Part shown: positions 1 through 64,000 of the stretch, one piece after another
Layout: every line of letters starts with the position of its first letter
Numbering within the stretch: position 1 is the stretch's first letter
From: Halorientalis persicus
Lineage (GTDB): Archaea > Halobacteriota > Halobacteria > Halobacteriales > Haloarculaceae
Assembly: GCF_900110215.1 (NCBI RefSeq)
Contig: NZ_FOCX01000008.1
Span: 62,001 to 126,000, forward strand
DNA: 64,000 bases
Direction: 5' to 3'
Notes under the pieces: model-generated
The model's database searches: none
What the model saw: only the letters and a program-made list of their open reading frames with translations
Told to the model about the DNA's origin: nothing
Made by a program: the position numbers and the translations under genes

Positions 1-120
1 GGGAGCGGGCTCACCGGGCGTCAGCGCCGCGTAGAAAAAGAGCGCGCCGGCCGCCAGCACCATCACGACCGTGGAGACGTATGTCGGGTCGGTCCACGAA
101 CTCGGGAACCCATCGGACAT
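1..120 (-). CDS. N-terminal part of a small membrane protein (runs off the window)
   Basis: An ATG at 120 reading leftwards opens a frame that is still open at base 1, so only the first 40 residues are seen. They begin MSDGFPSSWTDPTYVST and continue into one hydrophobic segment (roughly residues 17-32), followed by TPGEPAP. This looks like the N-terminus of a short haloarchaeal membrane protein. The C-terminus lies outside the window, so the family cannot be named. Confidence 0.5.
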   Translation of the reverse strand, partial: MSDGFPSSWTDPTYVSTVVMVLAAGALFFYAALTPGEPAP

Positions 121-299
121 AGCAGCCGGTGCCCTCGCCGCGTCAAAAAAGATACCGTCAGGGCACGGCCGAGCCCGGACGCGCCGCCCGAGGTCCGACC
201 CCTTACTCTCGCCGGACCGTAGCGTCCCCAGGCGACTGACGGATCGTCGTCTGACATGGTATGCTATGCAACAGGCCGATACCGTGGTGTGATATACCT

Positions 300-317
300 C
301 ACCTCACGAGTGAGGTG
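300..317. promoter_or_regulatory. Inverted repeat beside a TATA-like box
   Basis: CACCTCAC and GTGAGGTG form perfect 8-bp arms around a central GA. A TATA-like GATATACC lies just upstream at about 291-298. The repeat ends on the GTG proposed as the start of the small gene at 315, a position suited to a repressor operator on a leaderless transcript. The operator role is inferred from position only. Confidence 0.4.
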
Positions 318-503
318 TTGAACGAAGTCACGAACACGGTGCACAAACACGAGACGGGTAAGTCGGCGTTCCAGTCGGAGTATGGCGTCACGTACAATCT
401 CTCCGAGGACGACCTCCCGGTTCTCGGAACTATCGAGTCCGAGCTCGGTCCGGCGACGGTCAGCAAGTGCGGTCGGTGTTTCGACGACGCTGGCGGCCAC
501 TAG
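315..503 (+). CDS. Small hypothetical protein with a CxxC motif
   Basis: This 62-residue frame has clearly GC-biased third codon positions although its base composition is lower than that of its neighbours, which argues that it is translated. The C-terminus carries KCGRCFDDAGGH, a single CxxC followed by His that could be half of a zinc site. The GTG at 315 is chosen because the TATA-like box at about 291-298 lies inside the longer reading from the ATG at 261. GTG 315 and TTG 318 sit where a leaderless transcript would begin. The stop shares the bases CTAG with the stop of the presenilin-type protease on the other strand. I do not recognise the family. Confidence 0.45.
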   Translation: MLNEVTNTVHKHETGKSAFQSEYGVTYNLSEDDLPVLGTIESELGPATVSKCGRCFDDAGGH

Positions 504-1546
504 AGGAAGCCGGCGACTCCGAGCGCCTCCACCAGCGGGAGGCCGCTCGCGAGCGCGCCGACGAGATATCCCCCGATCACGCCCCCGTTGAGCAGTGGCA
601 GTCCTGCGTGAGCGCGCCCCTGCAGCACCATTCGCAACAGCACCGCCAGGCCGAGGAAGGTCCCGACCATCGCACCCAGCGCCGTGACCGGAATCACCAG
701 TCCCAGCGCGCCGACGGTCGGAACCGACGCCGGCGCGAAGAAGGCTGCGCTGGCGACCAGCACCGTTGGAATCACCGCGTCGCCGAGCCCGATGAACAGC
801 GCGTCTCGGTCCATGGGGTCCGCGTCGACGGCGTCGTCGGTCTCGTCGTCGTCCGGCCCGTCTGCGTCGGCCGCACCCGATTCGGTTCCTCCGTTGGCCG
901 CTGCCTCGCCCTCGACCTCGCCCGTGGGATCGGGCGTCTCTGCGTTCAGGAACGAGTACGAGAGCGTGAGGGGAACGACCAGCACGACCGGGACCTTGAG
1001 GTCCATCACGCCGGAGGCCAGCGTCAGCATATGTTCGGTGCCGTAGACGCTGATGGCGTCGTAGATGGCCAGTACGGCCAGCAAGAGTATGGCGGGCAGC
1101 AGCCCGAAACTGATCCCGAACAGGCCGGCCGCACCGGCCCCCATGACGACGCCGGACGCGTCGATGACGTACCACTCGGGATACAGCAGGAGGGCAGCCC
1201 CGAGCGCGAGGGCGGCCGCCACGGCCAGGACATTGAATCCCGCGACGGAGCGGACGTTCGGGACGACGACGCTGAACACGTACCACGAGAGATAGACCCC
1301 GGCGAAGACGACGAACGCCCGGATGAGCTGGTCCACGTTCAGTTTGATCGCCAGCAACATGAGGCCGGTGGCGATCAGGATCGCCGCCACGTAGACGACG
1401 GTGTTCGTCGGGTCGCTCGGGTCCTCGACGGCCTGGTAGCCGGCCGCCTCGAACGGCTGGACCAGCGCCAGCGCCCCCAACTGCACGAGCAGAAAGATCA
1501 GTCCGATGAATGCGCTCGCGACGAGCGCCCGCGTTCGCTGCTCCAT
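500..1546 (-). CDS. Presenilin-family intramembrane aspartyl protease (A22)
   Basis: This 348-residue polytopic membrane protein has about nine hydrophobic segments. It carries both catalytic signatures of the A22 family: YD at residues 162-163 within a transmembrane helix, and GLGD at 253-256. A PLL at 317-319 stands where the PAL motif is expected. Between the two catalytic helices lies a very acidic loop (about 201-246, rich in D, E and G), as expected for the presenilin N/C-terminal fragment boundary in a halophile. The family cleaves transmembrane helices of substrate proteins. The substrate here is unknown. Length and motif order match archaeal presenilin homologues. Confidence 0.88.
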   Translation of the reverse strand: MEQRTRALVASAFIGLIFLLVQLGALALVQPFEAAGYQAVEDPSDPTNTVVYVAAILIATGLMLLAIKLNVDQLIRAFVVFAGVYLSWYVFSVVVPNVRSVAGFNVLAVAAALALGAALLLYPEWYVIDASGVVMGAGAAGLFGISFGLLPAILLLAVLAIYDAISVYGTEHMLTLASGVMDLKVPVVLVVPLTLSYSFLNAETPDPTGEVEGEAAANGGTESGAADADGPDDDETDDAVDADPMDRDALFIGLGDAVIPTVLVASAAFFAPASVPTVGALGLVIPVTALGAMVGTFLGLAVLLRMVLQGRAHAGLPLLNGGVIGGYLVGALASGLPLVEALGVAGFL

Positions 1547-1633
1547 ACCGGCCCCACGCCCGTCTCCCGTTTCAGGATTGCGAAGGCGGTGTCCAGAGGC
1601 TCCACAGGAAAAGCGGTGTCCACGGTCGAGCAG

Positions 1634-3817
1634 TCACCGTGATAGTTCTATTCTGACGACGTTACCGGCTGGCGAACCTTCCTCGACGGTGATGGCCCCA
1701 CCCGACCGAGTGACGATCAAGTTGACGAGCCACAACCCGAGCCCGCTCCCATGATACAGCGGCGTTTGCTCCGTCTCATCTACCAGTACGTTCCGCTCTA
1801 CCTCCGGGATCGGTGGCCCGTTGTCGGCGATGTCGATGTGAACAGTCTCGTCGGTGTGGGTCACAGTGACCGTGACCTCGGGTGACGGCGAGTCGTTGTG
1901 GACGATTGCGTTCGTAACGAGTTCTCCGATCGCCTGGTCGAACTGTTTCGTTGCCTGCACGGTCACCGTTTCGGAACAGTCGACAGCGATCTCCGCGTCC
2001 GGATAGCCCGATGTAACAGTCGAAACGACGGACTGGAGATGATCACGGATCTGAATCTCCTCCAGCGTTGGTTCCTCACGCAACAGCTCCGTTATCTTCC
2101 GTTCCTTTTCAGCCAGTTCGACCAGTTGGTCGCTCGTATCGATGATCTTGCCGGCGGAGGCGCCAACCTCATCCGACGCCTCGTACTGAATCGCCTCGGC
2201 CTGCCCTCGTATTACGTTCATATCGTTCCGCAGATTGTGCCGTAACACCCGATCGAGGACCGCTAACTGCTCTTGACGGTGCTTTCGGTCGGTTACGTCC
2301 TGATGGAATTGAATGAAGTTCACGACGTCACCAGCATCGTTTTTCACCGGCGCGATTTCGAGATGGTTCCAAAACTCCGTGCCGTCCTTCCGATAGTACC
2401 GCAGATCCATCGAGATCGGCTCTTCGGCGTCGACCGCCGTCCGGATGCTGGCAATCTTCTCCGGGTCAGTGTTCTCGCCCTGGAGGAACCGACAGTTCTC
2501 CCCGAGGACCTCCTCCCGTGTGTAGCCCGTCATCGCCACGAACGCCTCGTTCACGTAGATCAGCGGGTTGTCCGCTCGCTCGGGATCGGAGATACTGATA
2601 CCGACTGGCGCTTCGTCGATCGCATACCGTCGCCGTTTGAGTGTCTCCTCTCGCTCTTTGCGCTCCGTAATGTCGTCCTGGATCGCCACGTAGGCGTGGA
2701 TGTCGTCACCGTCGGACACCGGTGCGATCGTCTGCATCGCCGTGTACTTCTCGCCGTTCTGTCGGCGGTCGACGATCTCCGCTTCCCACACGTCGCCCGA
2801 CTTGAGGGTCTCCCAGAGCTCCTCGAAGTACGCGTCCGGCATTTCGCCGGAGTTCAACACGTGTGGCGTCTCACCGACGACCTCCGCCTGGGTGTATCCG
2901 GTTAGCTCCTCGAACGCCGGGTTGACGTATTCGATCGTTCCGTCCGGATCGGTAATGAAGATCGCGTGACCGGCGGATTCGACCGCCTGCTCGATTCGCT
3001 GGAGCTCGCGTTCGCGTTCTTTGCGCTCGGTGATCTCCTGGATCGTCCCTCGAACGCGAGTCAGCTCCCCCTCCTCGTACTGTGGCTCTCCACGTGTCCG
3101 AACCCACCGGTAGTTGTCTTCCGCATCGATGAGCCGAACTTCGACATCGTAAGGCTCCTCCGCCTCGATGGCCCTCTCGAATGCTTCTTCGATGATCGGT
3201 CGGTCCTCGGGGTGGTAATACTCGAAGCTCAGTTCCGGAGATAGCGTCACGTCGTCCGGGAGCGCGTGGATGCGATACACTTCGTCGGTCCACAACAGCT
3301 CTCCAGCGTCGACATCGTACTCCCAGGCACCCACGTTTGCGATGTCTTGAGCCTTCTCGAACAGATCGACCTGCCGTTCGAGTTCTTGCTCTCGCTCCCA
3401 CAACGTGAGTGATTGCTCTCGGAGGCGAAGTAACGCCGACAGCCGCCAGTGGAGTTCTGCCTGCTGAATCGGCAAGGAGACGATTTCGTCGATCGCTTCC
3501 GTAACGACGCTGTCCGCTAGCTTGCCGGCGTCCGTGTCGATGACGTCGGCCCCTGACTCCGGAACCAACAGGAGATACGGGAGCAAGACCGGGGCTGCCG
3601 CCGTTTTCTTCACCCGCAACGCGTCGAGATTCTCCCGAAAAGCCCCGTTGTCCATGATGCACACGTCGAACTCGGTTTCGTCGATACTCTCCGCTAACGC
3701 CGCGATCTCGTAGGCGGGGTGTTCCTCGAGCCACTCGACGAGCAACTGGCGATTCCCTGTCTCCGAAACGAGCGGGAGAACACGGCTCTGTGAGTCGGGG
3801 ACGTCTCTAGGAGCCAT
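1634..3817 (-). CDS. PAS-PAS-LOV sensor histidine kinase
   Basis: The 727-residue protein has no membrane segment. Domain order: a receiver-like domain (about 12-118, with the Asp of FDVCIMD near 56), PAS (about 152-266), PAS (about 275-387), a LOV-type PAS (about 395-512), an H-box with His527 in LRHNLRND, and a HATPase_c domain (N-box near 632-641, DNGPPIP near 665, GSGLGLWLV near 690). The third PAS holds GENCRFLQG with Cys442, the flavin-adduct cysteine motif of LOV photoreceptors, followed by FWN and HQDVT. The gene overlaps the upstream kinase by 11 bp and is the last of three overlapping genes headed by KaiC. Blue-light sensing is inferred from the motif. Confidence 0.88.
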   Translation of the reverse strand: MAPRDVPDSQSRVLPLVSETGNRQLLVEWLEEHPAYEIAALAESIDETEFDVCIMDNGAFRENLDALRVKKTAAAPVLLPYLLLVPESGADVIDTDAGKLADSVVTEAIDEIVSLPIQQAELHWRLSALLRLREQSLTLWEREQELERQVDLFEKAQDIANVGAWEYDVDAGELLWTDEVYRIHALPDDVTLSPELSFEYYHPEDRPIIEEAFERAIEAEEPYDVEVRLIDAEDNYRWVRTRGEPQYEEGELTRVRGTIQEITERKERERELQRIEQAVESAGHAIFITDPDGTIEYVNPAFEELTGYTQAEVVGETPHVLNSGEMPDAYFEELWETLKSGDVWEAEIVDRRQNGEKYTAMQTIAPVSDGDDIHAYVAIQDDITERKEREETLKRRRYAIDEAPVGISISDPERADNPLIYVNEAFVAMTGYTREEVLGENCRFLQGENTDPEKIASIRTAVDAEEPISMDLRYYRKDGTEFWNHLEIAPVKNDAGDVVNFIQFHQDVTDRKHRQEQLAVLDRVLRHNLRNDMNVIRGQAEAIQYEASDEVGASAGKIIDTSDQLVELAEKERKITELLREEPTLEEIQIRDHLQSVVSTVTSGYPDAEIAVDCSETVTVQATKQFDQAIGELVTNAIVHNDSPSPEVTVTVTHTDETVHIDIADNGPPIPEVERNVLVDETEQTPLYHGSGLGLWLVNLIVTRSGGAITVEEGSPAGNVVRIELSR

Positions 3818-4952
3818 CGTCGGCGATATTCACCTCGGTTACTGACTCTTTCGGGAGTTCGACTTCGATGCTAGCCCCGCCCAACTCAGCATCACCGATC
3901 CTGACTGCGCCGCCATACTGCGTGAGCAGTGTATCGACGAGGTACAGACCGAGTCCCGCACCCGGATGGTCGAGCCCCTGCTCCGTTCGGCCCAAGACGG
4001 CGTCCCGATGACGCTGTGGGATGCCTGGCCCATTGTCGGCGACCGTAACCGTAACCGTCTCAGCGTACTCCAGGACAGTAACTTCTACTCGGGGTGTGTC
4101 GCTGTCGTTGTGTTGCACTGCGTTGTTCAGTAGGTTTCTGAACACCGACGCGAGCAGGTCGTTTGCACGGACGTATACTCGTGGGATCTCACGAGTGATC
4201 ACGAAATCGGCATCCTCGAAGGTCGTGCGGCGTTTGGTGAGTTCGTTGGTCACGACACTCTCGAGATCCACCGCCTGTAAGTCCGGATCACCAGCCGTCT
4301 GGAGTGTCTCGACGAACTCCCGTACGGCCTTCGTGAGATCCACGACGTGTTGACTGCTGTCTCGAATCCGTTGGCGTATCTGGTTACCCTCCTCGTCAGT
4401 GTTCTCTGCGAGGTGTTCGGTCCAGCCGCTGACGACGTTCATCTCGTTACGGATATCGTGTCGAGTGATTCGGTTCAACAACAGGAGCTGCTCTGTCTTG
4501 CGTTCTAGTGCCACCGACTGGGCTCTAATGCGGGTGAGCGTTTCGAGTCGCCTCCGTAACTCCGCAGTGTCGATCGGTGTTGGCAGTACTTCATCGACGA
4601 ATTGCCAGACCTTCGACCCCATCTCGGGCCGGCCCAGAGTATCGAGTGGTGCGTCGTCGGTGCCAGTACTCACGAGAAGGACCGGCAGGAAGGCGCTCGC
4701 GTCATTCTTTCGTTCTCGAATCACCGTTTCGTACTCACGAAGCGAGCGCTCGTCGAGGATGCCAACATCGAAATCAGTATCTGCGAGTCCAGCGTTGTCC
4801 CCCGATATCACTTCGTACCGCTCCTGTTTTCGTAGCCAGTCGGCGAGCACACGCTGATTGCCGGTATGCGAGAGTGTCGACAAAATCCGGACTGGTGACA
4901 ACTCTATTTCGGGTCTGTTGGCGGGAGGGGAGTCCCGCGACTCACGTCTCAT
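3807..4952 (-). CDS. Histidine kinase with receiver-like N-terminus
   Basis: The 381-residue soluble protein has an N-terminal receiver-like domain (about 20-130, with FDVGILD) and a HisKA-type H-box at His165 (ITRHDIRNEMN). A HATPase_c domain follows, with N-box NLLNNAVQHN, DNGPGIP near 306 and GAGLGLYLV near 331. Its N-terminus is paralogous to that of the downstream LOV kinase: both share TGN followed by LxxWL. The ATG at 4952 is preferred over the one at 5024 because it gives an 11-bp overlap with the KaiC stop, the same overlap this gene has with its downstream partner. It probably acts with KaiC in signalling. Confidence 0.87.
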   Translation of the reverse strand: MRRESRDSPPANRPEIELSPVRILSTLSHTGNQRVLADWLRKQERYEVISGDNAGLADTDFDVGILDERSLREYETVIRERKNDASAFLPVLLVSTGTDDAPLDTLGRPEMGSKVWQFVDEVLPTPIDTAELRRRLETLTRIRAQSVALERKTEQLLLLNRITRHDIRNEMNVVSGWTEHLAENTDEEGNQIRQRIRDSSQHVVDLTKAVREFVETLQTAGDPDLQAVDLESVVTNELTKRRTTFEDADFVITREIPRVYVRANDLLASVFRNLLNNAVQHNDSDTPRVEVTVLEYAETVTVTVADNGPGIPQRHRDAVLGRTEQGLDHPGAGLGLYLVDTLLTQYGGAVRIGDAELGGASIEVELPKESVTEVNIADDGS

Positions 4953-6435
4953 CGTCGTCCCACCCCGGTGTGCCGGTGAGAATTCCTCGGAGTTCCGGGA
5001 GCGATTCACCGACGCGCAGTCCATGCCCAGTAATCTCTAGCTCTCGGAGCTGGTTCTCGTAGTCGCTGGTGCGCATCTTGAGGACCCCGATCACCTTCCG
5101 GAGTGTGCCCTTGTATTCGACGTGACGCAGGACGACGATACTATCGGCAAGATAGCTCATCCCCTGATCCGTCGCGCGGAACTCACCGGTGATCTCATGG
5201 ACCTCGTTCGTGACGAGACCGGTCACACCCATGTTTCGGAGATACCGTCCGATCTTGACGAGGTGTCGCATGGGCTCGGCACCGACGCCGCGAAGCGACT
5301 GTTCGAAGCCGCTGGTCCCGTCGATCATCACGATCTCCGCGTCGTTGTCCTCGACTTCCGTTCGGATGTGGTGGGTAAACTCGTCGATCGTGAGTTCCTC
5401 CGGCCCGATCACCTCCACTTTGAGCGTTCCCTGATCGATCATGTCGGTGATGGGGATGTTGACGGCTTCTGCACGCTCGAAGAGGGTCTGTGTATCCTCC
5501 TCGAAGCTGTACAGGACCGACCGTTGCCCCCGTCCAGCGGCCTCTTTCATGAACTGGAGTCCAGTCGTGGTCTTTCCGACGCCCGTCGGGCCGCTCAGAA
5601 ATGTAATCGTCCCAGTGGTGAGACCACCCGACAGAAGCGAGTCCAGTTCGGGGACGCCGGAAGACAGTTTCGCCGACGTGTCTTCGCGTTCGTGGCGGTT
5701 TGGATCGAGACGTGTCCACACTCGCATCCCATCGTCGGTGATCCGGAGCGTGTGGTGGCCAGACCTGACGGATGAACCACGGAACTTCGAGACGTGGATC
5801 GTCCGGCGACCCGAATCGTCCTCCATGCTGACGACGGCATCGACCAAAAACTGGAGGTCGTCGTCGGGCATCGATTCAGCGGCCTGCGATGTGAGTATGA
5901 CCGTCGCACCCTCGGCTTTGAGGAAATTCACGAGACCGAGGATCTGCGAGCGGAACTGGTGCTGGTCGGGCGCGAGATACCGGAACTCGGTGACGGGATC
6001 GACGACCACACGATCCGGGCCGATCTCCTCGATCTCTGTACGGATGTTTTCGACGAGCGACGGTGTCTCTACGTCACCGGACTCGAACAGGGTGTACGTC
6101 TCCTCGCCCTGAAACTGGTCGCCGGAGGCCGAGAGATTGAGGAAGCTGAGCCCGTCGATATCGAAGCCGAAACGTCGGCCGGTGTCTCGAATGTAGGCTT
6201 CAGGCTCACCGAGATTGATGTACAGCCCAGTCTCACCAGCATCGAGGCCAGCGGCAAGGAAGTGCAACGAAAAGATCGACTTGCCTGACCCGGGTGGACC
6301 GCGCACGAGGGTGGCAGTTTCAGGTAGGTAACCGCCACCGAGAACATCATCCATACCCGGAACCCCCGTCGAAATCCGTTCCTGACTATGGATATCATCT
6401 GACATCACATGGTGAGTCAGGTTTTGGTTACTCAT
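4942..6435 (-). CDS. KaiC-like double-domain RecA ATPase
   Basis: Two tandem KaiC/RecA domains are present. From the ATG at 6435, Walker A motifs lie at about 46-53 (GPPGSGKS) and 282-289 (GPTGVGKT). The second domain keeps the catalytic Glu pair (FEE, about 312-313), while the first has GE in that place. The C-terminal segment aligns with the cyanobacterial KaiC phosphosite loop: T and S are kept, but a Tyr stands where KaiC T432 would be. No KaiA or KaiB is nearby. It heads an overlapping operon with two histidine kinases, suggesting an ATPase-based signalling module, not necessarily a clock. A TATA-like GTTATCA about 28 bp upstream supports this start. ATGs at 6456 and 6405 are alternatives. 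Confidence 0.9.
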   Translation of the reverse strand: MSNQNLTHHVMSDDIHSQERISTGVPGMDDVLGGGYLPETATLVRGPPGSGKSIFSLHFLAAGLDAGETGLYINLGEPEAYIRDTGRRFGFDIDGLSFLNLSASGDQFQGEETYTLFESGDVETPSLVENIRTEIEEIGPDRVVVDPVTEFRYLAPDQHQFRSQILGLVNFLKAEGATVILTSQAAESMPDDDLQFLVDAVVSMEDDSGRRTIHVSKFRGSSVRSGHHTLRITDDGMRVWTRLDPNRHEREDTSAKLSSGVPELDSLLSGGLTTGTITFLSGPTGVGKTTTGLQFMKEAAGRGQRSVLYSFEEDTQTLFERAEAVNIPITDMIDQGTLKVEVIGPEELTIDEFTHHIRTEVEDNDAEIVMIDGTSGFEQSLRGVGAEPMRHLVKIGRYLRNMGVTGLVTNEVHEITGEFRATDQGMSYLADSIVVLRHVEYKGTLRKVIGVLKMRTSDYENQLRELEITGHGLRVGESLPELRGILTGTPGWDDDET

Positions 6436-6730
6436 ATCCCTTCTCTCGTTTTTCAACCTTTGATAACTGCCATACTGACAACTGATTGGTCATAAACCCG
6501 AATCTCGCATCCCTCGACCAGCAAATTTCGACTGGTTCGACGAGACGACTGATTTTTCTCCGACCACGACCGTCGATGGGTGTGATCCGTGCGCAAGCAA
6601 TATGCTAGTTCAAATTATACTATATCGGGTTATACATTCTGGATCCTCCTCCTGTATCTAGAACGCGGTTGCTGATCCGCAGTGATCGAGTGTGACGTGC
6701 GTTACCGCACCAATAGCGCAACGACGCAAT
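6436..6730. other. Intergenic stretch of low GC upstream of the KaiC gene
   Basis: About 295 bp without a convincing gene. It is much more AT-rich than its surroundings, especially around 6600-6660. It holds the leader side of the KaiC gene (TATA-like GTTATCA on the minus strand at about 6459-6467, and TTTATGA at about 6490). I see no structured RNA or insertion element. Confidence 0.5.
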
Positions 6731-6958
6731 TCACCGTGCGTACAGCGCCGTCCCCAGTAGCGTCGGCAGGCGAACCGCTTCGTCGGTCGAGACGGCCACG
6801 TACGGCTGGTCGACGGGGCCGAACACGTCCACGACCCGGCCGATTTCGTCTAAGTTCTCGTCGACGACGGTCGTCCCGAAGTCCGGGTGGCCGTCGTCGG
6901 GCGAGCGAACGACCGCGAGTCCCTGGGCTGTGCGGACGACCTCGCCGATGCGTTGCAT
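6731..6958 (-). CDS. H/ACA RNP component Gar1
   Basis: A 75-residue protein beginning MQRIGEVVRTAQGLAVVR. It has the Gar1 beta-barrel pattern, including VDENLDEIGRVVDVFGPV followed by PYVAV. Gar1 binds the Cbf5 pseudouridine synthase in box H/ACA RNPs that guide rRNA pseudouridylation. The ATG at 6958 fits the usual start of the family. A GTG at 6964 overlapping the SRP19 stop is also possible. It follows SRP19 by only a few bases, so the two are probably co-transcribed. Confidence 0.87.
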   Translation of the reverse strand: MQRIGEVVRTAQGLAVVRSPDDGHPDFGTTVVDENLDEIGRVVDVFGPVDQPYVAVSTDEAVRLPTLLGTALYAR

Positions 6959-6960
6959 AC

Positions 6961-7239
6961 TCACGAGCGGATCACGTCGAGGTAGGCCGCGACCGCGCCC
7001 AGCAGGTCGCTCTTGGTCGCGTCGTCGGCGTCCTTGACGAGGACGCGACCGCGCGGTTCGAACTCCCGGGAGTACTGTTTGTCCCGCTCGATGACGGCGT
7101 CGTAACCCACCTGTTGGACCGCCTGTGCAATCTCGTCGACGGTCGGCTCGGGGACCGCCTGCTCCAGATTGACCCGTCGACCCTCGGCGCGCGTCAGCTC
7201 CGCGTCGAGGTACGCGGGCCAGATGACGTTTTCGACCAT
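6961..7239 (-). CDS. Signal recognition particle 19 kDa protein
   Basis: This 92-residue protein carries the SRP19 signature near its start ([19 protein letters not shown]). SRP19 binds 7S RNA and helps load SRP54, allowing co-translational targeting of membrane proteins. The length is normal for archaeal SRP19. It is directly followed by Gar1, so two RNA-binding RNP proteins share one transcription unit. Confidence 0.92.
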
Positions 7240-7285
7240 ACTCGCCTCTGGCCGGGCCGTCGGTAAGGACTTTTCCGTCCAGCTT

Positions 7286-8404
7286 TCACGACCGACACAC
7301 GGCGACCAGCGCCGCCGCGATCACTGCGAGAACGGCGACCGCCGCGCCGAAGCCCGGTCCGTTCGCGGAGGTCGTTCCGACTGTCGTTTGGTTCGGGGTC
7401 GACACGTCAGACGCGTTCACCGTGCGGTTGGCCTCGGCCAGTTCCTCGGGGTACCAGGTCTTGGCGAGTTGTGTCAGCGGAATCGCCACGCGGGGCCCGG
7501 GCTGGTTGATGTAGCTGTAATCGAGCGCGATGGTCTGATTTTGCTGGACCGCGGTCGTGTCGTTGTACGGCGTGCCCTCGGGAAGGCTGTAGTCGTCCGG
7601 GTAGACGATCCACTCGGGGTTCCGGTCGATCACGATCTCGTCGTTGAGTTCCTTGTACCCCTCCAGTCCGGCCTCGGCGGCGACGTTTTCCCCGCCGGCG
7701 GTCTCGATGGCGTCGTGAATGTGTGTTCCCGTGCCGGTCGTGAAGCCGAAGAAGGTGTAGAGCACGGACGGTCGGTCGGTCGCGTTGGCGTGGGCCGCCC
7801 GTGTGCGTTCGACCGTGAGCCGGAACTCGTTGGCCGCCTCGCGTGCCGATTCACAGGACCCGACCAGCCGGCCGGTAGTCTCGACGTTCCGCGCGATTCC
7901 GTCCAGCGACTCCACGCCGGCGAAGTGATACACCGTCAGCCCGGCGTCGCGGAGCGATTCGACGGTCTCGGGGTCGGAGACGTTCGCCGCCAGCACGAGA
8001 TCGGGCTGGGCCCCGACGACCTTCTCGACGACGCCCTCGCCGCTCACGTCCGTCTTGTCGCCTCGGTCGTCAAGATACGACGTGTACTGGTTCACCGGCA
8101 GCCCGACGACCCGATCCTGCGCGCCGATCTCCCAGAGGATCTGGGCGTCGCTGGGCTGGAGCGCGACGACATCCATGTCTTCGGATCGTTCGACGGTGAC
8201 CTCGGTTCCGGTCACGTCCGTCATCGTCACCTCACCGGTGCAACTTTGCTGTGTCACCGCCGCCGAAACGGAGGTCCCGTCGACGGCCGACTCGGCGCCT
8301 ACCGGATTGCCGGCCGACGCTGATCCGCCAGCCACCACGCCGGTCACCGCGAATCCGCCGACGACCAGCACCACCACCGCGAGAACGAGTGTTCGTGTGT
8401 TCAT
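7286..8404 (-). CDS. btuF: BtuF-like cobalamin-binding protein with PGF-CTERM anchor
   Basis: The 372-residue secreted protein has an N-terminal signal or anchor segment (about 5-28), a periplasmic-binding fold of the BtuF/FepB class (motifs such as DRVVGLPVN and [18 protein letters not shown]), a Ser/Thr/Asn-rich region, and a C-terminal PGF motif followed by a hydrophobic helix and CRS (PGF-CTERM, an archaeosortase-processed anchor). The ATG at 8404 lies about 30 bp from a TATA-like box, fitting a leaderless mRNA. Longer upstream readings cross the promoter and the neighbouring gene. It is divergent from btuC and btuD and should capture corrinoid outside the cell. A different metal-chelate substrate remains possible. 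Confidence 0.88.
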
Positions 8405-8428
8405 CTGGGTCAGCCTCAGTCGGTATCC

Positions 8429-8438
8429 AATAAGTATT
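8429..8438. promoter_or_regulatory. Shared TATA-like element between btuF and btuC
   Basis: AATAAGTATT is nearly self-complementary and is the only AT-rich block in the 61-bp divergent gap. Its centre is about 30 bp from the btuF ATG and about 33 bp from the btuC ATG. It could therefore serve as the core promoter for both directions with leaderless transcripts. Confidence 0.5.
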
Positions 8439-8465
8439 TGCCTACTCCAATCCAGCTTGAAGAGT

Positions 8466-9566
8466 ATGCACACGGGCGTCCGGACCCTCTGGTGGTCGGT
8501 CGGGCTGTCCGTCATCCTCGTGGCGGTCGTCCTCGCGAGCGCGACCATCGGCCCGGTCGCCATCGACGCCCTCACCGTCGCGAGGGCCACGCTCAACGCG
8601 GTGGCTGTCCCCGTCGGCGTCTCGGTGGCCGTCGAGTCCGCCGGCGTGTTCGGCGCGTCTGTTCCCGTCCCGGTGCCCGACGTGTCCTACTACTACCCGT
8701 TCTCGCTGTCGGTCCCGACGACCGCCGAGGTCATCGTCCGGCGGGTGCGGCTCCCCCGGATCGCGCTGGCAGCTGTCGTCGGCTTCTCGCTCTCCTCGGC
8801 CGGTGCGGTCATGCAGGGCTTCTTCCGCAATCCGATGGCCGATCCCTCGATCATCGGCGTCTCCTCGGGGGCGGCCGTCGGCGCGGTCGCGACCATCGCC
8901 TTCCCGCTCGCGATCCCCTTCGGCCTCCAGGCCGCGGCTTTCGCCGGGGCCCTGGCGGCCGCCTTCGGCGTCTACGCCATCGCCAGCGAGGGCAATCGAA
9001 CGCCGGTCGCCACCCTGCTGCTGGCGGGCGTCGCCGTCCAGACGTTGCTCGGCGCGGCCGTCTCCTATATGCTGTTGCAGTCCGGGCAAAGTCTCCGGGA
9101 GGCCGTCTACTGGCTGATGGGACAGCTCTCGGGCTCGTCGTGGGCCGAGGTGGAGGTGACCCTGCCCCTCGCCGTGCTCGCGTTCGCGGTCCTCTACGCC
9201 TACGCCCGCGACCTGAACGTCCTCCTGCTCGGCGAGGCCGACGCCCACACGCTCGGCATCGAGGTCGAACGGACCAAGCGAATCCTGCTCGCGGTCGCGA
9301 GCATCATCACGGCCGCGGCGGTGTCGGTCGCGGGCGTCATCGGCTTCGTCGGCCTGATCGTCCCGCACGTCATGCGACTGCTGGTCGGCCCGGACCACCG
9401 CATCCTGCTCCCGACGAGCGCGCTCGCCGGCGCGGCCTTCCTCGTGGCGGCCGATACGTTCGCTCGTGCCGGCCCTGCGGAGGTCCCCGTCGGTATCGTC
9501 ACCGCTGCACTTGGCGCGCCCTTCTTCCTCTACCTGCTCCGGAACCGGGAGGTGCACGCGCTGTGA
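8466..9566 (+). CDS. btuC: BtuC-like cobalamin ABC transporter permease
   Basis: The 366-residue protein has around ten transmembrane segments and the FecCD/BtuC signatures [38 protein letters not shown] and the late [20 protein letters not shown] loop that contacts the ATPase. The ATG at 8466 is used; the longer frame upstream runs through btuF on the opposite strand. Its stop overlaps the GTG start of btuD by four bases (GTGA), implying translational coupling. Confidence 0.92.
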
Positions 9567-10792
9567 TCGACGTGGACGGCCTCACGGTCGCCCGCGGTGG
9601 CGTCACCGTCTTCGAGGACGTGTCCCTCACGGTCGAAGAAGGTGAGTTCGTCGCCCTCGTCGGCCCCAACGGCGCGGGCAAGACGACGCTCCTGCAGGCG
9701 ATCAACGGCGTCCTGACGCCCGGATCCGGAATCGTCAGGGTCGACGGCCGCCCCATTGGCGACTGTTCGGCCCGGGATCGGGGGCGGCTGGTCGCGACCG
9801 TACCCCAGGACACTCACGTCGGCTTCGACTTCTCCGTCGAGGACATCGTGGCGATGGGTCGGACGCCCTACCACACCCGATTCGGGCGGACCGACCGCGA
9901 GGCCGACAATCGGGCGGTTCGGCGCGCCCTCGAACGCACCGATACCGCCCGATTCGCCGACCGCCCGGTCGACGAAGTGAGCGGCGGCGAGCGCCAGCGC
10001 GTCCTGCTGGCCCGAGCACTCGCACAGGACACCCCCGCACTCCTGCTCGACGAACCCACTGCGAGCCTCGACGTGAACCATCAGGTCGAGACGCTGTCGC
10101 TCGTGTCGGACCTGGCGGCTTCCGGAAAAGCCGCGCTCGCGGCGATCCACGACCTCGATCTGGCCGCGCGATTCTGCGATCGCATCGTCCTGCTCGCGGA
10201 CGGCCGAGTGCTGGCGAACGGCTCGCCGGCGGCGGTGCTGGACGCCACGTCGCTCGGCGCGGCCTTCGACGCCGACGCCGCCGTGACGACCCATCCGACC
10301 ACGGGGACGCCGTCGGTGACGGCCCTCGGTGAGCGTCGCGACCGCGACCTGACGGTCCACGTCGTCGGGACCGGTCGAACCGCCGCGCGCGTGATCGCCC
10401 GCCTCCACGACGCCGGCGCGACCGTCACCGCGGGCCCGCTCCCGGAGGGCGACCTCGCCGCCGAGACGGCACGCGCTCGCGGTCTGGAGACCGTGACGGC
10501 CCCGGCGTTCGGCTCGCTCGACCGTGGGGTCCGGGACCGCGTGGCCCGACTCCGGGAGGAAGCGGCTGTCCTCGTCGCGGCCGATCCGCCACGGGCCGAC
10601 GGGATCGCAGGCCTCCTCGACGCGCACATCCCGGTCGTCACGGTCGACGGCGCGGGGGGACCGGACGCCGGAGCGCAGAGACAGACTGCGTCAGCTCGAC
10701 CCGAGACGACGACGCGGGTCGCGTCGCCGGCGCACGTACTGGAGGCCGTCGTCACCGTCGCGCCAGAGCGGGAACTCCCCGCAGACGACTGA
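9563..10792 (+). CDS. btuD: BtuD-like cobalamin ABC ATPase with C-terminal Rossmann-like extension
   Basis: The 409-residue protein starts with GTG overlapping the btuC stop. The ABC domain covers about 1-255: Walker [10 protein letters not shown], signature VSGGERQR, Walker [10 protein letters not shown] and H-loop IHDLD. A further 150 residues follow, beginning near [18 protein letters not shown], a GxGxxA dinucleotide-fold-like motif. Standard BtuD ATPases of about 250 residues lack this tail. The tail's function is unknown; sensing or salvage of a corrinoid or nucleotide is one guess. It completes the importer with btuF and btuC. Confidence 0.9.
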
Positions 10793-10873
10793 CCCGATAG
10801 CACCGCTCGTCGCCGTTTCTGTGTCAGCAATCGTCACTGGGAGCTTATGTCCACACCGAGCGTACGTTCGGGT

Positions 10874-11578
10874 ATGTCTTCAGTATCCAACTCACAGGGC
10901 ATCGGCTCGGGGACGGTCAGCCGCACCGTCGACTGGGCGGTTACGCTCGTGACGATCCTCGCGGGTCTGCTGTTCGCGGCGGGCGGAGCCGTACTTTACA
11001 GTTCGGCCGACCGCAGTTGGATCGCCGCGGCGGTCGCGGAGGGCACCGTTCACTCGGACGGCCTGACCGACGCGCAACTCGTCGACGCGCTCCACGGACT
11101 CGCGTGGTGGGGCGGTATCGGCCTCGCGGTCACCGGCCTGCTGTTCGTGATTGCCGGCGTCGCGTTCATGGCCTACCGCACCCGCTGGCACCGCCGCCGG
11201 GCCGAGACCGGCGAGACCGGCCCGGACACGACCACCAACGCCGTGATCGGTGCGGTCGTCACCGTCGTCACCTCGTTCGTTCCGATCTCGCCCGTGCTGG
11301 GCGGGGCGGTCGCGGGCTACCTCGGCCGCGGTGACGGGCGCAACGGCGTCCGCGTCGGGGCGTACTCGGGACTGGTCACGTCGATCCCCGTGATCGTGCT
11401 CTTCGCGTTCCTGATCGGCGGGGCCGCGGTCGTCGGTGTCGAGATCGGCGTCGGTCTCGGGGCCGCCGCCGTCGCCCTGATACTCCTGGTCGCGCTCGCG
11501 GTGACCGTGCTGACCGTCGTCGGACTCTCTGCGCTCGGTGGGTACCTCGGCGTCGAGTTCTCAGAGCGGTCGACCTGA
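10874..11578 (+). CDS. DUF5518-like membrane protein
   Basis: About 234 residues with four to five hydrophobic segments. The segment PVLGGAVAGYLGRGDGRNG followed by VRVGAYSGLV matches the glycine-rich membrane pattern of the haloarchaeal DUF5518 family. The ATG at 10874 is chosen over that at 10847 because a TATA-like CTTATGTC lies about 27 bp upstream. The function is unknown. Its stop TGA abuts the stop of the convergent universal stress protein gene, making TGATCA. Confidence 0.7.
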   Translation: MSSVSNSQGIGSGTVSRTVDWAVTLVTILAGLLFAAGGAVLYSSADRSWIAAAVAEGTVHSDGLTDAQLVDALHGLAWWGGIGLAVTGLLFVIAGVAFMAYRTRWHRRRAETGETGPDTTTNAVIGAVVTVVTSFVPISPVLGGAVAGYLGRGDGRNGVRVGAYSGLVTSIPVIVLFAFLIGGAAVVGVEIGVGLGAAAVALILLVALAVTVLTVVGLSALGGYLGVEFSERST

Positions 11579-12004
11579 TCAGGACAGATCGACGGTCAAC
11601 ACCGGAACCGACGCGTCGGCGACGACCTTCTCCGCCGTGCTTCCGAGGATGTTCTGCGTGTAGTCGTCACCCTGTGTCCCCATGGTCACCACGTCGATGT
11701 CTTCCGCTTCGGCGTAGGCGACGATCTCGTCGGCCGGCGTCCCCCGCCGGATCGCCGTGACGGCCTCTAGTCCGGCGGCTTCGAGTTCCGCCGCGACGGT
11801 CCTCACGGCGTCGGTTCCCTCTGCCTGTAAGTCTTCGAGGACCTCCGATTTCATCTCGTTGTCGAGGGTCAGAAACGCCCGGTCGTCGACGACGTAGAGG
11901 ACGTGGACGGTCGCGCCGTCGTCGGGCGCGATCTCGGTCGTGCGGTCGAGGACGGCGTCGAATCCCTCGCCGCCGTCGGTCGGGACCAGAATGTCGTCGT
12001 ACAT
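11579..12004 (-). CDS. Universal stress protein (UspA family)
   Basis: The 141-residue single Usp domain starts MYDDILVPTDGG. Its nucleotide-binding loop reads GTQGDDYTQNILGST near the C-terminus, one residue shorter than the usual G-2X-G-9X-G spacing. Usp proteins of this type bind ATP and modulate stress survival. It is monocistronic and divergent from the DUF3592 gene. Confidence 0.9.
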   Translation of the reverse strand: MYDDILVPTDGGEGFDAVLDRTTEIAPDDGATVHVLYVVDDRAFLTLDNEMKSEVLEDLQAEGTDAVRTVAAELEAAGLEAVTAIRRGTPADEIVAYAEAEDIDVVTMGTQGDDYTQNILGSTAEKVVADASVPVLTVDLS

Positions 12005-12118
12005 ACGTGAACGTCACCCCGCGGTGTACACACGCCTTTCGGTCTCGCGTCGCGACGGCGGTTGCAGAGCGAGAAACACTGCCTCGTCCTATACCTCCAC
12101 CGTGGCGATAGTTGGGGT

Positions 12119-12589
12119 ATGGGATTCGAGATCAACGGTCCGTCGAGTACGATTGGGGTCGTCCTGTTGTTGCTCGGCGGCCTCGCGCTGGTCGGGTACG
12201 GCGGGTACAGTTACGTCACACAGTCTTCGGCGATCGACTCCGCGGTCGACGTGAACGCGACCGTCACGTCGACCGGCGTCGAGGAGGTCGACCAGCGTCG
12301 CGGCGTCGCCTACGCGCCGCGGGCGACGTTCAACTACACGTACGAGGGGCAGTCCTACACGGCCTCGAACGTGTATCCCGGCCCGCTCACCCGGGATTTC
12401 GGGACCCGAGAGGCCGCCAGGGAACAGTTGGACGGATACGAGACCGGCGACACGGTGACCGCCTACGTGCCGCCGGACGCGCCCGAGAACGCCTTCCTCG
12501 TCCGCGAGCGGAGCAACAAACCGTTCTTCGTGATCGGGATCGGCATCCTGCTGGCGCTGGGCGGGCTCTACTCGATCAGGAATCTCTGA
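12119..12589 (+). CDS. DUF3592 membrane protein
   Basis: The 156-residue protein has an N-terminal transmembrane helix (about 11-33), an extracytoplasmic domain (RATFNYTYEGQSYTASNVYPG, then YETGDTVTAYVPPDAPENAFL) and a C-terminal helix (about 135-152). The central pattern is that of DUF3592. A TATA-like CCTATACC lies about 25-30 bp before the ATG. The function is unknown. Confidence 0.75.
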   Translation: MGFEINGPSSTIGVVLLLLGGLALVGYGGYSYVTQSSAIDSAVDVNATVTSTGVEEVDQRRGVAYAPRATFNYTYEGQSYTASNVYPGPLTRDFGTREAAREQLDGYETGDTVTAYVPPDAPENAFLVRERSNKPFFVIGIGILLALGGLYSIRNL

Positions 12590-12621
12590 GTCGCCCCGAC
12601 CCGGGTCGCCACTGACCGCGC

Positions 12622-14376
12622 TCAGATGACGGTTCCGTGTTTCTTGCTCGGGCGGTCTTTCTCCACGTCCTCGTAGAAGGCAAAGCGGGCGGCAAGTTCC
12701 GTCCGGAGGTCGCTGGGCGGGATGATCTCGTCGATGACGACCTCGCTTGCCATCCGGTGGACGTCGATGTCCTCCCGATACTCCTCGCGGAGTTCCCGCT
12801 CTCTGCGCTGTCGCTCGTCGTCGTCCTCGATCTCCGCGAGCTTCCGGGCGTAGACGGCGTTGATCGCCGCCTCCGGGCCCATGATCGCGATCTCTCCCGA
12901 TGGGAGCGCGATGGTCGATTCGGGATCGTAGGCCGGCCCCGACATCGCGTAGATCCCCGCGCCGTAGGCCTTCCTGACCACGACGCACTGCTTGGGAACC
13001 GTGGCCGCCGAGGTCGCGTAGATCATCTTCTTGCCCTGTTCGAGGATGCCCTCCTTCTCGACGCCCGACCCGGCCATGAAGCCCGGCGTGTCACAGAGAT
13101 AGAGGAGGGGCACGTCGTAGGCGTCGCAGGTCCAGACGAACTGGGCGGCCTTCTCGGCGGCGTCCGGGAAGATCGCCCCGGCGCGCTGGGCCGGCTGGTT
13201 GGCCACGATCCCGACCGGCCGACCGTCGATCCGGGCGAACCCGGTCAGGATCTCCGAGCCGTACTGCGGGCGCAACTCGAAAAAGGACTCGGCGTCGACG
13301 ACGCGCTCGATCACGTCGGTCATGTCGTACCCCTTGTTCGGTTCCGCAGGGACGATCGAGTCGATCCCGTCGGGCGACCTCGCGGGTGCGGTCCCCGCGG
13401 TCTTTGGCGGCTTCTCGTCGCTGTTGTCCGGGAGATAGGAGAGCAGTTGGGCCACCAGCGCGCGGGCGTGGTCCTCGTCTTCCGCGATCAGGTCCGCGCT
13501 CCCGGTGTGGCGGGCGTGAACCTCAGCACCCCCGAGATCCTGCAGGTCGATCTCCTCGCCGGTGACCATCTCGACCATCCGGGGGCTGGCGATGGCCATC
13601 GCGCTCACGTCCCGGACCATGACGGTGAAGTCCGCGAAGATGGGCGTGTAGGCCGCCCCGGCGATGCAGGGGCCATAGAGGACGCAGATCTGTGGCACCC
13701 GCCCCGAGAGCCGCGAGTGGTTGTAGTAGTACTTCCCGATCCCCTCGCGGTTGGCGAAAAACCCGGTCTGCTGGTCGATCCGGCCGCCCGAGGAGTCCAT
13801 CAGGTAGAGGACGGGCTTGCCGGTCTTGAGCGCCCGCTGTTGCATCCGGAGGAACTTCTCGACGCCCTTCTCGGCCATGCTTCCCGCTTTCACGGTGAAG
13901 TCGTTGGCCATGAAGTGTACGTCTCGGCCCTCGAACTCGGCCGCGCCGGTCAGCAGGCCGTCGGCGGGGAGGCGGTCGCCGTCGTTCTCTTCCCCTTCGT
14001 CATCGACAGCGTTCTCGTGCCAGGCATCGAAATTGGCGAACTTCCCGTCCTCGAACGCGACTCCATCTTCCCCGAACCAGAGGTCGAGTCGGTCGCGGAC
14101 GAACAGTTTCCCCTGCTCTTCGAGGCGGTCGCGGTACTTTTCGGGGCCGCCCGCCTCGATGTCTTCGATCTCCTCGCGCAGGCGCTGTTCGCGCTCGGTC
14201 GGGCCGAGGTCGTCGTCCGGTTCCGATGCGGTGTTCGACGGTGCGGTATGCGTGGCGGCGGGTTCGGTGGCGTCGCCGACGTACACCTCGACGGTATCTG
14301 CGACGTGCTGGGCCATCGCCTCGGCGATGGCGGCCAGTTCCTCCTCGTCTGCCCCCTCGGGAACGCGGACTTTCAT
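12622..14376 (-). CDS. Acyl-CoA carboxylase carboxyltransferase subunit
   Basis: The 584-residue protein carries the two crotonase-fold carboxyltransferase halves of the PccB/MmdA family, including GPCIAGAAYTPIFADF, YDVPLLYLCDTPGFMAG and KAYGAGIYAMSGPAYDPE. It probably transfers the biotin-bound carboxyl to propionyl-CoA or acetyl-CoA. The core is preceded by an acidic N-terminal extension of about 70-90 residues starting MKVRVPEGADEEELAAIAEA that is not part of the standard subunit. No biotin carboxylase or BCCP gene lies adjacent. A methylmalonyl-CoA mutase subunit and MeaB elsewhere in the window fit propionyl-CoA metabolism. Confidence 0.87.
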   Translation of the reverse strand: MKVRVPEGADEEELAAIAEAMAQHVADTVEVYVGDATEPAATHTAPSNTASEPDDDLGPTEREQRLREEIEDIEAGGPEKYRDRLEEQGKLFVRDRLDLWFGEDGVAFEDGKFANFDAWHENAVDDEGEENDGDRLPADGLLTGAAEFEGRDVHFMANDFTVKAGSMAEKGVEKFLRMQQRALKTGKPVLYLMDSSGGRIDQQTGFFANREGIGKYYYNHSRLSGRVPQICVLYGPCIAGAAYTPIFADFTVMVRDVSAMAIASPRMVEMVTGEEIDLQDLGGAEVHARHTGSADLIAEDEDHARALVAQLLSYLPDNSDEKPPKTAGTAPARSPDGIDSIVPAEPNKGYDMTDVIERVVDAESFFELRPQYGSEILTGFARIDGRPVGIVANQPAQRAGAIFPDAAEKAAQFVWTCDAYDVPLLYLCDTPGFMAGSGVEKEGILEQGKKMIYATSAATVPKQCVVVRKAYGAGIYAMSGPAYDPESTIALPSGEIAIMGPEAAINAVYARKLAEIEDDDERQRRERELREEYREDIDVHRMASEVVIDEIIPPSDLRTELAARFAFYEDVEKDRPSKKHGTVI

Positions 14377-14463
14377 CGCACTCGTCTGTGCCCACGAGCG
14401 TGAAACCGTTTTCCCCTGTCTCGATCTGCGTGGTCGACACCGGTTCGGGTGGGGGCAACCCTC

Positions 14464-14859
14464 TCAGAACGTCTCGACCGAGACACCGAGTTCCTCGAAA
14501 TCGCTCCGATTGTCCGTCACGACGGCCTCACCGGTAACGTCGGCGAGTGCGGCGACCATCGCGTCGACCATATCAGCCCCGGAGTCACCGTCGCTGGCTC
14601 TGTCGGCCTGCGCGAATAAGCGGCCCGCGCGTTTTGCCATCTCCGCATCGAGTTTGGCAATCGAATACATCCGGCTTAGGTTCTCTATGCGCTGCCTCTC
14701 GGCGTCGCTGAGCGTGAACTCGGCACCGTATTCGAGTTCCGCCAGCACTGGCGTCGGGATTCGCTGGATTTCGTGGTTCCGCTTCAGTTTCCTCGCCTTC
14801 CGGTGGGCGTTTCGATCCCCGCTGAACAGGTCGACGAGATAATTCGTATCAAGAATCAT
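14464..14859 (-). CDS. VapC-like PIN-domain ribonuclease toxin
   Basis: The 131-residue PIN domain has conserved acidic residues at MILDTNYLVDL (Asp4), the Glu of PVLAELEYGAEF, and the two Asp of GADMVDAMVAALA, with VTDNRSDFEEL near the end. This is the full metal-binding set of VapC endoribonucleases. The gene overlaps the upstream antitoxin-like gene by 11 bp, the usual antitoxin-toxin order. Confidence 0.87.
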   Translation of the reverse strand: MILDTNYLVDLFSGDRNAHRKARKLKRNHEIQRIPTPVLAELEYGAEFTLSDAERQRIENLSRMYSIAKLDAEMAKRAGRLFAQADRASDGDSGADMVDAMVAALADVTGEAVVTDNRSDFEELGVSVETF

Positions 14860-15082
14860 CTGCCATGCGGTCCCGGACTGCCGCCGCGCTCGACCGATCC
14901 ATCTCGGCGATGCGTTCTTTCATCCGCTCGCCCTGTGATTCGGAGATGATGCCTGCGACGAGGTCGGGGTCTGGCGCTGGCGCGCCCGTGAGCCGGACCA
15001 GTGCCTCGCCCATCGTCTCGTCGTCTCGTTTCTCCGTCTTGAGATAGTCGTGAAACCACTCGTCGACCCTGACGGTCTTCAT
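14849..15082 (-). CDS. VapB-like antitoxin
   Basis: The 77-residue protein begins MKTVRVDEWFHDYLKTEKR. Its predicted beta strand plus helices match RHH-type DNA-binding antitoxins, and its tail (AEMDRSSAAAVRDRMADDS) could occupy the toxin. The ATG at 15082 is chosen over 15100 because the latter lies within a perfect palindrome that looks like the operator. It overlaps the PIN toxin gene, supporting co-expression. Confidence 0.75.
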   Translation of the reverse strand: MKTVRVDEWFHDYLKTEKRDDETMGEALVRLTGAPAPDPDLVAGIISESQGERMKERIAEMDRSSAAAVRDRMADDS

Positions 15083-15102
15083 CCGTGTATTCGAATACAC
15101 GG
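15083..15102. promoter_or_regulatory. 20-bp perfect palindromic operator of the VapBC pair
   Basis: CCGTGTATTCGAATACACGG is perfectly self-complementary and ends at the base next to the antitoxin ATG. This is the expected place for autoregulation by an antitoxin or antitoxin-toxin complex on a leaderless mRNA. The opposing MaoC gene starts 75 bp to the right, so the site could affect both directions. Confidence 0.65.
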
Positions 15103-15177
15103 CTCTCGGTCAAGAAGATTGTGGGGCGGACGAGCAGGACCGACAGTGACACAATCCCGGCGTGCGAGCCAGTGGCC

Positions 15178-15744
15178 ATGACAACAGAGGACGTGGACGA
15201 TCGGGACCGCCGCCTCGTCGAGGGCTGGCAGGGCCGCTTCTTCGAGGACTTCACCGTCGGCGACGTGTACAAGCATCCCTACGGTCGGACCGTCACGGAG
15301 ACCGACAACGTCTGGTTCACCAACCTGACGATGAACGCCAATCCGATGCATTTCAACGAGGCCTACGCCGCCGAGACCGAGTTCGGCGAGCGTCTGGTCG
15401 ACGGCACCTTCGTCATCGCCCTCGCAGTCGGGATGAGCGTCGTCGACGTCTCGGCCAACGCCACGGCGAATCTCGGCTACGACGATATCCGTCACCACGC
15501 ACCCGTGTTCCACGGCGACACGCTGTTCGCCGAGAGCGAAGTGCTGGACAAGCGCGAATCGGACTCCCGGGACCACGTCGGCATCGTCACCACCGAACTC
15601 CGGACGTACAACCAGGACGACGAACTCGTCCTCACGCTCGAACGGACGCCGATGGTGCTGAAACGCGAGGTCGCGGAACCCTCGGCCGCAGCCCCCACCG
15701 GCTGGCCGGAGGGCGTGGGCACTCAGCCGGAGGACCTGTCGTGA
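15178..15744 (+). CDS. MaoC-like (R)-hydratase
   Basis: The 188-residue hot-dog-fold protein has EDFTVGDVYKHPYGRTVTETDN, NANPMHFNEAYA (catalytic Asp/His region modified to NPMHF) and PVFHGDTLFAESEVLDKRES. Such proteins hydrate enoyl-CoA or mesaconyl-CoA-type substrates. The ATG at 15178 follows a spacer after the VapBC operator. Its stop overlaps the GTG start of the CoA-transferase gene by four bases, so the two enzymes probably act on the same CoA-thioester pathway. The exact substrate is not visible. Confidence 0.82.
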   Translation: MTTEDVDDRDRRLVEGWQGRFFEDFTVGDVYKHPYGRTVTETDNVWFTNLTMNANPMHFNEAYAAETEFGERLVDGTFVIALAVGMSVVDVSANATANLGYDDIRHHAPVFHGDTLFAESEVLDKRESDSRDHVGIVTTELRTYNQDDELVLTLERTPMVLKREVAEPSAAAPTGWPEGVGTQPEDLS

Positions 15745-17186
15745 CCGACCAGCGGATCGAAGGCGACCTTCCGGTCACAGACGCCGCCAGCGCGGCCGCC
15801 GACGTTCCCGCGGACGCGACGCTACTGGTCAGCGGGTTCGGGAGCGTCGGCTACCCGAAGGCCGTCCCGCTCGCGCTGGCCGAGTCGGACCGGGACCTCT
15901 CGCTCACGGTCGTCAGCGGCGGGAGCGTCGGCGCGGAGATCGACGTGGAACTCGTCGAGGCCGACGCAATCGCGCGCCGCTACCCCTACCAGGCCCGCGC
16001 GCCGGCCCGCGAGGCGGCCAACGACGGCCGGATGGCCTTCGCCGACCGCCACATCTCGGCGCTCGGCGACGACGTGCAGTTCGGCGGCCTGGTCGACCCG
16101 GACGTGGCCGTCGTCGAAGCCGTCGCCGTCGGCGAGGACTGGCTGGTTCCCTCGGGGTCGGTCGGCCACACCCCGGCCTACGTCGACAGCGTCGACAGCC
16201 TGGTCGTCGAGGTGAACCGCGCACAGCCCCGATCGCTTGCCGGATTCCACGACATCTACCGTCCTGACCTGCCCCCCGAGCGCGATCCCGTGCCGCTGTC
16301 CGCGCCGGGCGAGCGCATCGGCGGCCCGCGGATCGAGTTCGATCCCGCCAAACTTACTGCCGTGGTCGAGACCGACTGCCGCGACGAGCCCTACGAGTTC
16401 CGCGACCCGACCGAGACGGATCGGGCCATCGCCGCGAACCTGCGCTCGTTCCTGACCGACGAGGTCGAGCGCTCGCCGCTCTTTGCCGATTCCGTGCGCC
16501 TCCAGTTCGGGGTCGGGAGCCTCGGCAACGCCCTGATGGGCGCGCTCGCCGACGCCGACTTCGGCGACCGGGAGCTGATCTACTTCGGCGAAGTCATCCA
16601 GGACGGCCTGCTCGACCTGCTCGATGCCGGACAGCTGGACTCGGCCAGTGCGACCTCGCTGGCCCTCTCGGCGGCGGGACAGGATCGCCTGTTCGCCGAC
16701 GCCGAGCGCTACGCCGAGGACGTGGTGTTGCGTCCCGCCGACGTGTCCAACCGCCCTGCACTGATCGACCGATTCGGCGTCGTCGCGGTCAACAGCGCCC
16801 TCGAAGTCGACCTCTACGGTCACGCCAACTCCACGCACGTCGACGGGTCCAGAATGCTGAACGGTATCGGTGGGAGCGCCGACTTCACGCGCAACGCCGC
16901 GCTGTCGATACTCGCGCTCCCCTCGACGGTCGGCAGTGACCGCTCCCGGATCGTCCCGATGGTGCCACACGTCGACCACACCGAACACGACGTGGACGCC
17001 GTCGTCACCGAACACGGTGTCGCCGACCTGCGCGGCACCGCCCCCCGGGAGCGCGCTCGCCTGCTCGTCGACCGCTGTGCCCACCCCGACTACCGCGAGC
17101 AATTGCAAGAGTATCTCGACCGCGCGTTCGATAGCGACGGTCACGAACCGCACGACCTCGATGCGGCCCTCTCCTGGCACGAGTGA
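15741..17186 (+). CDS. Acetyl-CoA hydrolase/CoA-transferase family protein
   Basis: The 481-residue protein starts with GTG overlapping the MaoC stop. It has the two-domain class I CoA-transferase layout, with FGVGSLGNALMGAL and YFGEVIQDGLLDLL (the Glu is in the place of the catalytic glutamate), then the C-terminal NGIGGSADFTRNA and VTEHGVADLRGTAPRERA motifs of acetyl-CoA hydrolase/4-hydroxybutyrate CoA-transferases. It may exchange CoA between acetyl- or succinyl-CoA and the partner acid of the MaoC reaction. Confidence 0.87.
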   Translation: MTDQRIEGDLPVTDAASAAADVPADATLLVSGFGSVGYPKAVPLALAESDRDLSLTVVSGGSVGAEIDVELVEADAIARRYPYQARAPAREAANDGRMAFADRHISALGDDVQFGGLVDPDVAVVEAVAVGEDWLVPSGSVGHTPAYVDSVDSLVVEVNRAQPRSLAGFHDIYRPDLPPERDPVPLSAPGERIGGPRIEFDPAKLTAVVETDCRDEPYEFRDPTETDRAIAANLRSFLTDEVERSPLFADSVRLQFGVGSLGNALMGALADADFGDRELIYFGEVIQDGLLDLLDAGQLDSASATSLALSAAGQDRLFADAERYAEDVVLRPADVSNRPALIDRFGVVAVNSALEVDLYGHANSTHVDGSRMLNGIGGSADFTRNAALSILALPSTVGSDRSRIVPMVPHVDHTEHDVDAVVTEHGVADLRGTAPRERARLLVDRCAHPDYREQLQEYLDRAFDSDGHEPHDLDAALSWHE

Positions 17187-17279
17187 GCCTCGGATCTCGG
17201 GACTGGTCCCCGACGCTCCCAGTAATGTTCGAACCCCAACAATTAATCAAGGGGGCCCGAATAGAGGCGTGAATACACG

Positions 17280-17912
17280 ATGGTGACACGGGTGCGGGAC
17301 GGTGGGCGGTCGATGCAGCGGGCGGGAATCAGATCGGTGCTGGTCGCGCTGGGCGTGTCGCTCGGCACCAGCAGCGTCGGGGCGGCACAGCCGGTACCGG
17401 TGGGAGGAACGGCTCCGGTGGTCCCGCTGGAGATCAGGGTGGCTGTGGGTCTCGCCCTCACGGTCTTCGTCGGCATCTGTATGCTGGCGCTGTTTCAGAC
17501 CTACACGCACGAGTCGCTGGACGCGATTCGGGCGAACGCACCCGTCTCGCTGGCCATCGGGATCGGCGTGCAACTCGTCTTCCTGATTATCGCGTTCGGC
17601 GTCGGGTTCGTGTCGGTGCTCCCGCTGATGGGGCTGGTCACGCTCCCGGTCTGGATCGCGTTGCTCGTGTTCTACGTCGCCTGGGGCATCCTCGGTGTGA
17701 TCTCGGTCGGCCGGTTCGTCGTGAACCGGGTCGCCAGTGGTGGTCCCTGGCTCGGCCTCCTCGTCGGGGCCGTCCTGGTGGTGGCGTTTCAGATCGTCCC
17801 GTTCGGCGTCGTCCCGCTGTTCCTGATCGTCTCGCTCGGCATGGGCGGTGCCGTCCGGCGACATATGGGTGCCTCGACGAGCGAGCGCTCGGTGCCCAGC
17901 GGACGGTTCTAA
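17280..17912 (+). CDS. Polytopic membrane protein of unknown function
   Basis: The 210-residue protein has about five hydrophobic segments (one N-terminal, signal-like, ending near AAQP, then four). No catalytic motif is visible. A TATA-like AATTAATCA lies about 30-38 bp upstream, supporting a leaderless start at 17280. The ATG at 17313 (MQRAGIRSVLV) is an alternative. Convergent with FBPase. Confidence 0.6.
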   Translation: MVTRVRDGGRSMQRAGIRSVLVALGVSLGTSSVGAAQPVPVGGTAPVVPLEIRVAVGLALTVFVGICMLALFQTYTHESLDAIRANAPVSLAIGIGVQLVFLIIAFGVGFVSVLPLMGLVTLPVWIALLVFYVAWGILGVISVGRFVVNRVASGGPWLGLLVGAVLVVAFQIVPFGVVPLFLIVSLGMGGAVRRHMGASTSERSVPSGRF

Positions 17913-17925
17913 AATCAGTCGTCGG

Positions 17926-18783
17926 TCAATTCAGTGCGCCTTCCAGCCGTTCGATCAACTCGGCGTTGCCGACGTGGACCGGGACGCGCTGGTGGAGTTC
18001 GTCCGGTTCGACCGCCAGCAGCGACTGCACACCGTCGGAGGAGCGACCGCCGGCCGACTCGACGATGTAGCCGATGGGGTTGCCCTCGAACTGGAGGCGG
18101 AGTTTGCCGTTCTCGGCCGACTGGAGGGCAGGATAGGCGAAGATGCCGCCGTACTCCATGACCTGGCTTACGTCGCCGATCATCGCGCCGCCGTAACGGA
18201 GCTTCAGTTCGTCCTCGATCTCGCGGACGAACGCCTCGAAGTCGTCGTGCCAGTCCGGGACGCGGCCGCCGAAGCCGTAGACCACGGGGTCGGCGGGAAT
18301 CGTCACGTCGTCCTCGACCACGCGGCGCTCGACGCCGTCGTCGGTGTCGTCGATCACGTACTCGGTCACCGAGTCGTCCCGGGCGAGCACGAGCGTCGTG
18401 ATCGGGCCGTAGAGGACGTAGCCCGCGGCGACGAGCGCTCGGCCGGGGGCCGGAAGCGGCTCGTCGTACACCGCCAGGATCGTCCCCATGACGTTGTTGG
18501 ACTTGAGGTTCGACGAGCCGTCCAGCGGGTCACAGGCGACGTGGAGATCGCCGTCGCCGGACTCGACGACCTCTTCGCGTTCCTCGCTGGCGTAGCTGGC
18601 CACCCCGTCGATGGCGAGCAGGCGGTCTTCGAGCAACTCGTCGGCGTGGCGGTCGGCCGCCAGCATCTGCTCGCCAGAGGGGTTCTCGCTGGTCTCGTAC
18701 TCGCGACGGCCGGTCAGGCCGGCTCGCACGTCGGGCGCGGTCTCGGTGACCACGTCGACGATCTCCGATACGACCTCGCTCAT
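17926..18783 (-). CDS. fbp: Fructose-1,6-bisphosphatase class I
   Basis: The 285-residue protein has the metal-binding signature DPLDGSSN (about 85-92), the upstream Glu-rich loop ASEEREE, and the substrate-binding [18 protein letters not shown]. It hydrolyses fructose 1,6-bisphosphate to fructose 6-phosphate in gluconeogenesis. It begins directly at the stop of the aldolase gene (TAG followed by ATG), so both steps of hexose synthesis are coupled. Confidence 0.93.
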
Positions 18784-19602
18784 CTATTCGGCTTCGGGGG
18801 CCGCGCCCTCGGCGGCGGCGAGTGCCTCTTCGACGGAGGACTCCTCGAAGATCACCTTCTCCAGGGCGTCGAGGATGCGTTCGGGGTTCTCGCGCTGGAA
18901 GACGTTCCGGCCGACCGCGAGGCCGGCACCGCCCGCGTCGATCACGGACTTGACGTTGCTGAGGAACTCCTCGTCTGAGCGCTTCGAGCCGCCGGACATG
19001 ACGACCTTCGTCTTGCCGGCCATCCGGACGGTCTCCTCCATGGCGTCCTGACTGCCGGGGTATTTCACCTTGGCCACGTCCGCGCCGAGTTCCAGACCCA
19101 GCCGGGCCGAGTAGGCGATGCTCTCGGGGGTCTTGGCGTTGCGCAGGCCCTGACCGCGCGGGTACGACCACATGACAGTCGGCATATCGTACTCACGGTG
19201 GGCGCGCTCCTGTGCGTCGCGGAACTCCTCGACCATCTCGATCTCGTGGTTGGAGCCGCCGTACACGGTAAACCCGATCGAAGACGCGCCGATCTCGTGG
19301 GCGTAGTCGACCGTCCAGTTGACCGCCGAGTTGGGTTCGCCCCGCCACAGGTTCGACGTGCCGTTGAGCTTGGCCAGCAGGTCCACGTCGTCCTCGTAGG
19401 AGGGATAGTACGCTTCGGCGACGCCCTTCTGGACCGCCAGCGAGGTCACGGCGTCGTGGGTCGCCACGTCGAAGACGTGGGCGGGGTCAGCACTCTCCGG
19501 TACGTCCTCGAAGTCGACCGGGCCGTGTTCCAGACCGTGGTCGTACGCGAGGATCAGCACCTTCCCGTCCCGGGTCAGGGGGCTGTCGTCGATAGGGATC
19601 AT
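18784..19602 (-). CDS. Archaeal-type class I fructose-bisphosphate aldolase
   Basis: The 272-residue DhnA-type aldolase starts MIPIDDSPLTRDGKVLILAYDHG. It carries the Schiff-base lysine region DVAKVKYPGSQDA and the phosphate-binding VVMSGGSKRSDEEFL and GAGLAVGRNVFQR loops. The ATG at 19602 is chosen over 19728 because a TATA-like AGTTAATTAG lies about 27-38 bp upstream and the extra residues do not fit the fold. It forms a two-gene gluconeogenic operon with FBPase. Confidence 0.92.
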   Translation of the reverse strand: MIPIDDSPLTRDGKVLILAYDHGLEHGPVDFEDVPESADPAHVFDVATHDAVTSLAVQKGVAEAYYPSYEDDVDLLAKLNGTSNLWRGEPNSAVNWTVDYAHEIGASSIGFTVYGGSNHEIEMVEEFRDAQERAHREYDMPTVMWSYPRGQGLRNAKTPESIAYSARLGLELGADVAKVKYPGSQDAMEETVRMAGKTKVVMSGGSKRSDEEFLSNVKSVIDAGGAGLAVGRNVFQRENPERILDALEKVIFEESSVEEALAAAEGAAPEAE

Positions 19603-19628
19603 CTCACTTTTCTCTGCCCCACGTTCGC

Positions 19629-19640
19629 TAATTAACTTGT
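19629..19640 (-). promoter_or_regulatory. TATA-like promoter of the aldolase-FBPase operon
   Basis: On the minus strand the sequence reads AGTTAATTAGCG, about 27-38 bp before the aldolase ATG, as expected for a haloarchaeal leaderless transcript. Confidence 0.5.
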
Positions 19641-19757
19641 TGGAGACGGGCAGCGAAATACTTCTCTGTGTACGAGTGAATTTTCGGAGCGGTGGCCAGT
19701 TCTCTCGGAACAGGAACCGTCGATACACTTAGGCGGGTCGCCGTGGTGGCCTCCGGT

Positions 19758-20621
19758 ATGCGCGAACTCGACGAAATCGAGACCTGGGGCGTCGTCGGCG
19801 CGGGCACGATAGGCCACGGTATCGCACAGGCCGCGGCAACCAGCGGCTACGACGTGGTGTTGCGCGATGTCGAGGAAGAACTGGTCGAAGAGGGACTGCA
19901 GGGCATCGAGTCGAGTCTCTCCCGGTTCGAAGAGAAAGACGAACTCACCAGCGAGGAAGCTACCGCGGCCCGCGAGCGGGTCACCGGCACCACCGACCTC
20001 GCCGACCTCGCGGACTGTGATTTCGTCGTCGAGGCAATCGTCGAGAACATGGAGATCAAACAGGACGTGTTCGCGGAGTTGGACGAGACGGTCGAGGAGG
20101 ACGTGGTACTCGCCACGAACACCAGCACGCTCTCGATCACCGCCATCGCGAGCGCGACCGACCGCGCCGAACAGGTGGTCGGCCTGCACTTCATGAACCC
20201 CGTCCCGCTGATGGAAGGTGTCGAAGTGGTCGTCGGCGAACGGACGAGCGACGCGGTCGCCCAGCTCGCCCACGACCTCGCCGAGGACGTGGGCAAGACC
20301 ACCTGGGAGTCCGACGACAAGCCCGGGTTCGTCACCAACCGCGTGCTGATGCCCTGGATCGCCGAGGGCATCCGGGCGTTCGACGAGGGCGTGGCCACCA
20401 AGGCCGACATGGACCGCGGGATGAAACTCGGCACGAACGTCCCGATGGGGCCGCTAGAACTGGCCGATCACATCGGGCTCGACATCTGTCTCGACGCGAT
20501 GCAGACGCTCCACGAGGAACTGGGTGACCGCTACAAGCCGCCGTACCTGCTCAAGCGGAAGGTCGAAGCCGGCGACCTCGGGAAGAAGTCCGGGCGAGGG
20601 TTCTACGAATACGAGGAGTAG
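19758..20621 (+). CDS. 3-Hydroxyacyl-CoA dehydrogenase
   Basis: The 287-residue enzyme starts MRELDEIETWGVVGAGTIGHG. It has the NAD-binding GAGTIG motif, the family loop ATNTSTLSITAIA, catalytic HFMNPVPLMEGVEVV with His and nearby Glu, and the C-terminal KPGFVTNRVL and GRGFYEYEE. It oxidises (S)-3-hydroxyacyl-CoA with NAD+ in beta-oxidation or in 3-hydroxybutyryl-CoA metabolism. The ATG at 19758 is chosen because the frame upstream crosses the divergent aldolase promoter. Confidence 0.92.
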   Translation: MRELDEIETWGVVGAGTIGHGIAQAAATSGYDVVLRDVEEELVEEGLQGIESSLSRFEEKDELTSEEATAARERVTGTTDLADLADCDFVVEAIVENMEIKQDVFAELDETVEEDVVLATNTSTLSITAIASATDRAEQVVGLHFMNPVPLMEGVEVVVGERTSDAVAQLAHDLAEDVGKTTWESDDKPGFVTNRVLMPWIAEGIRAFDEGVATKADMDRGMKLGTNVPMGPLELADHIGLDICLDAMQTLHEELGDRYKPPYLLKRKVEAGDLGKKSGRGFYEYEE

Positions 20622-20684
20622 CACGGATCCGTTCGCCCCCACGTCGACCCAAAACTCTTGACTGGTTGATTCGAACGCGTCGAT

Positions 20685-20873
20685 ATGGATCTAACCTACT
20701 GGGGCGCGGGCCACGTCGCGCTGGTCGGTGCCGTCTGTCTCAGTGCCGTGCTGTACATCGAGCGCCCTGTCGTCGGTGCCATCGTCGGCCTGCTGGGTGC
20801 GTCCGCCATCCTGCACGCCGCGTACATGATCCGCACCCATCGGGCCGGAAAAGAGACGCAAGTCGGGTTCTAG
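20685..20873 (+). CDS. Small two-helix membrane protein
   Basis: A 62-residue protein with two hydrophobic helices (about 8-24 and 28-48) and a basic tail (RTHRAGKE). GC-rich third positions support coding. Its stop shares CTAG with the stop of the convergent wHTH gene. No known function. Confidence 0.6.
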   Translation: MDLTYWGAGHVALVGAVCLSAVLYIERPVVGAIVGLLGASAILHAAYMIRTHRAGKETQVGF

Positions 20874-21355
20874 GGCTCCCCGTCCAGCGACTCTTCGAGT
20901 GCCTCCACGTCCGCCAGCAGCGACTCGAACTCTTCGCTCACGTCCTCGCGGTCGCCGAACTGGCGCTCCGCCCGTGTTCTGAGTTCCGTCGCGTCGTCAC
21001 CGAGCTCCTGGACCTTCGCCTGCAGTTCGTCCCGCCGATCCAGTAGCTCGGCGACTTTCTCGGCGAGTTCGTCGAGATCGGCCTCGACGATCATATCGTA
21101 CTCGTCGTAGAGCCCGGAGCCGACAGCGCCGTGCCCGGAACCAGTCAACTCGTGGATCACGCCGTCGTCGGTCTCGGTCTCGGTGGCCAGTCCGAGCGTC
21201 GAGAGTTGCTGACAGCGGGTCTCGACCTGCGCTCGTTCGAGGCCGGTCGTCTCGACAAGCGTGTCGACGCCGGCACCCTCGTGGTCGTCGATGGCGTGCA
21301 ACACCGTGACCGCCTCCCAGTCGAGGACGTCCGAGAGTTCAGAAATCGTCGGCAT
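20870..21355 (-). CDS. Winged-helix protein with C-terminal coiled coil
   Basis: The 161-residue protein begins MPTISELSDVLDWEAVTVL. An N-terminal winged-helix region (about 1-75: VDTLVETTGLERAQVETRCQQLSTLGL) is followed by a long heptad-like helix (about 85-155), including ADLDELAEKVAELLDRRDEL. It is probably a DNA-binding regulator that dimerises through the coiled coil. The ATG at 21355 is chosen because the longer frame runs through the ModE-like gene in another frame. The target is unknown. Confidence 0.7.
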   Translation of the reverse strand: MPTISELSDVLDWEAVTVLHAIDDHEGAGVDTLVETTGLERAQVETRCQQLSTLGLATETETDDGVIHELTGSGHGAVGSGLYDEYDMIVEADLDELAEKVAELLDRRDELQAKVQELGDDATELRTRAERQFGDREDVSEEFESLLADVEALEESLDGEP

Positions 21356-21387
21356 ACACGGGCCGACGGAGGCCGCCCGGGTAAGCC

Positions 21388-22083
21388 TTAAGACTCCGCT
21401 CGCGCGACGGCCCGTGTCGCCGTCGCCTTGAACGTCGCGACGACCGCTGTGCCGGGAGTCAACCCTAGTCGCTCGATGCTCTCGACGGTCACGAGCGCGG
21501 TCAGGTGCAAACCCGGCTCGACTGCGACCGTCACGCGGGCCAGCGTCTCCCCGTGGTCGACGCCGACCACTTCGCCCTCGAAGCGGTTGCGCGCGCTCGT
21601 TCCACCGGGTTCGGGGGCCTCGGCCGGTCGGTTCAGCGTCACCGCGTCCGCTCTGATAGTGACGCCGACCTCGGTACAGTCCGGCGGCGTCACGGCTCGG
21701 ATTCTGCCGGCCGCGGTCTCGACGGTGGCGAGTTCGCCGTCGCGGTCGATCACGCGGCCGGAGAGGACGGTCTCGTCGGTCTCGGCGACGCCCGCGAACT
21801 CCGCGCGAACCCGGTCGAACGTCGCCAGCAACTCGCGGGCGCGGTCGGTGAGTTCGCTCCCGCCGCCGCCCCCGCCGCCGCGACTCCGGTCGACCAGCGA
21901 GCCGAACGCGTCTTCGAGTTCGACCACGCGACGCTGGGCGTGTGCGTACGACCGGCCCAGCGATTCCGCCGCCGCGTTCAACGATCCGTCCTCGTCGATG
22001 GCCGCCAGTAACTCCCGGTCTCTGACCGTCAGCGCGACGCCGTCGCGACCGAGTTGCACGTCGAAATCCGGGGACACGTCCAT
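21388..22083 (-). CDS. ModE-like molybdate/tungstate-responsive regulator
   Basis: The 231-residue protein has an N-terminal LysR/ModE-type wHTH (about 15-65: DEDGSLNAAAESLGRSYAHAQ) and a linker with seven consecutive glycines near residue 70. Two TOBE/MopI-like oxyanion-binding domains follow (VLSGRVIDRDGELATVET; NRFEGEVVGVDHGETLARV). ModE represses oxyanion importers when molybdate or tungstate is bound. It is divergent from the tungstate-type importer, 67 bp away. Confidence 0.88.
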   Translation of the reverse strand: MDVSPDFDVQLGRDGVALTVRDRELLAAIDEDGSLNAAAESLGRSYAHAQRRVVELEDAFGSLVDRSRGGGGGGGSELTDRARELLATFDRVRAEFAGVAETDETVLSGRVIDRDGELATVETAAGRIRAVTPPDCTEVGVTIRADAVTLNRPAEAPEPGGTSARNRFEGEVVGVDHGETLARVTVAVEPGLHLTALVTVESIERLGLTPGTAVVATFKATATRAVARAES

Positions 22084-22103
22084 AGCCGATGGTTGCCAAG
22101 CAT

Positions 22104-22122
22104 TGACAAAACTGTTATGTCA
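22104..22122. promoter_or_regulatory. Candidate ModE-like operator
   Basis: TGACA and TGTCA form perfect 5-bp arms nine bases apart and overlap a TATA-like GTTATGTC placed about 30-37 bp before the importer ATG. Binding of a dimeric repressor here would block the promoter. The match to ModE is inferred from position only. Confidence 0.4.
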
Positions 22123-22150
22123 GGGGCCGCACAACGGCGTTGTATCGTCT

Positions 22151-23200
22151 ATGGCACAACGCAACGGATCGCAGGGTGAGACGGGAGCGACGGATCGGAC
22201 ACGACGGGGATTCCTCGCGGCGGCGGGCGCGACGGGTGCGGCGGCGCTGGCCGGATGTATCGGCGGTGGCGACGGCAACGGTAGTTCCCCGGGGTCGATG
22301 CTGGCGTTCCACGCCGGGAGCCTCGCGCCGCCGTTCAGTTCGGCCGAACCACAGTTCGAAGAGGAGACCGGGATCGACGTGACCCGGGAGGCGAAGGGCT
22401 CGGTCGGCTCGACGAAGAAGATCACCGAACAGGGCCGGCGTCCGGACGTGCTTGGGGTTTCGGACTTCCGGCTCATCCGGGACATGGTGCTGGGCGAGTA
22501 CGGCGAGTGGCTCATCGTGTTCACGACCAACGCCATGTCGATCCAGTACCGGGAGGACTCGCCCGGGGCCGACGAGATCGGGACGGACAACTGGTGGGAA
22601 GTCCTCTCGCGTGACGACGTGACCATCGGCCACAGCGACCCCGCCGTCGACCCCGGTGGCTATCGGGCAGTGATGGCCCAGCAACTCGGGACAGAGGAGT
22701 TCGAGGGGAACCGACTCTACGGTGAGTCGACCTACCAGGCGATGCGAGACAACTCGACGGTGCCGACGGGGACCGAGACCAACCTGGAAGGCCAGCTCAA
22801 GAGCGGCGAACTCGACTACGTGTTCTACTACCAGTCGATCAGTACGTCCTCTGACCTGCCCTACGTCGACCTCCAGCCACAGGTCGACCTCTCGAAGGCC
22901 ACCGCGAAGTACGCCGAACACTACGCGAAAGCCGAAGTCGAGACCGAGGACACGACCTACGTCGGCGCGCCCATCGCCTACGGCATGACGGTGCCCAGCG
23001 TCGCCCGGAACCCCGAGAACGGCGCGCGCTGGGTGGAGTACATGATCACCGAACCCGGCAAGCAGGTCCTGCGGGACAAGGGCCTTCAGCCGGTCGAGAC
23101 GCCCGCCGTCAACGCCAGTGGGGAAGGCAGCGTCCCCGACCGAGTGATGCAACACGCCGAGGCGAAGGAGACGCTCGGCCCGCTCCAGCTGGACGCGTGA
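22151..23200 (+). CDS. wtpA: Tungstate/molybdate-binding lipoprotein (WtpA-like)
   Basis: The 349-residue secreted protein has a Tat-type RR motif (RTRRGFLAAAG) and a lipobox ending LAGC near residue 38. The binding-protein fold includes LAFHAGSLAPPF (the oxyanion-contact loop of WtpA), STKKITEQGRRPDVLGVSDF and LDYVFYYQSIS. It captures tungstate or molybdate for the WtpB and WtpC components downstream. Tungstate is preferred by family resemblance; specificity cannot be read from sequence. Confidence 0.88.
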   Translation: MAQRNGSQGETGATDRTRRGFLAAAGATGAAALAGCIGGGDGNGSSPGSMLAFHAGSLAPPFSSAEPQFEEETGIDVTREAKGSVGSTKKITEQGRRPDVLGVSDFRLIRDMVLGEYGEWLIVFTTNAMSIQYREDSPGADEIGTDNWWEVLSRDDVTIGHSDPAVDPGGYRAVMAQQLGTEEFEGNRLYGESTYQAMRDNSTVPTGTETNLEGQLKSGELDYVFYYQSISTSSDLPYVDLQPQVDLSKATAKYAEHYAKAEVETEDTTYVGAPIAYGMTVPSVARNPENGARWVEYMITEPGKQVLRDKGLQPVETPAVNASGEGSVPDRVMQHAEAKETLGPLQLDA

Positions 23201-23247
23201 CGACCGAGCGGAAGGCTCAGTAGTCTCCCACCAGGACCCCCATCCAG

Positions 23248-24225
23248 ATGGCTACACGCACGACACCGCTCCCGCTGGACGCGCTCGGCCGCGGCTCCGT
23301 CGCTCTGGCCGTCGTGGCCGTCCAGGCGGTCGCCTTCGCCGCCGCCTACTCGCTGGGCCGGCCCACCCTCTACGCCGGCTTCGTCGTCCTGAGCGCCGCG
23401 GCCCTGGGCTTCGCCTCCCGTCGCGGCCTGTTCGGCGTCGCGATGGCGGCCCTCGGGAGCGTCCTGCTCGTCGCGCTCGGGCTCCCCCTCCTGCTTTTCG
23501 CCGCCCGCCAGTCCCCCTCGCTGATCGCCGAGAAAGCCACGGATCCGGGCGTTCACCGCGTGCTGTATCTGGGTGTCTACGCGCCGCTTTTGGCCGCTGT
23601 CGCGAGTCTCGCCTTCGGCGTCCCGCTGGCCTACCACCTCTCGCGGGGCTTTGCGGGCCAGCCTCTGGTCGAGAGTCTGGTGGACCTCCCGCTCGTCGTG
23701 CCTCACAGCGTCGCCGGTATCATCATCCTCTTCGGGTTCGGCCAGGGCGGGGCCTTCCCCGGGCTCTCGGTGCTGGGGACGCTCCCCGGGATGGTGCTGG
23801 CGCTCACGTTCGTCAGCGCGCCCTACGCGGTCAACGCGGCCCGCGAGGCCTTCGAGTCGGTCGAGGACCGGCTGGAGTACGCCGCGCGGGTTCACGGCGC
23901 GAGTCCCTGGCAGGCCTTCCGGCGGGTGACTGGCCCGCTCGCGATGCGGGGCATGGTCACTGGCGGCGTGCTCGCGTGGGCGCGTGCGGTCTCGGAGTTC
24001 GGAGCCGTCGCCGTCGTCGCCTACAGCGTCGAGTTCTTCTATCCCCCGGCTGGCGAGCGGGTGGTCGCCCAGCACGCCCCCGTCTTCGTCTACAACACCT
24101 ACCTGCAGGGCGGGCTAGACGAGAGCGGCGCGGTCGCGGCTCTCCTGTTGGGTGTCTCCGCCGCCATCTTCCTGCTGGTGCGCTGGCTCACGACCGACGC
24201 GACGACCACGCAGGGTGTGGCATGA
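23248..24225 (+). CDS. wtpB: Tungstate/molybdate ABC permease (WtpB-like)
   Basis: The 325-residue protein is larger than typical ModB. An extra hydrophobic N-terminal region (about 15-85) precedes the transmembrane core. The core has DLPLVVPHSVAGIIIL and the EAA-type coupling motif YAARVHGASPWQAFRRV. It overlaps the ATPase gene by four bases (ATGA). With wtpA and wtpC it forms the importer repressed by the ModE-like regulator. Confidence 0.9.
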   Translation: MATRTTPLPLDALGRGSVALAVVAVQAVAFAAAYSLGRPTLYAGFVVLSAAALGFASRRGLFGVAMAALGSVLLVALGLPLLLFAARQSPSLIAEKATDPGVHRVLYLGVYAPLLAAVASLAFGVPLAYHLSRGFAGQPLVESLVDLPLVVPHSVAGIIILFGFGQGGAFPGLSVLGTLPGMVLALTFVSAPYAVNAAREAFESVEDRLEYAARVHGASPWQAFRRVTGPLAMRGMVTGGVLAWARAVSEFGAVAVVAYSVEFFYPPAGERVVAQHAPVFVYNTYLQGGLDESGAVAALLLGVSAAIFLLVRWLTTDATTTQGVA

Positions 24226-25196
24226 CACTCGCGGTCGATATCGAAGCGACGTTCACTGCCGACGGAGCCGACGCCTTCCACGTCGCCGCGGACTTCGAGG
24301 TCGACCCCGGCGAGACGGTCGTGATCCTCGGCCCGAGCGGCAGCGGGAAGACACTCCTGCTGGAGACCGTCGCCGGCTTCCACGACCACGAGGGCACGGT
24401 GGAACACGACGGGCTCGTCCTCTCGGATCGTCCGCCCGAGGGCCGGGACTTCGCGTTCGTGTTTCAGGACTACGCGCTCTTCCCACATATGACCGTCACC
24501 GAGAACGTAGAATTCGGCCAGCGGTATCGCGAGGCCGACGCGAACCCCGAGGCGTTGCTCGCGGACCTCGGCGTCGCGGACCTCACCGACCGATACCCGC
24601 CGACGCTCTCGGGCGGTGAGGCCCAGCGCGTGGCGCTTGCGCGGGCACTGGCCGTCGAGCCCACAGTACTGTTGCTGGACGAACCGCTCTCGTCGCTCGA
24701 CGTGCCCACTCGCCAGTCGCTCCGTGCGGACCTGCAGGACGTGCTGGCCGGCGTCACGTCGATCTACGTCACCCACGATCGGACGACGGCGCGGGCGCTG
24801 GCCGACCGGATCGTCGTGATGAACGACGGGCAGGTGGTCCAGACCGGGACGCCCGAGGACGTGTTCGAGCGACCCGCGTCCCCGCTCGTCGCGCGGTTCA
24901 CGGGGAGCAACGTCGTCCCGATCTCGGCGCTGAGCGACCGGGCGAGTCTACTTGACGGCGACCGTGACGCGACCCATCTCACCGTCAGACCGGAGGCCGT
25001 GGAACTGGGCGCGCACGACCCGGACCTCACTGGGACCGTCGAGCGCGTGACCCGCGAGGACGCGACCAGCCGCGTGACCGTTGCGGTCGAGGGCGTTCCG
25101 GAGCCGATCACCGTCTTCAGCGTCGACCCGCCCGCCCCGGGAACCACCGTCTCGCTCGGCTTCCCCCCCGAGCGCGTGGCGACCTGCCGAGCGTGA
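24222..25196 (+). CDS. wtpC: Tungstate/molybdate ABC ATPase (WtpC-like)
   Basis: The 324-residue protein has Walker A GPSGSGKTL, Q-loop VFQDYALFPHMTV, signature LSGGEAQR, Walker B VLLLDEPLSSLD and H-loop YVTHDRTT. A C-terminal TOBE region follows (about 245-320: LTVRPEAVELGAHDPDLTG). The start ATG at 24222 overlaps the permease stop. It powers uptake of tungstate or molybdate. Confidence 0.9.
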   Translation: MTLAVDIEATFTADGADAFHVAADFEVDPGETVVILGPSGSGKTLLLETVAGFHDHEGTVEHDGLVLSDRPPEGRDFAFVFQDYALFPHMTVTENVEFGQRYREADANPEALLADLGVADLTDRYPPTLSGGEAQRVALARALAVEPTVLLLDEPLSSLDVPTRQSLRADLQDVLAGVTSIYVTHDRTTARALADRIVVMNDGQVVQTGTPEDVFERPASPLVARFTGSNVVPISALSDRASLLDGDRDATHLTVRPEAVELGAHDPDLTGTVERVTREDATSRVTVAVEGVPEPITVFSVDPPAPGTTVSLGFPPERVATCRA

Positions 25197-25234
25197 CCGG
25201 CCGTACATAAACAGCCTACCAATGGCGCGACTGG

Positions 25235-25244
25235 AATTATATAC
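25235..25244 (+). promoter_or_regulatory. TATA box of the alpha/beta hydrolase gene
   Basis: AATTATATAC in an otherwise GC-rich stretch, about 21-30 bp before the ATG at 25265. This predicts a leaderless mRNA starting at or next to the start codon. Confidence 0.6.
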
Positions 25245-25264
25245 CAGAGACGGCAGTTTCGTGT

Positions 25265-26167
25265 ATGGTCGAACGGACCGATTCGGACTTCGAGAGTCAG
25301 GGGGTACGCTGTGCAGGGTGGCTGTACGAACCCGAAGACACCGACGAGGAATCGCCCGCGATCGTCATGGCCCACGGCTTCGGCGGCGAGCGGGTGGCTC
25401 GCCTGCCGGCCTTCGCGGAGCGGTTCGCGGAAGCCGGGTACGCCGTCTTCCTGTTCGACTACCGGGGGTTCGGCGACAGCGACGGCGAGCCAGGGCACGT
25501 CATCGACGGCCCGGCCCACGTCGAGGACTGGCTGGCGGCGTTGGAGCATACCCGGGCGCTCGACGCGGTGGACGGTGATCGCGTGGGGCTGTGGGGCACC
25601 TCCTTCAGCGGCGGGCACGTCGTCGAGACCGCCGCCCGGGACGGCGACGTCGGGGCCATCGTCTCACAGGTGCCGTTCACCGACGGCCTGCGGAACGCGG
25701 TCCACCTCGTCCGGCAGGGTGGGCTGGGCTACCTCACCGAGACGGCGAAAGCAATCGCGCGCGACCTCGGCCGGATGGCCACGTTCCGGGACCCCTACTA
25801 CGTGCCCATCGCCGCGGATCCCGACGAGTTCGGGGTGTTGAACACGCCCGACGCGAAGCCGGGATACGAGTCGCTGATCCCGGACGACGAGGACTGGGAC
25901 AACGAGTGTGCTGCCCGGATCCTCGGGACCGTGGGTTTCTACCGTCCCGTGACGGCGGCCCCCGACGTGGACTGCCCGGCCTTCGTGGCCGAGGCGACCG
26001 CGGACTCGATCATCCCGTCCAGTTCCGTCGACGCGCTGGTCGACGAACTGGACGACGTGGAGCGGGTGCGCTACGATATCGGCCACTTCGACGCGTACAC
26101 GGGCGCGGACTTCGAGCGGATCGTCGCGCGTGAACGGGCCTTCTTCGACCGGACCCTTCGAGACTGA
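25265..26167 (+). CDS. Alpha/beta hydrolase
   Basis: The 300-residue protein has an oxyanion region AHGFGGERVARL, DYRGFGDSDG, nucleophile elbow GLWGTSFSGGH (Ser), a late Asp in FVAEATADSIIPSS and His in YDIGHFDAYTG. These complete a Ser-Asp-His triad. The fold resembles dienelactone-hydrolase/peptidase-like cytoplasmic esterases. The substrate is unknown. A strong TATA box supports this start. Confidence 0.85.
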   Translation: MVERTDSDFESQGVRCAGWLYEPEDTDEESPAIVMAHGFGGERVARLPAFAERFAEAGYAVFLFDYRGFGDSDGEPGHVIDGPAHVEDWLAALEHTRALDAVDGDRVGLWGTSFSGGHVVETAARDGDVGAIVSQVPFTDGLRNAVHLVRQGGLGYLTETAKAIARDLGRMATFRDPYYVPIAADPDEFGVLNTPDAKPGYESLIPDDEDWDNECAARILGTVGFYRPVTAAPDVDCPAFVAEATADSIIPSSSVDALVDELDDVERVRYDIGHFDAYTGADFERIVARERAFFDRTLRD

Positions 26168-26213
26168 AGGGGAGATGGGAAAAGTAAAGGATTGACTGGC
26201 CTAGGGTTTCGGT

Positions 26214-27356
26214 ATGGATCTGAGTCTCACGCAGGAACAGCGCCAGATCAAGGAGATGGTCTCGGAGTTCGTGGACGAGGAGGTCGTGCCGCGAGCCGCC
26301 GAGATCGACAAGGAAGACGAGTTCCCCTGGGATCTGGTCGACGAACTCGCCGAACTCGGGCTGATGGGGATGCCGTTCCCCGAGGAGTACGGCGGAGCCG
26401 GCCTCGACTACCACGCCTACCCGATGGCCCTCGAGGAAATCTCACGGGGCTCGGGCGGTCTGGGCACCATCGTCGCGGCCCACATCTCGCTGGCGGGCAA
26501 CATGATCTACGAGTTCGGGTCGGACGAGCAAAAGGAGGAGTACCTGACGCCGCTGGCCGAGGGGCGTGACATCGGCGCGTTCGCCCTCTCGGAACCCGGC
26601 GCTGGCTCGGACGTGCCCGCCATGGAGACGACCGCCGAGAAAGACGGCGACGAGTACGTGATCAACGGCAACAAGCTCTGGATCTCCAACGGCTCCGTCG
26701 CCGACACCGTGACGGTGTTCGCCAAGACCGACCCCGACGCCGGCAACAAGGGCATCTCCTCGTTCATCGTCCGTCCCGAGGAAGACGGCGGCTTCATCGT
26801 CGAGGGGACGGAGGACAAACTCGGCGACAAGGGCTGTCCGACCGCCGAACTGCGCTTCGACGAGATGCACATTCCGGAGGACCGCCTCTTGCAGGAGGAG
26901 GGCGCGGGCTTCGTCCACGCACTGAAGACGCTCAACGGCGGGCGCATCACCATCGCCGCGCGCTCGGTCGGGATCGCACAGGCCGCCCTCGACGAGGCCG
27001 CCGAGTACGCCGGCGACCGCGAGCAGTTCGGCCAGGCCATCGGCGACTTCCAGGCCATCCAGCACAAACTCGCGGACATGGACACCAAGACCCGCGCGGC
27101 GCGCCTGCTGATGCACGACGCCGCCGACAAGAAGATCCGCGGCGAGAACTTCATCAAGGAGGCCGCCCAGGCCAAGCTCTACGCCTCCGAGGTCTCCCGT
27201 GAGGTCGCAAACGAGGGCATCCAGATCCACGGTGGCTACGGCTACACCAAGGACTTCCCGATGGAGCGGTTCTACCGCGACGCCAAGCTCAACGAGATCT
27301 ACGAGGGCACCAGCGAAGTCCTGCGCAATACCATCGGCCAGCAGATTCTGGAGTAA
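26214..27356 (+). CDS. Acyl-CoA dehydrogenase
   Basis: The 380-residue flavoenzyme has MDLSLTQEQRQIKEMV, the FAD/substrate motif ALSEPGAGSDV, KLWISNGSVADT, QIHGGYGYTKDFPMERFYRDA and IYEGTSEVLRN containing the catalytic Glu. It performs alpha,beta-dehydrogenation of acyl-CoA, passing electrons to ETF. Substrate chain length is not visible. It stands alone and is followed by an oligo-T terminator. Confidence 0.93.
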   Translation: MDLSLTQEQRQIKEMVSEFVDEEVVPRAAEIDKEDEFPWDLVDELAELGLMGMPFPEEYGGAGLDYHAYPMALEEISRGSGGLGTIVAAHISLAGNMIYEFGSDEQKEEYLTPLAEGRDIGAFALSEPGAGSDVPAMETTAEKDGDEYVINGNKLWISNGSVADTVTVFAKTDPDAGNKGISSFIVRPEEDGGFIVEGTEDKLGDKGCPTAELRFDEMHIPEDRLLQEEGAGFVHALKTLNGGRITIAARSVGIAQAALDEAAEYAGDREQFGQAIGDFQAIQHKLADMDTKTRAARLLMHDAADKKIRGENFIKEAAQAKLYASEVSREVANEGIQIHGGYGYTKDFPMERFYRDAKLNEIYEGTSEVLRNTIGQQILE

Positions 27357-27368
27357 CCGACCGGACTC

Positions 27369-27374
27369 TTTTTT
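27369..27374 (+). terminator. Oligo-T terminator after acyl-CoA dehydrogenase
   Basis: A run of six T, 13 bp after the stop codon. Archaeal RNA polymerase terminates at such T tracts without needing a hairpin. Confidence 0.5.
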
Positions 27375-27391
27375 GCCGGACTCGATAGGGT

Positions 27392-27412
27392 GTCATAGAA
27401 CGATTCTATGAC
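27392..27412. repeat. 21-bp inverted repeat
   Basis: GTCATAGAA and TTCTATGAC are perfect 9-bp arms around CGA. The repeat lies in an AT-rich gap between acyl-CoA dehydrogenase and a small membrane protein, 18 bp after the T tract. It may be an operator or part of a terminator. Confidence 0.5.
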
Positions 27413-27509
27413 TCTCTCGTTCCGGTGCATACAGAACATACGTTCCACCCGTTTCCGAACCAGAGAACCTGGGTGAATCCTATTATAACCGACGGGCGTT
27501 AGCCGACGC

Positions 27510-27725
27510 ATGAGCGAAATCTCGAAGGGTCGGCTGTTGGTATCCGGGGGTAGCCTGCTATTGGTATTTCAACTGATCGTGTTTCAGCGAGCGTTCGATA
27601 TCGTCGAAAATCCCGGCGTTACAGGCACACTCGAGGATGTTATCGGCGGTGGACTGTTGCTCATCGCCACGATCTGTATCGTTAGCGGAGCCTATCTGCG
27701 GTATCAGCGGTCTTCGGCCATGTAG
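27510..27725 (+). CDS. Small two-helix membrane protein
   Basis: The 71-residue protein has two hydrophobic helices (about 8-27 and 44-62) and a basic C-terminus. Its base composition is clearly lower in GC than neighbouring genes, which may indicate recent acquisition or weak codon selection. No recognised domain. Confidence 0.5.
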   Translation: MSEISKGRLLVSGGSLLLVFQLIVFQRAFDIVENPGVTGTLEDVIGGGLLLIATICIVSGAYLRYQRSSAM

Positions 27726-27838
27726 GAATTATCTGAGCGACTGAATGCTGGAACGCTGGTGTGACAACCGTTCTCTCAGACCCCGGAACTCGGACGTGAC
27801 CAGCCAGGCCCGGCACCAGTCGAATCTTCCGCTCCCCC

Positions 27839-27873
27839 ATTTAAATCGCGGATAATCGAAGGCACAGGCTTTG
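27839..27873 (+). promoter_or_regulatory. Promoter with motif shared with 29009-29045
   Basis: ATTTAAA is followed by a GC-rich block and then ATCGAAG, ACAG and TTTG in the same order as in the promoter of the paralogous gene at 29073. The TATA-to-ATG distance is about 64 bp here and about 63 bp there. Confidence 0.55.
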
Positions 27874-27902
27874 TGCTATCGAGTCACTTGTGATGAGTAC
27901 AC

Positions 27903-28229
27903 ATGACGGCAGCAGCTGACAACGTCGCCGACGGACGGGAGCTAGCCGAGTCCGACGGTGAACCGACAGTGCGCGAAGTGGTTGGGGAGGCAGTGGACAC
28001 AGCGCCGGTACAGATCGCCTACCGCGAGAACGTCGGGACGCTCGACGCGCCCGAAGAGCAGTGGCACCGCTACGAGACGGTGGCGGAACTGCCCGACCGG
28101 GCTTTCGACGGATGGGACGAACTGTACGTGTACACGGAGACCCACGTCTATCACTGGGTCGCCGGCGGATTCGCGCAGGGGCCCGAACGGATGCCCCGCG
28201 ACCCCGAGTCGCTGCCGGACGGAGCGTAA
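27903..28229 (+). CDS. Small haloarchaeal protein, paralogue of the 29073 gene
   Basis: The 108-residue acidic soluble protein ends with LPDRAFDGWDELYVYTETHVYHW and then PRDPESLPDG. The same core (LPD-AFD, Y-ETHVY-WV, LPRDP-S) appears in the gene at 29073. No membrane segment and no known domain. A similar promoter precedes both copies, and an HTH_10 regulator lies between them. I do not recognise the family's function. Confidence 0.7.
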   Translation: MTAAADNVADGRELAESDGEPTVREVVGEAVDTAPVQIAYRENVGTLDAPEEQWHRYETVAELPDRAFDGWDELYVYTETHVYHWVAGGFAQGPERMPRDPESLPDGA

Positions 28230-28320
28230 CCAGGCGTTCGGCATCGGACGGGAAGGGCCAGGGGACCGAACCGATACGTGAGCCGGAACGGTCAAACGTC
28301 CGAACCTGCTAGAGCGTGTA

Positions 28321-28986
28321 GTGTTCGTCATCGCCGAACTCGCGCTCTCCTCGCCGACACTGGTGCTGACGCCGACGATCGAGGCCAACCCGTCGGCGCG
28401 GGTCCGCATCCAGTTCCAGCCCGCGATGGACCCGGAGCGCCGGCGGTTTTTCGTCCTGGTCGAGGCCGAGGACTTCGACGCGTTCGACGACGCGCTGGGC
28501 GACGACTACACCGTCGCCGAACCGACCGTCGTGGCCGAACAGGACGGCGTCCGGATGTACCGCCTCGGGCTGTCGGAGGACGTCATCGCGGTGACGCCGA
28601 CGGTCACCGAACTCGGCGGGATGGTGTTGGAGATGCACAGCACCGGCGGCGTCTGGTTCGTCAAACTCCAGGTCCCCGACCGGGACGCGCTGGCCGCCTT
28701 CCGCGAGTTCTGCGTCGACAGCGGCATCGAGTACCGGCTCGAACGCCTCTACCGCACCGAACCCACCCGGAGTGACGACCACGGCCTGACCGACCAGCAG
28801 CGGCGGACGCTGCTGACGGCCGCTCGGGAGGGCTACTTCGACGTGCCCCGATCGATCAGCCAGGCCGAACTCGCCGCGGAACTGGGCGTCTCCGACTCGG
28901 CGGTCTCCCAGCGTGTTCGCCGCGCCGTCGCCGCGCTGATCGAGAGGGCGCTCTCCGTCGACGAACAGGTGGGGCGCCGAGCCTGA
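28321..28986 (+). CDS. HTH_10 (bacterio-opsin activator type) regulator
   Basis: The 221-residue protein starts with GTG and reads VFVIAELALSSPTLVLTPTIEA, the usual opening of this family. An N-terminal sensor-like domain (about 1-150) precedes the HTH_10 (about 155-210: LTDQQRRTLLTAAREGYFDVPR, then SQAELAAELGVSDSAVSQRVRRA). Members act as haloarchaeal transcription activators of, for example, anaerobic or redox genes. It lies between two paralogous small genes with matching promoters, which are candidate targets. Confidence 0.85.
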   Translation: MFVIAELALSSPTLVLTPTIEANPSARVRIQFQPAMDPERRRFFVLVEAEDFDAFDDALGDDYTVAEPTVVAEQDGVRMYRLGLSEDVIAVTPTVTELGGMVLEMHSTGGVWFVKLQVPDRDALAAFREFCVDSGIEYRLERLYRTEPTRSDDHGLTDQQRRTLLTAAREGYFDVPRSISQAELAAELGVSDSAVSQRVRRAVAALIERALSVDEQVGRRA

Positions 28987-29008
28987 GACCGGGGTGACCA
29001 GCCACCGG

Positions 29009-29045
29009 TATTTAAAACGTGGCATATCGAAGCCGACAGTTTGGG
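29009..29045 (+). promoter_or_regulatory. Promoter with motif shared with 27839-27873
   Basis: ATTTAAAACG followed by ATCGAAG, then ACAG and TTTG, in the same order and nearly the same spacing as the promoter of the paralogue at 27903. This implies a common activator and a leader of about 35 nt. Confidence 0.55.
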
Positions 29046-29072
29046 GCCGTGCAGTGCCAACCCCTGACAACG

Positions 29073-29423
29073 ATGCAGGAACCAGCCACCGCGACGACCG
29101 AGGGGGAGCCCCAGGAGTCGACACGCCCCGGCACAACGTCGGGGTCGACGATCCGCGAGCGAGTGGCGTCGGCGCTGTCCGACGAGCGGTTCGTCGCCGC
29201 CTTCCGCCGCCGAACGGAAGGATCGCCGTCGAATCCGGCGGTCAACCGGGAGCGGTTCGACGCGATCGATCGGCTCCCCGACGAGGCGTTCGACACCACG
29301 CCAGTGCGAACGGAACTCGTCGTCTACTCCGAGACCCACGTGTACCGCTGGGTGATGACTGCCGGGACCGTCGAGCGGACCCGGTTGCCTCGGGACCCGG
29401 ACAGTATGGCTCGCGAGCAGTGA
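29073..29423 (+). CDS. Small haloarchaeal protein, paralogue of the 27903 gene
   Basis: The 116-residue soluble protein has a Thr/Ser-rich N-terminus and a C-terminal half, LPDEAFDTTP to YSETHVYRWV and LPRDPDSM, that matches the 27903 product. The ATG at 29073 is chosen because it keeps the TATA-to-start spacing seen in the paralogue; a GTG at 29019 lies too close to the TATA box. Function unknown. Confidence 0.68.
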   Translation: MQEPATATTEGEPQESTRPGTTSGSTIRERVASALSDERFVAAFRRRTEGSPSNPAVNRERFDAIDRLPDEAFDTTPVRTELVVYSETHVYRWVMTAGTVERTRLPRDPDSMAREQ

Positions 29424-29424
29424 A

Positions 29425-29703
29425 CTACTCTAACTGGTCGGACAGCCACTCGTAGTGATTCTGGAGTCGCTTCTCGCCAGCGTCGGTCAGGGCGTACACG
29501 TCGCTCAGTCCCTCGGTGCGGGACTCGACGAACCCCTTGCGTTCGAGGTCTTCGAGCGAGCCGTAGAACTGCCGGGGCTCGATCCGGTCGTCGTAGTGGT
29601 CTTCGAGTCGCGTCTTGAGTGTCTGGGCGGGCAACTCGCCGTCCTCGGCCCCGCCGAGGAGGACACAGAGATCACGGCGGGTGCCGCTCTGGAGCCAGCG
29701 CAT
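29425..29703 (-). CDS. PadR-family transcriptional regulator
   Basis: The 92-residue winged helix reads RRDLCVLLGGAEDGELPAQT, RQFYGSLEDLERKGFVESR and VYALTDAGEKRLQNH, the PadR core. It is short, without the usual long C-terminal dimerisation helix pair. A TATA-like TTTTAAATG lies about 25-32 bp upstream on this strand. It ends one base from the stop of the 29073 gene. Confidence 0.82.
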   Translation of the reverse strand: MRWLQSGTRRDLCVLLGGAEDGELPAQTLKTRLEDHYDDRIEPRQFYGSLEDLERKGFVESRTEGLSDVYALTDAGEKRLQNHYEWLSDQLE

Positions 29704-29727
29704 ACTCGCAGGATGGGCGGCGGCGGT

Positions 29728-29735
29728 TTTTAAAT
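29728..29735 (-). promoter_or_regulatory. TATA-like box of the PadR-family gene
   Basis: On the minus strand CATTTAAAA lies about 25-32 bp before the ATG at 29703, fitting a leaderless transcript. Confidence 0.5.
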
Positions 29736-29828
29736 GCTGATTTTGGCGAGTGGTTCGGGCTGGCGTCGCCGACCGCTCGTCTCTCCGCGACCGACAGGTT
29801 CGACTGTCCCACGGCCCAATCCGAGGTA

Positions 29829-30110
29829 ATGCCAGACGCAGAGAGTGAGGTGACGGCGGAGGGAATCACCGCGCGCTACTACGAGACCGAGACCGAGCGC
29901 GTGCTCGCCTTCGAGCGCGACGGCGCGAGCGCTGCGGTCGCACAGAACGTCGAGGGGTACGCCATGCTGAAGGTGCGGCCGACGGCCGACGGCGACGAAC
30001 TGGAACGCTACTACGGGTTCGACATGGCGCTGGATCACGCCGCGGAGTTGCTGGGTGTCGCCCCCTCGACGCTCCCCATCCCCGACGCCGCGGCGGACAT
30101 GGGGATGTGA
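29829..30110 (+). CDS. Small conserved haloarchaeal protein
   Basis: The 93-residue acidic protein has an N-terminal beta-rich part (VTAEGITARYYETETERVL) and AMLKVRPTADGDELERYYG, ending with a helix. It resembles haloarchaeal DUF-type small soluble proteins of unknown role; the assignment is weak. Its stop lies one base from the stop of the convergent HTH_10 gene. Confidence 0.6.
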   Translation: MPDAESEVTAEGITARYYETETERVLAFERDGASAAVAQNVEGYAMLKVRPTADGDELERYYGFDMALDHAAELLGVAPSTLPIPDAAADMGM

Positions 30111-30111
30111 C

Positions 30112-30768
30112 TCAGGTATCGAGGACGGCGGCGACCAGTGCCGCTTCGGCCCGTCGGAGGAGGTCGTTGGCGGCGCTTGGCACGCAGTCGAGTTCCGCCG
30201 CGATCTCCTCGTAGCTGGTCGCCCGTGGCGACTGGTAGAAGCCGAGTTCGAAGGCGGTCCGTAGCGCCTCGCGCTGGCGGTCGGTGAGCTGTGCCAGCGG
30301 TCCGCTGTGGCCGGGTTCGTACTCGCCCAGCCAGTCGATGGTCAGGTCGAACTGGTCGCTGATGCGGGCGTGAGCCTGCTGGATATCCTCGGTCCGGCCC
30401 GCGATGGTGATGGTGACGCCTGATCCGGTCCACTCGTAGGGCCCGTCGACGAGTAGCGTGTACTCGTCGGCGATGTCGAGCAGGGTCCCCATGAGATCGC
30501 TGCGATCGGCGTGGACGAACACGTAGAGCCACTCCCCGTCCATCTCGACGAGTTCGTACTTCCGGACCGTCTCGTCGCCGGAGAGGGCCGTCTCCACGGT
30601 CGCCGCGTCGTCGGCCACGATACGATACAGCGCCGAGAGACTCCCGTCGTCCATCCACTCCAGGTTCAACACCGCGTCGCGGGTGACGCCCTCGGTCTCC
30701 GCGAGCGTGCTGTCGACGCCTGGGAACGCGCCGCCAGGTGGATCGAGCGTGACCTCCGTGACTTTCAT
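30112..30768 (-). CDS. HTH_10 (bacterio-opsin activator type) regulator
   Basis: The 218-residue protein starts MKVTEVTLDPPGGAFPG. A sensor-like domain (about 30-150) precedes the HTH_10 (about 155-215), with LTDRQREALRTAFELGFYQSPR and SYEEIAAELDCVPSAANDLL. It is the second such regulator within 3 kb. The ATG at 30768 is chosen because the longer frame includes an atypical basic N-terminus. It could control nearby anaerobic or copper-enzyme genes, but this is only inference. Confidence 0.85.
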   Translation of the reverse strand: MKVTEVTLDPPGGAFPGVDSTLAETEGVTRDAVLNLEWMDDGSLSALYRIVADDAATVETALSGDETVRKYELVEMDGEWLYVFVHADRSDLMGTLLDIADEYTLLVDGPYEWTGSGVTITIAGRTEDIQQAHARISDQFDLTIDWLGEYEPGHSGPLAQLTDRQREALRTAFELGFYQSPRATSYEEIAAELDCVPSAANDLLRRAEAALVAAVLDT

Positions 30769-30898
30769 ACTTCGCCGTGCTCCCTCCGTCCCATCGCCGG
30801 TTCCTGTACCCCCGTTCGCACGCCGGTTCGCGTCATCGTGCGACCCTCTACCGGCCAGCGACAAAAATCGGGGGGCTCTACCCGTGGACCTCCCTTCC

Positions 30899-30921
30899 GA
30901 ATTATAATTTGTTAAAAATAC
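30899..30921 (+). promoter_or_regulatory. AT-rich promoter region of the Tat beta-propeller gene
   Basis: GAATTATAATTTG followed by TTAAAAATAC are two overlapping TATA-like blocks in a GC-rich background. The gene starts at 31039, so a leader of about 95-110 nt is predicted, unusually long for this organism type. Confidence 0.45.
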
Positions 30922-30970
30922 CGCTCTATGTTCGTGGAAAATACCAATCGGTAGCTTCCGGTACGGATAG

Positions 30971-30991
30971 GTGCTGGCGAGTCGCCAGCAC
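30971..30991. repeat. Perfect inverted repeat in the leader of the beta-propeller gene
   Basis: GTGCTGGCGA and TCGCCAGCAC are perfect 10-bp arms around a single G. The repeat sits between the AT-rich promoter and the ATG at 31039. It may be a protein operator, since a one-base loop is unlikely as RNA without opening. Confidence 0.55.
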
Positions 30992-31038
30992 TCCGCACGC
31001 ACTGACGTGGGGTCGGTGGGTGCACGAGGGGGAACACC

Positions 31039-32337
31039 ATGGACGAGACCGACGAGACGACAGAACGAGGGGGCACAGCCAACCGGACGGACCGGGAACG
31101 AACCGAACGCGAGGCGTCACCGGCAGGCCACACGTCGCGCCGGCGCGTGATGGCGGGTTCCGGCGCGGCGCTGGCCACGGCGGCACTCGGCGGCGTTCCG
31201 ACGGCGGCCGCCCAGTCGGGCGATACCCGCCAGGTGCTCGTCGTCGGCTGTCAGGGCACGGGGACGATCACTCTGGCCGACGCCAAGACGTACGAGCACA
31301 TCGAGGACTTCGATTCCAGTCCCGGCGAGGACAGTCCACCGCTGACGGATCCGATCAAGAAAATCGCCAAGCCGATCATCGACAGCGTGGCCGGCCGGGC
31401 GAACGTCTGTGAACACGTCAACGTGAGCCCGGACGGCGAGACGCTGTACGTCTCCCGCGCGAACCTCGGCGACACTGTGGCTATCGACATGGCGACGCGC
31501 GAGATCGAGTGGCGGACGGAGATGCTGGGCTTTCGCTCCGATCACGCCAAGCTCACGCCCGACGGGGACTACCTCTACCAGGCCGACATCCTGGCCGACA
31601 AGGTCTGGCAGATCGACACGGACACGGGCGAGAAAGTCGACTGCTTCGAGGCCGAGGACTGGCCCCACGGGACCCACGTCCACGAGGATCGGATCATCAA
31701 CGGCTCGCTGGGCAGTATTCTCCTGCCCGACGAGATCGACGGCAACCACCGGCTGACCTTCGCCGACCGCGACACCCTGGAGGTGACCAAGACCATCGAG
31801 TTCGACGAGGGCGTCCGCCCGTTCGCGTTCGCCGACGACGACGAGACGGTGTACGTACAGATCTCCTACCTGCACGGCTTCCACGAGGTCGACGTATCCG
31901 CCGGCGAGATCCAGCGGACGAAGGACCTGCCGGTCAACGAGAACGTCCCCGAGTCGAAGGAGGACTACCCGCTCCAGTCGGCCCACCACGGGATCGAGGT
32001 CTCGCCCGACGAGCAGTACGTCTGTGCCGCGGGTACCACGGGCAACTACGTGGCCGTCGTCGACCGCGAGACCTTCGAGACCGTCGGCATCACCGACGTG
32101 GGGAAGTACCCCTACTGGGTCTCGAACGCGCCGGACGGGGAGCACGCCTTCGTCTCGGTCAAAAACGAGGCGAAGATCTCGGTGATCGAGTACGAGACCG
32201 CCGAGGAGGTCGCGACGATCCCGACCGGTGACTTCCCGATGGTCACACAGGTCGCCGACGTGCCCGAGGCCGCTCTCGGGACCGGCGAGGACGTCACCGA
32301 CCCGGACGACGGGCTGTTCGGTGGCCTGTTCGACTGA
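31039..32337 (+). CDS. Tat-exported YVTN-type beta-propeller protein
   Basis: The 432-residue protein has a charged N-terminus and a Tat motif SRRRVMAGSGAALAT near residues 33-47. At least five YVTN/NHL-like blades follow (VNVSPDGETLYVSRANLGD, LTPDGDYLYQADILADKV, VSPDEQYVCAAGTTGNYV, VSNAPDGEHAFVSVKNEA). It is probably secreted. Such propellers occur as binding proteins, lactonase-like enzymes or cofactor-handling proteins. No heme-binding motif is visible. Confidence 0.78.
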   Translation: MDETDETTERGGTANRTDRERTEREASPAGHTSRRRVMAGSGAALATAALGGVPTAAAQSGDTRQVLVVGCQGTGTITLADAKTYEHIEDFDSSPGEDSPPLTDPIKKIAKPIIDSVAGRANVCEHVNVSPDGETLYVSRANLGDTVAIDMATREIEWRTEMLGFRSDHAKLTPDGDYLYQADILADKVWQIDTDTGEKVDCFEAEDWPHGTHVHEDRIINGSLGSILLPDEIDGNHRLTFADRDTLEVTKTIEFDEGVRPFAFADDDETVYVQISYLHGFHEVDVSAGEIQRTKDLPVNENVPESKEDYPLQSAHHGIEVSPDEQYVCAAGTTGNYVAVVDRETFETVGITDVGKYPYWVSNAPDGEHAFVSVKNEAKISVIEYETAEEVATIPTGDFPMVTQVADVPEAALGTGEDVTDPDDGLFGGLFD

Positions 32338-32459
32338 CAGGTTTCGGACCAGTTCCGTCCCGTCTCGCGGCCGTTTTGGGCCGATTCCTGTCGACGGTCC
32401 TGTGCGAAAACTGGCCACACCGGCAGGCATAAATGCCGAACGACTCGTAAGCCGTTGTG

Positions 32460-33629
32460 ATGACTGACCCACGCGTAGCCGGCGTCGGCCTCACCCACTT
32501 CGGCAAGCACCCCGAGCGAACCGGGCGTGCGATGTTCGCCGAGGCGGGGCTGGCCGCGCTCGACGACGCCGGGATCGACCCGGACGACGTCGAGGCGCTC
32601 TTCTACGGCAACTTCATGGGCGAACTGGCCGAACACCAGGGCCACCAGGCACCGCTGATGGCCGAAGCCGTCGGACTCGACGCGCCGGCGACGCGGTACG
32701 AATCCGCCTGCGCGTCGAGCGGGGCGGCGATCCGGGACGCCGTGTTCCGCCTCCGGTCGGGCGAGGCCGACGTGGTGCTGGTCGGTGGCTCCGAGCGAAT
32801 GACCAACATCGGGACGGCCGCCGCCACCGACGCGCTCTCTATCGCCGCCGACGACCTCTACGAGGTCCGCGCCGGCATGACCTTCCCCGGCGCGTACGCC
32901 CTGATGGCCCGGGCCTACTTCGAGAAGTACGGTGGGTCGAAGGAAGACCTCGCCGAGATCGCGGTCAAGAACCACGAACACGCCCTCCCCAACGAGTACG
33001 CCCAGATGCAACAGGCGATCACTGCCGAGGACGCGCTGGACGCGCCGACCATCGCCGACCCGCTCGGGCTGTACGACTCCTGTCCGATCACCGACGGTGC
33101 GACCGCCGCCGTCCTCGTGAGCGAGGAGTACGCCGCCGAGAACGACCTCGATACTAGCGTCGCGGTCACCGGCACTGGCCAGGGCGGCGACAAGATGGCC
33201 CTGCACGACCGGCAGTACTTCGCACGCACGCCAGCGACCGAGGACGCCGCCGACGAGGCCTACGACGACGCCGGCATCGGTCCCGACGCGGTCGACTTCC
33301 TGGAAGTCCACGACTGTTTCACTATCGCCGAAGTCCTCGCCCTGGAAGGGCTGGGGCTGTACGAACCCGGCGAGGCCATCGGGGCCGCGACCCGGGGCGA
33401 GACCACCCGCGAGGGCGAGCTCCCCGTCAATCTCTCGGGTGGGCTGAAAGCCAAGGGCCACCCCGTCGGGGCGACGGGCGTCGCCCAGCTGATCTCCCTT
33501 ACGAAACTGCTGGAGGGTCGCCACCCCCGTGCCGAGGACGTCGAGGGTGCGACGACCGCCCTCGCTCACAACGCGGGTGGAACCGTCGCGAGTGCCACCG
33601 TCCACGTGCTCCAGGAGGTGGTCGAATGA
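32460..33629 (+). CDS. Thiolase family protein (acetyl-CoA C-acyltransferase-like)
   Basis: The 389-residue thiolase-fold protein has the nucleophile region YESACASSGAAIRDAV (Cys), HDCFTIAEVLALEGLGL, and KAKGHPVGATGVAQ with the catalytic His. It resembles the SCP-x/archaeal thiolase branch that partners with DUF35 zinc proteins. The next gene is such a DUF35 protein, 49 bp downstream. It makes or cleaves acetoacetyl-CoA-type thioesters. GTG at 32457 is a possible alternative start. A TATA-like CATAAATG lies about 25-32 bp upstream. Confidence 0.9.
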   Translation: MTDPRVAGVGLTHFGKHPERTGRAMFAEAGLAALDDAGIDPDDVEALFYGNFMGELAEHQGHQAPLMAEAVGLDAPATRYESACASSGAAIRDAVFRLRSGEADVVLVGGSERMTNIGTAAATDALSIAADDLYEVRAGMTFPGAYALMARAYFEKYGGSKEDLAEIAVKNHEHALPNEYAQMQQAITAEDALDAPTIADPLGLYDSCPITDGATAAVLVSEEYAAENDLDTSVAVTGTGQGGDKMALHDRQYFARTPATEDAADEAYDDAGIGPDAVDFLEVHDCFTIAEVLALEGLGLYEPGEAIGAATRGETTREGELPVNLSGGLKAKGHPVGATGVAQLISLTKLLEGRHPRAEDVEGATTALAHNAGGTVASATVHVLQEVVE

Positions 33630-33668
33630 ACGACACGTTCATTCGAGTACGCCAGAGCGAAGCTCTGG
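33622..33668 (+). promoter_or_regulatory. Two tandem stem-loops between thiolase and DUF35 genes
   Basis: Stem one: TCGAATGAAC (33622-33631) and GTTCATTCGA (33637-33646), 10 bp with a five-base loop, containing the thiolase stop codon. Stem two: CCAGAGC (33652-33658) and GCTCTGG (33662-33668) with loop GAA. Together they fill the intercistronic gap. They may set the ratio of the two proteins by processing or translation. The RNA role is inference. Confidence 0.55.
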
Positions 33669-33678
33669 AGGTGGAGCA

Positions 33679-34065
33679 ATGAGCGAGCAAGTTCGCGACG
33701 ACGGCTTCGACGACCTGCTCGACGCCATCGCCGACGGCGACGGGTACTACGTCGAGTGTGCGAACGGCCACGGGTCGCTCCCGCCGCGACTCGCCTGTCC
33801 GCAGTGTGGGTCACAGGACCTCTCGGAGGAACTTCTCCCCGACTCCGGCGAGATTCGCACGTACACGGTCGTCACCGTGCCGACGCCGCAGTTCGAGGAG
33901 GACGCTCCGTACGTCACCGCCGTCGTCGACTTCGGTCCGGTGTCGATCACTGGCCAGGTCCAGGGCGTCGACCCCGAGGACGTCGAGACCGGCCAGGTCG
34001 TCGGCATCGACGTGGGCGAGACCGTCACGCGTGACGAGCGACTGATCGTCTTCGAGCCGCGGTAA
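33679..34065 (+). CDS. DUF35 OB-fold zinc protein, partner of thiolase
   Basis: The 128-residue protein has a zinc ribbon with CANGHGSLPPRLACPQCGS (about 25-45) and a C-terminal OB fold (YTVVTVPTPQFEEDAPYVTAVVDF). In archaea DUF35 proteins form a complex with acetoacetyl-CoA thiolase (and HMG-CoA synthase) and help channel the intermediate. The ATG at 33679 follows the two stem-loops and sits just after GGAGG, a possible Shine-Dalgarno. Confidence 0.88.
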   Translation: MSEQVRDDGFDDLLDAIADGDGYYVECANGHGSLPPRLACPQCGSQDLSEELLPDSGEIRTYTVVTVPTPQFEEDAPYVTAVVDFGPVSITGQVQGVDPEDVETGQVVGIDVGETVTRDERLIVFEPR

Positions 34066-34198
34066 CTGGGTTCGCCGGGTCCCGCGGCGGACGGATCTGC
34101 TGCCGTGACCGCCGATCGGATCAGCAACGGCTGGGCCGTCGACACCGCGCCGCCGAGTCGTAATACACACACCGGTGCAGTGTGAACCGGGAAGAGAG

Positions 34199-34516
34199 AT
34201 GGTCGGGGCTGTCGGAGAGTGGCTGACGGGAACCGAAGCTGCTGTCCTGCTCGTGATCCTCGTACTGGCGACACTGGGGACCGCGACGCTGTTTCTGATC
34301 GGCCTCGCGGGATACCGGCGGCGACGGACGCGGACGTACCTGCTGATGACCGTCGTGCTGGGCCTGCTCGTCGTCCGGTCGGTCGTCGGTATCGGGACCG
34401 TTCTCGGCGCGGTCCCGATGCCCGTGCATCACCTGATCGAACACAGTTCCGACCTGGCGGTCGCCGCGCTCGTGCTCTACGCGCTCTTGCAGTTGGGGCC
34501 GCCGTCCCTGGAGTGA
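34199..34516 (+). CDS. Small membrane protein next to a double-wHTH regulator
   Basis: The 105-residue protein has three hydrophobic segments (about 14-38, 48-70, 82-100) with basic RRRRTR between the first two. This arrangement is found in haloarchaeal small membrane proteins encoded beside ArsR-like regulators. No catalytic motif. It may be the membrane partner of the downstream regulator. Confidence 0.65.
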   Translation: MVGAVGEWLTGTEAAVLLVILVLATLGTATLFLIGLAGYRRRRTRTYLLMTVVLGLLVVRSVVGIGTVLGAVPMPVHHLIEHSSDLAVAALVLYALLQLGPPSLE

Positions 34517-34604
34517 TCGCGGTTCGGCACCTCGAATTTGCCCGTTCCCAGGAACCGAGAACGCACGTCCCGGCTTTACCCGTCAGTGCCCAACCTCGTT
34601 GCAC

Positions 34605-35117
34605 ATGACCGAGGTGCGACAGCAGGTCCTCGAACACGTCGACGCCCATCCCGGCGTCCACTACAAGGGGCTCGTCCGGGAGCTCGACATCGCGGCGGGC
34701 CAGGCGCAGTACCACCTCCGCCGACTGCTCGACGCGCGGGAACTCGACGTCGAGAAGATCCAGGGGCGGACACACTACTTCACCGACGGGTACGACGGGT
34801 GGGAGCGGCGGACGATCGCGCTCTTGCGCCGGGAGACGACCCGACACGTCATCGTGTACGCACTCGACTCGGACGGCGTGTCGGCGATGGAACTCGCGGA
34901 CGAACTCGACCTCGCGCGGAGTACCGTTTCCTTTCACGTCTCGACGCTGGTCGAGGCCGGTGTCGCGGAGAAATACTTCGACTCGAAGGGCCGGGCCCAC
35001 CTGCGCCTGACCCGGCCCGCGGAGACCAGAAGTCTCCTCGAAGCGGTCACGCCGTCGCTGTCGGATCGGCTCGTCGACCGGTTCACGCGGCTGGTCGACG
35101 CGAGTTTCCACGGCTAG
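34605..35117 (+). CDS. Regulator with two winged-helix domains
   Basis: The 170-residue protein has two wHTH units: about 1-60 (HYKGLVRELDIAAGQAQYHLRRLLDAREL) and about 75-130 (MELADELDLARSTVSFHVSTLVEAGV). It is ArsR/MarR-like with no visible ligand cysteines. Located just before the Nos maturation island, it could regulate it, though a shared operon is excluded by the reversed NosL gene between them. Confidence 0.78.
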   Translation: MTEVRQQVLEHVDAHPGVHYKGLVRELDIAAGQAQYHLRRLLDARELDVEKIQGRTHYFTDGYDGWERRTIALLRRETTRHVIVYALDSDGVSAMELADELDLARSTVSFHVSTLVEAGVAEKYFDSKGRAHLRLTRPAETRSLLEAVTPSLSDRLVDRFTRLVDASFHG

Positions 35118-35146
35118 CTCGGGGCAAAAACGCAGGTCGCGACCGC

Positions 35147-35776
35147 CTACTCCAGATGGGTGCCGCGGTACTGTTCTGCCAGGTCGCGGTCGAACGCGGA
35201 CAGGTCGACGATGTCGTCCTCGGTGAGGTACGCCACCGCGTCGACGTACGCGACCGCGTCCGCGCGGTCGGCGAACGGGGCGGGGTTCAGTCCCATCGGG
35301 TCCTCGAGTCGGTCGGAGTCGGTTTCGAGCGCGAAGAACGCCTCGGTTCCGTCGACGAACTCGTGGGTCTCGAAGTCCGTCACCCAGAGCCCGGCGACGG
35401 CCGCATCCGTCTCGGCGAACGCCTCGGGGACGGCGTAGTAGGTGGTCGCACAGCCCGAGGTGCAGAAGTACGCCCGGGTCTCGTCCTCGTGGACGGCCTG
35501 TGCGTTCCAGTCCGAGAACTTCGATTTCCCGGCTGGCATCCCACAGACCGCACACGACGCGTCCGCCGGGACGTCGACGGGCTCCAGTGACTCCCCGCTG
35601 GGCTCGGCCGTCCCGTCGTCGGTCGTCGTCCCGTCGCTGGGACTCGCCTCGGTCGGCGTGTCGTCGGTGCCGTTCCCGTCGCCGCCGCTACAGCCCGCCA
35701 GCGAGACCGTCGCGCCGGCCGCCAGCAGCGTGATCGCGGTGCGTCGATCTACCATTGGGCCCGTGTCGTTCGTCAT
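35147..35776 (-). CDS. nosL: NosL-family copper lipoprotein (copy 1)
   Basis: The 209-residue protein has a signal region and lipobox LAGC (about 27-30), an acidic Thr/Ser linker, and the NosL signature CAVCGMPAGKSKFSDW with two Cys and Met. It carries a second pair CTSGC, and DFETHEFVDGTEAFFALE. NosL binds Cu(I) outside the cell and delivers copper for NosZ-type sites. It is divergent from the SCO gene across a symmetric palindrome. ATG 35755 (MVDRR) is an alternative start. Confidence 0.85.
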   Translation of the reverse strand: MTNDTGPMVDRRTAITLLAAGATVSLAGCSGGDGNGTDDTPTEASPSDGTTTDDGTAEPSGESLEPVDVPADASCAVCGMPAGKSKFSDWNAQAVHEDETRAYFCTSGCATTYYAVPEAFAETDAAVAGLWVTDFETHEFVDGTEAFFALETDSDRLEDPMGLNPAPFADRADAVAYVDAVAYLTEDDIVDLSAFDRDLAEQYRGTHLE

Positions 35777-35811
35777 GGTCGACGGTACCGGACCGAGGAA
35801 GAAAACGCGTG

Positions 35812-35847
35812 TGGTGCGTTGCTCGAAAGGTTTCGAGGAACGCACCA
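35812..35847. promoter_or_regulatory. 36-bp near-perfect palindrome with CGAA-N4-TTCG core
   Basis: Arms TGGTGCGTT and AACGCACCA flank a core CTCGAAAGGTTTCGAG, with one mismatched pair between arms and core. CGAAAGGTTTCG (35824-35835) matches the CGAA-N4-TTCG motif I recall for NarO-regulated denitrification promoters of Haloferax. The centre is about 53 bp from both the NosL and SCO start codons. TATA-like boxes lie between it and each gene, as for an activator serving both directions. Confidence 0.65.
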
Positions 35848-35883
35848 GACGCCTTACCGTCGGGCGGTCCGGACCGGCATACG

Positions 35884-36576
35884 ATGAACAGGCGGCGTTA
35901 CCTCCAGTCGATCTGTTGCGGTGCTGGCGTGGCGACGGCCGGGTGTCTCGAGACGCTGGTGAGCGGCGACTCGGCGGCTCCGGAGCCGGTCCTCGACCCA
36001 CCGAAGGATCAGCAGTTCGACAGCGAGGACATCCCGTATCCGGCCTACGGGGAGCGACTGCCCGACTTCACGTTGCCGGACCCTCTCAGAGGGCGGACCG
36101 TCGACACGGCCGACCTCGACGAGACGCTGCTGGTGACGGGGTTCTTCGCGACGTGTCCCGCCGAGTGTATCAGCCTGATCTCCCGACTCACCAACGTCCA
36201 GGCGGGGATCGTCGAGGATGGCCTCACCGACGCCACTCGGTTCCTCGCGATCACGTTCGATCCCGAGCGCGACGACGCCGAGGCGCTCCGGGCCTACGGC
36301 GAGCGGCTGAACGTCGACTTCGAGGCGGGCAACTGGCACTTCCTGCGTCCCGAGTCGGTCGACCGCGCCGAGGCGGTCGTCGACGAGAAACTCGGGATCA
36401 CCTTCGACCGCGTCGGTGCTGGCGAGTCCAGTCGGCTGACCGAGTACGACTTCATCCACCTCTCGGTGACCTTCCTCCGGAACCCGGACGGGGTCGTCGA
36501 ACGCGCGTATCGGACGGACACTCCCGACCCCGAGCGCCTCCGCTCGGACGTGTCCGCGGTCGTCGACGCGTACTGA
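35884..36576 (+). CDS. SCO1/SenC-type copper chaperone lipoprotein
   Basis: The 230-residue protein has a signal with lipobox TAGC (about 18-21) and a thioredoxin-like fold. The SCO copper site is FFATCPAECISL (Cys-x3-Cys) plus the distal His in YDFIHLSVTFL. SCO proteins insert copper into the CuA site of cytochrome oxidase and, in denitrifiers, of N2O reductase. The stop overlaps the ATG of the next gene (TGATG), so it heads a copper-assembly operon. Confidence 0.9.
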   Translation: MNRRRYLQSICCGAGVATAGCLETLVSGDSAAPEPVLDPPKDQQFDSEDIPYPAYGERLPDFTLPDPLRGRTVDTADLDETLLVTGFFATCPAECISLISRLTNVQAGIVEDGLTDATRFLAITFDPERDDAEALRAYGERLNVDFEAGNWHFLRPESVDRAEAVVDEKLGITFDRVGAGESSRLTEYDFIHLSVTFLRNPDGVVERAYRTDTPDPERLRSDVSAVVDAY

Positions 36577-37364
36577 TGTTCACGACATGCACACCAGCGA
36601 ATCCACTGTTCGGAACGCAGACGCTCAGCCTGAGCCTGTTGGCGCTCGTCGGCCTGCTCGGTGGCGCCCACTGTATCGGGATGTGCGGCCCGCTCGTCGT
36701 CACCTACGCCGACCGGATGGACGGCGGGCGAGCGGGGACGCTCACGCTCGGCGAGGTTCGCCAGCACGCGCTGTTCAACGTCGGCCGGACGGCGAGCTAC
36801 ACGCTCCTCGGCGGGCTGTTCGGGCTCGCTGGCGAACTCCTCTTCGTCGGCCTCTGGGATCTGACGCGGCTGGCGACGGATATCCACGCCGTCTCGGGGA
36901 TCGCGGTCGGCCTCGCCGTCGGCGTCGCCGGCATCGGGTACGTGACGGGAGGAGTCGGTGGCGACGTGCGCTTACCGGGCCTGGCCCGACTCGGCGCAGC
37001 GGTCCAGTCACGCGTCCTCCCCAGAGTCGAGGATCTGGTGAACGGCCCACGGATCGTCGGCCTCGGTGCCGTCCACGGGTTGCTCCCCTGTCCACTGTTG
37101 TACCCTGCCTACCTGTACGCGTTCGCGCAGGGCTCGGCGCTGGGCGGCGCGACGGCCCTGGCCGCGCTCGGGCTCGGCACCGTCCCCGCCGTCTTCCTGA
37201 CGGGGACGGTGTTCGCCTCGCTCGACGTCGGCGGCAGCCGGGTCCTCCACCGGGGACTGGGTGTCGCCTTCCTCGCGCTGGGGTACATCCCGCTCCAGCA
37301 CGGGCTCGCGGCCCTCGGTATCGCGCTCCCGGCCGTCCCGCTGCCACACTTCCAGCCGTGGTAG
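36576..37364 (+). CDS. SafE/TauE-type membrane protein with CxxxC metal motif
   Basis: The 262-residue protein has about six transmembrane segments. The first pair carries GGAHCIGMCGPLVV, and the second half has HGLLPCPLLYPAY. The HCxGMCGP motif is typical of the subfamily (COG2836) encoded with copper-oxidase assembly genes. Sulfite export, the annotation often given, is unlikely in this context. It lies between SCO and NosD and may move copper or reductant across the membrane. Confidence 0.85.
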   Translation: MFTTCTPANPLFGTQTLSLSLLALVGLLGGAHCIGMCGPLVVTYADRMDGGRAGTLTLGEVRQHALFNVGRTASYTLLGGLFGLAGELLFVGLWDLTRLATDIHAVSGIAVGLAVGVAGIGYVTGGVGGDVRLPGLARLGAAVQSRVLPRVEDLVNGPRIVGLGAVHGLLPCPLLYPAYLYAFAQGSALGGATALAALGLGTVPAVFLTGTVFASLDVGGSRVLHRGLGVAFLALGYIPLQHGLAALGIALPAVPLPHFQPW

Positions 37365-37422
37365 GGACCAGTACGACACACGACCGGAGACGGAACACCA
37401 CCGCGACCGGACCGAGCGAGCC

Positions 37423-39327
37423 ATGAGGGGAGTCGTCGTCGCGGGCGCGGTCGTCGGACTGGCGCTGCTGGTCGCGACGACGGGGTTCGTCGCGAACCCA
37501 GCGACCGAGGCCGACCTCTCGCCGGTTCCGTTCGACCGGACGCTCCAGACGGGGCTGACTGGCGTCGACGTCCAGCAGGCCGAGGCCGACGGGCACGCGA
37601 TCCCACGCGGGCAGGTGTTCTACTCCCAGTACGAGTACGTCGTCGGCTTCCACGGGATCGACGCGCTCCTCGCGGGGACGACGGGGCGGTACACCGAACA
37701 GTTCGGCCGGCCGCTCGCGGCCCACGTCACCGACTTCGCCGGGACCGATCCGACGCTCACCACGGACGGATACCTGAACCGATCGCGGGACAGGCCGACG
37801 GGCTGGACGCGCGCCACGGACGCGTGGTACGTCGTCGGGACGGGGGCCCGGACGCCCGCCGGTCCCACGCCCGTCCCGTTCGGCGACCGCGACGCGGCGT
37901 CGGCCTTCGCGAACGAGTACGACGGCGAGGTGCTCGACTGGGAGACGCTGACCGACCGACACGGGTCGGGAGCGGCGACCGGCCCGCCCGCGCCGCCGAC
38001 GGACGAGCGACTGCGATGGGCCGACCGACAGGTCCGGAACGCAAGCGTGCTCGGCGAGCGACCGGTCTCGGTCACGGTCGGCGAGGATGCGCCGACGGTC
38101 GCGGCGGCCGTCGAGCACGCCCCACCGAACACGACAGTCCGCATTCCACCGGGGCGATACGACGTGAACCTCACCGTCGGGAAGCCGATCACGATCGACG
38201 GCGCGGGCGGGGCGACGGTCCTCGACGGCGGCGGGAACGGGACGGTGCTGACCGCCGCGAGCGCCCGCGTCGGCGTCACCGACCTCCGGGTGACCGGGGT
38301 CGGGGATCGGGAACTGGTGAGCGTCGACGAGAGCGAAGTGGCGGCCGATCCCGCCTGGGATAGCCGCATCAGGCTCGTCTACGGGCGCGGTGACGCGGGT
38401 ATCCGGCTCTCGACGGCTCCCGGCTCGCTGGTCGAGAACGTCACGATCGAGACGGACGCGAACGGCGTCGTCGCCTTCGACAGTTCGAGGGCGGTCGTTC
38501 GTCGCGTCCGGGTCGACGGGCGCGAGGACACCGACACTGGCGGGATGGGCGTACTGGCGATGTACTCCCGGATGGTGATCGAGGACACGACGGTCGACGG
38601 CGGTGCCGACGGCGTTTACACCCACTACGCCGACGGGCTGGTCGTCCGGGACTCCCGGATGAGTGGGATGCGGTTCGGGGTCCACGAGATGTACACCAGC
38701 GACACGTTGCTGGCGAACAACACGATCGTGGACACCGACATCGGGATCTACGTCATGACCCGGCCGACGGGCAACGCCATCGTCGGGAACCGGCTCCGGG
38801 ACAACGGCGTCGGCGTCGAGACCGCGGGGACGGCCTCCTACGCCGTCGACAACGTCGCGGTCGACAACGAGGTCGGGATCTCCATCGGCACGAGCCGGTC
38901 CATCGTCGCGAACAACACCGTCGCCGCGAACGGCGTCGGACTCCGGTCGACGACGCTGTTCCCGACCAACGACGTGACCGGCAACGACGTCGTCGGCAAC
39001 GACCGGCCCGTCGCGGTCGACCTCGGCCGGCTGACCGTCTGGGCCGTCGACGGCCGCGGCAACTACTGGGGGTCGATCCCGGGGACCGACCGCGACGGCG
39101 ACGGGGTCGTCGACCGCGCGTTCCGCCCGACGGACACCCTCGACGGCCGCGCACGCGAACGGCGCGGCGAGTTCGTCCTCGCCCACTCGACCGCCGTCGA
39201 CCTCCGCCGGGCGTTCCAGCAGGCCGTCCCCGGACTGCGTCCAGCGGCCGTCGTCGATCCCGCGCCACTGTCGGACCCGACCCACCCCGGCCGACTCGAC
39301 CGACTGAACGTCTCCACGGAGGAATGA
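37423..39327 (+). CDS. nosD: NosD with N-terminal Cys-less NosL-like domain (copy 1)
   Basis: The 634-residue exported protein has a hydrophobic anchor (about 4-24). An N-terminal domain (about 38-185) has HVTDFAGT, DAWYVVGTGARTPAGP and AFANEYDGEVLDWETL, like the second half of NosL but without its CxxCGM copper motif. A CASH-type right-handed beta-helix follows (about 220-570: GVYTHYADGLVVRDSRMSG, GVHEMYTSDTLLANN). NosD works with NosF and NosY to mature the CuZ site of N2O reductase. Its stop overlaps the NosF start. Confidence 0.9.
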   Translation: MRGVVVAGAVVGLALLVATTGFVANPATEADLSPVPFDRTLQTGLTGVDVQQAEADGHAIPRGQVFYSQYEYVVGFHGIDALLAGTTGRYTEQFGRPLAAHVTDFAGTDPTLTTDGYLNRSRDRPTGWTRATDAWYVVGTGARTPAGPTPVPFGDRDAASAFANEYDGEVLDWETLTDRHGSGAATGPPAPPTDERLRWADRQVRNASVLGERPVSVTVGEDAPTVAAAVEHAPPNTTVRIPPGRYDVNLTVGKPITIDGAGGATVLDGGGNGTVLTAASARVGVTDLRVTGVGDRELVSVDESEVAADPAWDSRIRLVYGRGDAGIRLSTAPGSLVENVTIETDANGVVAFDSSRAVVRRVRVDGREDTDTGGMGVLAMYSRMVIEDTTVDGGADGVYTHYADGLVVRDSRMSGMRFGVHEMYTSDTLLANNTIVDTDIGIYVMTRPTGNAIVGNRLRDNGVGVETAGTASYAVDNVAVDNEVGISIGTSRSIVANNTVAANGVGLRSTTLFPTNDVTGNDVVGNDRPVAVDLGRLTVWAVDGRGNYWGSIPGTDRDGDGVVDRAFRPTDTLDGRARERRGEFVLAHSTAVDLRRAFQQAVPGLRPAAVVDPAPLSDPTHPGRLDRLNVSTEE

Positions 39328-40121
39328 TGTCCGAACGATCCACCACCGACCCAACCGACGCATCGACCGAGCAACCGGCGCGATCCACAGCCGTCACCGT
39401 CGAGGGGCTCGACTACGCCCACGGCGACGTGTCCGTGTTCGCCGACCTCTCCGTCGGCGTCGACGCTGGCTCCGTCACCTGCGTCGTCGGCCCGAACGGC
39501 TCGGGGAAGAGTACCCTGCTGGCGCTCGTCGCGAACGTCCTCGAACCCGACGCGGGGACGGTTACGGTCGCCGGGGCCGGCGACCGTACGGTCGGCTATC
39601 TCGCCCAGCGCCCCGAGTTTCGCCCCCAGTTCACCGTCCGTCGAACCGTCGCGTTCTACTGCTCGCTGGTCGCGGGGAGTCACGACGTGGACGCGGTCCT
39701 CGACCGGGTGGGCCTGACCCCGGTCGCGGACCGGCGGGTCGGCGCGCTGTCGGGCGGGATGGTGCGACTGCTGGGCATCGCGCAGGCAGTCGTCGGCGAT
39801 CCGCCGGTGCTGGTACTCGACGAGCCATCCAGCGGGCTGGACCCGGAGATGACGCGCCACGTCGCCGCCGTCGTCACCGACCTCGCCGCGTCGGGGCAGA
39901 CGATCCTGGTGTCGACTCACGACCTGCACCTCGTCGATCGGTTCGCCGACCGGGTGCTCGTCCTCGACCGTGGGGAACTCCGCGCGACCGGATCGCCGGC
40001 CGACCTGCGCGCCACGGCCGGTGCCGACACGCTGGACGGTGCGATCGCCGCCCTGACGCGTGACGGGAACAGTGACGGCGTCGCGGTCTCCGCCGGCCTC
40101 GACGGAGGTGTCTCCCGGTGA
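39324..40121 (+). CDS. nosF: NosF ABC ATPase (copy 1)
   Basis: The 265-residue protein has Walker A GPNGSGKST, Q-loop YLAQRPEFRPQ, signature LSGGMVRL (the GGM form of NosF), Walker B VLVLDEPSSGLDP and H-loop VSTHD. It provides energy for NosDFY. A start at ATG 39324 overlaps the NosD stop; ATG 39327 is equally possible. GTGA overlap with NosY at the end. Confidence 0.9.
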   Translation: MMSERSTTDPTDASTEQPARSTAVTVEGLDYAHGDVSVFADLSVGVDAGSVTCVVGPNGSGKSTLLALVANVLEPDAGTVTVAGAGDRTVGYLAQRPEFRPQFTVRRTVAFYCSLVAGSHDVDAVLDRVGLTPVADRRVGALSGGMVRLLGIAQAVVGDPPVLVLDEPSSGLDPEMTRHVAAVVTDLAASGQTILVSTHDLHLVDRFADRVLVLDRGELRATGSPADLRATAGADTLDGAIAALTRDGNSDGVAVSAGLDGGVSR

Positions 40122-40921
40122 TCCGCGAGCACGTGCTGGCGATCGCCCAGCGGGAGTTCGAGACCGTCTTCCGGACCCGCCTCCTGGTCCTGTTGAGCGT
40201 GGGCTTCGTCGGGCTGGTCGCGGGCGTCGCCTGGCTCGACCCGCCCCCGGCGTATCTGGCCCTCTCGTTCGATCTCCTGACGCCCCTCGAAACGCTGGTG
40301 CCCGTCCTGGCCTTCGCCTTCGGCTACCGGTCGTTGCTGGGCGATCGGGAGCGGGGTGAACTGGCGCGTCTGCGGACGTATCCGGTCGATTACCGGCTGT
40401 ACGTCCTCGGGGTCTACGTGGGCCGCGCGGTCGCGCTCCTCGGCGTCGTTCTGGTCGGCCTGGCGGTGGCGGCGCTGGTCGTCCCGCTCACCGGGACGGA
40501 GTCCCTGACGGCCGTGGCGACCTTCGGGACCGCCGATTCGCCGACGCTTTTCCTCCGGTTCGTCGTCCTGACGGCCGCCTTCGCGCTGGTGGCGCTGGCG
40601 CTGGCCCTGTTGGTCTCGGCCGCGGTCCGCTCGACGTGGAACGGGCTCGCGCTCGCCACCGGCGCGGTGCTGGCCCTGGTCGTCGGCATCGACGGGGCGC
40701 TCGTCGGCGCGATCACTGCGACCCTTCCCGCACCCGACCTGACCGCCTCGCTCCTCGCGTTCAGTCCCACCAGCGCCTACAGGGGGCTGGCGTTCGCGTT
40801 CGTCTTCGCCCCCGGTGGCGTGACCGTCCCCGGCGGCCCGCCAACGGTGATCAGTTCACTCGCGCTCTGTGGCTGGTTTCTGGGCGCACTCGTCCTCGCC
40901 GGGGCACTCGTCCGACGGTAG
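40118..40921 (+). CDS. nosY: NosY membrane permease (copy 1)
   Basis: The 267-residue protein starts with GTG overlapping the NosF stop. It has six hydrophobic segments, the N-terminal REFETVFRTRLL coupling helix, and FAFGYRSLLGDRERGELARLRTYPV, a hallmark of NosY/ABC-2 permeases. It also has SPTSAYRGLAF late in the protein. It forms the membrane part of NosDFY. It ends the plus-strand maturation operon, and no nosZ follows. Confidence 0.9.
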   Translation: MIREHVLAIAQREFETVFRTRLLVLLSVGFVGLVAGVAWLDPPPAYLALSFDLLTPLETLVPVLAFAFGYRSLLGDRERGELARLRTYPVDYRLYVLGVYVGRAVALLGVVLVGLAVAALVVPLTGTESLTAVATFGTADSPTLFLRFVVLTAAFALVALALALLVSAAVRSTWNGLALATGAVLALVVGIDGALVGAITATLPAPDLTASLLAFSPTSAYRGLAFAFVFAPGGVTVPGGPPTVISSLALCGWFLGALVLAGALVRR

Positions 40922-41051
40922 TCCGGTTCGGGCGATCGCGTAAACGGCCGGAAACTGGACGGCAACGAGGGTTTCACCCGCGAGCCAGGAGCCACCACTG
41001 CCGGCGAGGGGGCCGACGGCGGTCGGAATGGCACGGGGACCGACCCCCGCC

Positions 41052-42035
41052 CTATTCCTCGGTCTCGGCGGTGTCACCGGGTCGTTCGATCTCGATGCTG
41101 GTCGCGTCGCCGGGTTCCTCGCCGCGGACGACCCGGCGGACGAACTGGTCGGCGTGTTCGACGTGGGGCTGTACGTCGGACTCGCCGAACACGAGCAGTC
41201 GGGCATTCGCACGCTTCGCGAGTGCCTCGCCGTCGTCGAGCGGTGAGACGGTGGCCTGCCGGCCCCATACCAGCGTCACGGGCACGTCGCGGTCCGCCAG
41301 CACCTCCCCGAGGTCGGCGTCGAGGTCGAGGAAGCCGCCGAAGAAGGAGGCGGGGGCGAAGCGCGCGCCTGGCTGGTGGGCCGTCGCCCACTGGTAGTCG
41401 ACCAGGTCGTCCGTGACGTTTGCCTCGTCGTAGTAGCCGTGATCCGTGTTGAAATAGCGGATCGCGGGCTTGCACGTCGCGAGGTTGTAGAGGGCAGTCC
41501 CCAGCAGTGGCGTGCGGACGAGCGACCGGACCAGCGGCCGCTGCCCCTCGAAGGTGGTCGCGTCCGGACAGACCAGGATCAGTTCCTCGACGTCCGTGTC
41601 TGCGGCCGCGACGGCGGTGTAGGCCCCGGCCAGCGAGGTGGCGATCACGGTCGCGTCCTCGGTCATGTCGTCGAGGAAGTCCCCGACGAACGTGGTGTAC
41701 AGCGACCCGGAGTACAGCAGTGGCGGCCGGTCCGAGCGCCCGAAGCCGGGCAGGTCGGGCGCGATCACGTGGTAGTCCTCGGCGAGGGCGTCGAAGATGC
41801 CGCGGAACTCGTGGCTGGAACCGGAGGCGTTGATCCCGTGGAACAGGCACAGATCGGGAGCGTCCGGGTCGCCGGCCTCGACGTAGGCCACGTCGAACCC
41901 GCGCCAGCGGTACGTCCCGGTTTCGCCGTCGAGCGGCGAGTCGAGGCCGTCCGCGCGTCGGCCCAGCAGTCGGTTGGCCGCGCCGATCACTCCGGCGGTA
42001 CCCAGCGCCCCCAGTGCGACGTTGCGGAGCTTCAT
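41052..42035 (-). CDS. Alpha/beta hydrolase between the two Nos operons
   Basis: The 327-residue protein has a short N-terminal hydrophobic stretch, [16 protein letters not shown] (oxyanion region), [11 protein letters not shown], the nucleophile elbow [10 protein letters not shown] (Ser), and a late His near [11 protein letters not shown]. The substrate is unknown. It reads on the same strand as the second Nos operon and lies downstream of it, with a gap of about 60 bp to NosY copy 2. Confidence 0.82.
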
Positions 42036-42095
42036 GCGAGAATCAAGGGGCGTCAGGCGTTTATACGTGATGGGGCAGGCGGCGACCGCCGCGAG

Positions 42096-42905
42096 TTACC
42101 CGCGCCAGACGCGGGCGACGGCCACGCCCAGCGCGCCGACGAACCAGAGGGTCAATCCGGCCACGCCCGCGACCAGCGAGGGCGTCGGGGCGCTCCGGGT
42201 GTACACGTCGCCGACCGCGAGGGTGTAGACGAGCCCGCGGTAGGCGCTGTTCGGGCTGAGCGCCGTCAGCGTCCCGAGCGCGTCGGGGCCGATCAGCCCG
42301 CCCGACAGCGCCGCGACGATGGTGGCGTCGAAGCCGAGCACGAGCGCGATCACGAGGACGACAGCGATGGCCAGCGCTTCGCGGGCCGACCGGGCCGCTG
42401 CCGAGACGGCCACTGCCACGGCCAGTGCGACCGCCGTGAACAGAACGGTGAGCGCCACGAACCGCAGGAAGAGGACGGGCGCGTCGACCGTGCCGTGCCT
42501 GACGACGACCGAGACGGCGTCACCGGGCGCGAACACGACCGCGGCGGCCGATAGCCCCAGCGAGACCAGCACGACGGGTAACAGCCCGGCCAGCCGGCCG
42601 AGGAAGACACCGCCGACGAACGAGAGACGGCTCACCGGATAGGTCTGGATCGTCTCCAGTTCGCCCCGATCGGCGTCCGACTGGATCGCCCGATAGCCGA
42701 AGGCGAAGGCGAGCAGTGGCACCAGGATCTCCATCGGCGCGACGAGATCGAGGATCAACGGGAGGTAGCCACCGGTCCCCGCGGCGACGACGAACCCGGC
42801 GACGACGACCACGAACCCCAGCGCGAGGACGAGGATCGTCGGCGTCCGGAGCAACGTGGTGAACTCCCGCTGGGCGACGATCAGCGCGGTCCGTGCACGG
42901 CTCAT
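42096..42905 (-). CDS. nosY: NosY membrane permease (copy 2)
   Basis: The 269-residue protein has six hydrophobic segments, QREFTTLLRTPTILVLALG, FAFGYRAIQSDADRGELETIQTYPVSR and SPNSAYRGLVYTLAV. All three correspond to copy 1. ATGA overlap with the NosF gene upstream. Last gene of the inverted NosL-NosD-NosF-NosY operon. Confidence 0.9.
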   Translation of the reverse strand: MSRARTALIVAQREFTTLLRTPTILVLALGFVVVVAGFVVAAGTGGYLPLILDLVAPMEILVPLLAFAFGYRAIQSDADRGELETIQTYPVSRLSFVGGVFLGRLAGLLPVVLVSLGLSAAAVVFAPGDAVSVVVRHGTVDAPVLFLRFVALTVLFTAVALAVAVAVSAAARSAREALAIAVVLVIALVLGFDATIVAALSGGLIGPDALGTLTALSPNSAYRGLVYTLAVGDVYTRSAPTPSLVAGVAGLTLWFVGALGVAVARVWRG

Positions 42906-43738
42906 TCGTCCACCTCCCCGCCGCGGGTGGCGACCTGTCCGGACTCGCTCGCGACGAGTTCGCTCATCGCCGACTCCAGATCGTCGGTGTCGGTCGACGC
43001 CATCAGCGCTGCCGGGCTGTCGGCCGCGACGATTCGCCCTCGATCCAGCACGAGGACCTGGTCCGCGATCCGCTGGACGGCGGTTAGGTCGTGACTCGTC
43101 ACCAGCACCGCCGCGTCCGCGGCGAGGTCGGTGATCACGTCCGACACGTGACGCGTCATCATCGGGTCGAGCCCGCTCGAGGGTTCGTCGAGCAGGACCA
43201 GTGGCGGGTCCCCGACCGTCGCCTGTGCGATGCCCAGCAGTCGCGTCATCCCGCCCGACAGCGCGTGGGCTCGGCGGTCCGGGACGCCACCTAGCCCAAC
43301 CCGTTCGACGGTCGCGTCCACGTCGACATCCTCGCCGGTCAGGTCGGCGTAGAACTGCAGTGTCTCGGCGACCGTGAACTGCGGTCGGAACGCCGGTGCC
43401 TGCGGGAGGTAGCCGACGGGACGGGTGGCGCTCTCGGGACGCTCGACGCTGCCGTGGTCGGCCCCGACGAGGTCAGCGATGGCGCGGATCAGCGTGGTCT
43501 TGCCGCTCCCGTTCGGGCCGACGAGGCAGGTCACGGTTCCCGGCTCGACGGCGAAGGACACCTCGTCGACCGCGACCAGATCACCGAACGCGACCGTCAG
43601 GTCCTCGACGACGAGCGCCGGATCGGCGGCCCCTGTCCCGCCCGTCGCCGGCTCGTCGGCTGTCTCGGTCGTTTCGGCATCGGCTGTCCCCGTCTCGGCT
43701 GTACCGTCGGTCGTGGTGTCGGCTGATTCGTCGGTCAT
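42902..43738 (-). CDS. nosF: NosF ABC ATPase (copy 2)
   Basis: The 278-residue protein has a Thr/Asp-rich N-terminal tail of about 40 residues, then Walker A GPNGSGKTT, YLPQAPAFRPQFT, LSGGMTRL, LVLLDEPSSGLDP and VTSHD. Closely related to copy 1 (39324). Overlaps NosD and NosY by four bases on each side. Confidence 0.9.
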   Translation of the reverse strand: MTDESADTTTDGTAETGTADAETTETADEPATGGTGAADPALVVEDLTVAFGDLVAVDEVSFAVEPGTVTCLVGPNGSGKTTLIRAIADLVGADHGSVERPESATRPVGYLPQAPAFRPQFTVAETLQFYADLTGEDVDVDATVERVGLGGVPDRRAHALSGGMTRLLGIAQATVGDPPLVLLDEPSSGLDPMMTRHVSDVITDLAADAAVLVTSHDLTAVQRIADQVLVLDRGRIVAADSPAALMASTDTDDLESAMSELVASESGQVATRGGEVDE

Positions 43739-45630
43739 GGTCGACTTCCGTTCACTCGCGCGAGCACGTCCGGTCGCGTCGGTTCGGTCAGCGGTGCGGT
43801 GTCGACGACGCCACTGGACCGGAGACCCGGCAGGCGGTCCCGGACGGACCGCAGCAGCGTCACCGCGGGCGACTCCCGGAGTGTGAGGCTCCCCTCGGAC
43901 GTGAGGAGCGCGGCGTCGACGGCACCAGTGGGCCGGTAGGAGTCGTCGATGCTTCCGTCACCGTCCGCATCGACGCCCGGGAGCCGCCCCCAGTAGTTCC
44001 CGCGACCGTCGGCCGTCCAGATGCGGACCGGGCCCATCTCGGCCTCGGCCTGCTCGTCGTTGGCCACGATGTCGTTTTCGGTGACCGTCAGCGAGGGCAG
44101 GAGGAGGTCCGCCCTGATCCCGATCCCGTTGTCGACGACGACGTTGTGGGCAACGTAGGACCGCGCGGCCGCCATGCCGAGCCCGACCTCGTTGTCCGCG
44201 ACGACGTTCTCGGCGACGAAGGAGGCGCTCCCGGCGACGATCAGCCCCGCCTCACTGTCGCGCACGTCGTTGCCTCGGAGGACGTTCCCCCGGGGTCGGG
44301 TCATCACGATCACGCCCGTCGAAGCTCGGCGGACCGTGTTGTTCCGGATCAGCGCCCCCGAAGTGTACATCTCGTGGACCCCGAACCGGAGGCCGGACAT
44401 CCGGGAGTCACGGACGACGATCCCGTTGGCCCGGTGGGTGTACACGCCGTCGCGGCCCCCCTCGAACGTGACGTTCTGGACGACGACGGGATCGAACATC
44501 GCCAGCACGCCCATGAAGCCGTCTTGCCACTCGGGCGGCCCCTCGATCCGGGAGTCCCGGACGACCAGTCCCCGTCCGCCGCGCACGAGGACGCCGTTGG
44601 CCCGGGTATCGATGTCGACGCCCGCCACGAGCGACCCGGTGCCGTTGATGAAGCGGATGGCGGAGTCGCCGCGGCCGTACGCGAGGCGGACGAACTGGTC
44701 CCAGTCGCCGCCCTCGGCGTCGCTGAACGACCGCGCGCCGGTCGACCCGACGCCGCTGATCCGCAGGTCGGTGACGGCCACTCGCTCGGCCGTGACCGAG
44801 ATCACGGTCCCCTCGCGGTCACCCCGGACGTGCGTGTCCGCTCCCCCACCGGACAGCGTCAGTGGCTTGTCGACCGTGACGTTGCCCTCGTAGCTACCCG
44901 TCGGGAGTCGGACCGTGGTGTTGGCCGGCGCGCGCTCGATGGCTGCGGCCAGCGTCGGCGCGTCCTCGCCCACGACGACCGACACGGGCCGGTCCCGGAG
45001 CCGGGATGTCGTGTCGACCTGTCGGTCGGCCCACTCGCTCCGGTTCGCCGTGATCCGGGTCACCTGGGTCTCGGGCGGGGTCCGCTCGGCGGACCGTGAC
45101 TGGACCGTCGCCCAGTCGACGACCCGTCCGCCGTACCTGTCCGCGAACGACTGTGCGGCCGTTCGCTCGCCGAACGGGACGATCGCGGGTCCGCCCGGCG
45201 TCCGGGCGCGGCTGTCGACGACGAAGGCCGCGTTTCGCGCCGACACCCACCCGCCGCCGAGGGTGTTGCGTTCGATCAGAAAGCCGTTCTCGTTCAGCGC
45301 CGGGTCGGTCCCGGCGTAGTCGGTGACGAGGACGCCGACGGGTTCGCCGAACTGTTCGGTCGTGCGCGGTCCACGGAGGTGGGTCGCGACGGCCTCGATC
45401 CCGTAGTAGCCGACGACGTACTCGTACTGGGAGAAAAACACTTCGGCCTTCGGGATCGAGAGATTGCGCTCCTCGGCTTCCTCGACGTCGACGCCGGTCA
45501 TCCCCATAGTGAGCGTGGAGTCGAACGACACGGACTCCACGTCGCGCTCCCCGTGGGGATCGACGGTGAACCCCGTCGCCGTCAGGAGGACGACGAACAC
45601 GAGACCGGCGAGGACGTACTTGACGTCCAT
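43735..45630 (-). CDS. nosD: NosD with N-terminal Cys-less NosL-like domain (copy 2)
   Basis: The 631-residue protein has the same layout as copy 1: anchor (about 5-22), a NosL-like domain with FFSQYEYVVGYYGIEAV, LVTDYAGTDPALNENGF and FADRYGGRVVDWATV but no CxxCGM, then the beta-helix (GVYTHRANGIVVRDSRMSG; GVHEMYTSGALIRNN). The two NosD proteins are clearly paralogues. It overlaps NosL by one base and NosF by four. Confidence 0.9.
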   Translation of the reverse strand: MDVKYVLAGLVFVVLLTATGFTVDPHGERDVESVSFDSTLTMGMTGVDVEEAEERNLSIPKAEVFFSQYEYVVGYYGIEAVATHLRGPRTTEQFGEPVGVLVTDYAGTDPALNENGFLIERNTLGGGWVSARNAAFVVDSRARTPGGPAIVPFGERTAAQSFADRYGGRVVDWATVQSRSAERTPPETQVTRITANRSEWADRQVDTTSRLRDRPVSVVVGEDAPTLAAAIERAPANTTVRLPTGSYEGNVTVDKPLTLSGGGADTHVRGDREGTVISVTAERVAVTDLRISGVGSTGARSFSDAEGGDWDQFVRLAYGRGDSAIRFINGTGSLVAGVDIDTRANGVLVRGGRGLVVRDSRIEGPPEWQDGFMGVLAMFDPVVVQNVTFEGGRDGVYTHRANGIVVRDSRMSGLRFGVHEMYTSGALIRNNTVRRASTGVIVMTRPRGNVLRGNDVRDSEAGLIVAGSASFVAENVVADNEVGLGMAAARSYVAHNVVVDNGIGIRADLLLPSLTVTENDIVANDEQAEAEMGPVRIWTADGRGNYWGRLPGVDADGDGSIDDSYRPTGAVDAALLTSEGSLTLRESPAVTLLRSVRDRLPGLRSSGVVDTAPLTEPTRPDVLARVNGSRP

Positions 45631-46253
45631 TATCGGCCGAGCTGGGAGATGAGCTGTGGCGTCACCTCGTCGACCGTGACGAGCTCGCCCCCGTACTCGT
45701 CCCGGAACGACGAGGCATCGCCCTCGTCACCGAACCCGATCAGGTCCCTGCCCATCGCACCGACGACCTCGGAGTTGGCGACGAAGGTCACGTCGCTGGC
45801 CGGCGCGAACGCCGACGCCTCGGGGTGTGTCGAGATGCCCGTGGTGTCTCTGAACTCGAACAGTTCGTACTCCACCGCCGAGTAGTCGGTGACGTACATC
45901 ACCGACCGCTCCCAGCCGCGCTCATCCCGCTCGAAATCGTACTGGAACGCCTCCCAGGTACTGTCGAACCGCGCCGGGTTCTCGTGGCCCGACGGCTGGT
46001 GGCCTGGGTAGAAGATCTCCGTGGAGGGTCCCGGATGGTTCACGATGTTCATTCCACACACCTCGCAGGTGTCACCCTCGGTCAGCGTTATCGCAGCGGG
46101 CACGTCACCCGTCCCGTCGGTACCGGTGCCCCCGTTCTGCGAACAGCCCGCGAGCGCCGCCACACCGACCGCACCCAGTCCGCCGAGGACCGTCCGTCGG
46201 CGGTAGCGATTCTGCCGGTTCGATCGCCTGGAGTGTGCGTGATTGTCACACAT
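45630..46253 (-). CDS. nosL: NosL copper lipoprotein (copy 2)
   Basis: The 207-residue protein has a twin-arginine stretch (RYRRRTVLGG) and lipobox LAGC. The canonical NosL motif is GDTCEVCGMNIVNHPGPSTEI, followed by MYVTDYSAVEYE, FVANSEVVGAMGRDLIGF and FRDEYGGELVTVDEV. It is closer to bacterial NosL than copy 1. It delivers copper to the NosDFY clients. It heads the minus-strand operon; no nosZ lies upstream of it. Confidence 0.9.
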   Translation of the reverse strand: MCDNHAHSRRSNRQNRYRRRTVLGGLGAVGVAALAGCSQNGGTGTDGTGDVPAAITLTEGDTCEVCGMNIVNHPGPSTEIFYPGHQPSGHENPARFDSTWEAFQYDFERDERGWERSVMYVTDYSAVEYELFEFRDTTGISTHPEASAFAPASDVTFVANSEVVGAMGRDLIGFGDEGDASSFRDEYGGELVTVDEVTPQLISQLGR

Positions 46254-46388
46254 ATGGTATCACCTGCTCCCGACGGAGGGCGATCTCGTTGCCGATTTCG
46301 CCGTCCGATGGTCGGGATGGTCTTGTAATGCGTCTACAAGCGACTTGGCCTAAAGTTCGCCGCCGGTTCTCGGAACGTGGGAACGCGG

Positions 46389-47435
46389 TCATCCACTGTG
46401 CTCCTCGATGCACTCCTCGATGGGGCCGAGCAGTTCGTCGGCGACCGCGTAGGGGTCGGTCTCGCGGTCGAGCACGCGATCGACGAACTGATCGAGCCCA
46501 CCGCGTTCCTCGATCTCCGCGGCCAGTAGATCGGCCGTGTCTTCCCGTAGCAGCGTCCTGATCTCGGCGGCGTAGCGGTCGCGGGCCTTGGTCTCCAGTC
46601 GCCCCGATTCGACCAGATACTCGCGGTGGTCGGCGAGCACCGAGAGTAGTTCGTCCAGTCCGTCGCCGCGCTTGGCCACCGTCTCGACGATGGGGGGCGA
46701 CCAGGAGAGTGTGTCGTCGTCGGTCGCGTCGTTCGTCCCGCTCTCGTCGCCGGTCTTCTCGACCGTGCCGTGGTGGCCCGTGGCGACGGCGAGTTCGTCC
46801 CGGCGCATCTCGATCATCTCGCGGAGTTCCTGCACCGTGCGGTTGGCCCCGTCGAGATCGGCCTTGTTCACGACGAACAGGTCGGCGATCTCGAGGATGC
46901 CGGCCTTGAGCATCTGCACGTCGTCGCCGCTGGCCGGCGGGACCAGCACGGCCACGGTGTCGGCGGTCCTGACGATGTCGACCTCGTTCTGTCCCGCCCC
47001 GACGGTCTCGATGATGATCTTGTCCTTGCCGAAGGCGTCCAGCGCTTTCACGGCGTCCGTCGTCGCCGTCGAGAGGCCGCCGAGCGTGCCACGAGCCGAC
47101 ATCGAACGGAAGAACACGTCCATGTCGCCCGTGTTCGAGGCCATCCGGATGCGGTCGCCCAGCACCGCGCCGCCGGTGAACGGCGAGGACGGATCGATGG
47201 CGATGACGCCGACGGTGAGCCCGCGGTTGCGGTACTCCTCGGCCATCTTGTCCACGAGCGTGGACTTGCCCGCGCCGGGACTGCCCGTGATGCCGATCAC
47301 GTCGGCGTCGCCGGTGTGGTCGTGGAGTTGCGAGACCAGATCGCGGTAGCCCGGCGCACGGTCCTCGATCTTGGTGATCGTGCGGGCCAGTGCGCGGTGG
47401 TCGCCGTCGAGCAGATCGTCGATGAGTCGACTCAT
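46389..47435 (-). CDS. meaB: MeaB/ArgK-type G-protein chaperone of methylmalonyl-CoA mutase
   Basis: The 348-residue P-loop GTPase has GITGSPGAGKSTLVDKM (Walker A), IDPSSPFTGGAVLGDRIRM, ETVGAGQNEVDI and VVNKADLDGAN (NKxD). An insertion with Asp/Thr-rich sequence lies near residue 235. It protects and reloads the B12-dependent mutase. ATGA overlap with the mutase subunit gene upstream. Confidence 0.92.
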   Translation of the reverse strand: MSRLIDDLLDGDHRALARTITKIEDRAPGYRDLVSQLHDHTGDADVIGITGSPGAGKSTLVDKMAEEYRNRGLTVGVIAIDPSSPFTGGAVLGDRIRMASNTGDMDVFFRSMSARGTLGGLSTATTDAVKALDAFGKDKIIIETVGAGQNEVDIVRTADTVAVLVPPASGDDVQMLKAGILEIADLFVVNKADLDGANRTVQELREMIEMRRDELAVATGHHGTVEKTGDESGTNDATDDDTLSWSPPIVETVAKRGDGLDELLSVLADHREYLVESGRLETKARDRYAAEIRTLLREDTADLLAAEIEERGGLDQFVDRVLDRETDPYAVADELLGPIEECIEEHSG

Positions 47436-47851
47436 CGTCGCTCGGGCGCGTTCTCGCGGACGAAATCGACGATCTCGTCCATCGAGGCCCCGGGACCGAA
47501 GATGTGCGCGACGCCGAGATCGAGCAGTTCGTCCCGGTCTTCCTCTGGGATGATCCCGCCGACGAGGATCAGCGTGTCCTCTTTCGCGCCGTACTCTTCG
47601 AGGCCGTCCATGATCTTCGGGACGAGCGTGCTGTGTGCGCCCGAGAGGATGGAGATGCCCAGCACGTCCACGTCCTCCTGAACCGTCGCCTGAACGATCT
47701 CGTCGGGGGCCTTGTGCAGTCCCGAGTAGATGACCTCGAAGCCGGCGTCGCGGAACGCCCGCGCGATGACGTGTGCGCCGCGGTCGTGACCGTCCAGCCC
47801 GACCTTTCCGACCAGACACCGGATCGTCCGCTGTTCCTGCGCTTCGCTCAT
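47432..47851 (-). CDS. Methylmalonyl-CoA mutase B12-binding (small) subunit
   Basis: The 139-residue stand-alone cobalamin-binding domain has the DxHxxG motif in KVGLDGHDRGAHVIA, SILSGAHSTLVPKI and GGIIPEEDRDELLDLGVAHIFGPG. It is the C-terminal half of the mutase as a separate subunit, the archaeal arrangement. The catalytic large subunit is not in the window. The ATG at 47851 is chosen over 47881 as the normal family start. Confidence 0.92.
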   Translation of the reverse strand: MSEAQEQRTIRCLVGKVGLDGHDRGAHVIARAFRDAGFEVIYSGLHKAPDEIVQATVQEDVDVLGISILSGAHSTLVPKIMDGLEEYGAKEDTLILVGGIIPEEDRDELLDLGVAHIFGPGASMDEIVDFVRENAPERR

Positions 47852-47984
47852 GCCATCTCGTAACACGTTGGTGACTTTCACTCTTGCCGTTGGAGACGGC
47901 CCCGACCGCCGGTCCGGCCACCGTGACCGCCACTGCTCGCCCGGATGCGACGGACTGATGCCCGAGGCGACCTCACGACCGCCT

Positions 47985-48623
47985 ATGGCAGTCGCCGACG
48001 ACCAAAGCTGGCCGAAGGCTCACCCCCGCGCCGTCACGACCGTCCTCTCGATCATCGGGTACGCCCTCGTGATCGGTGCGTTCGGCGGGTTCCTCCCGCT
48101 GCCCGACCTCAGCCGTGAGACGGTCATCTTCCTGGGTGACGCCATCGCCGTCGTCAACACGCTCGCGCTCACCGCCATCGTCGCCGGCGTCTACTTCATC
48201 CGGAACGGCCAGATCCGCAAACACCGCGCGGCCATGCTAACTGCCTTCACCCTCATCATGGTCTTTCTCGTCCTCTATCTCCTGAAAGTCGGTGGCGGGT
48301 TCGAGAAGGCCATCCTGGCCGAGGGTGCGGTCCGGGTTGCCTACCTCATCATGCTCGCGATCCACATCCTGCTGTCGGCGCTGGCGGTGCCGGTCGTCCT
48401 CCACGCCGTCGTCCTCGGACTGACCCACTCGCCCGAGGAACTGCGGGACACCATTCACGCCAGGGTCGGGCGGGTCGCGGTCGCCGCGTGGGGGCTCTCG
48501 CTCGCGCTCGGGATCGTGACCTACGTCCTCCTGAATCACGTCTACGGCTGGACACCGCGCGGGCACAGCGCCGGGTTGCTCCTGTTACTGCTCTCGACGC
48601 GGCCGCCGTTCGACAGTGACTGA
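47985..48623 (+). CDS. DUF420 membrane protein (cytochrome oxidase assembly-like)
   Basis: The 212-residue protein has five to six hydrophobic helices, with VYFIRNGQIRKHRAAMLTAF and HILLSALAVPVVLHAVVLGL carrying the His residues conserved in DUF420. Members (CtaM in Bacillus and Staphylococcus) are needed to assemble heme-copper oxidases. The start at 47985 (MAVADDQSW) fits relatives; ATG 47958 is possible. Other oxidase assembly genes lie 4-6 kb away. Confidence 0.82.
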   Translation: MAVADDQSWPKAHPRAVTTVLSIIGYALVIGAFGGFLPLPDLSRETVIFLGDAIAVVNTLALTAIVAGVYFIRNGQIRKHRAAMLTAFTLIMVFLVLYLLKVGGGFEKAILAEGAVRVAYLIMLAIHILLSALAVPVVLHAVVLGLTHSPEELRDTIHARVGRVAVAAWGLSLALGIVTYVLLNHVYGWTPRGHSAGLLLLLLSTRPPFDSD

Positions 48624-48740
48624 GGTGGACGAAACGTATTCTTTCTGATCAGTTAATCGGAGTAGTAAACGGGCTGCCAGGAATCGACCGCACTACGTCG
48701 GACTCGTGACGGCGGTTCGGTGGCCCACGGCCGAACATAT

Positions 48741-48752
48741 GAAAATATAAAC
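48741..48752 (+). promoter_or_regulatory. TATA box of the 7TM histidine kinase gene
   Basis: GAAAATATAAAC lies about 27-38 bp before the ATG at 48779, again predicting a leaderless mRNA. Confidence 0.5.
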
Positions 48753-48778
48753 ATACGAGAACGGGACCTTTCGAGAAC

Positions 48779-50437
48779 ATGGTCTCGGATCGGGTCCTGC
48801 TGACCGGGCTCTACGTCGTCGCCGGACTCCTCCCGCTCGTTCTCTTTCCGCGGGTTCTCGACAACCGCGACAAACCCGGCGCAGTCGGGCTGGTCCTGTT
48901 GCTCCTCGGTGCCAGCGTCTGGAGTCTCGGCACCGCGGTCGTCACCCTCGCGACGACGATGGGGCTCGCGTTCGCCGGGGAGAACCTCACGTCGCTGGGC
49001 GCGGGCATCCTCGCGACGGGGTGGGTGCTCGTCGCGGCCGAGTACGCCGGCTTCGTCGTTCCGTCGCGCGGGACGGTCGGCGCGTTGCTCGGCGTCGGAA
49101 TGATCCCACAGCAGGTCGTCGCCTGGACGAACCCGTCCCACCACCTCTACTATCGGTCGCTATCGCCATCGGCGTCGCTGACCAGTGCGTCCGCGGCGGT
49201 CGGCCCCGCGTTCTGGGTGTTCATCGTCGTCGGCTACACGTTCTTTTTCGTCGGCTTTCTCATCTTCCTCAGCGAGGTTCTGACCTCGCGGGGCGTTCGT
49301 CGGCAGCAGAGTTTCGCGTTACTGCTGAGTACGACCCCGGTCATCCTGATCGGATCGATCAGCGTCTTTCTGGTTCCGGACGTCAGCCTCTCCCCGTTCA
49401 GCTTCGTCGGGATGGTGTTCGTCGTCACCTGGGCGCTCTTTCGTGGGGACTTTCTGGATATCGTCCCGATCGCCCGGCAGGAACTCGTCGACAACATCGA
49501 GGATCCAGTGGTCACCCTGGACGAGCACGATCAGGTTATCGACGGCAACGCGGCCGCCCTGGAGCTCTCGACGGTCGGGCCAGATTACACCGGTGTGCCG
49601 GCCGCGGAGTTCTTCCCGGACCGGGCCTGGCAGCGCGTGGTCGACGCAACTGAGTCCGGCGAGTCGGACGTTACGATCACCCGGGACGAACAGGACCGCC
49701 ATTTCGTTCCGACCGTGTCACAGCTCACCGACGCCAGTGGGACAGAGCGGGGACGGCTCGTGGTTCTCCGGGAGGTCACACAGCTCAAAGAACGCGAGCA
49801 ACAGCTCAGGCGACAGAACGAGCGCCTCGACCAGTTCGCGTCGATGATCTCACACGACCTGCGGAACCCGCTGAACGCCGCCCAGCTCCGGCTCGGTCTC
49901 GTCCGCGAGGAGGCCACCGAGGAACACGCCGCGGCCGTCGAGCGAAATCTCGACCGGATGGAGCGGATGATCGACGATATGCTGACCGTGGCCAGATCCG
50001 GGAGCGAGGTCGAGGAGACCGAACCGGTCGATCTGCCGACCCTCGTCGCCGACGCGTGGGACACCGTAGAGGCCGACGGAGCGACCCTGGAGTGTCAGTT
50101 GTCCGAGACAGCGAGCGTCGAGGCCGACCCGTCACGGCTCCGGAACGTCTTCGAGAACCTGTTTCGCAACGCCGTCGATCACAACACCACCCCGCTGACC
50201 GTCCAGGTCGGCACGCATCCGAACGGGTTCTACGTCGAAGACGACGGCAGTGGGATCCCCGAAGACGAGCGCGACGACGTGTTCGACCGTGGGTACACGA
50301 CTGGCGACGACGGCACCGGACTCGGCTTGTCCATCGTGACCGACATCGTCGAGGGCCACGGCTGGGAGATCACGGTCACTGAAGGCGACGCTGGCGGCGC
50401 ACGATTCGAGATCACGACGGCGTCGCCCCCATCGTGA
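48779..50437 (+). CDS. 7TM-PAS sensor histidine kinase
   Basis: The 552-residue protein has an N-terminal seven-helix region of the HisKA_7TM type (about 5-222), a PAS domain (about 235-335), a HisKA H-box MISHDLRNPLNAAQ (His359) and a HATPase_c domain with NLFRNAVDHN, DDGSGIPEDERD and GTGLGLSIV. It senses a membrane or extracellular signal. No response regulator is adjacent. Monocistronic. Confidence 0.9.
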   Translation: MVSDRVLLTGLYVVAGLLPLVLFPRVLDNRDKPGAVGLVLLLLGASVWSLGTAVVTLATTMGLAFAGENLTSLGAGILATGWVLVAAEYAGFVVPSRGTVGALLGVGMIPQQVVAWTNPSHHLYYRSLSPSASLTSASAAVGPAFWVFIVVGYTFFFVGFLIFLSEVLTSRGVRRQQSFALLLSTTPVILIGSISVFLVPDVSLSPFSFVGMVFVVTWALFRGDFLDIVPIARQELVDNIEDPVVTLDEHDQVIDGNAAALELSTVGPDYTGVPAAEFFPDRAWQRVVDATESGESDVTITRDEQDRHFVPTVSQLTDASGTERGRLVVLREVTQLKEREQQLRRQNERLDQFASMISHDLRNPLNAAQLRLGLVREEATEEHAAAVERNLDRMERMIDDMLTVARSGSEVEETEPVDLPTLVADAWDTVEADGATLECQLSETASVEADPSRLRNVFENLFRNAVDHNTTPLTVQVGTHPNGFYVEDDGSGIPEDERDDVFDRGYTTGDDGTGLGLSIVTDIVEGHGWEITVTEGDAGGARFEITTASPPS

Positions 50438-50500
50438 CGGGGTGGCGAACGCTACCCGGTGACGAGGCCACTCGCTCGACCGGCGGGAGCGCCGACAGGG

Positions 50501-51274
50501 TCAGTCCGTCCGAGGTAGCGCGGCCGCACCGCCCACGAAGAAGACCACCGTCAGCACCGCCAGCACCCCGAGGTAGAACGGCCAGTCCGTCGGCAACCCG
50601 GCAAGCGGTTCGATTCCGGGGGCGTACGTCGCCGCCCGCACGCCGCGCGAGAAGTAGGTCAGCGGCGAGAGCAAGATGGCTGGTCGGAACCACTCCGGCA
50701 GCATCGACGGCGGCACGAACGTCTCCGAGAGGAAGAGCAGCGGCAGGGCGATCCCGTTACTCGCGGCGATGACGCCGTCCTGTGATCCGGCGAAACTGCC
50801 GATCAGTGCGCCCCCGCCACAGAACAGCGCGACGCCGAGGAAGACGAAGGGGATCAACAGCGGCGAGACCGCGATCTCGGCACCGGTGACGACAACGATC
50901 AACCCGAGCAAGAGTAGTCCCGCGAGGCCGATGATGACGACGTTGACCAGCGTCTGGGCCAGCAGCCACTCCGACCGCGAGAGCGGCGTCGTCGCCAGTT
51001 TCTCGAACTGGCTCCCCTCGCGGTGGCGGGCGACCTCGCTCCCGACTCGGGACAGCGGGGTGAACAGGACGACGACCGCGAGATAGCCCGGCACGTAGTA
51101 CGCGGTGGGCTCGGTGAACAGCCCTGTCCCACTGCCGCCGGTCTGGACCAGCACCCCGAAGATCAGGATGATGATGACCGGGAAGAAGAACGTAAAGAAG
51201 ACCGCCGTCCGCCGGCGCAGGAAGGATTTCCCGGCGGCGACGGTGGCCGCACCGATCCGACCCACCGTAGTCAT
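50501..51274 (-). CDS. ABC-2 type permease
   Basis: The 257-residue membrane protein has six hydrophobic segments, an N-terminal FLRRRTAVFFTFFFPVIII helix, and LPLLFLSETFVPPSMLPEWF, the ABC-2 pattern of drug or lipid exporters. It overlaps the ATPase gene by four bases (ATGA). The substrate is unknown. Confidence 0.88.
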   Translation of the reverse strand: MTTVGRIGAATVAAGKSFLRRRTAVFFTFFFPVIIILIFGVLVQTGGSGTGLFTEPTAYYVPGYLAVVVLFTPLSRVGSEVARHREGSQFEKLATTPLSRSEWLLAQTLVNVVIIGLAGLLLLGLIVVVTGAEIAVSPLLIPFVFLGVALFCGGGALIGSFAGSQDGVIAASNGIALPLLFLSETFVPPSMLPEWFRPAILLSPLTYFSRGVRAATYAPGIEPLAGLPTDWPFYLGVLAVLTVVFFVGGAAALPRTD

Positions 51275-52254
51275 CGGTCTGCACCTCCAGTCTTGCTCCC
51301 GTCCCAGTCGGTTCGCTGTCCGCCGTCGGCCAGCGGCGTCTCGCCCCGGCTGACCGTCTCCCCGCTCGCGGTCACGGCCTGCCCGGTCAGGTCGAGGTAC
51401 ACGTCTTCGAGGTCGGGTTCAGTCCAGTTGATAGACTCGTAGGTCGCCCCCGCAACGTCGAGCGCGGCGACGATCTCGCCGATCTCCTCGGGGGGCACGT
51501 CGTAGACGGTCAACTGACCGTCCGCGAGTTCGGCGGGGTAGTCGAGGTCGCCGGTAATGGCGGGCTCGGCGTCGGTGTCGATCACCAGCCGACTCTCTCC
51601 GCCGTGGTCGGCGATCAACGCGTCGGGCGAGTCCCGGGCGACGAGTTTCCCGTCGGCCAGCAGACCCACCTCGTCGGCCAGACGTTCGGCCTCGGCCATG
51701 TAGTGGGTCGTCAGGAAGACGGTCGTTCCGCCGGCCGCGAGGTCCTCGATCAGCCGCCAGAGCGCCCGCCGGCCCGCGGGGTCGATTCCAGTGGTGGGTT
51801 CGTCCAGCACGAGCAGGTCGGGGCCGTTGACCAGCGCCGTCCCGACACAGACCCGGCGTTGTTGGCCGCCAGAGAGCTTCTCGTACCAGGTGTCCGCATC
51901 GTCGGTCAGTCCGACATCGTCGAGGACGGCCTCGACCGACCGGGCCTCGTCGTAGAGTCCACCGTAGTAATCGAGCAGTTCTCGGGCGGTCAACCGCGCG
52001 GGCGGATCGAACGACTGGGGGAGCGACCCCAGTCGCGCCCGTTCGACCTGCTGGGGGGCCGTCCCGAACACTGTCACGTCACCCTCGGCGTCGGTCGTGC
52101 CGAGCAACGCCCGGACGAGCGTGGTCTTTCCCGCGCCGTTGGGTCCGATCAGCGCGAACACGTCCCCCTCCTCGACGGCGAGTGAGACGCCGTCGAGTGC
52201 GGTCGTGTCGCCGTAGACCCGACGAACGTCCTCGGCGACGACGGCTGCTGTCAT
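51271..52254 (-). CDS. ABC-2 exporter ATPase
   Basis: The 327-residue protein has Walker [10 protein letters not shown], signature LSGGQQRR, Walker B LLVLDEPTTGIDP and H-loop TTHYMAEA. A C-terminal DrrA-like extension (about 215-327) follows. It powers the permease encoded directly downstream. The gene pair stands between a histidine kinase and oxidase-assembly genes without an obvious shared role. Confidence 0.9.
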   Translation of the reverse strand: MTAAVVAEDVRRVYGDTTALDGVSLAVEEGDVFALIGPNGAGKTTLVRALLGTTDAEGDVTVFGTAPQQVERARLGSLPQSFDPPARLTARELLDYYGGLYDEARSVEAVLDDVGLTDDADTWYEKLSGGQQRRVCVGTALVNGPDLLVLDEPTTGIDPAGRRALWRLIEDLAAGGTTVFLTTHYMAEAERLADEVGLLADGKLVARDSPDALIADHGGESRLVIDTDAEPAITGDLDYPAELADGQLTVYDVPPEEIGEIVAALDVAGATYESINWTEPDLEDVYLDLTGQAVTASGETVSRGETPLADGGQRTDWDGSKTGGADR

Positions 52255-52298
52255 TGTCGGATCGCGGTCCGGTATCGCCCTAAGCCCGTCGATACCGA

Positions 52299-52529
52299 TC
52301 AGACGTACTCGCGCACCCGGCGGACGATCTCGTCCACGTCGAAGGCGTCGTCCTGTTTGTCGTACACCCGTTCACCGTCCACGGTGACGCGAAACACGCC
52401 GTTCGCGCCGGTTCGGAGCGTCACCGCGTCCAGTCGCTCGCCGAAGGTGGTCAACAGGACGTGCTGGAGGTCTTCGGCGCGGTCGAGGAAGCCACAGGGG
52501 ACGCAGTATTCGATCTCGACTTCTGGCAT
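52299..52529 (-). CDS. SelT/SelW/SelH-family thioredoxin-like protein
   Basis: The 76-residue protein has EIEYCVPCGFLDRAEDL at the N-terminus, the Cys-x2-Cys of the Rdx family, and a GANGVFRVTVDGERVYDK strand-loop. Such small redox proteins have roles in thiol chemistry, and their function is poorly known. Monocistronic, between the exporter and the oxidase cluster. Confidence 0.87.
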   Translation of the reverse strand: MPEVEIEYCVPCGFLDRAEDLQHVLLTTFGERLDAVTLRTGANGVFRVTVDGERVYDKQDDAFDVDEIVRRVREYV

Positions 52530-52566
52530 AGCCGTCGTTCGGGCCTGCTCGGCAAAAGGCCGTCCC

Positions 52567-53253
52567 TCACCGCCCGAACGGTCGCCAGTACAGCAGGCCG
52601 ATAGTCACGACGAACACGACCGTCGAGAGGCCGTACGATTGGCTGTACACCGCACCGGCGATCGCGCTCCCGCTCCCCAGAATCCCCGTCGCCAGCGAGG
52701 CCAGCACGGGCCAGGTACAGCTGACACAGGAGAGCAGGCCGAGCAGGCCCGTCACCGCCGAGCCCGCGGCGTCGAGTACCGTCGCGTAGACCAGGTACGC
52801 CAGCGCGGCGTAGCCCACCAGCTTGAACGGGAACAGCGACATCGCGAGATAGGTCCCGTTGTACAGGACCGTCGGAGCCCAGCCCGGCGGCAGTCCCAGC
52901 ACCGTGAGGCTGAGGTTTCGCTCGGCCATGCCGATCGCGGGGCCGACGAGACCACCGACGTACGCCAGTACCAGGAAGTAGCCGACCGCGATACTCCCGG
53001 CGACCCAGCGGTCCCGACTGGGGGCCGGCGCTGGCGTCGTCTTGAAGATGGCCAACAGCCCGACGTTGATCCAGACGAACGGGTAGAGCCAGTACCGGAT
53101 CGAGAGCAGGCCGGTCAGCTCGCTCGAACTGACGAGCCAGTAGACGCCCAGCAGGAGCAACTCTGAATTGACGATCAACAGCCCGATCAGTAGCGTCTCC
53201 CTGTCCGGGACGAACTCCCCGAATCGGTCGGTGATCGTCGCGTCCGTCGTCAT
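52567..53253 (-). CDS. Membrane protein with SCVSC motif beside heme synthase
   Basis: The 228-residue protein has six to seven hydrophobic segments. The last third carries LLGLLSCVSCTWPVLASLATG, a close Cys pair followed by Pro inside a helix, reminiscent of thiol or copper relay membrane proteins. It resembles haloarchaeal DUF7546-type proteins. ATGA overlap with the CtaB fusion gene suggests a role in oxidase assembly, which is inference. Confidence 0.7.
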   Translation of the reverse strand: MTTDATITDRFGEFVPDRETLLIGLLIVNSELLLLGVYWLVSSSELTGLLSIRYWLYPFVWINVGLLAIFKTTPAPAPSRDRWVAGSIAVGYFLVLAYVGGLVGPAIGMAERNLSLTVLGLPPGWAPTVLYNGTYLAMSLFPFKLVGYAALAYLVYATVLDAAGSAVTGLLGLLSCVSCTWPVLASLATGILGSGSAIAGAVYSQSYGLSTVVFVVTIGLLYWRPFGR

Positions 53254-54668
53254 ACCACGAGTGCGTCGACGACGATGGCCAGGAGCAGTGCGCCGAGGTA
53301 GGCGTTCGAGGCGTGGAAGGCCCGGAACGCCGCGGACTCGTCCCGTTCGCGATGGAGCCGAACGACGGCCCACAGGAACACTGCGCCGAGCGCGGTGGTC
53401 GTGACGGCGTACACCCAGCCGAGGTTCGTCAGGGCTGCCAGCCCAGCCGCGGCCAGCAACGTCGTGGCCAGCCACAGCAGGATGTGTTTGCGGGTCGTCG
53501 CTTCACCGTGGACGACCGGCATCATCGGGAACCCGCCGCGTTCGTAGTCGTCCTTGTACGCGAGCGCGAGGTTGTAGAAGTGTGCCGGCGTCCAGACGAA
53601 GATGACGCCCGCGAGCATGAGCCCCGGCAGGCCGATAGTCCCCGTCACGGCGGCCGAGCCGATCAGCGCGGGCAGGGCACCGGCCGCACCGCCGATGACC
53701 GTGTTCTGGACGGTGTGTGGCTTGAGGACGAGCGTGTAGACGACGCTGTAGAACAGGATCGCCGACAGGCCGAGCGCGGCGGCGAGGGGATTCACCTGCA
53801 GGAAGACCGCCACGGAGGCGGCCGCGAGCGCCAGCCCGAACGCGACGGCGTTGCGGACGGGGAGCTGGTGGGTCGCGACCGGCCGATCGCTCGTCCGGTC
53901 CATCTTCTTGTCCCGGTCGCGTTCGAGGACGTGATTGAAGGTCCCGCTCGCGCCGATGGCGAGGACACCGCCACCGAGTGTCAACACGATGGTCCGGACG
54001 GTCAACTCCGTTCCAGCGGCCCCGGCGGCCAGCGCCATCCCGGCCGACGCCACGAGACAGAGCAGCCACATCAGACGTGGCTTCATCAGCCTGAAATACG
54101 CCTCGACGACGTGGATTGCACGCGCGAACGAACCGTCTGGCAGGGGTGGTTGTTCGCTGGGTTCGGTCGCCGACGCCGGGGCCGGGGTCGGATCCGGCTC
54201 GGGGTCGGTGGTCGACGTGTCGGCGTCACGGGGTTCGAGATCCCACGCGAGCGCGAGTGTCAGCCCGGCGAAGATGCCCATCCCGGTGAGCAGGTGGGCG
54301 GCCGGGAAGGGGGTCGCAGCGCCGGTCGTCGCGACCTGTGCGCCCAGTGCAACCTGTACGGGAAAGAGGACGAGAGCGAACGCGAGCGCGGCCTTCACGC
54401 GCCGTGAGACGGTCTCTCGGCGCAAGCCGATCACCGCTGTGGCGAGAACCAGCAGGCCCACGATGACGGCGGCTACCCGGTGTCCCCAGGCCACGAGCAG
54501 GGTGGGTTCGGACAGCGACGGTGGGCGGGAACAGACCGGCCAGGACGAGCAGGCGCTCGCGGCGTCCGCGATGGCTGCCGTCGCACCGGCGACGACGAGC
54601 AGGTATACACCGACTGCCGATCCGGCCAGTAGCGTCGCGAAACGGGGACGAGAATAGCGTTCGATCAC
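53250..54668 (-). CDS. ctaB: CtaA-like / heme O synthase (CtaB) fusion
   Basis: The 472-residue protein has an N-terminal four-helix half resembling CtaA (heme A synthase), with ACSSWPVC and HRVAAVIVGLL. A Pro/Thr/Ser-rich linker is followed by the full CtaB prenyltransferase (about 205-470), with the allylic diphosphate site NHVLERDRDKKMDRTSDRP and YKDDYERGGFPMMPVVHG. It farnesylates heme B to heme O. The GTG at 54668 is preferred because a TATA-like CATAAGTAC lies inside the longer reading from the ATG at 54740. Confidence 0.88.
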   Translation of the reverse strand: MIERYSRPRFATLLAGSAVGVYLLVVAGATAAIADAASACSSWPVCSRPPSLSEPTLLVAWGHRVAAVIVGLLVLATAVIGLRRETVSRRVKAALAFALVLFPVQVALGAQVATTGAATPFPAAHLLTGMGIFAGLTLALAWDLEPRDADTSTTDPEPDPTPAPASATEPSEQPPLPDGSFARAIHVVEAYFRLMKPRLMWLLCLVASAGMALAAGAAGTELTVRTIVLTLGGGVLAIGASGTFNHVLERDRDKKMDRTSDRPVATHQLPVRNAVAFGLALAAASVAVFLQVNPLAAALGLSAILFYSVVYTLVLKPHTVQNTVIGGAAGALPALIGSAAVTGTIGLPGLMLAGVIFVWTPAHFYNLALAYKDDYERGGFPMMPVVHGEATTRKHILLWLATTLLAAAGLAALTNLGWVYAVTTTALGAVFLWAVVRLHRERDESAAFRAFHASNAYLGALLLAIVVDALVV

Positions 54669-54794
54669 GGCTGTACCTCTCACTATCTGGTCCTTGGTGT
54701 GGCCGTACTTATGACCCGCGCTTTCGGTCAGTCGCTCCATCCCGAGGCCGCGGGAAACCGTCGCAGGGGGGCCGCACTCGCCGGAAGACAGCAG

Positions 54795-54802
54795 CTATTT
54801 AT
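54795..54802 (+). promoter_or_regulatory. TATA box of coxB
   Basis: CTATTTAT lies about 25-32 bp before the coxB ATG at 54827, giving a leaderless transcript. Confidence 0.55.
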
Positions 54803-54826
54803 GGCCCAATTCCTAAGCCCCGCGTA

Positions 54827-55825
54827 ATGATGAACCGCAAGCGCGTCGGGGCATTGGCGCTTTTCGGTGCTGCGTTGCTGCTGATGGCGGTCGAACCCGC
54901 GGCCGCCCAGTCAGGGTACGCGTCGACCACCGAAGGAGCGATCTGGGGACTGAACAGTAACCTGATCTACGTGGCGGTCCCGATCACGATCCTCGTCGAA
55001 GGGATCCTGATCTACACCGTCTGGAAGTACCAGAAGACCGACGAGGCCAAGCCGACCCAGGAGAACCGCCGGCTGGAGATCACCTGGACCGTCGCGACGG
55101 CCGTCATCCTCCTTTTCGTCGGCGTCGCCTCCTATCAGGTACTCGGGAACCCCTACGTCGCCGCGTCGTCGGAGAACACGCTCCAGGGCGATCCCGCCGA
55201 CGAGATCGAAGTGTACGGACAGAAGTACAACTGGAACTTCGTCTACCGGAACGTCAGCGTCGACGACGCCAGCGCCACCGGCGTATCGATGACGAACGTC
55301 TCGATCGAGGGGACGACAGTCGAGAACGTCACCGACGAGGGAGTCGTGATATCGGGCGGATCCGTCTCCAGCGCCGATGACGGCGCGCTCGAGAGCGCCG
55401 CCCTCGTCAACGGAACGGTGACCGCCGGTGCCGGCAACGCCTCCCAGTACGAGACCGGCGAGCAGGTCTCCGTCGACGACGTGAGTCTCAGTGGGGCGGC
55501 CGTCGAAGGCGCGAGCATCTCGGGTGCCACCGTCGAGAGTACGAACACGATGGTCATGCCAGTGGATCGGAACATTCGGCTGAACATCACCGCAAACGAC
55601 TGGCTGCACGCGTTCCACGTCCCCGCGCTGGGGCTGAAGCAGGACGCGCTGCCGGGACAGTCCAACTACATCGTCACCAAGGCCACCCAGACTGGTGAGT
55701 ACCAGCTCTACTGCGCCGAGTACTGCGGCGTCGGTCACTCGGGTATGCTCGGGAGCGTCGACGTCCAGTCACAGTCGGACTACGACTCCTGGCTGGCCCA
55801 GTCCTGGTTCAGCGCCCAGGGATAG
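54827..55825 (+). CDS. coxB: Cytochrome c oxidase subunit II with large insertion
   Basis: The 332-residue protein has a signal or first helix (about 7-27), two transmembrane helices (about 45-67 and 85-105) and a CuA domain. The CuA ligands are His261 (DWLHAFHVP), Cys296, Glu298, Cys300, His304 and Met307 (CAEYCGVGHSGM). Between GQKYNWNFVY and the second CuA half lies an insertion of about 100 residues (141-240), rich in N-x-S/T sequons with a repetitive hydrophobic pattern. Subunit I is not in the window. Confidence 0.9.
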   Translation: MMNRKRVGALALFGAALLLMAVEPAAAQSGYASTTEGAIWGLNSNLIYVAVPITILVEGILIYTVWKYQKTDEAKPTQENRRLEITWTVATAVILLFVGVASYQVLGNPYVAASSENTLQGDPADEIEVYGQKYNWNFVYRNVSVDDASATGVSMTNVSIEGTTVENVTDEGVVISGGSVSSADDGALESAALVNGTVTAGAGNASQYETGEQVSVDDVSLSGAAVEGASISGATVESTNTMVMPVDRNIRLNITANDWLHAFHVPALGLKQDALPGQSNYIVTKATQTGEYQLYCAEYCGVGHSGMLGSVDVQSQSDYDSWLAQSWFSAQG

Positions 55826-55837
55826 ACGCACCGTCCG

Positions 55838-55847
55838 TTTCTTTTCG
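55838..55847 (+). terminator. T-rich terminator after coxB
   Basis: GTTTCTTTTC 12 bp after the stop, a pyrimidine-rich tract typical of archaeal termination. The convergent wHTH gene ends about 30 bp further on. Confidence 0.35.
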
Positions 55848-55878
55848 ATTCCGCTCGGTATCGGACCCACCTGACCGA

Positions 55879-56148
55879 CTAGTCGCTCGTCGCCGCGTCC
55901 GCCGTCTCGGTCTCGACCTCCGTGTCGTCTGCCAGGAACCGTTCCCCGCGTTCCGTCGTCCGGTAGACGACTTCACCACTGACCGGCTCTACCAGGCCGT
56001 GTTCGACGAGGACGGCACACCGCCGTTCGACGTATCGCAGATGCATCCCGAGCCGGTTCGCGACCAGCGCGAGGTAATCCGGTCGTTCTTCGTGAAGCTG
56101 TCGGAGAATCCGCTCGTCTGCCGATCGCATCCAGTTGGGTCCGGACAT
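55879..56148 (-). CDS. Winged-helix regulator of PhiH1-repressor type
   Basis: The 89-residue protein begins MSGPNWMRSADERILRQL. The wHTH core has ALVANRLGMHLRYVERRCAVL and GLVEPVSGEVVYRTTERG, typical of the small haloarchaeal repressors related to the PhiH1 phage repressor. A perfect 8+8 palindrome lies just upstream and is probably its own operator. The ATG at 56148 is chosen because the longer reading would begin inside that palindrome. Confidence 0.82.
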   Translation of the reverse strand: MSGPNWMRSADERILRQLHEERPDYLALVANRLGMHLRYVERRCAVLVEHGLVEPVSGEVVYRTTERGERFLADDTEVETETADAATSD

Positions 56149-56163
56149 CGTTCTCGCTCGTAG

Positions 56164-56184
56164 TATGTGGGTTGGTCCCACATA
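56164..56184. promoter_or_regulatory. Palindromic operator of the wHTH gene
   Basis: TATGTGGG and CCCACATA are perfect 8-bp arms with a five-base centre. They cover the TATA-like position (16-36 bp before the ATG at 56148), so a bound dimer would block initiation. Autoregulation is inferred. Confidence 0.55.
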
Positions 56185-56255
56185 ACACTATCGCAAGTCT
56201 TGCCGGGGGCATGGCGTGAGAGACAGACCGGACAGAAGACCCGGCGAAAAGCCGG

Positions 56256-56993
56256 TCAGCAGACGTTCCCGGTCGCGTAGACGTCGCCGTCCTGCGTGAC
56301 CTCGATACCGATGCCGATCTGGTTCGCGTTCTCGTAGAGCAGGCGGTTCCGATTGATCCCCGAGAACCAGTCGTCGACGATCGCTCGCGCGACCTCCTTC
56401 TCAGTCGACAGGAACTCGCCATCGTGGGTTCGGCCGGCGACGGCGTGCCCGATCACTTCGAGCCGGTTGCCTTCCGCGTTGACGACGTAGGTCCCGGGAT
56501 TAGAATTGAACTGACAGGACGAGTAGAGGCCAGCCCTCCTGTACCGCTCCTTACTGAACACGCCGTCGATAGCGTGACTGACGCGTCCCTCGTCGGCCAT
56601 CGCCACGCTGTGGTTGTGTGCCATCGTATCGAGCTTCTTCGCGACCTGTCCGTTCGTGAGCAACTCGGAGAGACCCCGGTCCGTCCGACGCTGGTTGATC
56701 TGACGCTTGACGCTCCTGCGGATCTCTTTGGCCTCGAACCGTCGAGCCGGGATCGTCTGTTCCTCCTCTGGAGGCTGGACGGTCTCCACCTCGCCGCCGG
56801 GGATCGTCGTTCGCGCGGCCGGGTTCGATTCACCATCGCTCGGTCCCGTTGCCGTGCTCGGGCCCGGTGTCGGAGTCGACATACTCGTCGTGCCGGCACC
56901 GCCACCACCGATCTGCATCCCGATGAGGACACCCACCCCCATCGAAACGAGAACGATGACGCCAAGCACCGACAACGCCGCCTTGTTTACCAT
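56256..56993 (-). CDS. Membrane-anchored CAP/SCP-domain protein
   Basis: The 245-residue protein has an N-terminal transmembrane anchor (about 5-27) followed by a Gly/Thr/Pro linker and a CAP domain (about 90-245). The CAP domain contains NQRRTDRGLSELLTN, MAHNHSVAMADEGRVSHAIDG (His of the CAP tetrad), ARAIVDDWFSG and NQIGIGIEVTQDGDVYATGNVC. It is extracellular; the role of archaeal CAP proteins is unknown. Confidence 0.8.
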   Translation of the reverse strand: MVNKAALSVLGVIVLVSMGVGVLIGMQIGGGGAGTTSMSTPTPGPSTATGPSDGESNPAARTTIPGGEVETVQPPEEEQTIPARRFEAKEIRRSVKRQINQRRTDRGLSELLTNGQVAKKLDTMAHNHSVAMADEGRVSHAIDGVFSKERYRRAGLYSSCQFNSNPGTYVVNAEGNRLEVIGHAVAGRTHDGEFLSTEKEVARAIVDDWFSGINRNRLLYENANQIGIGIEVTQDGDVYATGNVC

Positions 56994-57126
56994 ACTATGT
57001 GTCCAATTACCGACCTAGTAAATCAACTTTTGGTGGCGTCGTAACTCTCGTAACCGATCGTTACACCGGCTGATTTCCGCCGGTTCGACTCCGAATTCCC
57101 TGTCCGCTCCCGCGCTTTGCCGCCGG

Positions 57127-57582
57127 TCACGTCGGTCGCTTCAGCGACAGTGCCGTCCGGTCGAACTCACAGACCAGCCGTTCGTCCTCGCCGACGACGA
57201 ACGCCTCGACGTGCATGGTGACGACGCCGCGGTCGCCGTCGCTGGTCTCGCGTTTGTCCGTGACCGTCGACTGGGCCCGGATCGTGTCGCCGTGGTAGAC
57301 TGGTGCCGGATGTTCCACGTTGTCGTAGGACAGGTTCGCGACGATGGTCCCGTCGGTCGTGTCGGGTATGGTCAACCCGACGGCGAGACTCATCGTCAAG
57401 AGCCCGTTGACGATCCGTTCGCCGAAGTCCGTGTCGGCGGCGAACGCCGAATCGAGGTGGAGCGGTTGCTGGTTCATCGTCATGTCACAGAACCGCTGGT
57501 TGTCGCTCTCGGAGATGGTTCGGCGTTTCTCGTGTCGGATCGTCTCCCCCACCTCGAACTCCTCGTAGTACAGGCCAGTCAT
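57127..57582 (-). CDS. MaoC-like hydratase
   Basis: The 151-residue hot-dog protein has YYEEFEVGETIRHEKRRTISESDNQRF, NQQPLHLDSAFAADTDFGERIVNG and PAPVYHGDTIRAQSTVTDKRE. It is divergent from the CitE-type lyase gene with 84 bp between the start codons. This pairing recalls mesaconyl-CoA hydratase plus beta-methylmalyl-CoA lyase. The ATG at 57582 is chosen because the longer frame runs through the lyase on the other strand. Substrate not proven. Confidence 0.85.
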   Translation of the reverse strand: MTGLYYEEFEVGETIRHEKRRTISESDNQRFCDMTMNQQPLHLDSAFAADTDFGERIVNGLLTMSLAVGLTIPDTTDGTIVANLSYDNVEHPAPVYHGDTIRAQSTVTDKRETSDGDRGVVTMHVEAFVVGEDERLVCEFDRTALSLKRPT

Positions 57583-57666
57583 GCCCGCTTCCTCGCCCGC
57601 CCGGGTGATAAACGCTGGCGTCCACCGGAGGGGAACGGACTTGTGGCTGGGCGCACACGGCCGCGT

Positions 57667-58518
57667 ATGGCTCGCAGAAGCGTCCTGTTTTCCCCCGGCG
57701 ACCAGCCGGAACTCGTGCGGAAGGCACCCGACTCCGGAGCCGACGCCGTCGTGTTCGATCTGGAGGACGCGGTGGTCCCCGATCGCAAACCCGCCGCCCG
57801 GGAGGCCATCCACGAGGTTCTCACTGACCCCGCATTCGATCCCGACTGCTCGGTCTGGGTGCGCGTCAATCCGCCGGGGACGGTTGCCGAGGCCGACGTG
57901 GCGACCGCGCTTGCGGACTCGTCGGCAGTCGACGCCGTGATGGTGCCGAAGGTCGGGGACGCGACGGGTCTCGAACGGATCGTCGATCTCCTCGACGAGC
58001 ACGGCGTCGACGCGCCCGTGATCGCCCTGATCGAGTCGGCGGCGGGTGTCCTCCACGCCGAGGAAATCGCGACGGCAGACCGCGTCGACGCCGTCGCTAT
58101 CGGGGCCGAGGACCTGGCAGCCGACATCGGCGCGACCCGGACCGAAGAGGGGTTCGAGGTCCTCCACGCCCGCGAACAGGTCGTCCTCGCCGCCGCGGCC
58201 GCCGGCATCGACGCGCTCGACACGATCCACGTCGACGTGGACGACACCGAGGGGCTTGCGTCGGCCGCCGAGACCACGGTCCAGCTCGGCTTCGACGGGA
58301 AGATGGCGATCCACCCGGCTCAGGTGCCGGTCATCAACGACGCGTTCACACCGAGCGAGGACCGCATCGACTGGGCCGAACGCGTGCTGGCGGCCAAAGC
58401 CGAGGCCGACGCCGAGGGGCGGGGCGTGTTCCGCGTCGACGACGAGATGATCGACGCCCCACTGATCGCCCAGGCCCAACAGGTACTCGACCGCGCACGC
58501 GCCGCTGGGAAACGGTAG
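57667..58518 (+). CDS. CitE/HpcH-type lyase (beta-methylmalyl/malyl-CoA lyase-like)
   Basis: The 283-residue TIM-barrel protein has RRSVLFSPGDQPELVRKA, VVFDLEDAVVPDRKPAARE, ALIESAAGVLHAEEIA (metal-ligand Glu) and AIGAEDLAADIGATR (metal-ligand Asp region). It cleaves malyl-CoA-type thioesters to glyoxylate and acyl-CoA. Next to it are a MaoC hydratase and glutamate dehydrogenase, which fits the methylaspartate route of acetate assimilation in haloarchaea. The glutamate mutase genes are not here. Confidence 0.87.
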   Translation: MARRSVLFSPGDQPELVRKAPDSGADAVVFDLEDAVVPDRKPAAREAIHEVLTDPAFDPDCSVWVRVNPPGTVAEADVATALADSSAVDAVMVPKVGDATGLERIVDLLDEHGVDAPVIALIESAAGVLHAEEIATADRVDAVAIGAEDLAADIGATRTEEGFEVLHAREQVVLAAAAAGIDALDTIHVDVDDTEGLASAAETTVQLGFDGKMAIHPAQVPVINDAFTPSEDRIDWAERVLAAKAEADAEGRGVFRVDDEMIDAPLIAQAQQVLDRARAAGKR

Positions 58519-58521
58519 CAG

Positions 58522-58577
58522 GCCTTATATAATATTAACTCTTTGATATGATAATAACACCACAACGCTTACTATCG
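58522..58577 (+). promoter_or_regulatory. AT-rich promoter region of the glutamate dehydrogenase gene
   Basis: CTTATATAATAT, GATATGATAATA and CTTACTATCG occur in sequence within 60 bp. The last is about 25 bp before the ATG at 58598; the first two would give leaders of about 25-45 nt. Several promoters or a wide AT-rich control region are possible. Confidence 0.5.
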
Positions 58578-58597
58578 AAACGGTCGACGACTGTGCC

Positions 58598-59857
58598 ATG
58601 TCCGGTGACGTAAACCCGTTCGAGAGTCTGCAAGAGCAGATCGACGACGCGGCCACGTACGTCGACGTGGACTCCGACGTGCTCGAACGGTTGAAACGGC
58701 CCGAACGAGTTCTCGAGACCACACTCTCGGTCGAGATGGACGACGGGTCGATCGAGGTGTTCACCGCGTTCCGGTCGCAGTTCAACGGCGACCGTGGCCC
58801 CTACAAGGGGGGTATCCGGTACCACCCCAACGTGAGTCGGGACGAGGTCAAGGCGCTTTCGGGGTGGATGGTGTACAAGTGCGCGACCGTCGACATCCCC
58901 TACGGCGGCGGGAAAGGCGGCATCGTGATCGACCCGCGTGAGTACTCGCTGTCGGAACTCGAACGCGTCACACGGTCCTACGCGAAAGAGCTCCGGCCGC
59001 TGATCGGCCCCGACCGTGACATTCCCGCTCCGGACGTCAACACCGGCCAGCGGGAGATGAACTGGATCAAAGACACCTACGAGACGCTCGAAAATACCAC
59101 GGCCCCGGGGACGGTAACGGGCAAGGCACCGACCAGCGGCGGGAGTGCGGGCCGCGTCGAAGCGACCGGCCGCTCGGTGATGCTCACCGCCCGCGAAGCG
59201 TTCGAATACCTCGGACAGAACGTCGCCGAGGCGACCGTCGCTGTCCAGGGCTTCGGCAACGCCGGTTCGGTGGCCGCCGGGCTGATCGACGAGGAACTCG
59301 ACGCGAACGTCGTCGCCGTCTCCGACTCCAGCGGTGCGATCCACGATCCGGAGGGCCTCGACGTGGCCGCAGTCAAAACCCACAAGACGGAGACTGGACA
59401 GCTCTCGGGCTACCAAGACGCCAGCGAGGAACTGACCAACGAGGAACTGCTGACGATGGACGTGGACCTGCTGATCCCCGCGGCGCTGGAGAACGCCATC
59501 GATCAGGAAATCGCCGATCGGGTCAGCGCAGACATCATCGTCGAGGCCGCGAACGGGCCGTTGACGCCCGACGCCGACGACGTGTTGACCGACCGCGACG
59601 TGACGGTTTTCCCCGACATCCTCGCCAACGCGGGCGGTGTCACGGTCTCGTATTTCGAGTGGGTGCAGAACCGCCAGCGGTTCTACTGGACCGAAGAGCG
59701 CGTCAACGAGGAACTCGAACGGGTCGTCACCAACGCCTTCGATACGCTCACCGATACATACGACGAAAACGACGTTCCCAACTACCAGACCGCGGCCTAC
59801 GTCACCGCTATCGAACGGGTCGCCAACGCCGCCGACGAGGCGGGCGTGTTCCCCTAG
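58598..59857 (+). CDS. gdhA: Glutamate dehydrogenase
   Basis: The 419-residue hexameric-type GDH has [25 protein letters not shown], the catalytic Lys of PYGGGKGG, the NAD(P) motif [12 protein letters not shown] and [10 protein letters not shown]. It interconverts glutamate and 2-oxoglutarate plus ammonium. Cofactor preference is not clear from the sequence. Its TAG stop shares CTAG with the stop of the convergent lipoprotein gene. Confidence 0.95.
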
Positions 59858-60834
59858 TCTTCCGAGAGAGCGTTGTACTCGCCTTCGACGATCACGAGCG
59901 GTCCGTCGATCTCGATGGCGCGCTCGTCGGCCTCCTGTCCTAACTCGGACTCGATGGTCCCGCGGTCGTCGACCGCGTCGGCGCTGGGGTAGCGCAGAGC
60001 CACGGCGACCGTCAAGTCGTCTTCTTCGATGCTCGCACTGCCGGCGAACCCGAGCACGTCCGGATCGATGTCGGTGTCCTGCAACGTCGTGAAGTCGCGC
60101 TCGGAGTCGCCCTCGAGGACGCCGCCATCCGGATCGAATTCGACACCACTGTACCCACGGACTGGGAGCGCGGACTGGAGTTCGTCGTACGCTTCGTATT
60201 CGCCCGCGAACCGGGTACGCTCGTTCGTGGCCGCGTCGATGGTCGCCTCGATTCGTGCCGTCGCGTCCTCGACACCGGCCGCTTCGTCGCTCACGTACAG
60301 CACGGCGTCCTGTGAGACCGCGGTCGTCGCGTTGCCGTCGATGTAGAGTGTGTATCCCTCGTACTCCTCGCTCCGACTCGCGTTGCGCTCCTGTGTCTGG
60401 CGGATAGCGTCCGTGTCGTAGTCACCCTCGAATACGCGCGTCCCGTTGACGAGGGTGAACCGGTCCGTGTTCGACCCGTCGGCGGTCGGTTTGGCGATCC
60501 CTTTGGGATTCAGGGCCTGGGAGAGCCACCCGATGGGGACGGCCCATTCCGTGACGGACATCGCGAGCGCGTCGTCCTGGATGCGCTGGTTCTCCTGACC
60601 ATCCCCGGCGTCGTTTCGCAGTGTCGCACCGGCGGCCGAGGAGACGTCTATGCCACCGCCCCCGTCCGTCGTGCTGGTTCCGATCCACGCGTTGTACGCC
60701 GCGGATTCGCCCTCACTGACGCTACTGCCGCCGCCGGTGACACCGTTCAAGACGCCGCCGAGACACCCCGCCAGCGACGTGGTCGCCAGTGCCCCTGCCG
60801 TGCCAGTCGCTCTGACGAATTGTCGTCGATCCAT
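59854..60834 (-). CDS. Secreted lipoprotein of unknown function
   Basis: The 326-residue protein starts [14 protein letters not shown], with a Tat-type RR and lipobox SLAGC near residue 24. A Gly/Ser linker is followed by a mainly beta domain of about 270 residues (for example [21 protein letters not shown]). No enzymatic motif is visible. A TATA-like ATTTTAAC lies about 27-36 bp upstream. Likely anchored outside the membrane. Confidence 0.72.
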
Positions 60835-61024
60835 GCCGGACACAAAATATGTCTTACAGTTAAAATTTCGGCACTCGGGACAGCCGACGAGCGTCCGGCA
60901 GTGGCTGTTCTCAGGGCTCGCCCCGAGTGGTTGGGTATTTGATCGGTCGCTGGCGATGCTGGATCGGCACCCACGAAATCACCTCGAACGCTGGGGTTTT
61001 ACCCGCGCTGGCCATAGCGATACT

Positions 61025-61504
61025 GTGTCTCAGTACCAGCGAACAGTCCGGATCGATGCGCAGTTCGACGAGGTGTGGGACTTTCACTCGCGGGTGACGG
61101 GTCTCGAAGCGTTGACGCCGGGCTGGATGAATCTGGAGATCGAGTCGGTCACGGGGCCGGACGGCGACCCCGATCCCGGAATCCTCGAGACGGGCGCACG
61201 GATCGAGTCGTCGGTCCGGCCGTTCGGCGTCGGCCCGCGCCAGGAGTGGATCTCCGTCATCGTCGAACGCGAAGAGAGCGACGGCTCGGCGATGTTCCGC
61301 GACACGATGGACGGCGGTCCCTTCGCCGAGTGGGAACACACGCACTCTTTCTTCGCCGACGGCGACGGGACTATCATCCACGACCGCGTGGAGTACGAAC
61401 TCCCCCTCGGGGGGCTCGGCCGTGCAGTGTCGCCGCTGGCGGTCGTCGGCATGGAGCCGATGTTTCGGTACCGCCACCGGCAGACGAGGAAACTGCTCGA
61501 GTAG
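61025..61504 (+). CDS. SRPBCC (START/Bet v1-like) domain protein
   Basis: The 159-residue protein starts with GTG and reads VSQYQRTVRIDAQFDEVWDFHSR, the usual opening of the family, then MFRDTMDGGPFAEWEHTHSFFADGDG and FRYRHRQTRKLL. SRPBCC proteins bind hydrophobic ligands. The GTG at 61025 is preferred to ATGs upstream, whose coding bias is weaker. Possible cyclase or lipid-transfer role. Confidence 0.82.
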   Translation: MSQYQRTVRIDAQFDEVWDFHSRVTGLEALTPGWMNLEIESVTGPDGDPDPGILETGARIESSVRPFGVGPRQEWISVIVEREESDGSAMFRDTMDGGPFAEWEHTHSFFADGDGTIIHDRVEYELPLGGLGRAVSPLAVVGMEPMFRYRHRQTRKLLE

Positions 61505-61549
61505 CCGGGTTTCCGAACCACTAAGACCGCGCCGTGTCTGGCCGGGGGT

Positions 61550-63307
61550 ATGCGACTGGAGGAGTACTGGGGCGTCGGGCCCAAGACGAAGGCGTTGCTG
61601 GCCGACAGTATCGGCGAGGCGGCGGCGATCCAGGCCATCGAGGACGCCGACAGCCGTGCGCTGATGGAGGCCGGACTGAGTCGAGGGCGAGCCACCCGGA
61701 TTCTCCGGCGCGCCAACGGCGGCGAGGGGATGGCTGTCCTCGCGACCCGGGACACGCGGGACGTGTACAAGTCGATCCTCGATCTGACGAGCCAGTTCGC
61801 GGTCACGCGCCACGCCGAGGACCGCATCCGCGTGCTGACACCGTTGCGCGACCGCGGGGCAATGACGGATCGCCTCGATTCCGTCCTCGCGGCCGTCGAC
61901 GCCTGGACGGCACTCACCGAGTCCGACCGCGAGGCCGTCGTCGAGGCCTTCGAGAGCCACGACAGCGTCAGCGGCGGCGAGCGCTCCGCGGTCGAGACGG
62001 CGGTCGAACTGCTGGATCTCGGCGTCAGTGGCGGCGTCTTCGACCGCGTGTCCGAGTTGGACCGCGACGTGCTGGCCGACGCCGCCGACGCGCTCGCGGC
62101 GCTGGGTGAGGGTGGCGTCGACCGCGGCGTCGACGACCGCCTCGACGAGTTGCGCGACCAGTACGCCGCCGTCGACGAACTCGCCGCGAACCAGAGCGAG
62201 GTCGTGGAGGCCGTCCAGGAGAGCGCCCGCGGTGCCGAGGAGTTCCGCGAGGCCTTCCGCCGCCACGTCACCGACGAGACCGGCGTCCCCGCGGCCGCGA
62301 TCAGGGAGGCGATGCCCGGCGACGCCACCGACGCGGCCGGCTTCGTCGGCGAGAGTCTCAGGACCCTGGCCGACGACCGCCGGACCGCCGTCGATGAGCG
62401 CGAAGCCGAGATCGTCGCCGATCTGGAGGGGGCCATCGAGGACGCCCGCGAGGAGATCGACACCGCCGTCGCGGCCGTCGACGACGCGGCGCTGTACGTC
62501 TCACTGGCCCGCTTTGCCGACGCCTACGATCTGACCCGACCGACGTTCGTCGACGACCGCGAGACCGTCGCCGTCCGTGGCGCGCGGAATCTCGACCTGC
62601 AGGCGGCCGACGTGACTGTCCAGCCCGTCGACTACGCCGTCGGCGACCACGAGATCGACTTCCCGAGCGAGTCCGCGCCGCCGGCCGGAGACCGGGTGAC
62701 CGTCCTCACCGGGGCCAACAGCGGGGGGAAGACGACGCTGCTGGAGACGCTCTGTCAGGTACAACTGCTCGCTCAGATGGGGTTGCCGGTTCCGGCCGAC
62801 GCCGCCGAGGTCGGCATCGTGGACGTGATCGTGTTCCACCGCCGGCACGCCAGTTTCAACGCGGGCGTGCTGGAGTCGACGCTCCAGACGGTCGTGCCGC
62901 CGCTGACCGACGCGGGTCGGACGCTGATGCTGGTCGACGAGTTCGAGGCCATCACGGAACCGGGCAGCGCCGCCGACCTGTTGCACGGGCTGGTCACGCT
63001 GACCGTCGACGAGGACGCGCTGGGCGTGTTCGTCACCCACCTCGCAGACGACCTCGAACCGCTCCCCGACGCGGCCCGGACCGACGGCATCTTCGCCGAG
63101 GGGCTGACCACCGAACTGGACCTCTCGGTGGACTACCAGCCCCGCTTTGGCACTGTGGGGAAGTCCACGCCGGAGTTCATCGTCTCGCGACTCGTGGCCA
63201 ACGCCGACGACCGCAAGGAGCGCGCCGGGTTCGAGACCCTGGCCACTGCGGTCGGCCAGGAGGCGGTCCAGCGGACGCTGGCCGACGCCAAGTGGTCACA
63301 GAACTAG
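61550..63307 (+). CDS. MutS-like ATPase with helix-hairpin-helix N-terminus
   Basis: The 585-residue protein has an N-terminal helix-hairpin-helix-like region (about 1-60: YWGVGPKTKALLADSIGE, AGLSRGRATRILRRANGG), a long acidic helical middle part (about 130-340) and a MutS domain V ATPase (about 360-585). Walker A is TGANSGGKTTLLE (about 387-399) and Walker B is TLMLVDEFEAITEP. It lacks the MutS mismatch-recognition domain and a Smr domain. It belongs to the archaeal MutS-like group of unknown DNA role. Its stop shares CTAG with the convergent gene. Confidence 0.85.
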   Translation: MRLEEYWGVGPKTKALLADSIGEAAAIQAIEDADSRALMEAGLSRGRATRILRRANGGEGMAVLATRDTRDVYKSILDLTSQFAVTRHAEDRIRVLTPLRDRGAMTDRLDSVLAAVDAWTALTESDREAVVEAFESHDSVSGGERSAVETAVELLDLGVSGGVFDRVSELDRDVLADAADALAALGEGGVDRGVDDRLDELRDQYAAVDELAANQSEVVEAVQESARGAEEFREAFRRHVTDETGVPAAAIREAMPGDATDAAGFVGESLRTLADDRRTAVDEREAEIVADLEGAIEDAREEIDTAVAAVDDAALYVSLARFADAYDLTRPTFVDDRETVAVRGARNLDLQAADVTVQPVDYAVGDHEIDFPSESAPPAGDRVTVLTGANSGGKTTLLETLCQVQLLAQMGLPVPADAAEVGIVDVIVFHRRHASFNAGVLESTLQTVVPPLTDAGRTLMLVDEFEAITEPGSAADLLHGLVTLTVDEDALGVFVTHLADDLEPLPDAARTDGIFAEGLTTELDLSVDYQPRFGTVGKSTPEFIVSRLVANADDRKERAGFETLATAVGQEAVQRTLADAKWSQN

Positions 63308-63507
63308 TCGATTTCGTCGAGGTCCTCGACGGCGACGGCCAGCGCCGACTGCCCGTCCGGCCCCGGCTCGTCGAGTGCAACTTTCGCGATCAGGTTCCCC
63401 TTCTTCGGCGTGTACGTGACCGAGTCGACGGTGCCCTGCACGGCCTCCCCGCCGAGCGTGGTGCGCACCCGTTGGCCCTCCGCCGGTCGACTCCCGGGTT
63501 GGTCCAT
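63304..63507 (-). CDS. Small beta-rich protein (TRAM-like?)
   Basis: The 67-residue protein has RVRTTLGGEAVQGTVDSVTYTP and a pattern of short strands, as in small OB/SH3-like barrels. A match to a TRAM-type fold is only a guess. ATG 63507 is chosen by stronger GC bias downstream. An ATG at 63615 with AT-rich TATA-like sequence about 25-33 bp upstream would add 36 residues and cannot be excluded. Confidence 0.55.
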   Translation of the reverse strand: MDQPGSRPAEGQRVRTTLGGEAVQGTVDSVTYTPKKGNLIAKVALDEPGPDGQSALAVAVEDLDEID

Positions 63508-63726
63508 ATCCGGGGTTACGAGCGAACCATCCTGTGTCTTGTGGACTGGGACGACTCGAACACATCTCGCTGTCGGTCCGTCCGCCGGCGACGGAATCGA
63601 CTCGACGAGCTGCATCGCTTATCGATATTATTTTCCGATTATTTTCTGAACCACCAGCAGTATTCGAAGTGTGTTCACTGAACTGTATTGGAGTAAGATT
63701 TTAGTGGAATAGTGTGGTAGTTACTG

Positions 63727-63978
63727 ATGGAGGAGGTGACAGCTATGCCCCGGAGTGACAACGATCGCTCGGATCGTATCGGATTCCCGACACTGAACTC
63801 ACTGTCGCGGTACGATCTCGTACTCGCGTTCATTCCGGTGGTGTTCGTCCTGAGCGTCGTCCTCGGCCACCTGCTATCGGTCCCGTTCCGGACGACGCTC
63901 GTCGGCGCGTCGGCGGTCGGTGCGATCGCACTGCTGGATGCGCTGTTCGTCAACCCGCCGATCCGCCCGACGCAGTGA
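63727..63978 (+). CDS. Small two-helix membrane protein
   Basis: The 83-residue protein has a charged N-terminus (RSDNDRSDRIG) and two hydrophobic helices (about 31-51 and 56-75). This is a common haloarchaeal small membrane protein layout with no known function. An ATG at 63745 (MPRSDN) is an alternative start. Confidence 0.6.
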   Translation: MEEVTAMPRSDNDRSDRIGFPTLNSLSRYDLVLAFIPVVFVLSVVLGHLLSVPFRTTLVGASAVGAIALLDALFVNPPIRPTQ

Positions 63979-64000
63979 CTATCCTGTCCTTCGCGCTCTC

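Follow-up and report, generated by a model that had tools for sequence, protein, structure and literature searches.

The two facing NosDFY-NosL gene sets of Halorientalis persicus appear to belong to a haloarchaeal subfamily that is independent of nosZ and whose most likely role, we believe with moderate confidence, is to supply copper for the CuA site of terminal oxidases. NosDFY and NosL are known for the copper loading of N2O reductase. The assignment to oxidases draws on features computed from the genomes: the gene content, in which nosZ is missing; the separation of the subfamily; a domain fused to NosD that has lost the copper motif; co-occurrence with ba3 oxidase; and a neighbourhood of oxidase, SCO, SafE, TlpA and CcdA genes.

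Re-analysis of the genes of the window (the whole 64-kb stretch of DNA that was analysed) bore out the gene content and order given by the first-pass annotation for 35147-46253. Set A runs on the plus strand as SCO-SafE-NosDFY, with NosL1 divergent from SCO, and faces set B, which runs on the minus strand in the order NosL-NosD-NosF-NosY-hydrolase. Set A also extends upstream of these limits by a DUF7471 gene and an HTH regulator, giving the order DUF7471-HTH-NosL-SCO-SafE-NosDFY. The single hydrolase gene, previously described as the point of convergence of both sets, is present as described, but we assign it to the minus-strand operon, as its last gene; a hydrolase likewise follows NosY in two Salinibaculum genomes. 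The genes of the two sets, and those of interest beyond set B, are as follows:

34175..34516, plus strand: DUF7471 small membrane protein, first gene of set A (PF24283, 99.8 bits)
34599..35117, plus strand: two-domain winged HTH regulator of the HVO_0163 type, set A (PF24266, 108 bits)
35147..35776, minus strand: NosL1, predicted lipoprotein with CxxCGM, set A (PF05573, 46 bits)
35884..36576, plus strand: SCO1/SenC copper/thiol chaperone with CPAEC motif, set A (PF02630, 45 bits)
36576..37364, plus strand: SafE, DsbD_2-type membrane protein, set A (PF13386, 147 bits)
37423..39327, plus strand: NosD-A, NosL-like N-terminal domain and NosD beta-helix (PF05573, 55 bits at 58-178; PF05048, 85 bits at 382-551)
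39324..40121, plus strand: NosF-A, ABC ATPase (PF00005)
40118..40921, plus strand: NosY-A, ABC-2 permease (PF12679)
41052..42035, minus strand: alpha/beta hydrolase, last gene of the set B operon (PF12697)
42096..42905, minus strand: NosY-B, ABC-2 permease (PF12679)
42902..43738, minus strand: NosF-B, ABC ATPase (PF00005)
43735..45630, minus strand: NosD-B, NosL-like N-terminal domain and NosD beta-helix (Pfam profiles, tree and AlphaFold model)
45630..46253, minus strand: NosL2, predicted lipoprotein with CxxCGM...HPGP motif, set B (PF05573, 130 bits)
47850..48623, plus strand: DUF420 (CtaM family) membrane protein (PF04238, 109 bits)
53250..54740, minus strand: CtaA/CtaB-type heme synthase, adjoining cox2 (PF01040 and PF02628)
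54833..55825, plus strand: cytochrome oxidase subunit II (cox2) with complete CuA motif, candidate client (PF00116, PF02790)

In both free NosL proteins the CxxCGM motif follows a lipobox-like signal, so that the lipoprotein and CxM features of NosL are predicted for both. In both sets a NosD beta-helix (PF05048) is encoded in one operon with NosF and NosY, which places them in the NosD family in its wide sense.

The paralogy of the NosD, NosF and NosY pairs, already recognised in the first-pass annotation, is clear (49%, 55% and 46% identity, respectively), and at 46-55% the pairs are not near-copies. The same two facing sets are found at about 90% identity in Halorientalis pallida F13-25, so the arrangement is no assembly artefact. 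Set B is syntenic across the genus Halorientalis, with intact proteins; cox2 lies about 9 kb from it, and this synteny is also held in the genus. Two further features bear on the origin of set A:

34088..40933, no strand assigned: set A as an inserted block, missing at the same place in five sister genomes (blastn; G168, G086, G058, G110 and G230)
40907..41119, minus strand: remnant of a resident membrane-protein gene, overlapping the 3' end of the hydrolase gene (tblastn)

About 81 codons of the remnant align, against 157 codons in H. regularis (tblastn), and this resident gene was truncated by the insertion of set A. The resident module of the genus is set B, and set A is a second, inserted and divergent member of the subfamily, with a presumably similar function. 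A recent tandem duplication of the sets is ruled out by the trees and the sister genomes; A and B represent old, separate lineages, with B the genus orthologue.

The absence of nosZ noted for the 64 kb holds and extends to the whole 4.87-Mb, 100%-complete assembly. A genome-wide search for all nosZ copies, as the first-pass annotation had proposed, found none of clade I, II or III; the best scores were 52 bits for TIGR04246, 30 bits for TIGR04244 and 33 bits for NF052460, while true haloarchaeal NosZ proteins score 501-546 bits under TIGR04246. A hidden or clade III nosZ elsewhere in the genome was considered and rejected, none of the three HMMs giving a match near its cut-off. The nosZ gene that machinery dedicated to N2O reductase would be expected to accompany is therefore missing from this genome, and the suggestion that the sets serve two NosZ forms is excluded for the assembly. 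A linked nosZ combined with a very recent duplication, which had been named as grounds for abandoning the first-pass reading, was not found either, the two sets being old and separate.

At the N-terminus of both NosDs lies a NosL-like domain, recognised by PF05573 at 51-55 bits (cut-off 24). This long NosD subfamily, which includes NosD-A and NosD-B, is present in 158 of 242 haloarchaeal genomes; the N-terminal region of about 200 amino acids is missing in all 20 nosZ-linked NosDs examined. The fused domain differs from free NosL: among 71 orphan NosDs inspected for Cys, 61 have none in residues 1-210, and the CxM copper motif was not found there. Neither NosD-A nor NosD-B groups with nosZ-linked NosD in the NosD tree, where orphan and nosZ-linked proteins fall on opposite sides of one branch (SH-aLRT 100); the NosF tree is split likewise (SH-aLRT 99). 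The two subfamilies share D394, R415, H419, M421 and M443 of NosD, and H399, R407, T444, P446, G602 and R604 are specific to the long one. Under TIGR04247 (cut-off 300 bits), NosD-A and NosD-B reach 207-212 bits and a haloarchaeal nosZ-linked NosD 374 bits. Trees had been proposed as a way of assigning a distinct client to each set; they place both in the nosZ-independent subfamily, which gives no support to a non-NosZ client for just one of the two sets.

The same data bear on the possibility that the sets are relicts of a lost nos operon that once served nosZ and outlasted it. The names of NosDFY and NosL do derive from nosZ, and nosZ has been lost or gained in many haloarchaea. However, nosZ-linked NosD and NosF form a separate clade whose NosD is devoid of the NosL-like domain, both kinds of NosD coexist in 59 of the 242 genomes, and set B is intact and syntenic. 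This already disfavoured reading is very improbable.

Co-occurrence was surveyed over 242 related haloarchaeal genomes, using long NosD, ba3 subunit I, cox2, nosZ and NirK as markers. Long NosD tracks ba3 subunit I (OR 19.5, p 3e-20), also when stratified by genus (OR 10, p 0.001), and the association is repeated in three taxon blocks. Exceptions that weigh against an oxidase client are 14 of the 158 NosD-positive genomes, which have no ba3, 29 of the 173 ba3-positive genomes, which have no long NosD, and the genome G129 described below. With nosZ there is no genus-stratified association (OR 1.3, p 0.75). The aa3-type cox2 cannot discriminate, being nearly universal (238/242). A shared low-oxygen or copper-limited lifestyle, instead of a client relation, may underlie the co-occurrence with ba3.

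Association with NirK is weaker (OR 3.4 overall; genus-stratified 2.5, p 0.12). Copper nitrite reductase had been named earlier as a possible client, and the genome does encode one (C42:74675-75619); a nosZ-less NosDFY-NosL locus in Parageobacillus thermoglucosidasius has also been proposed to serve CuNIR (PMC13068155). Given the weak within-genus association and the 59 of 158 NosD-positive genomes without NirK above the cut-off, it is improbable that one or both sets mature this enzyme. A general extracytoplasmic copper supply, loading halocyanins, NirK, multicopper oxidases and oxidases with no dedicated client, is a tentative alternative. It would accommodate the NirK association, the NosD-positive genomes without ba3, and one genome (G129) in which NosDFY-NosL is present and a plastocyanin-type (halocyanin-like) copper protein adjoins NosD; in that genome there is no CbaA, and the cox2 query, nosZ and NirK are all without a match above threshold. 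Against it, NosD is far more strongly associated with ba3 than with NirK, and the oxidase, SCO, TlpA and CcdA genes nearby are indicative of CuA.

These neighbours recur. In several genera NosDFY-NosL is embedded in an oxidase gene cluster or adjoins one: in G033/G141 (in the order cox2-NosDFY, then NosL-CopA-SafE, then cbaDBA), in G161, and in Natronoglomus, Haloarcula salina, Haloferax mucosum and a Halobaculum marinum plasmid. In Haloferax mucosum the oxidase protein, although scored as CbaA by the marker scan, is a different type of COX1 (PF00115). NosD is found at most 30 kb from cbaA in 4 of 19 genera, with 0.61 expected when the size of some contigs is taken as 0.85 of the genome (p 0.002); the p value varies with the distance allowed (0.058 at 20 kb, 0.01 at 75 kb). 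Of 32 genus-level groups, 12 have SCO and SafE next to orphan NosD, 10 have DUF7471 there and 12 an HVO_0163-type HTH; at 20 nosZ loci the counts are 0 for SCO, 1 for SafE, and 0 for both DUF7471 and the HTH. TlpA and CcdA are present in orthologous Salinibaculum and Haloarchaeobius clusters. A member of the CtaM family is encoded near set B, and in B. subtilis the Qox and Cta oxidases require CtaM for activity (PMC13344008).

The neighbourhood also raises the possibility of split clients, set B serving the adjoining aa3-type oxidase and set A the ba3 oxidase encoded on another contig. Set B is syntenic with cox2, set A includes SCO and a SafE that shares 50% identity with the one in the genome's own ba3 cluster, and the two NosDs are only 49% identical. 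However, sister species with ba3 carry B alone, and in them either B is sufficient or ba3 depends on neither set; we regard this division as unlikely. A CuZ-like site in a NosZ-unrelated protein near set A (31039-32337) is a highly improbable target of either or both sets. This seven-bladed, CuA-less propeller, predicted to be TAT-exported, has histidines H169, H210, H237, H279, H282, H316 and H317 identical in five of five close homologues examined, but its orthologues occur in two genomes (G183 and G157) where long NosD is missing, which argues against it as client.

Copper delivery to CuA, the option best supported by the ba3 co-occurrence and the neighbourhood, agrees with the earlier suggestion of another copper enzyme, for which an oxidase was among the examples. 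We infer the clients, the direction of copper flow and each biochemical step as follows. Copper would reach the outer face through a CopA-type P-ATPase, where lipoprotein NosL would bind Cu(I) through its CxM motif and dock on NosD. The fused NosL-like domain of NosD, without the copper cysteine, may have a structural or docking role. A conformational change driven by the NosFY ATPase would then pass copper on to extracytoplasmic CbaB of the ba3 oxidase and CoxB/cox2 of the aa3-type oxidase. SCO, with TlpA/CcdA where present, would keep the CuA dithiol reduced; in Bradyrhizobium, TlpA acts as reductant of both ScoI and CoxB (PMC6696091).

The Pseudomonas stutzeri NosDFY-NosL system (PDB 7o0y, 7osf) has the same components and fold, with a CxxCGM NosL lipoprotein in both. 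The A1 profile matched 7o0y_A (E 2.6e-39), and the top Foldseek matches of the NosD-B AlphaFold model (pLDDT 87) are NosD chains, first of all NosD of NosDFYL, 7osf_A. Unlike that system, there is no NosZ here, NosD has the extra N-terminal domain, and its TIGR04247 scores are those given above. Loci of NosDFY, with or without NosL, that have no linked nosZ have been reported before, in Haloferax volcanii (Zumft and Kroneck 2006, as cited in PMC9240420) and Bacillus azotoformans (PMC3475470) as well as Parageobacillus; unlike the present analysis, these reports give neither a haloarchaeal subfamily nor a survey. One protein from a Natrinema plasmid bears the annotation 'nitrous oxide reductase accessory protein NosL/NosD', and a Haloferax mediterranei NosD is assigned to the NosL and NosD families in PMC9240420. 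In the literature we found no account of a fused domain without the copper motif, nor of its tie to nosZ-independent loci. Bacterial CuA assembly by SCO, TlpA and CcdA has counterparts here, SCO in set A and TlpA/CcdA in the Salinibaculum and Haloarchaeobius clusters, but NosDFY is not among the components described for the bacterial pathway as reviewed.

In routine annotation, NosDFY and NosL are labelled as genes for the maturation of N2O reductase, and their presence is taken as a marker of N2O reduction. Since most haloarchaeal genomes with the subfamily (99/158) have no nosZ, such labels are misleading. Should terminal oxidases prove to be the clients of the subfamily, an ABC-type machine would join the known CuA assembly factors, and archaeal respiration would gain a route of copper insertion that can be tested directly.

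The gene order that the first-pass annotation gave for the two facing NosDFY/NosL sets stands, with the starts corrected. Set A, on the plus strand, contains DUF7471, an HTH regulator, a divergent NosL1, SCO, SafE, NosD-A, NosF-A and NosY-A; set B, on the minus strand, contains NosL2, NosD-B, NosF-B, NosY-B and a hydrolase. The sets do converge on the hydrolase as described, the latter being itself a minus-strand member of the set B operon, and the claimed paralogy of the pairs is borne out by identities of 49% (NosD), 55% (NosF) and 46% (NosY). H. regularis, H. pallida and H. marina are the named Halorientalis relatives. Two facing sets about 90% identical to those of the window recur in H. 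pallida F13-25, so the arrangement is no assembly artefact. The H. pallida set A includes an additional NosL, where the window has a 58 bp gap; in the window NosL1, or NosL2 of set B, may therefore supply set A. The features concerned here and below are:

Window 31039-32337, plus strand: TAT-signal seven-bladed propeller protein
Window 54833-55825, plus strand: cox2, with a repeat-like insert of ~80 residues (residues ~150-230) inside the CuA domain
H. pallida locus L176, 18199-18888, minus strand: extra CxxCGM NosL of set A, between SafE and NosD-A
H. persicus contig C52, locus L133, 8732-14773: ba3 oxidase cluster, encoding subunit I, the CuA subunit and a small subunit

NosD-B and its flanks (ACAT-OBf to MeaB-McmB-DUF420) are syntenic in five sister genomes (G168, G086, G058, G110 and G230); in some of these the synteny could be followed to cox2 within the stretches covered. 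NosD-A groups with a genome of another genus, G199 (support 96), and is closest by identity, H. pallida aside, to Salinibaculum and Haloarchaeobius. The segment 34088-40933 is absent in the sister genomes; in H. regularis its place is filled by a 157-codon membrane-protein gene, of which about 81 codons are left in the window, adjoining the end of set A. We read this as an insertion of set A that took place either before H. pallida and the window strain diverged, in their ancestor, or in one of the two, followed by transfer to the other. Related modules are carried on haloarchaeal megaplasmids, which would ease such transfer.

The absence of nosZ, noted before for 64 kb, extends to the whole 4.87-Mb H. 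persicus assembly, in which models of NosZ clades II, I and III reached at best 52, 30 and 33 bits; the same search over 242 genomes of the class found full-length NosZ in 75, at 501-546 bits. The sub-threshold matches in H. persicus fall on the CuA portions of oxidase subunits and on a fragment of a propeller. The propeller protein resembles lactonase-type (clade III) NosZ weakly (59 bits; cut-off 700), as it does YVTN, hydrazine synthase beta and NirF propellers. It has no CuA domain, and seven of its histidines are identical in five close homologues.

Both NosDs of the window are of the long, orphan type. Scored as a best match below 1e-75, long NosD is present in 158 of the 242 genomes; nosZ is absent from 99 of these, and 16 of the 75 genomes with nosZ have no long NosD. 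The NosDs of 20 nosZ loci are 457-514 amino acids long, and their alignment with the window NosD (28 to 30% identity) starts no earlier than about residue 213 of the latter, so they do not have the N-terminal domain. In the unrooted NosD tree, a single branch splits 71 orphan from 20 nosZ-linked proteins (SH-aLRT 100), and the NosF tree, likewise suggested in the first-pass annotation, gives the same split (99). NosL is the match of this N-terminal domain both in Pfam and in comparison with solved structures (E 1.2e-7). Since 61 of the 71 orphan NosDs have no cysteine in residues 1-210, the fused domain is missing the CxM copper motif, which 41 of 53 free NosLs keep. Asp394, Arg415, His419, Met421 and Met443 are common to orphan and nosZ-linked NosD; His399, Arg407, Thr444, Pro446, Gly602 and Arg604 are peculiar to the orphan proteins. 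The structures that best match an AlphaFold model of NosD-B (pLDDT 87) are those of NosD in NosDFYL and NosDFY. Loci with nosDFY and no nosZ have been noted before (H. volcanii, B. azotoformans, Parageobacillus), as have NosL/NosD fusions; in the open-access literature, with subscription journals mostly outside, we found no account of a nosZ-independent haloarchaeal NosD subfamily, of a NosL-like domain devoid of the copper motif in orphan NosD, or of a tie between orphan NosD and ba3 oxidase.

Among the 242 genomes, 144 have both long NosD and ba3 subunit I, 29 only ba3, 14 only NosD and 55 neither (odds ratio 19.5, p 3e-20). Stratification by genus, a partial control for descent that involves no phylogenetic model, gives Mantel-Haenszel odds ratios of 10 for ba3 (p 0.001), 1.3 for nosZ (p 0.75) and 2.5 for NirK (p 0.12). 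With one genome per genus the median p for ba3 is 2.5e-7, and the association holds separately in families f1 and f3 and in the remaining families. On large contigs, NosD lies within 30 kb of the subunit I gene cbaA in 4 of 19 genera, where 0.61 would be expected (p 0.002); p is 0.058 for a distance of 20 kb and 0.01 for 75 kb. Positions for this test were transcribed by hand, and some contig sizes are approximate. Some matched oxidase and nirK stretches contain a single in-frame TGA or other stop (for example cbaA of G031 and G128, and several nirK of f1/g3), which may be read-through of the search at gene ends, or real.

Neighbouring genes were surveyed around orphan NosD at 76 named loci, representing 32 genus-level groups, and at 20 nosZ loci (about 22 and 20 kb, not exactly length-matched). 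SCO, SafE and HTH each occur beside orphan NosD in 12 groups and DUF7471 in 10; the nosZ loci have one SafE and none of the others. The set A-type cluster of Salinibaculum reads DUF7471-HTH-NosL1-SCO-SafE-TlpA-CcdA-Trx-NosL2-NosDFY-hydrolase; that of Haloarchaeobius is similar, the later thioredoxin, NosL2 and hydrolase not being detected. Orphan clusters contain or adjoin oxidase genes in G033/G141, G161, Natronoglomus, Haloarcula salina, Haloferax mucosum (a COX1) and Halobaculum marinum. Haloarchaeal-type NosDFY is also encoded on a contig assigned to Nitriliruptoraceae (Actinomycetota; L246), probably through a binning error.

H. persicus has two candidate clients, cox2 and the ba3 cluster, the latter with a divergently transcribed SafE and a P-type ATPase for copper. 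Homologues of cox2 from outside the genus align on either side of its insert, not across it. The main rival explanation is a general copper-supply role for the orphan modules; it is favoured by the NosD-containing genomes that have no ba3, and by G129, in which a halocyanin-like protein is encoded beside the module and neither an oxidase nor nosZ or nirK was found. Assembly of CuA requires copper and two reduced cysteines. SCO and TlpA act on bacterial CuA subunits (PMC6696091). Given that NosL/NosDFY are known as copper donors of a CuA/CuZ enzyme (PMC6530538), the simplest reading is that the orphan NosDFY-NosL subfamily would hand copper to the CuA centre of terminal oxidases.
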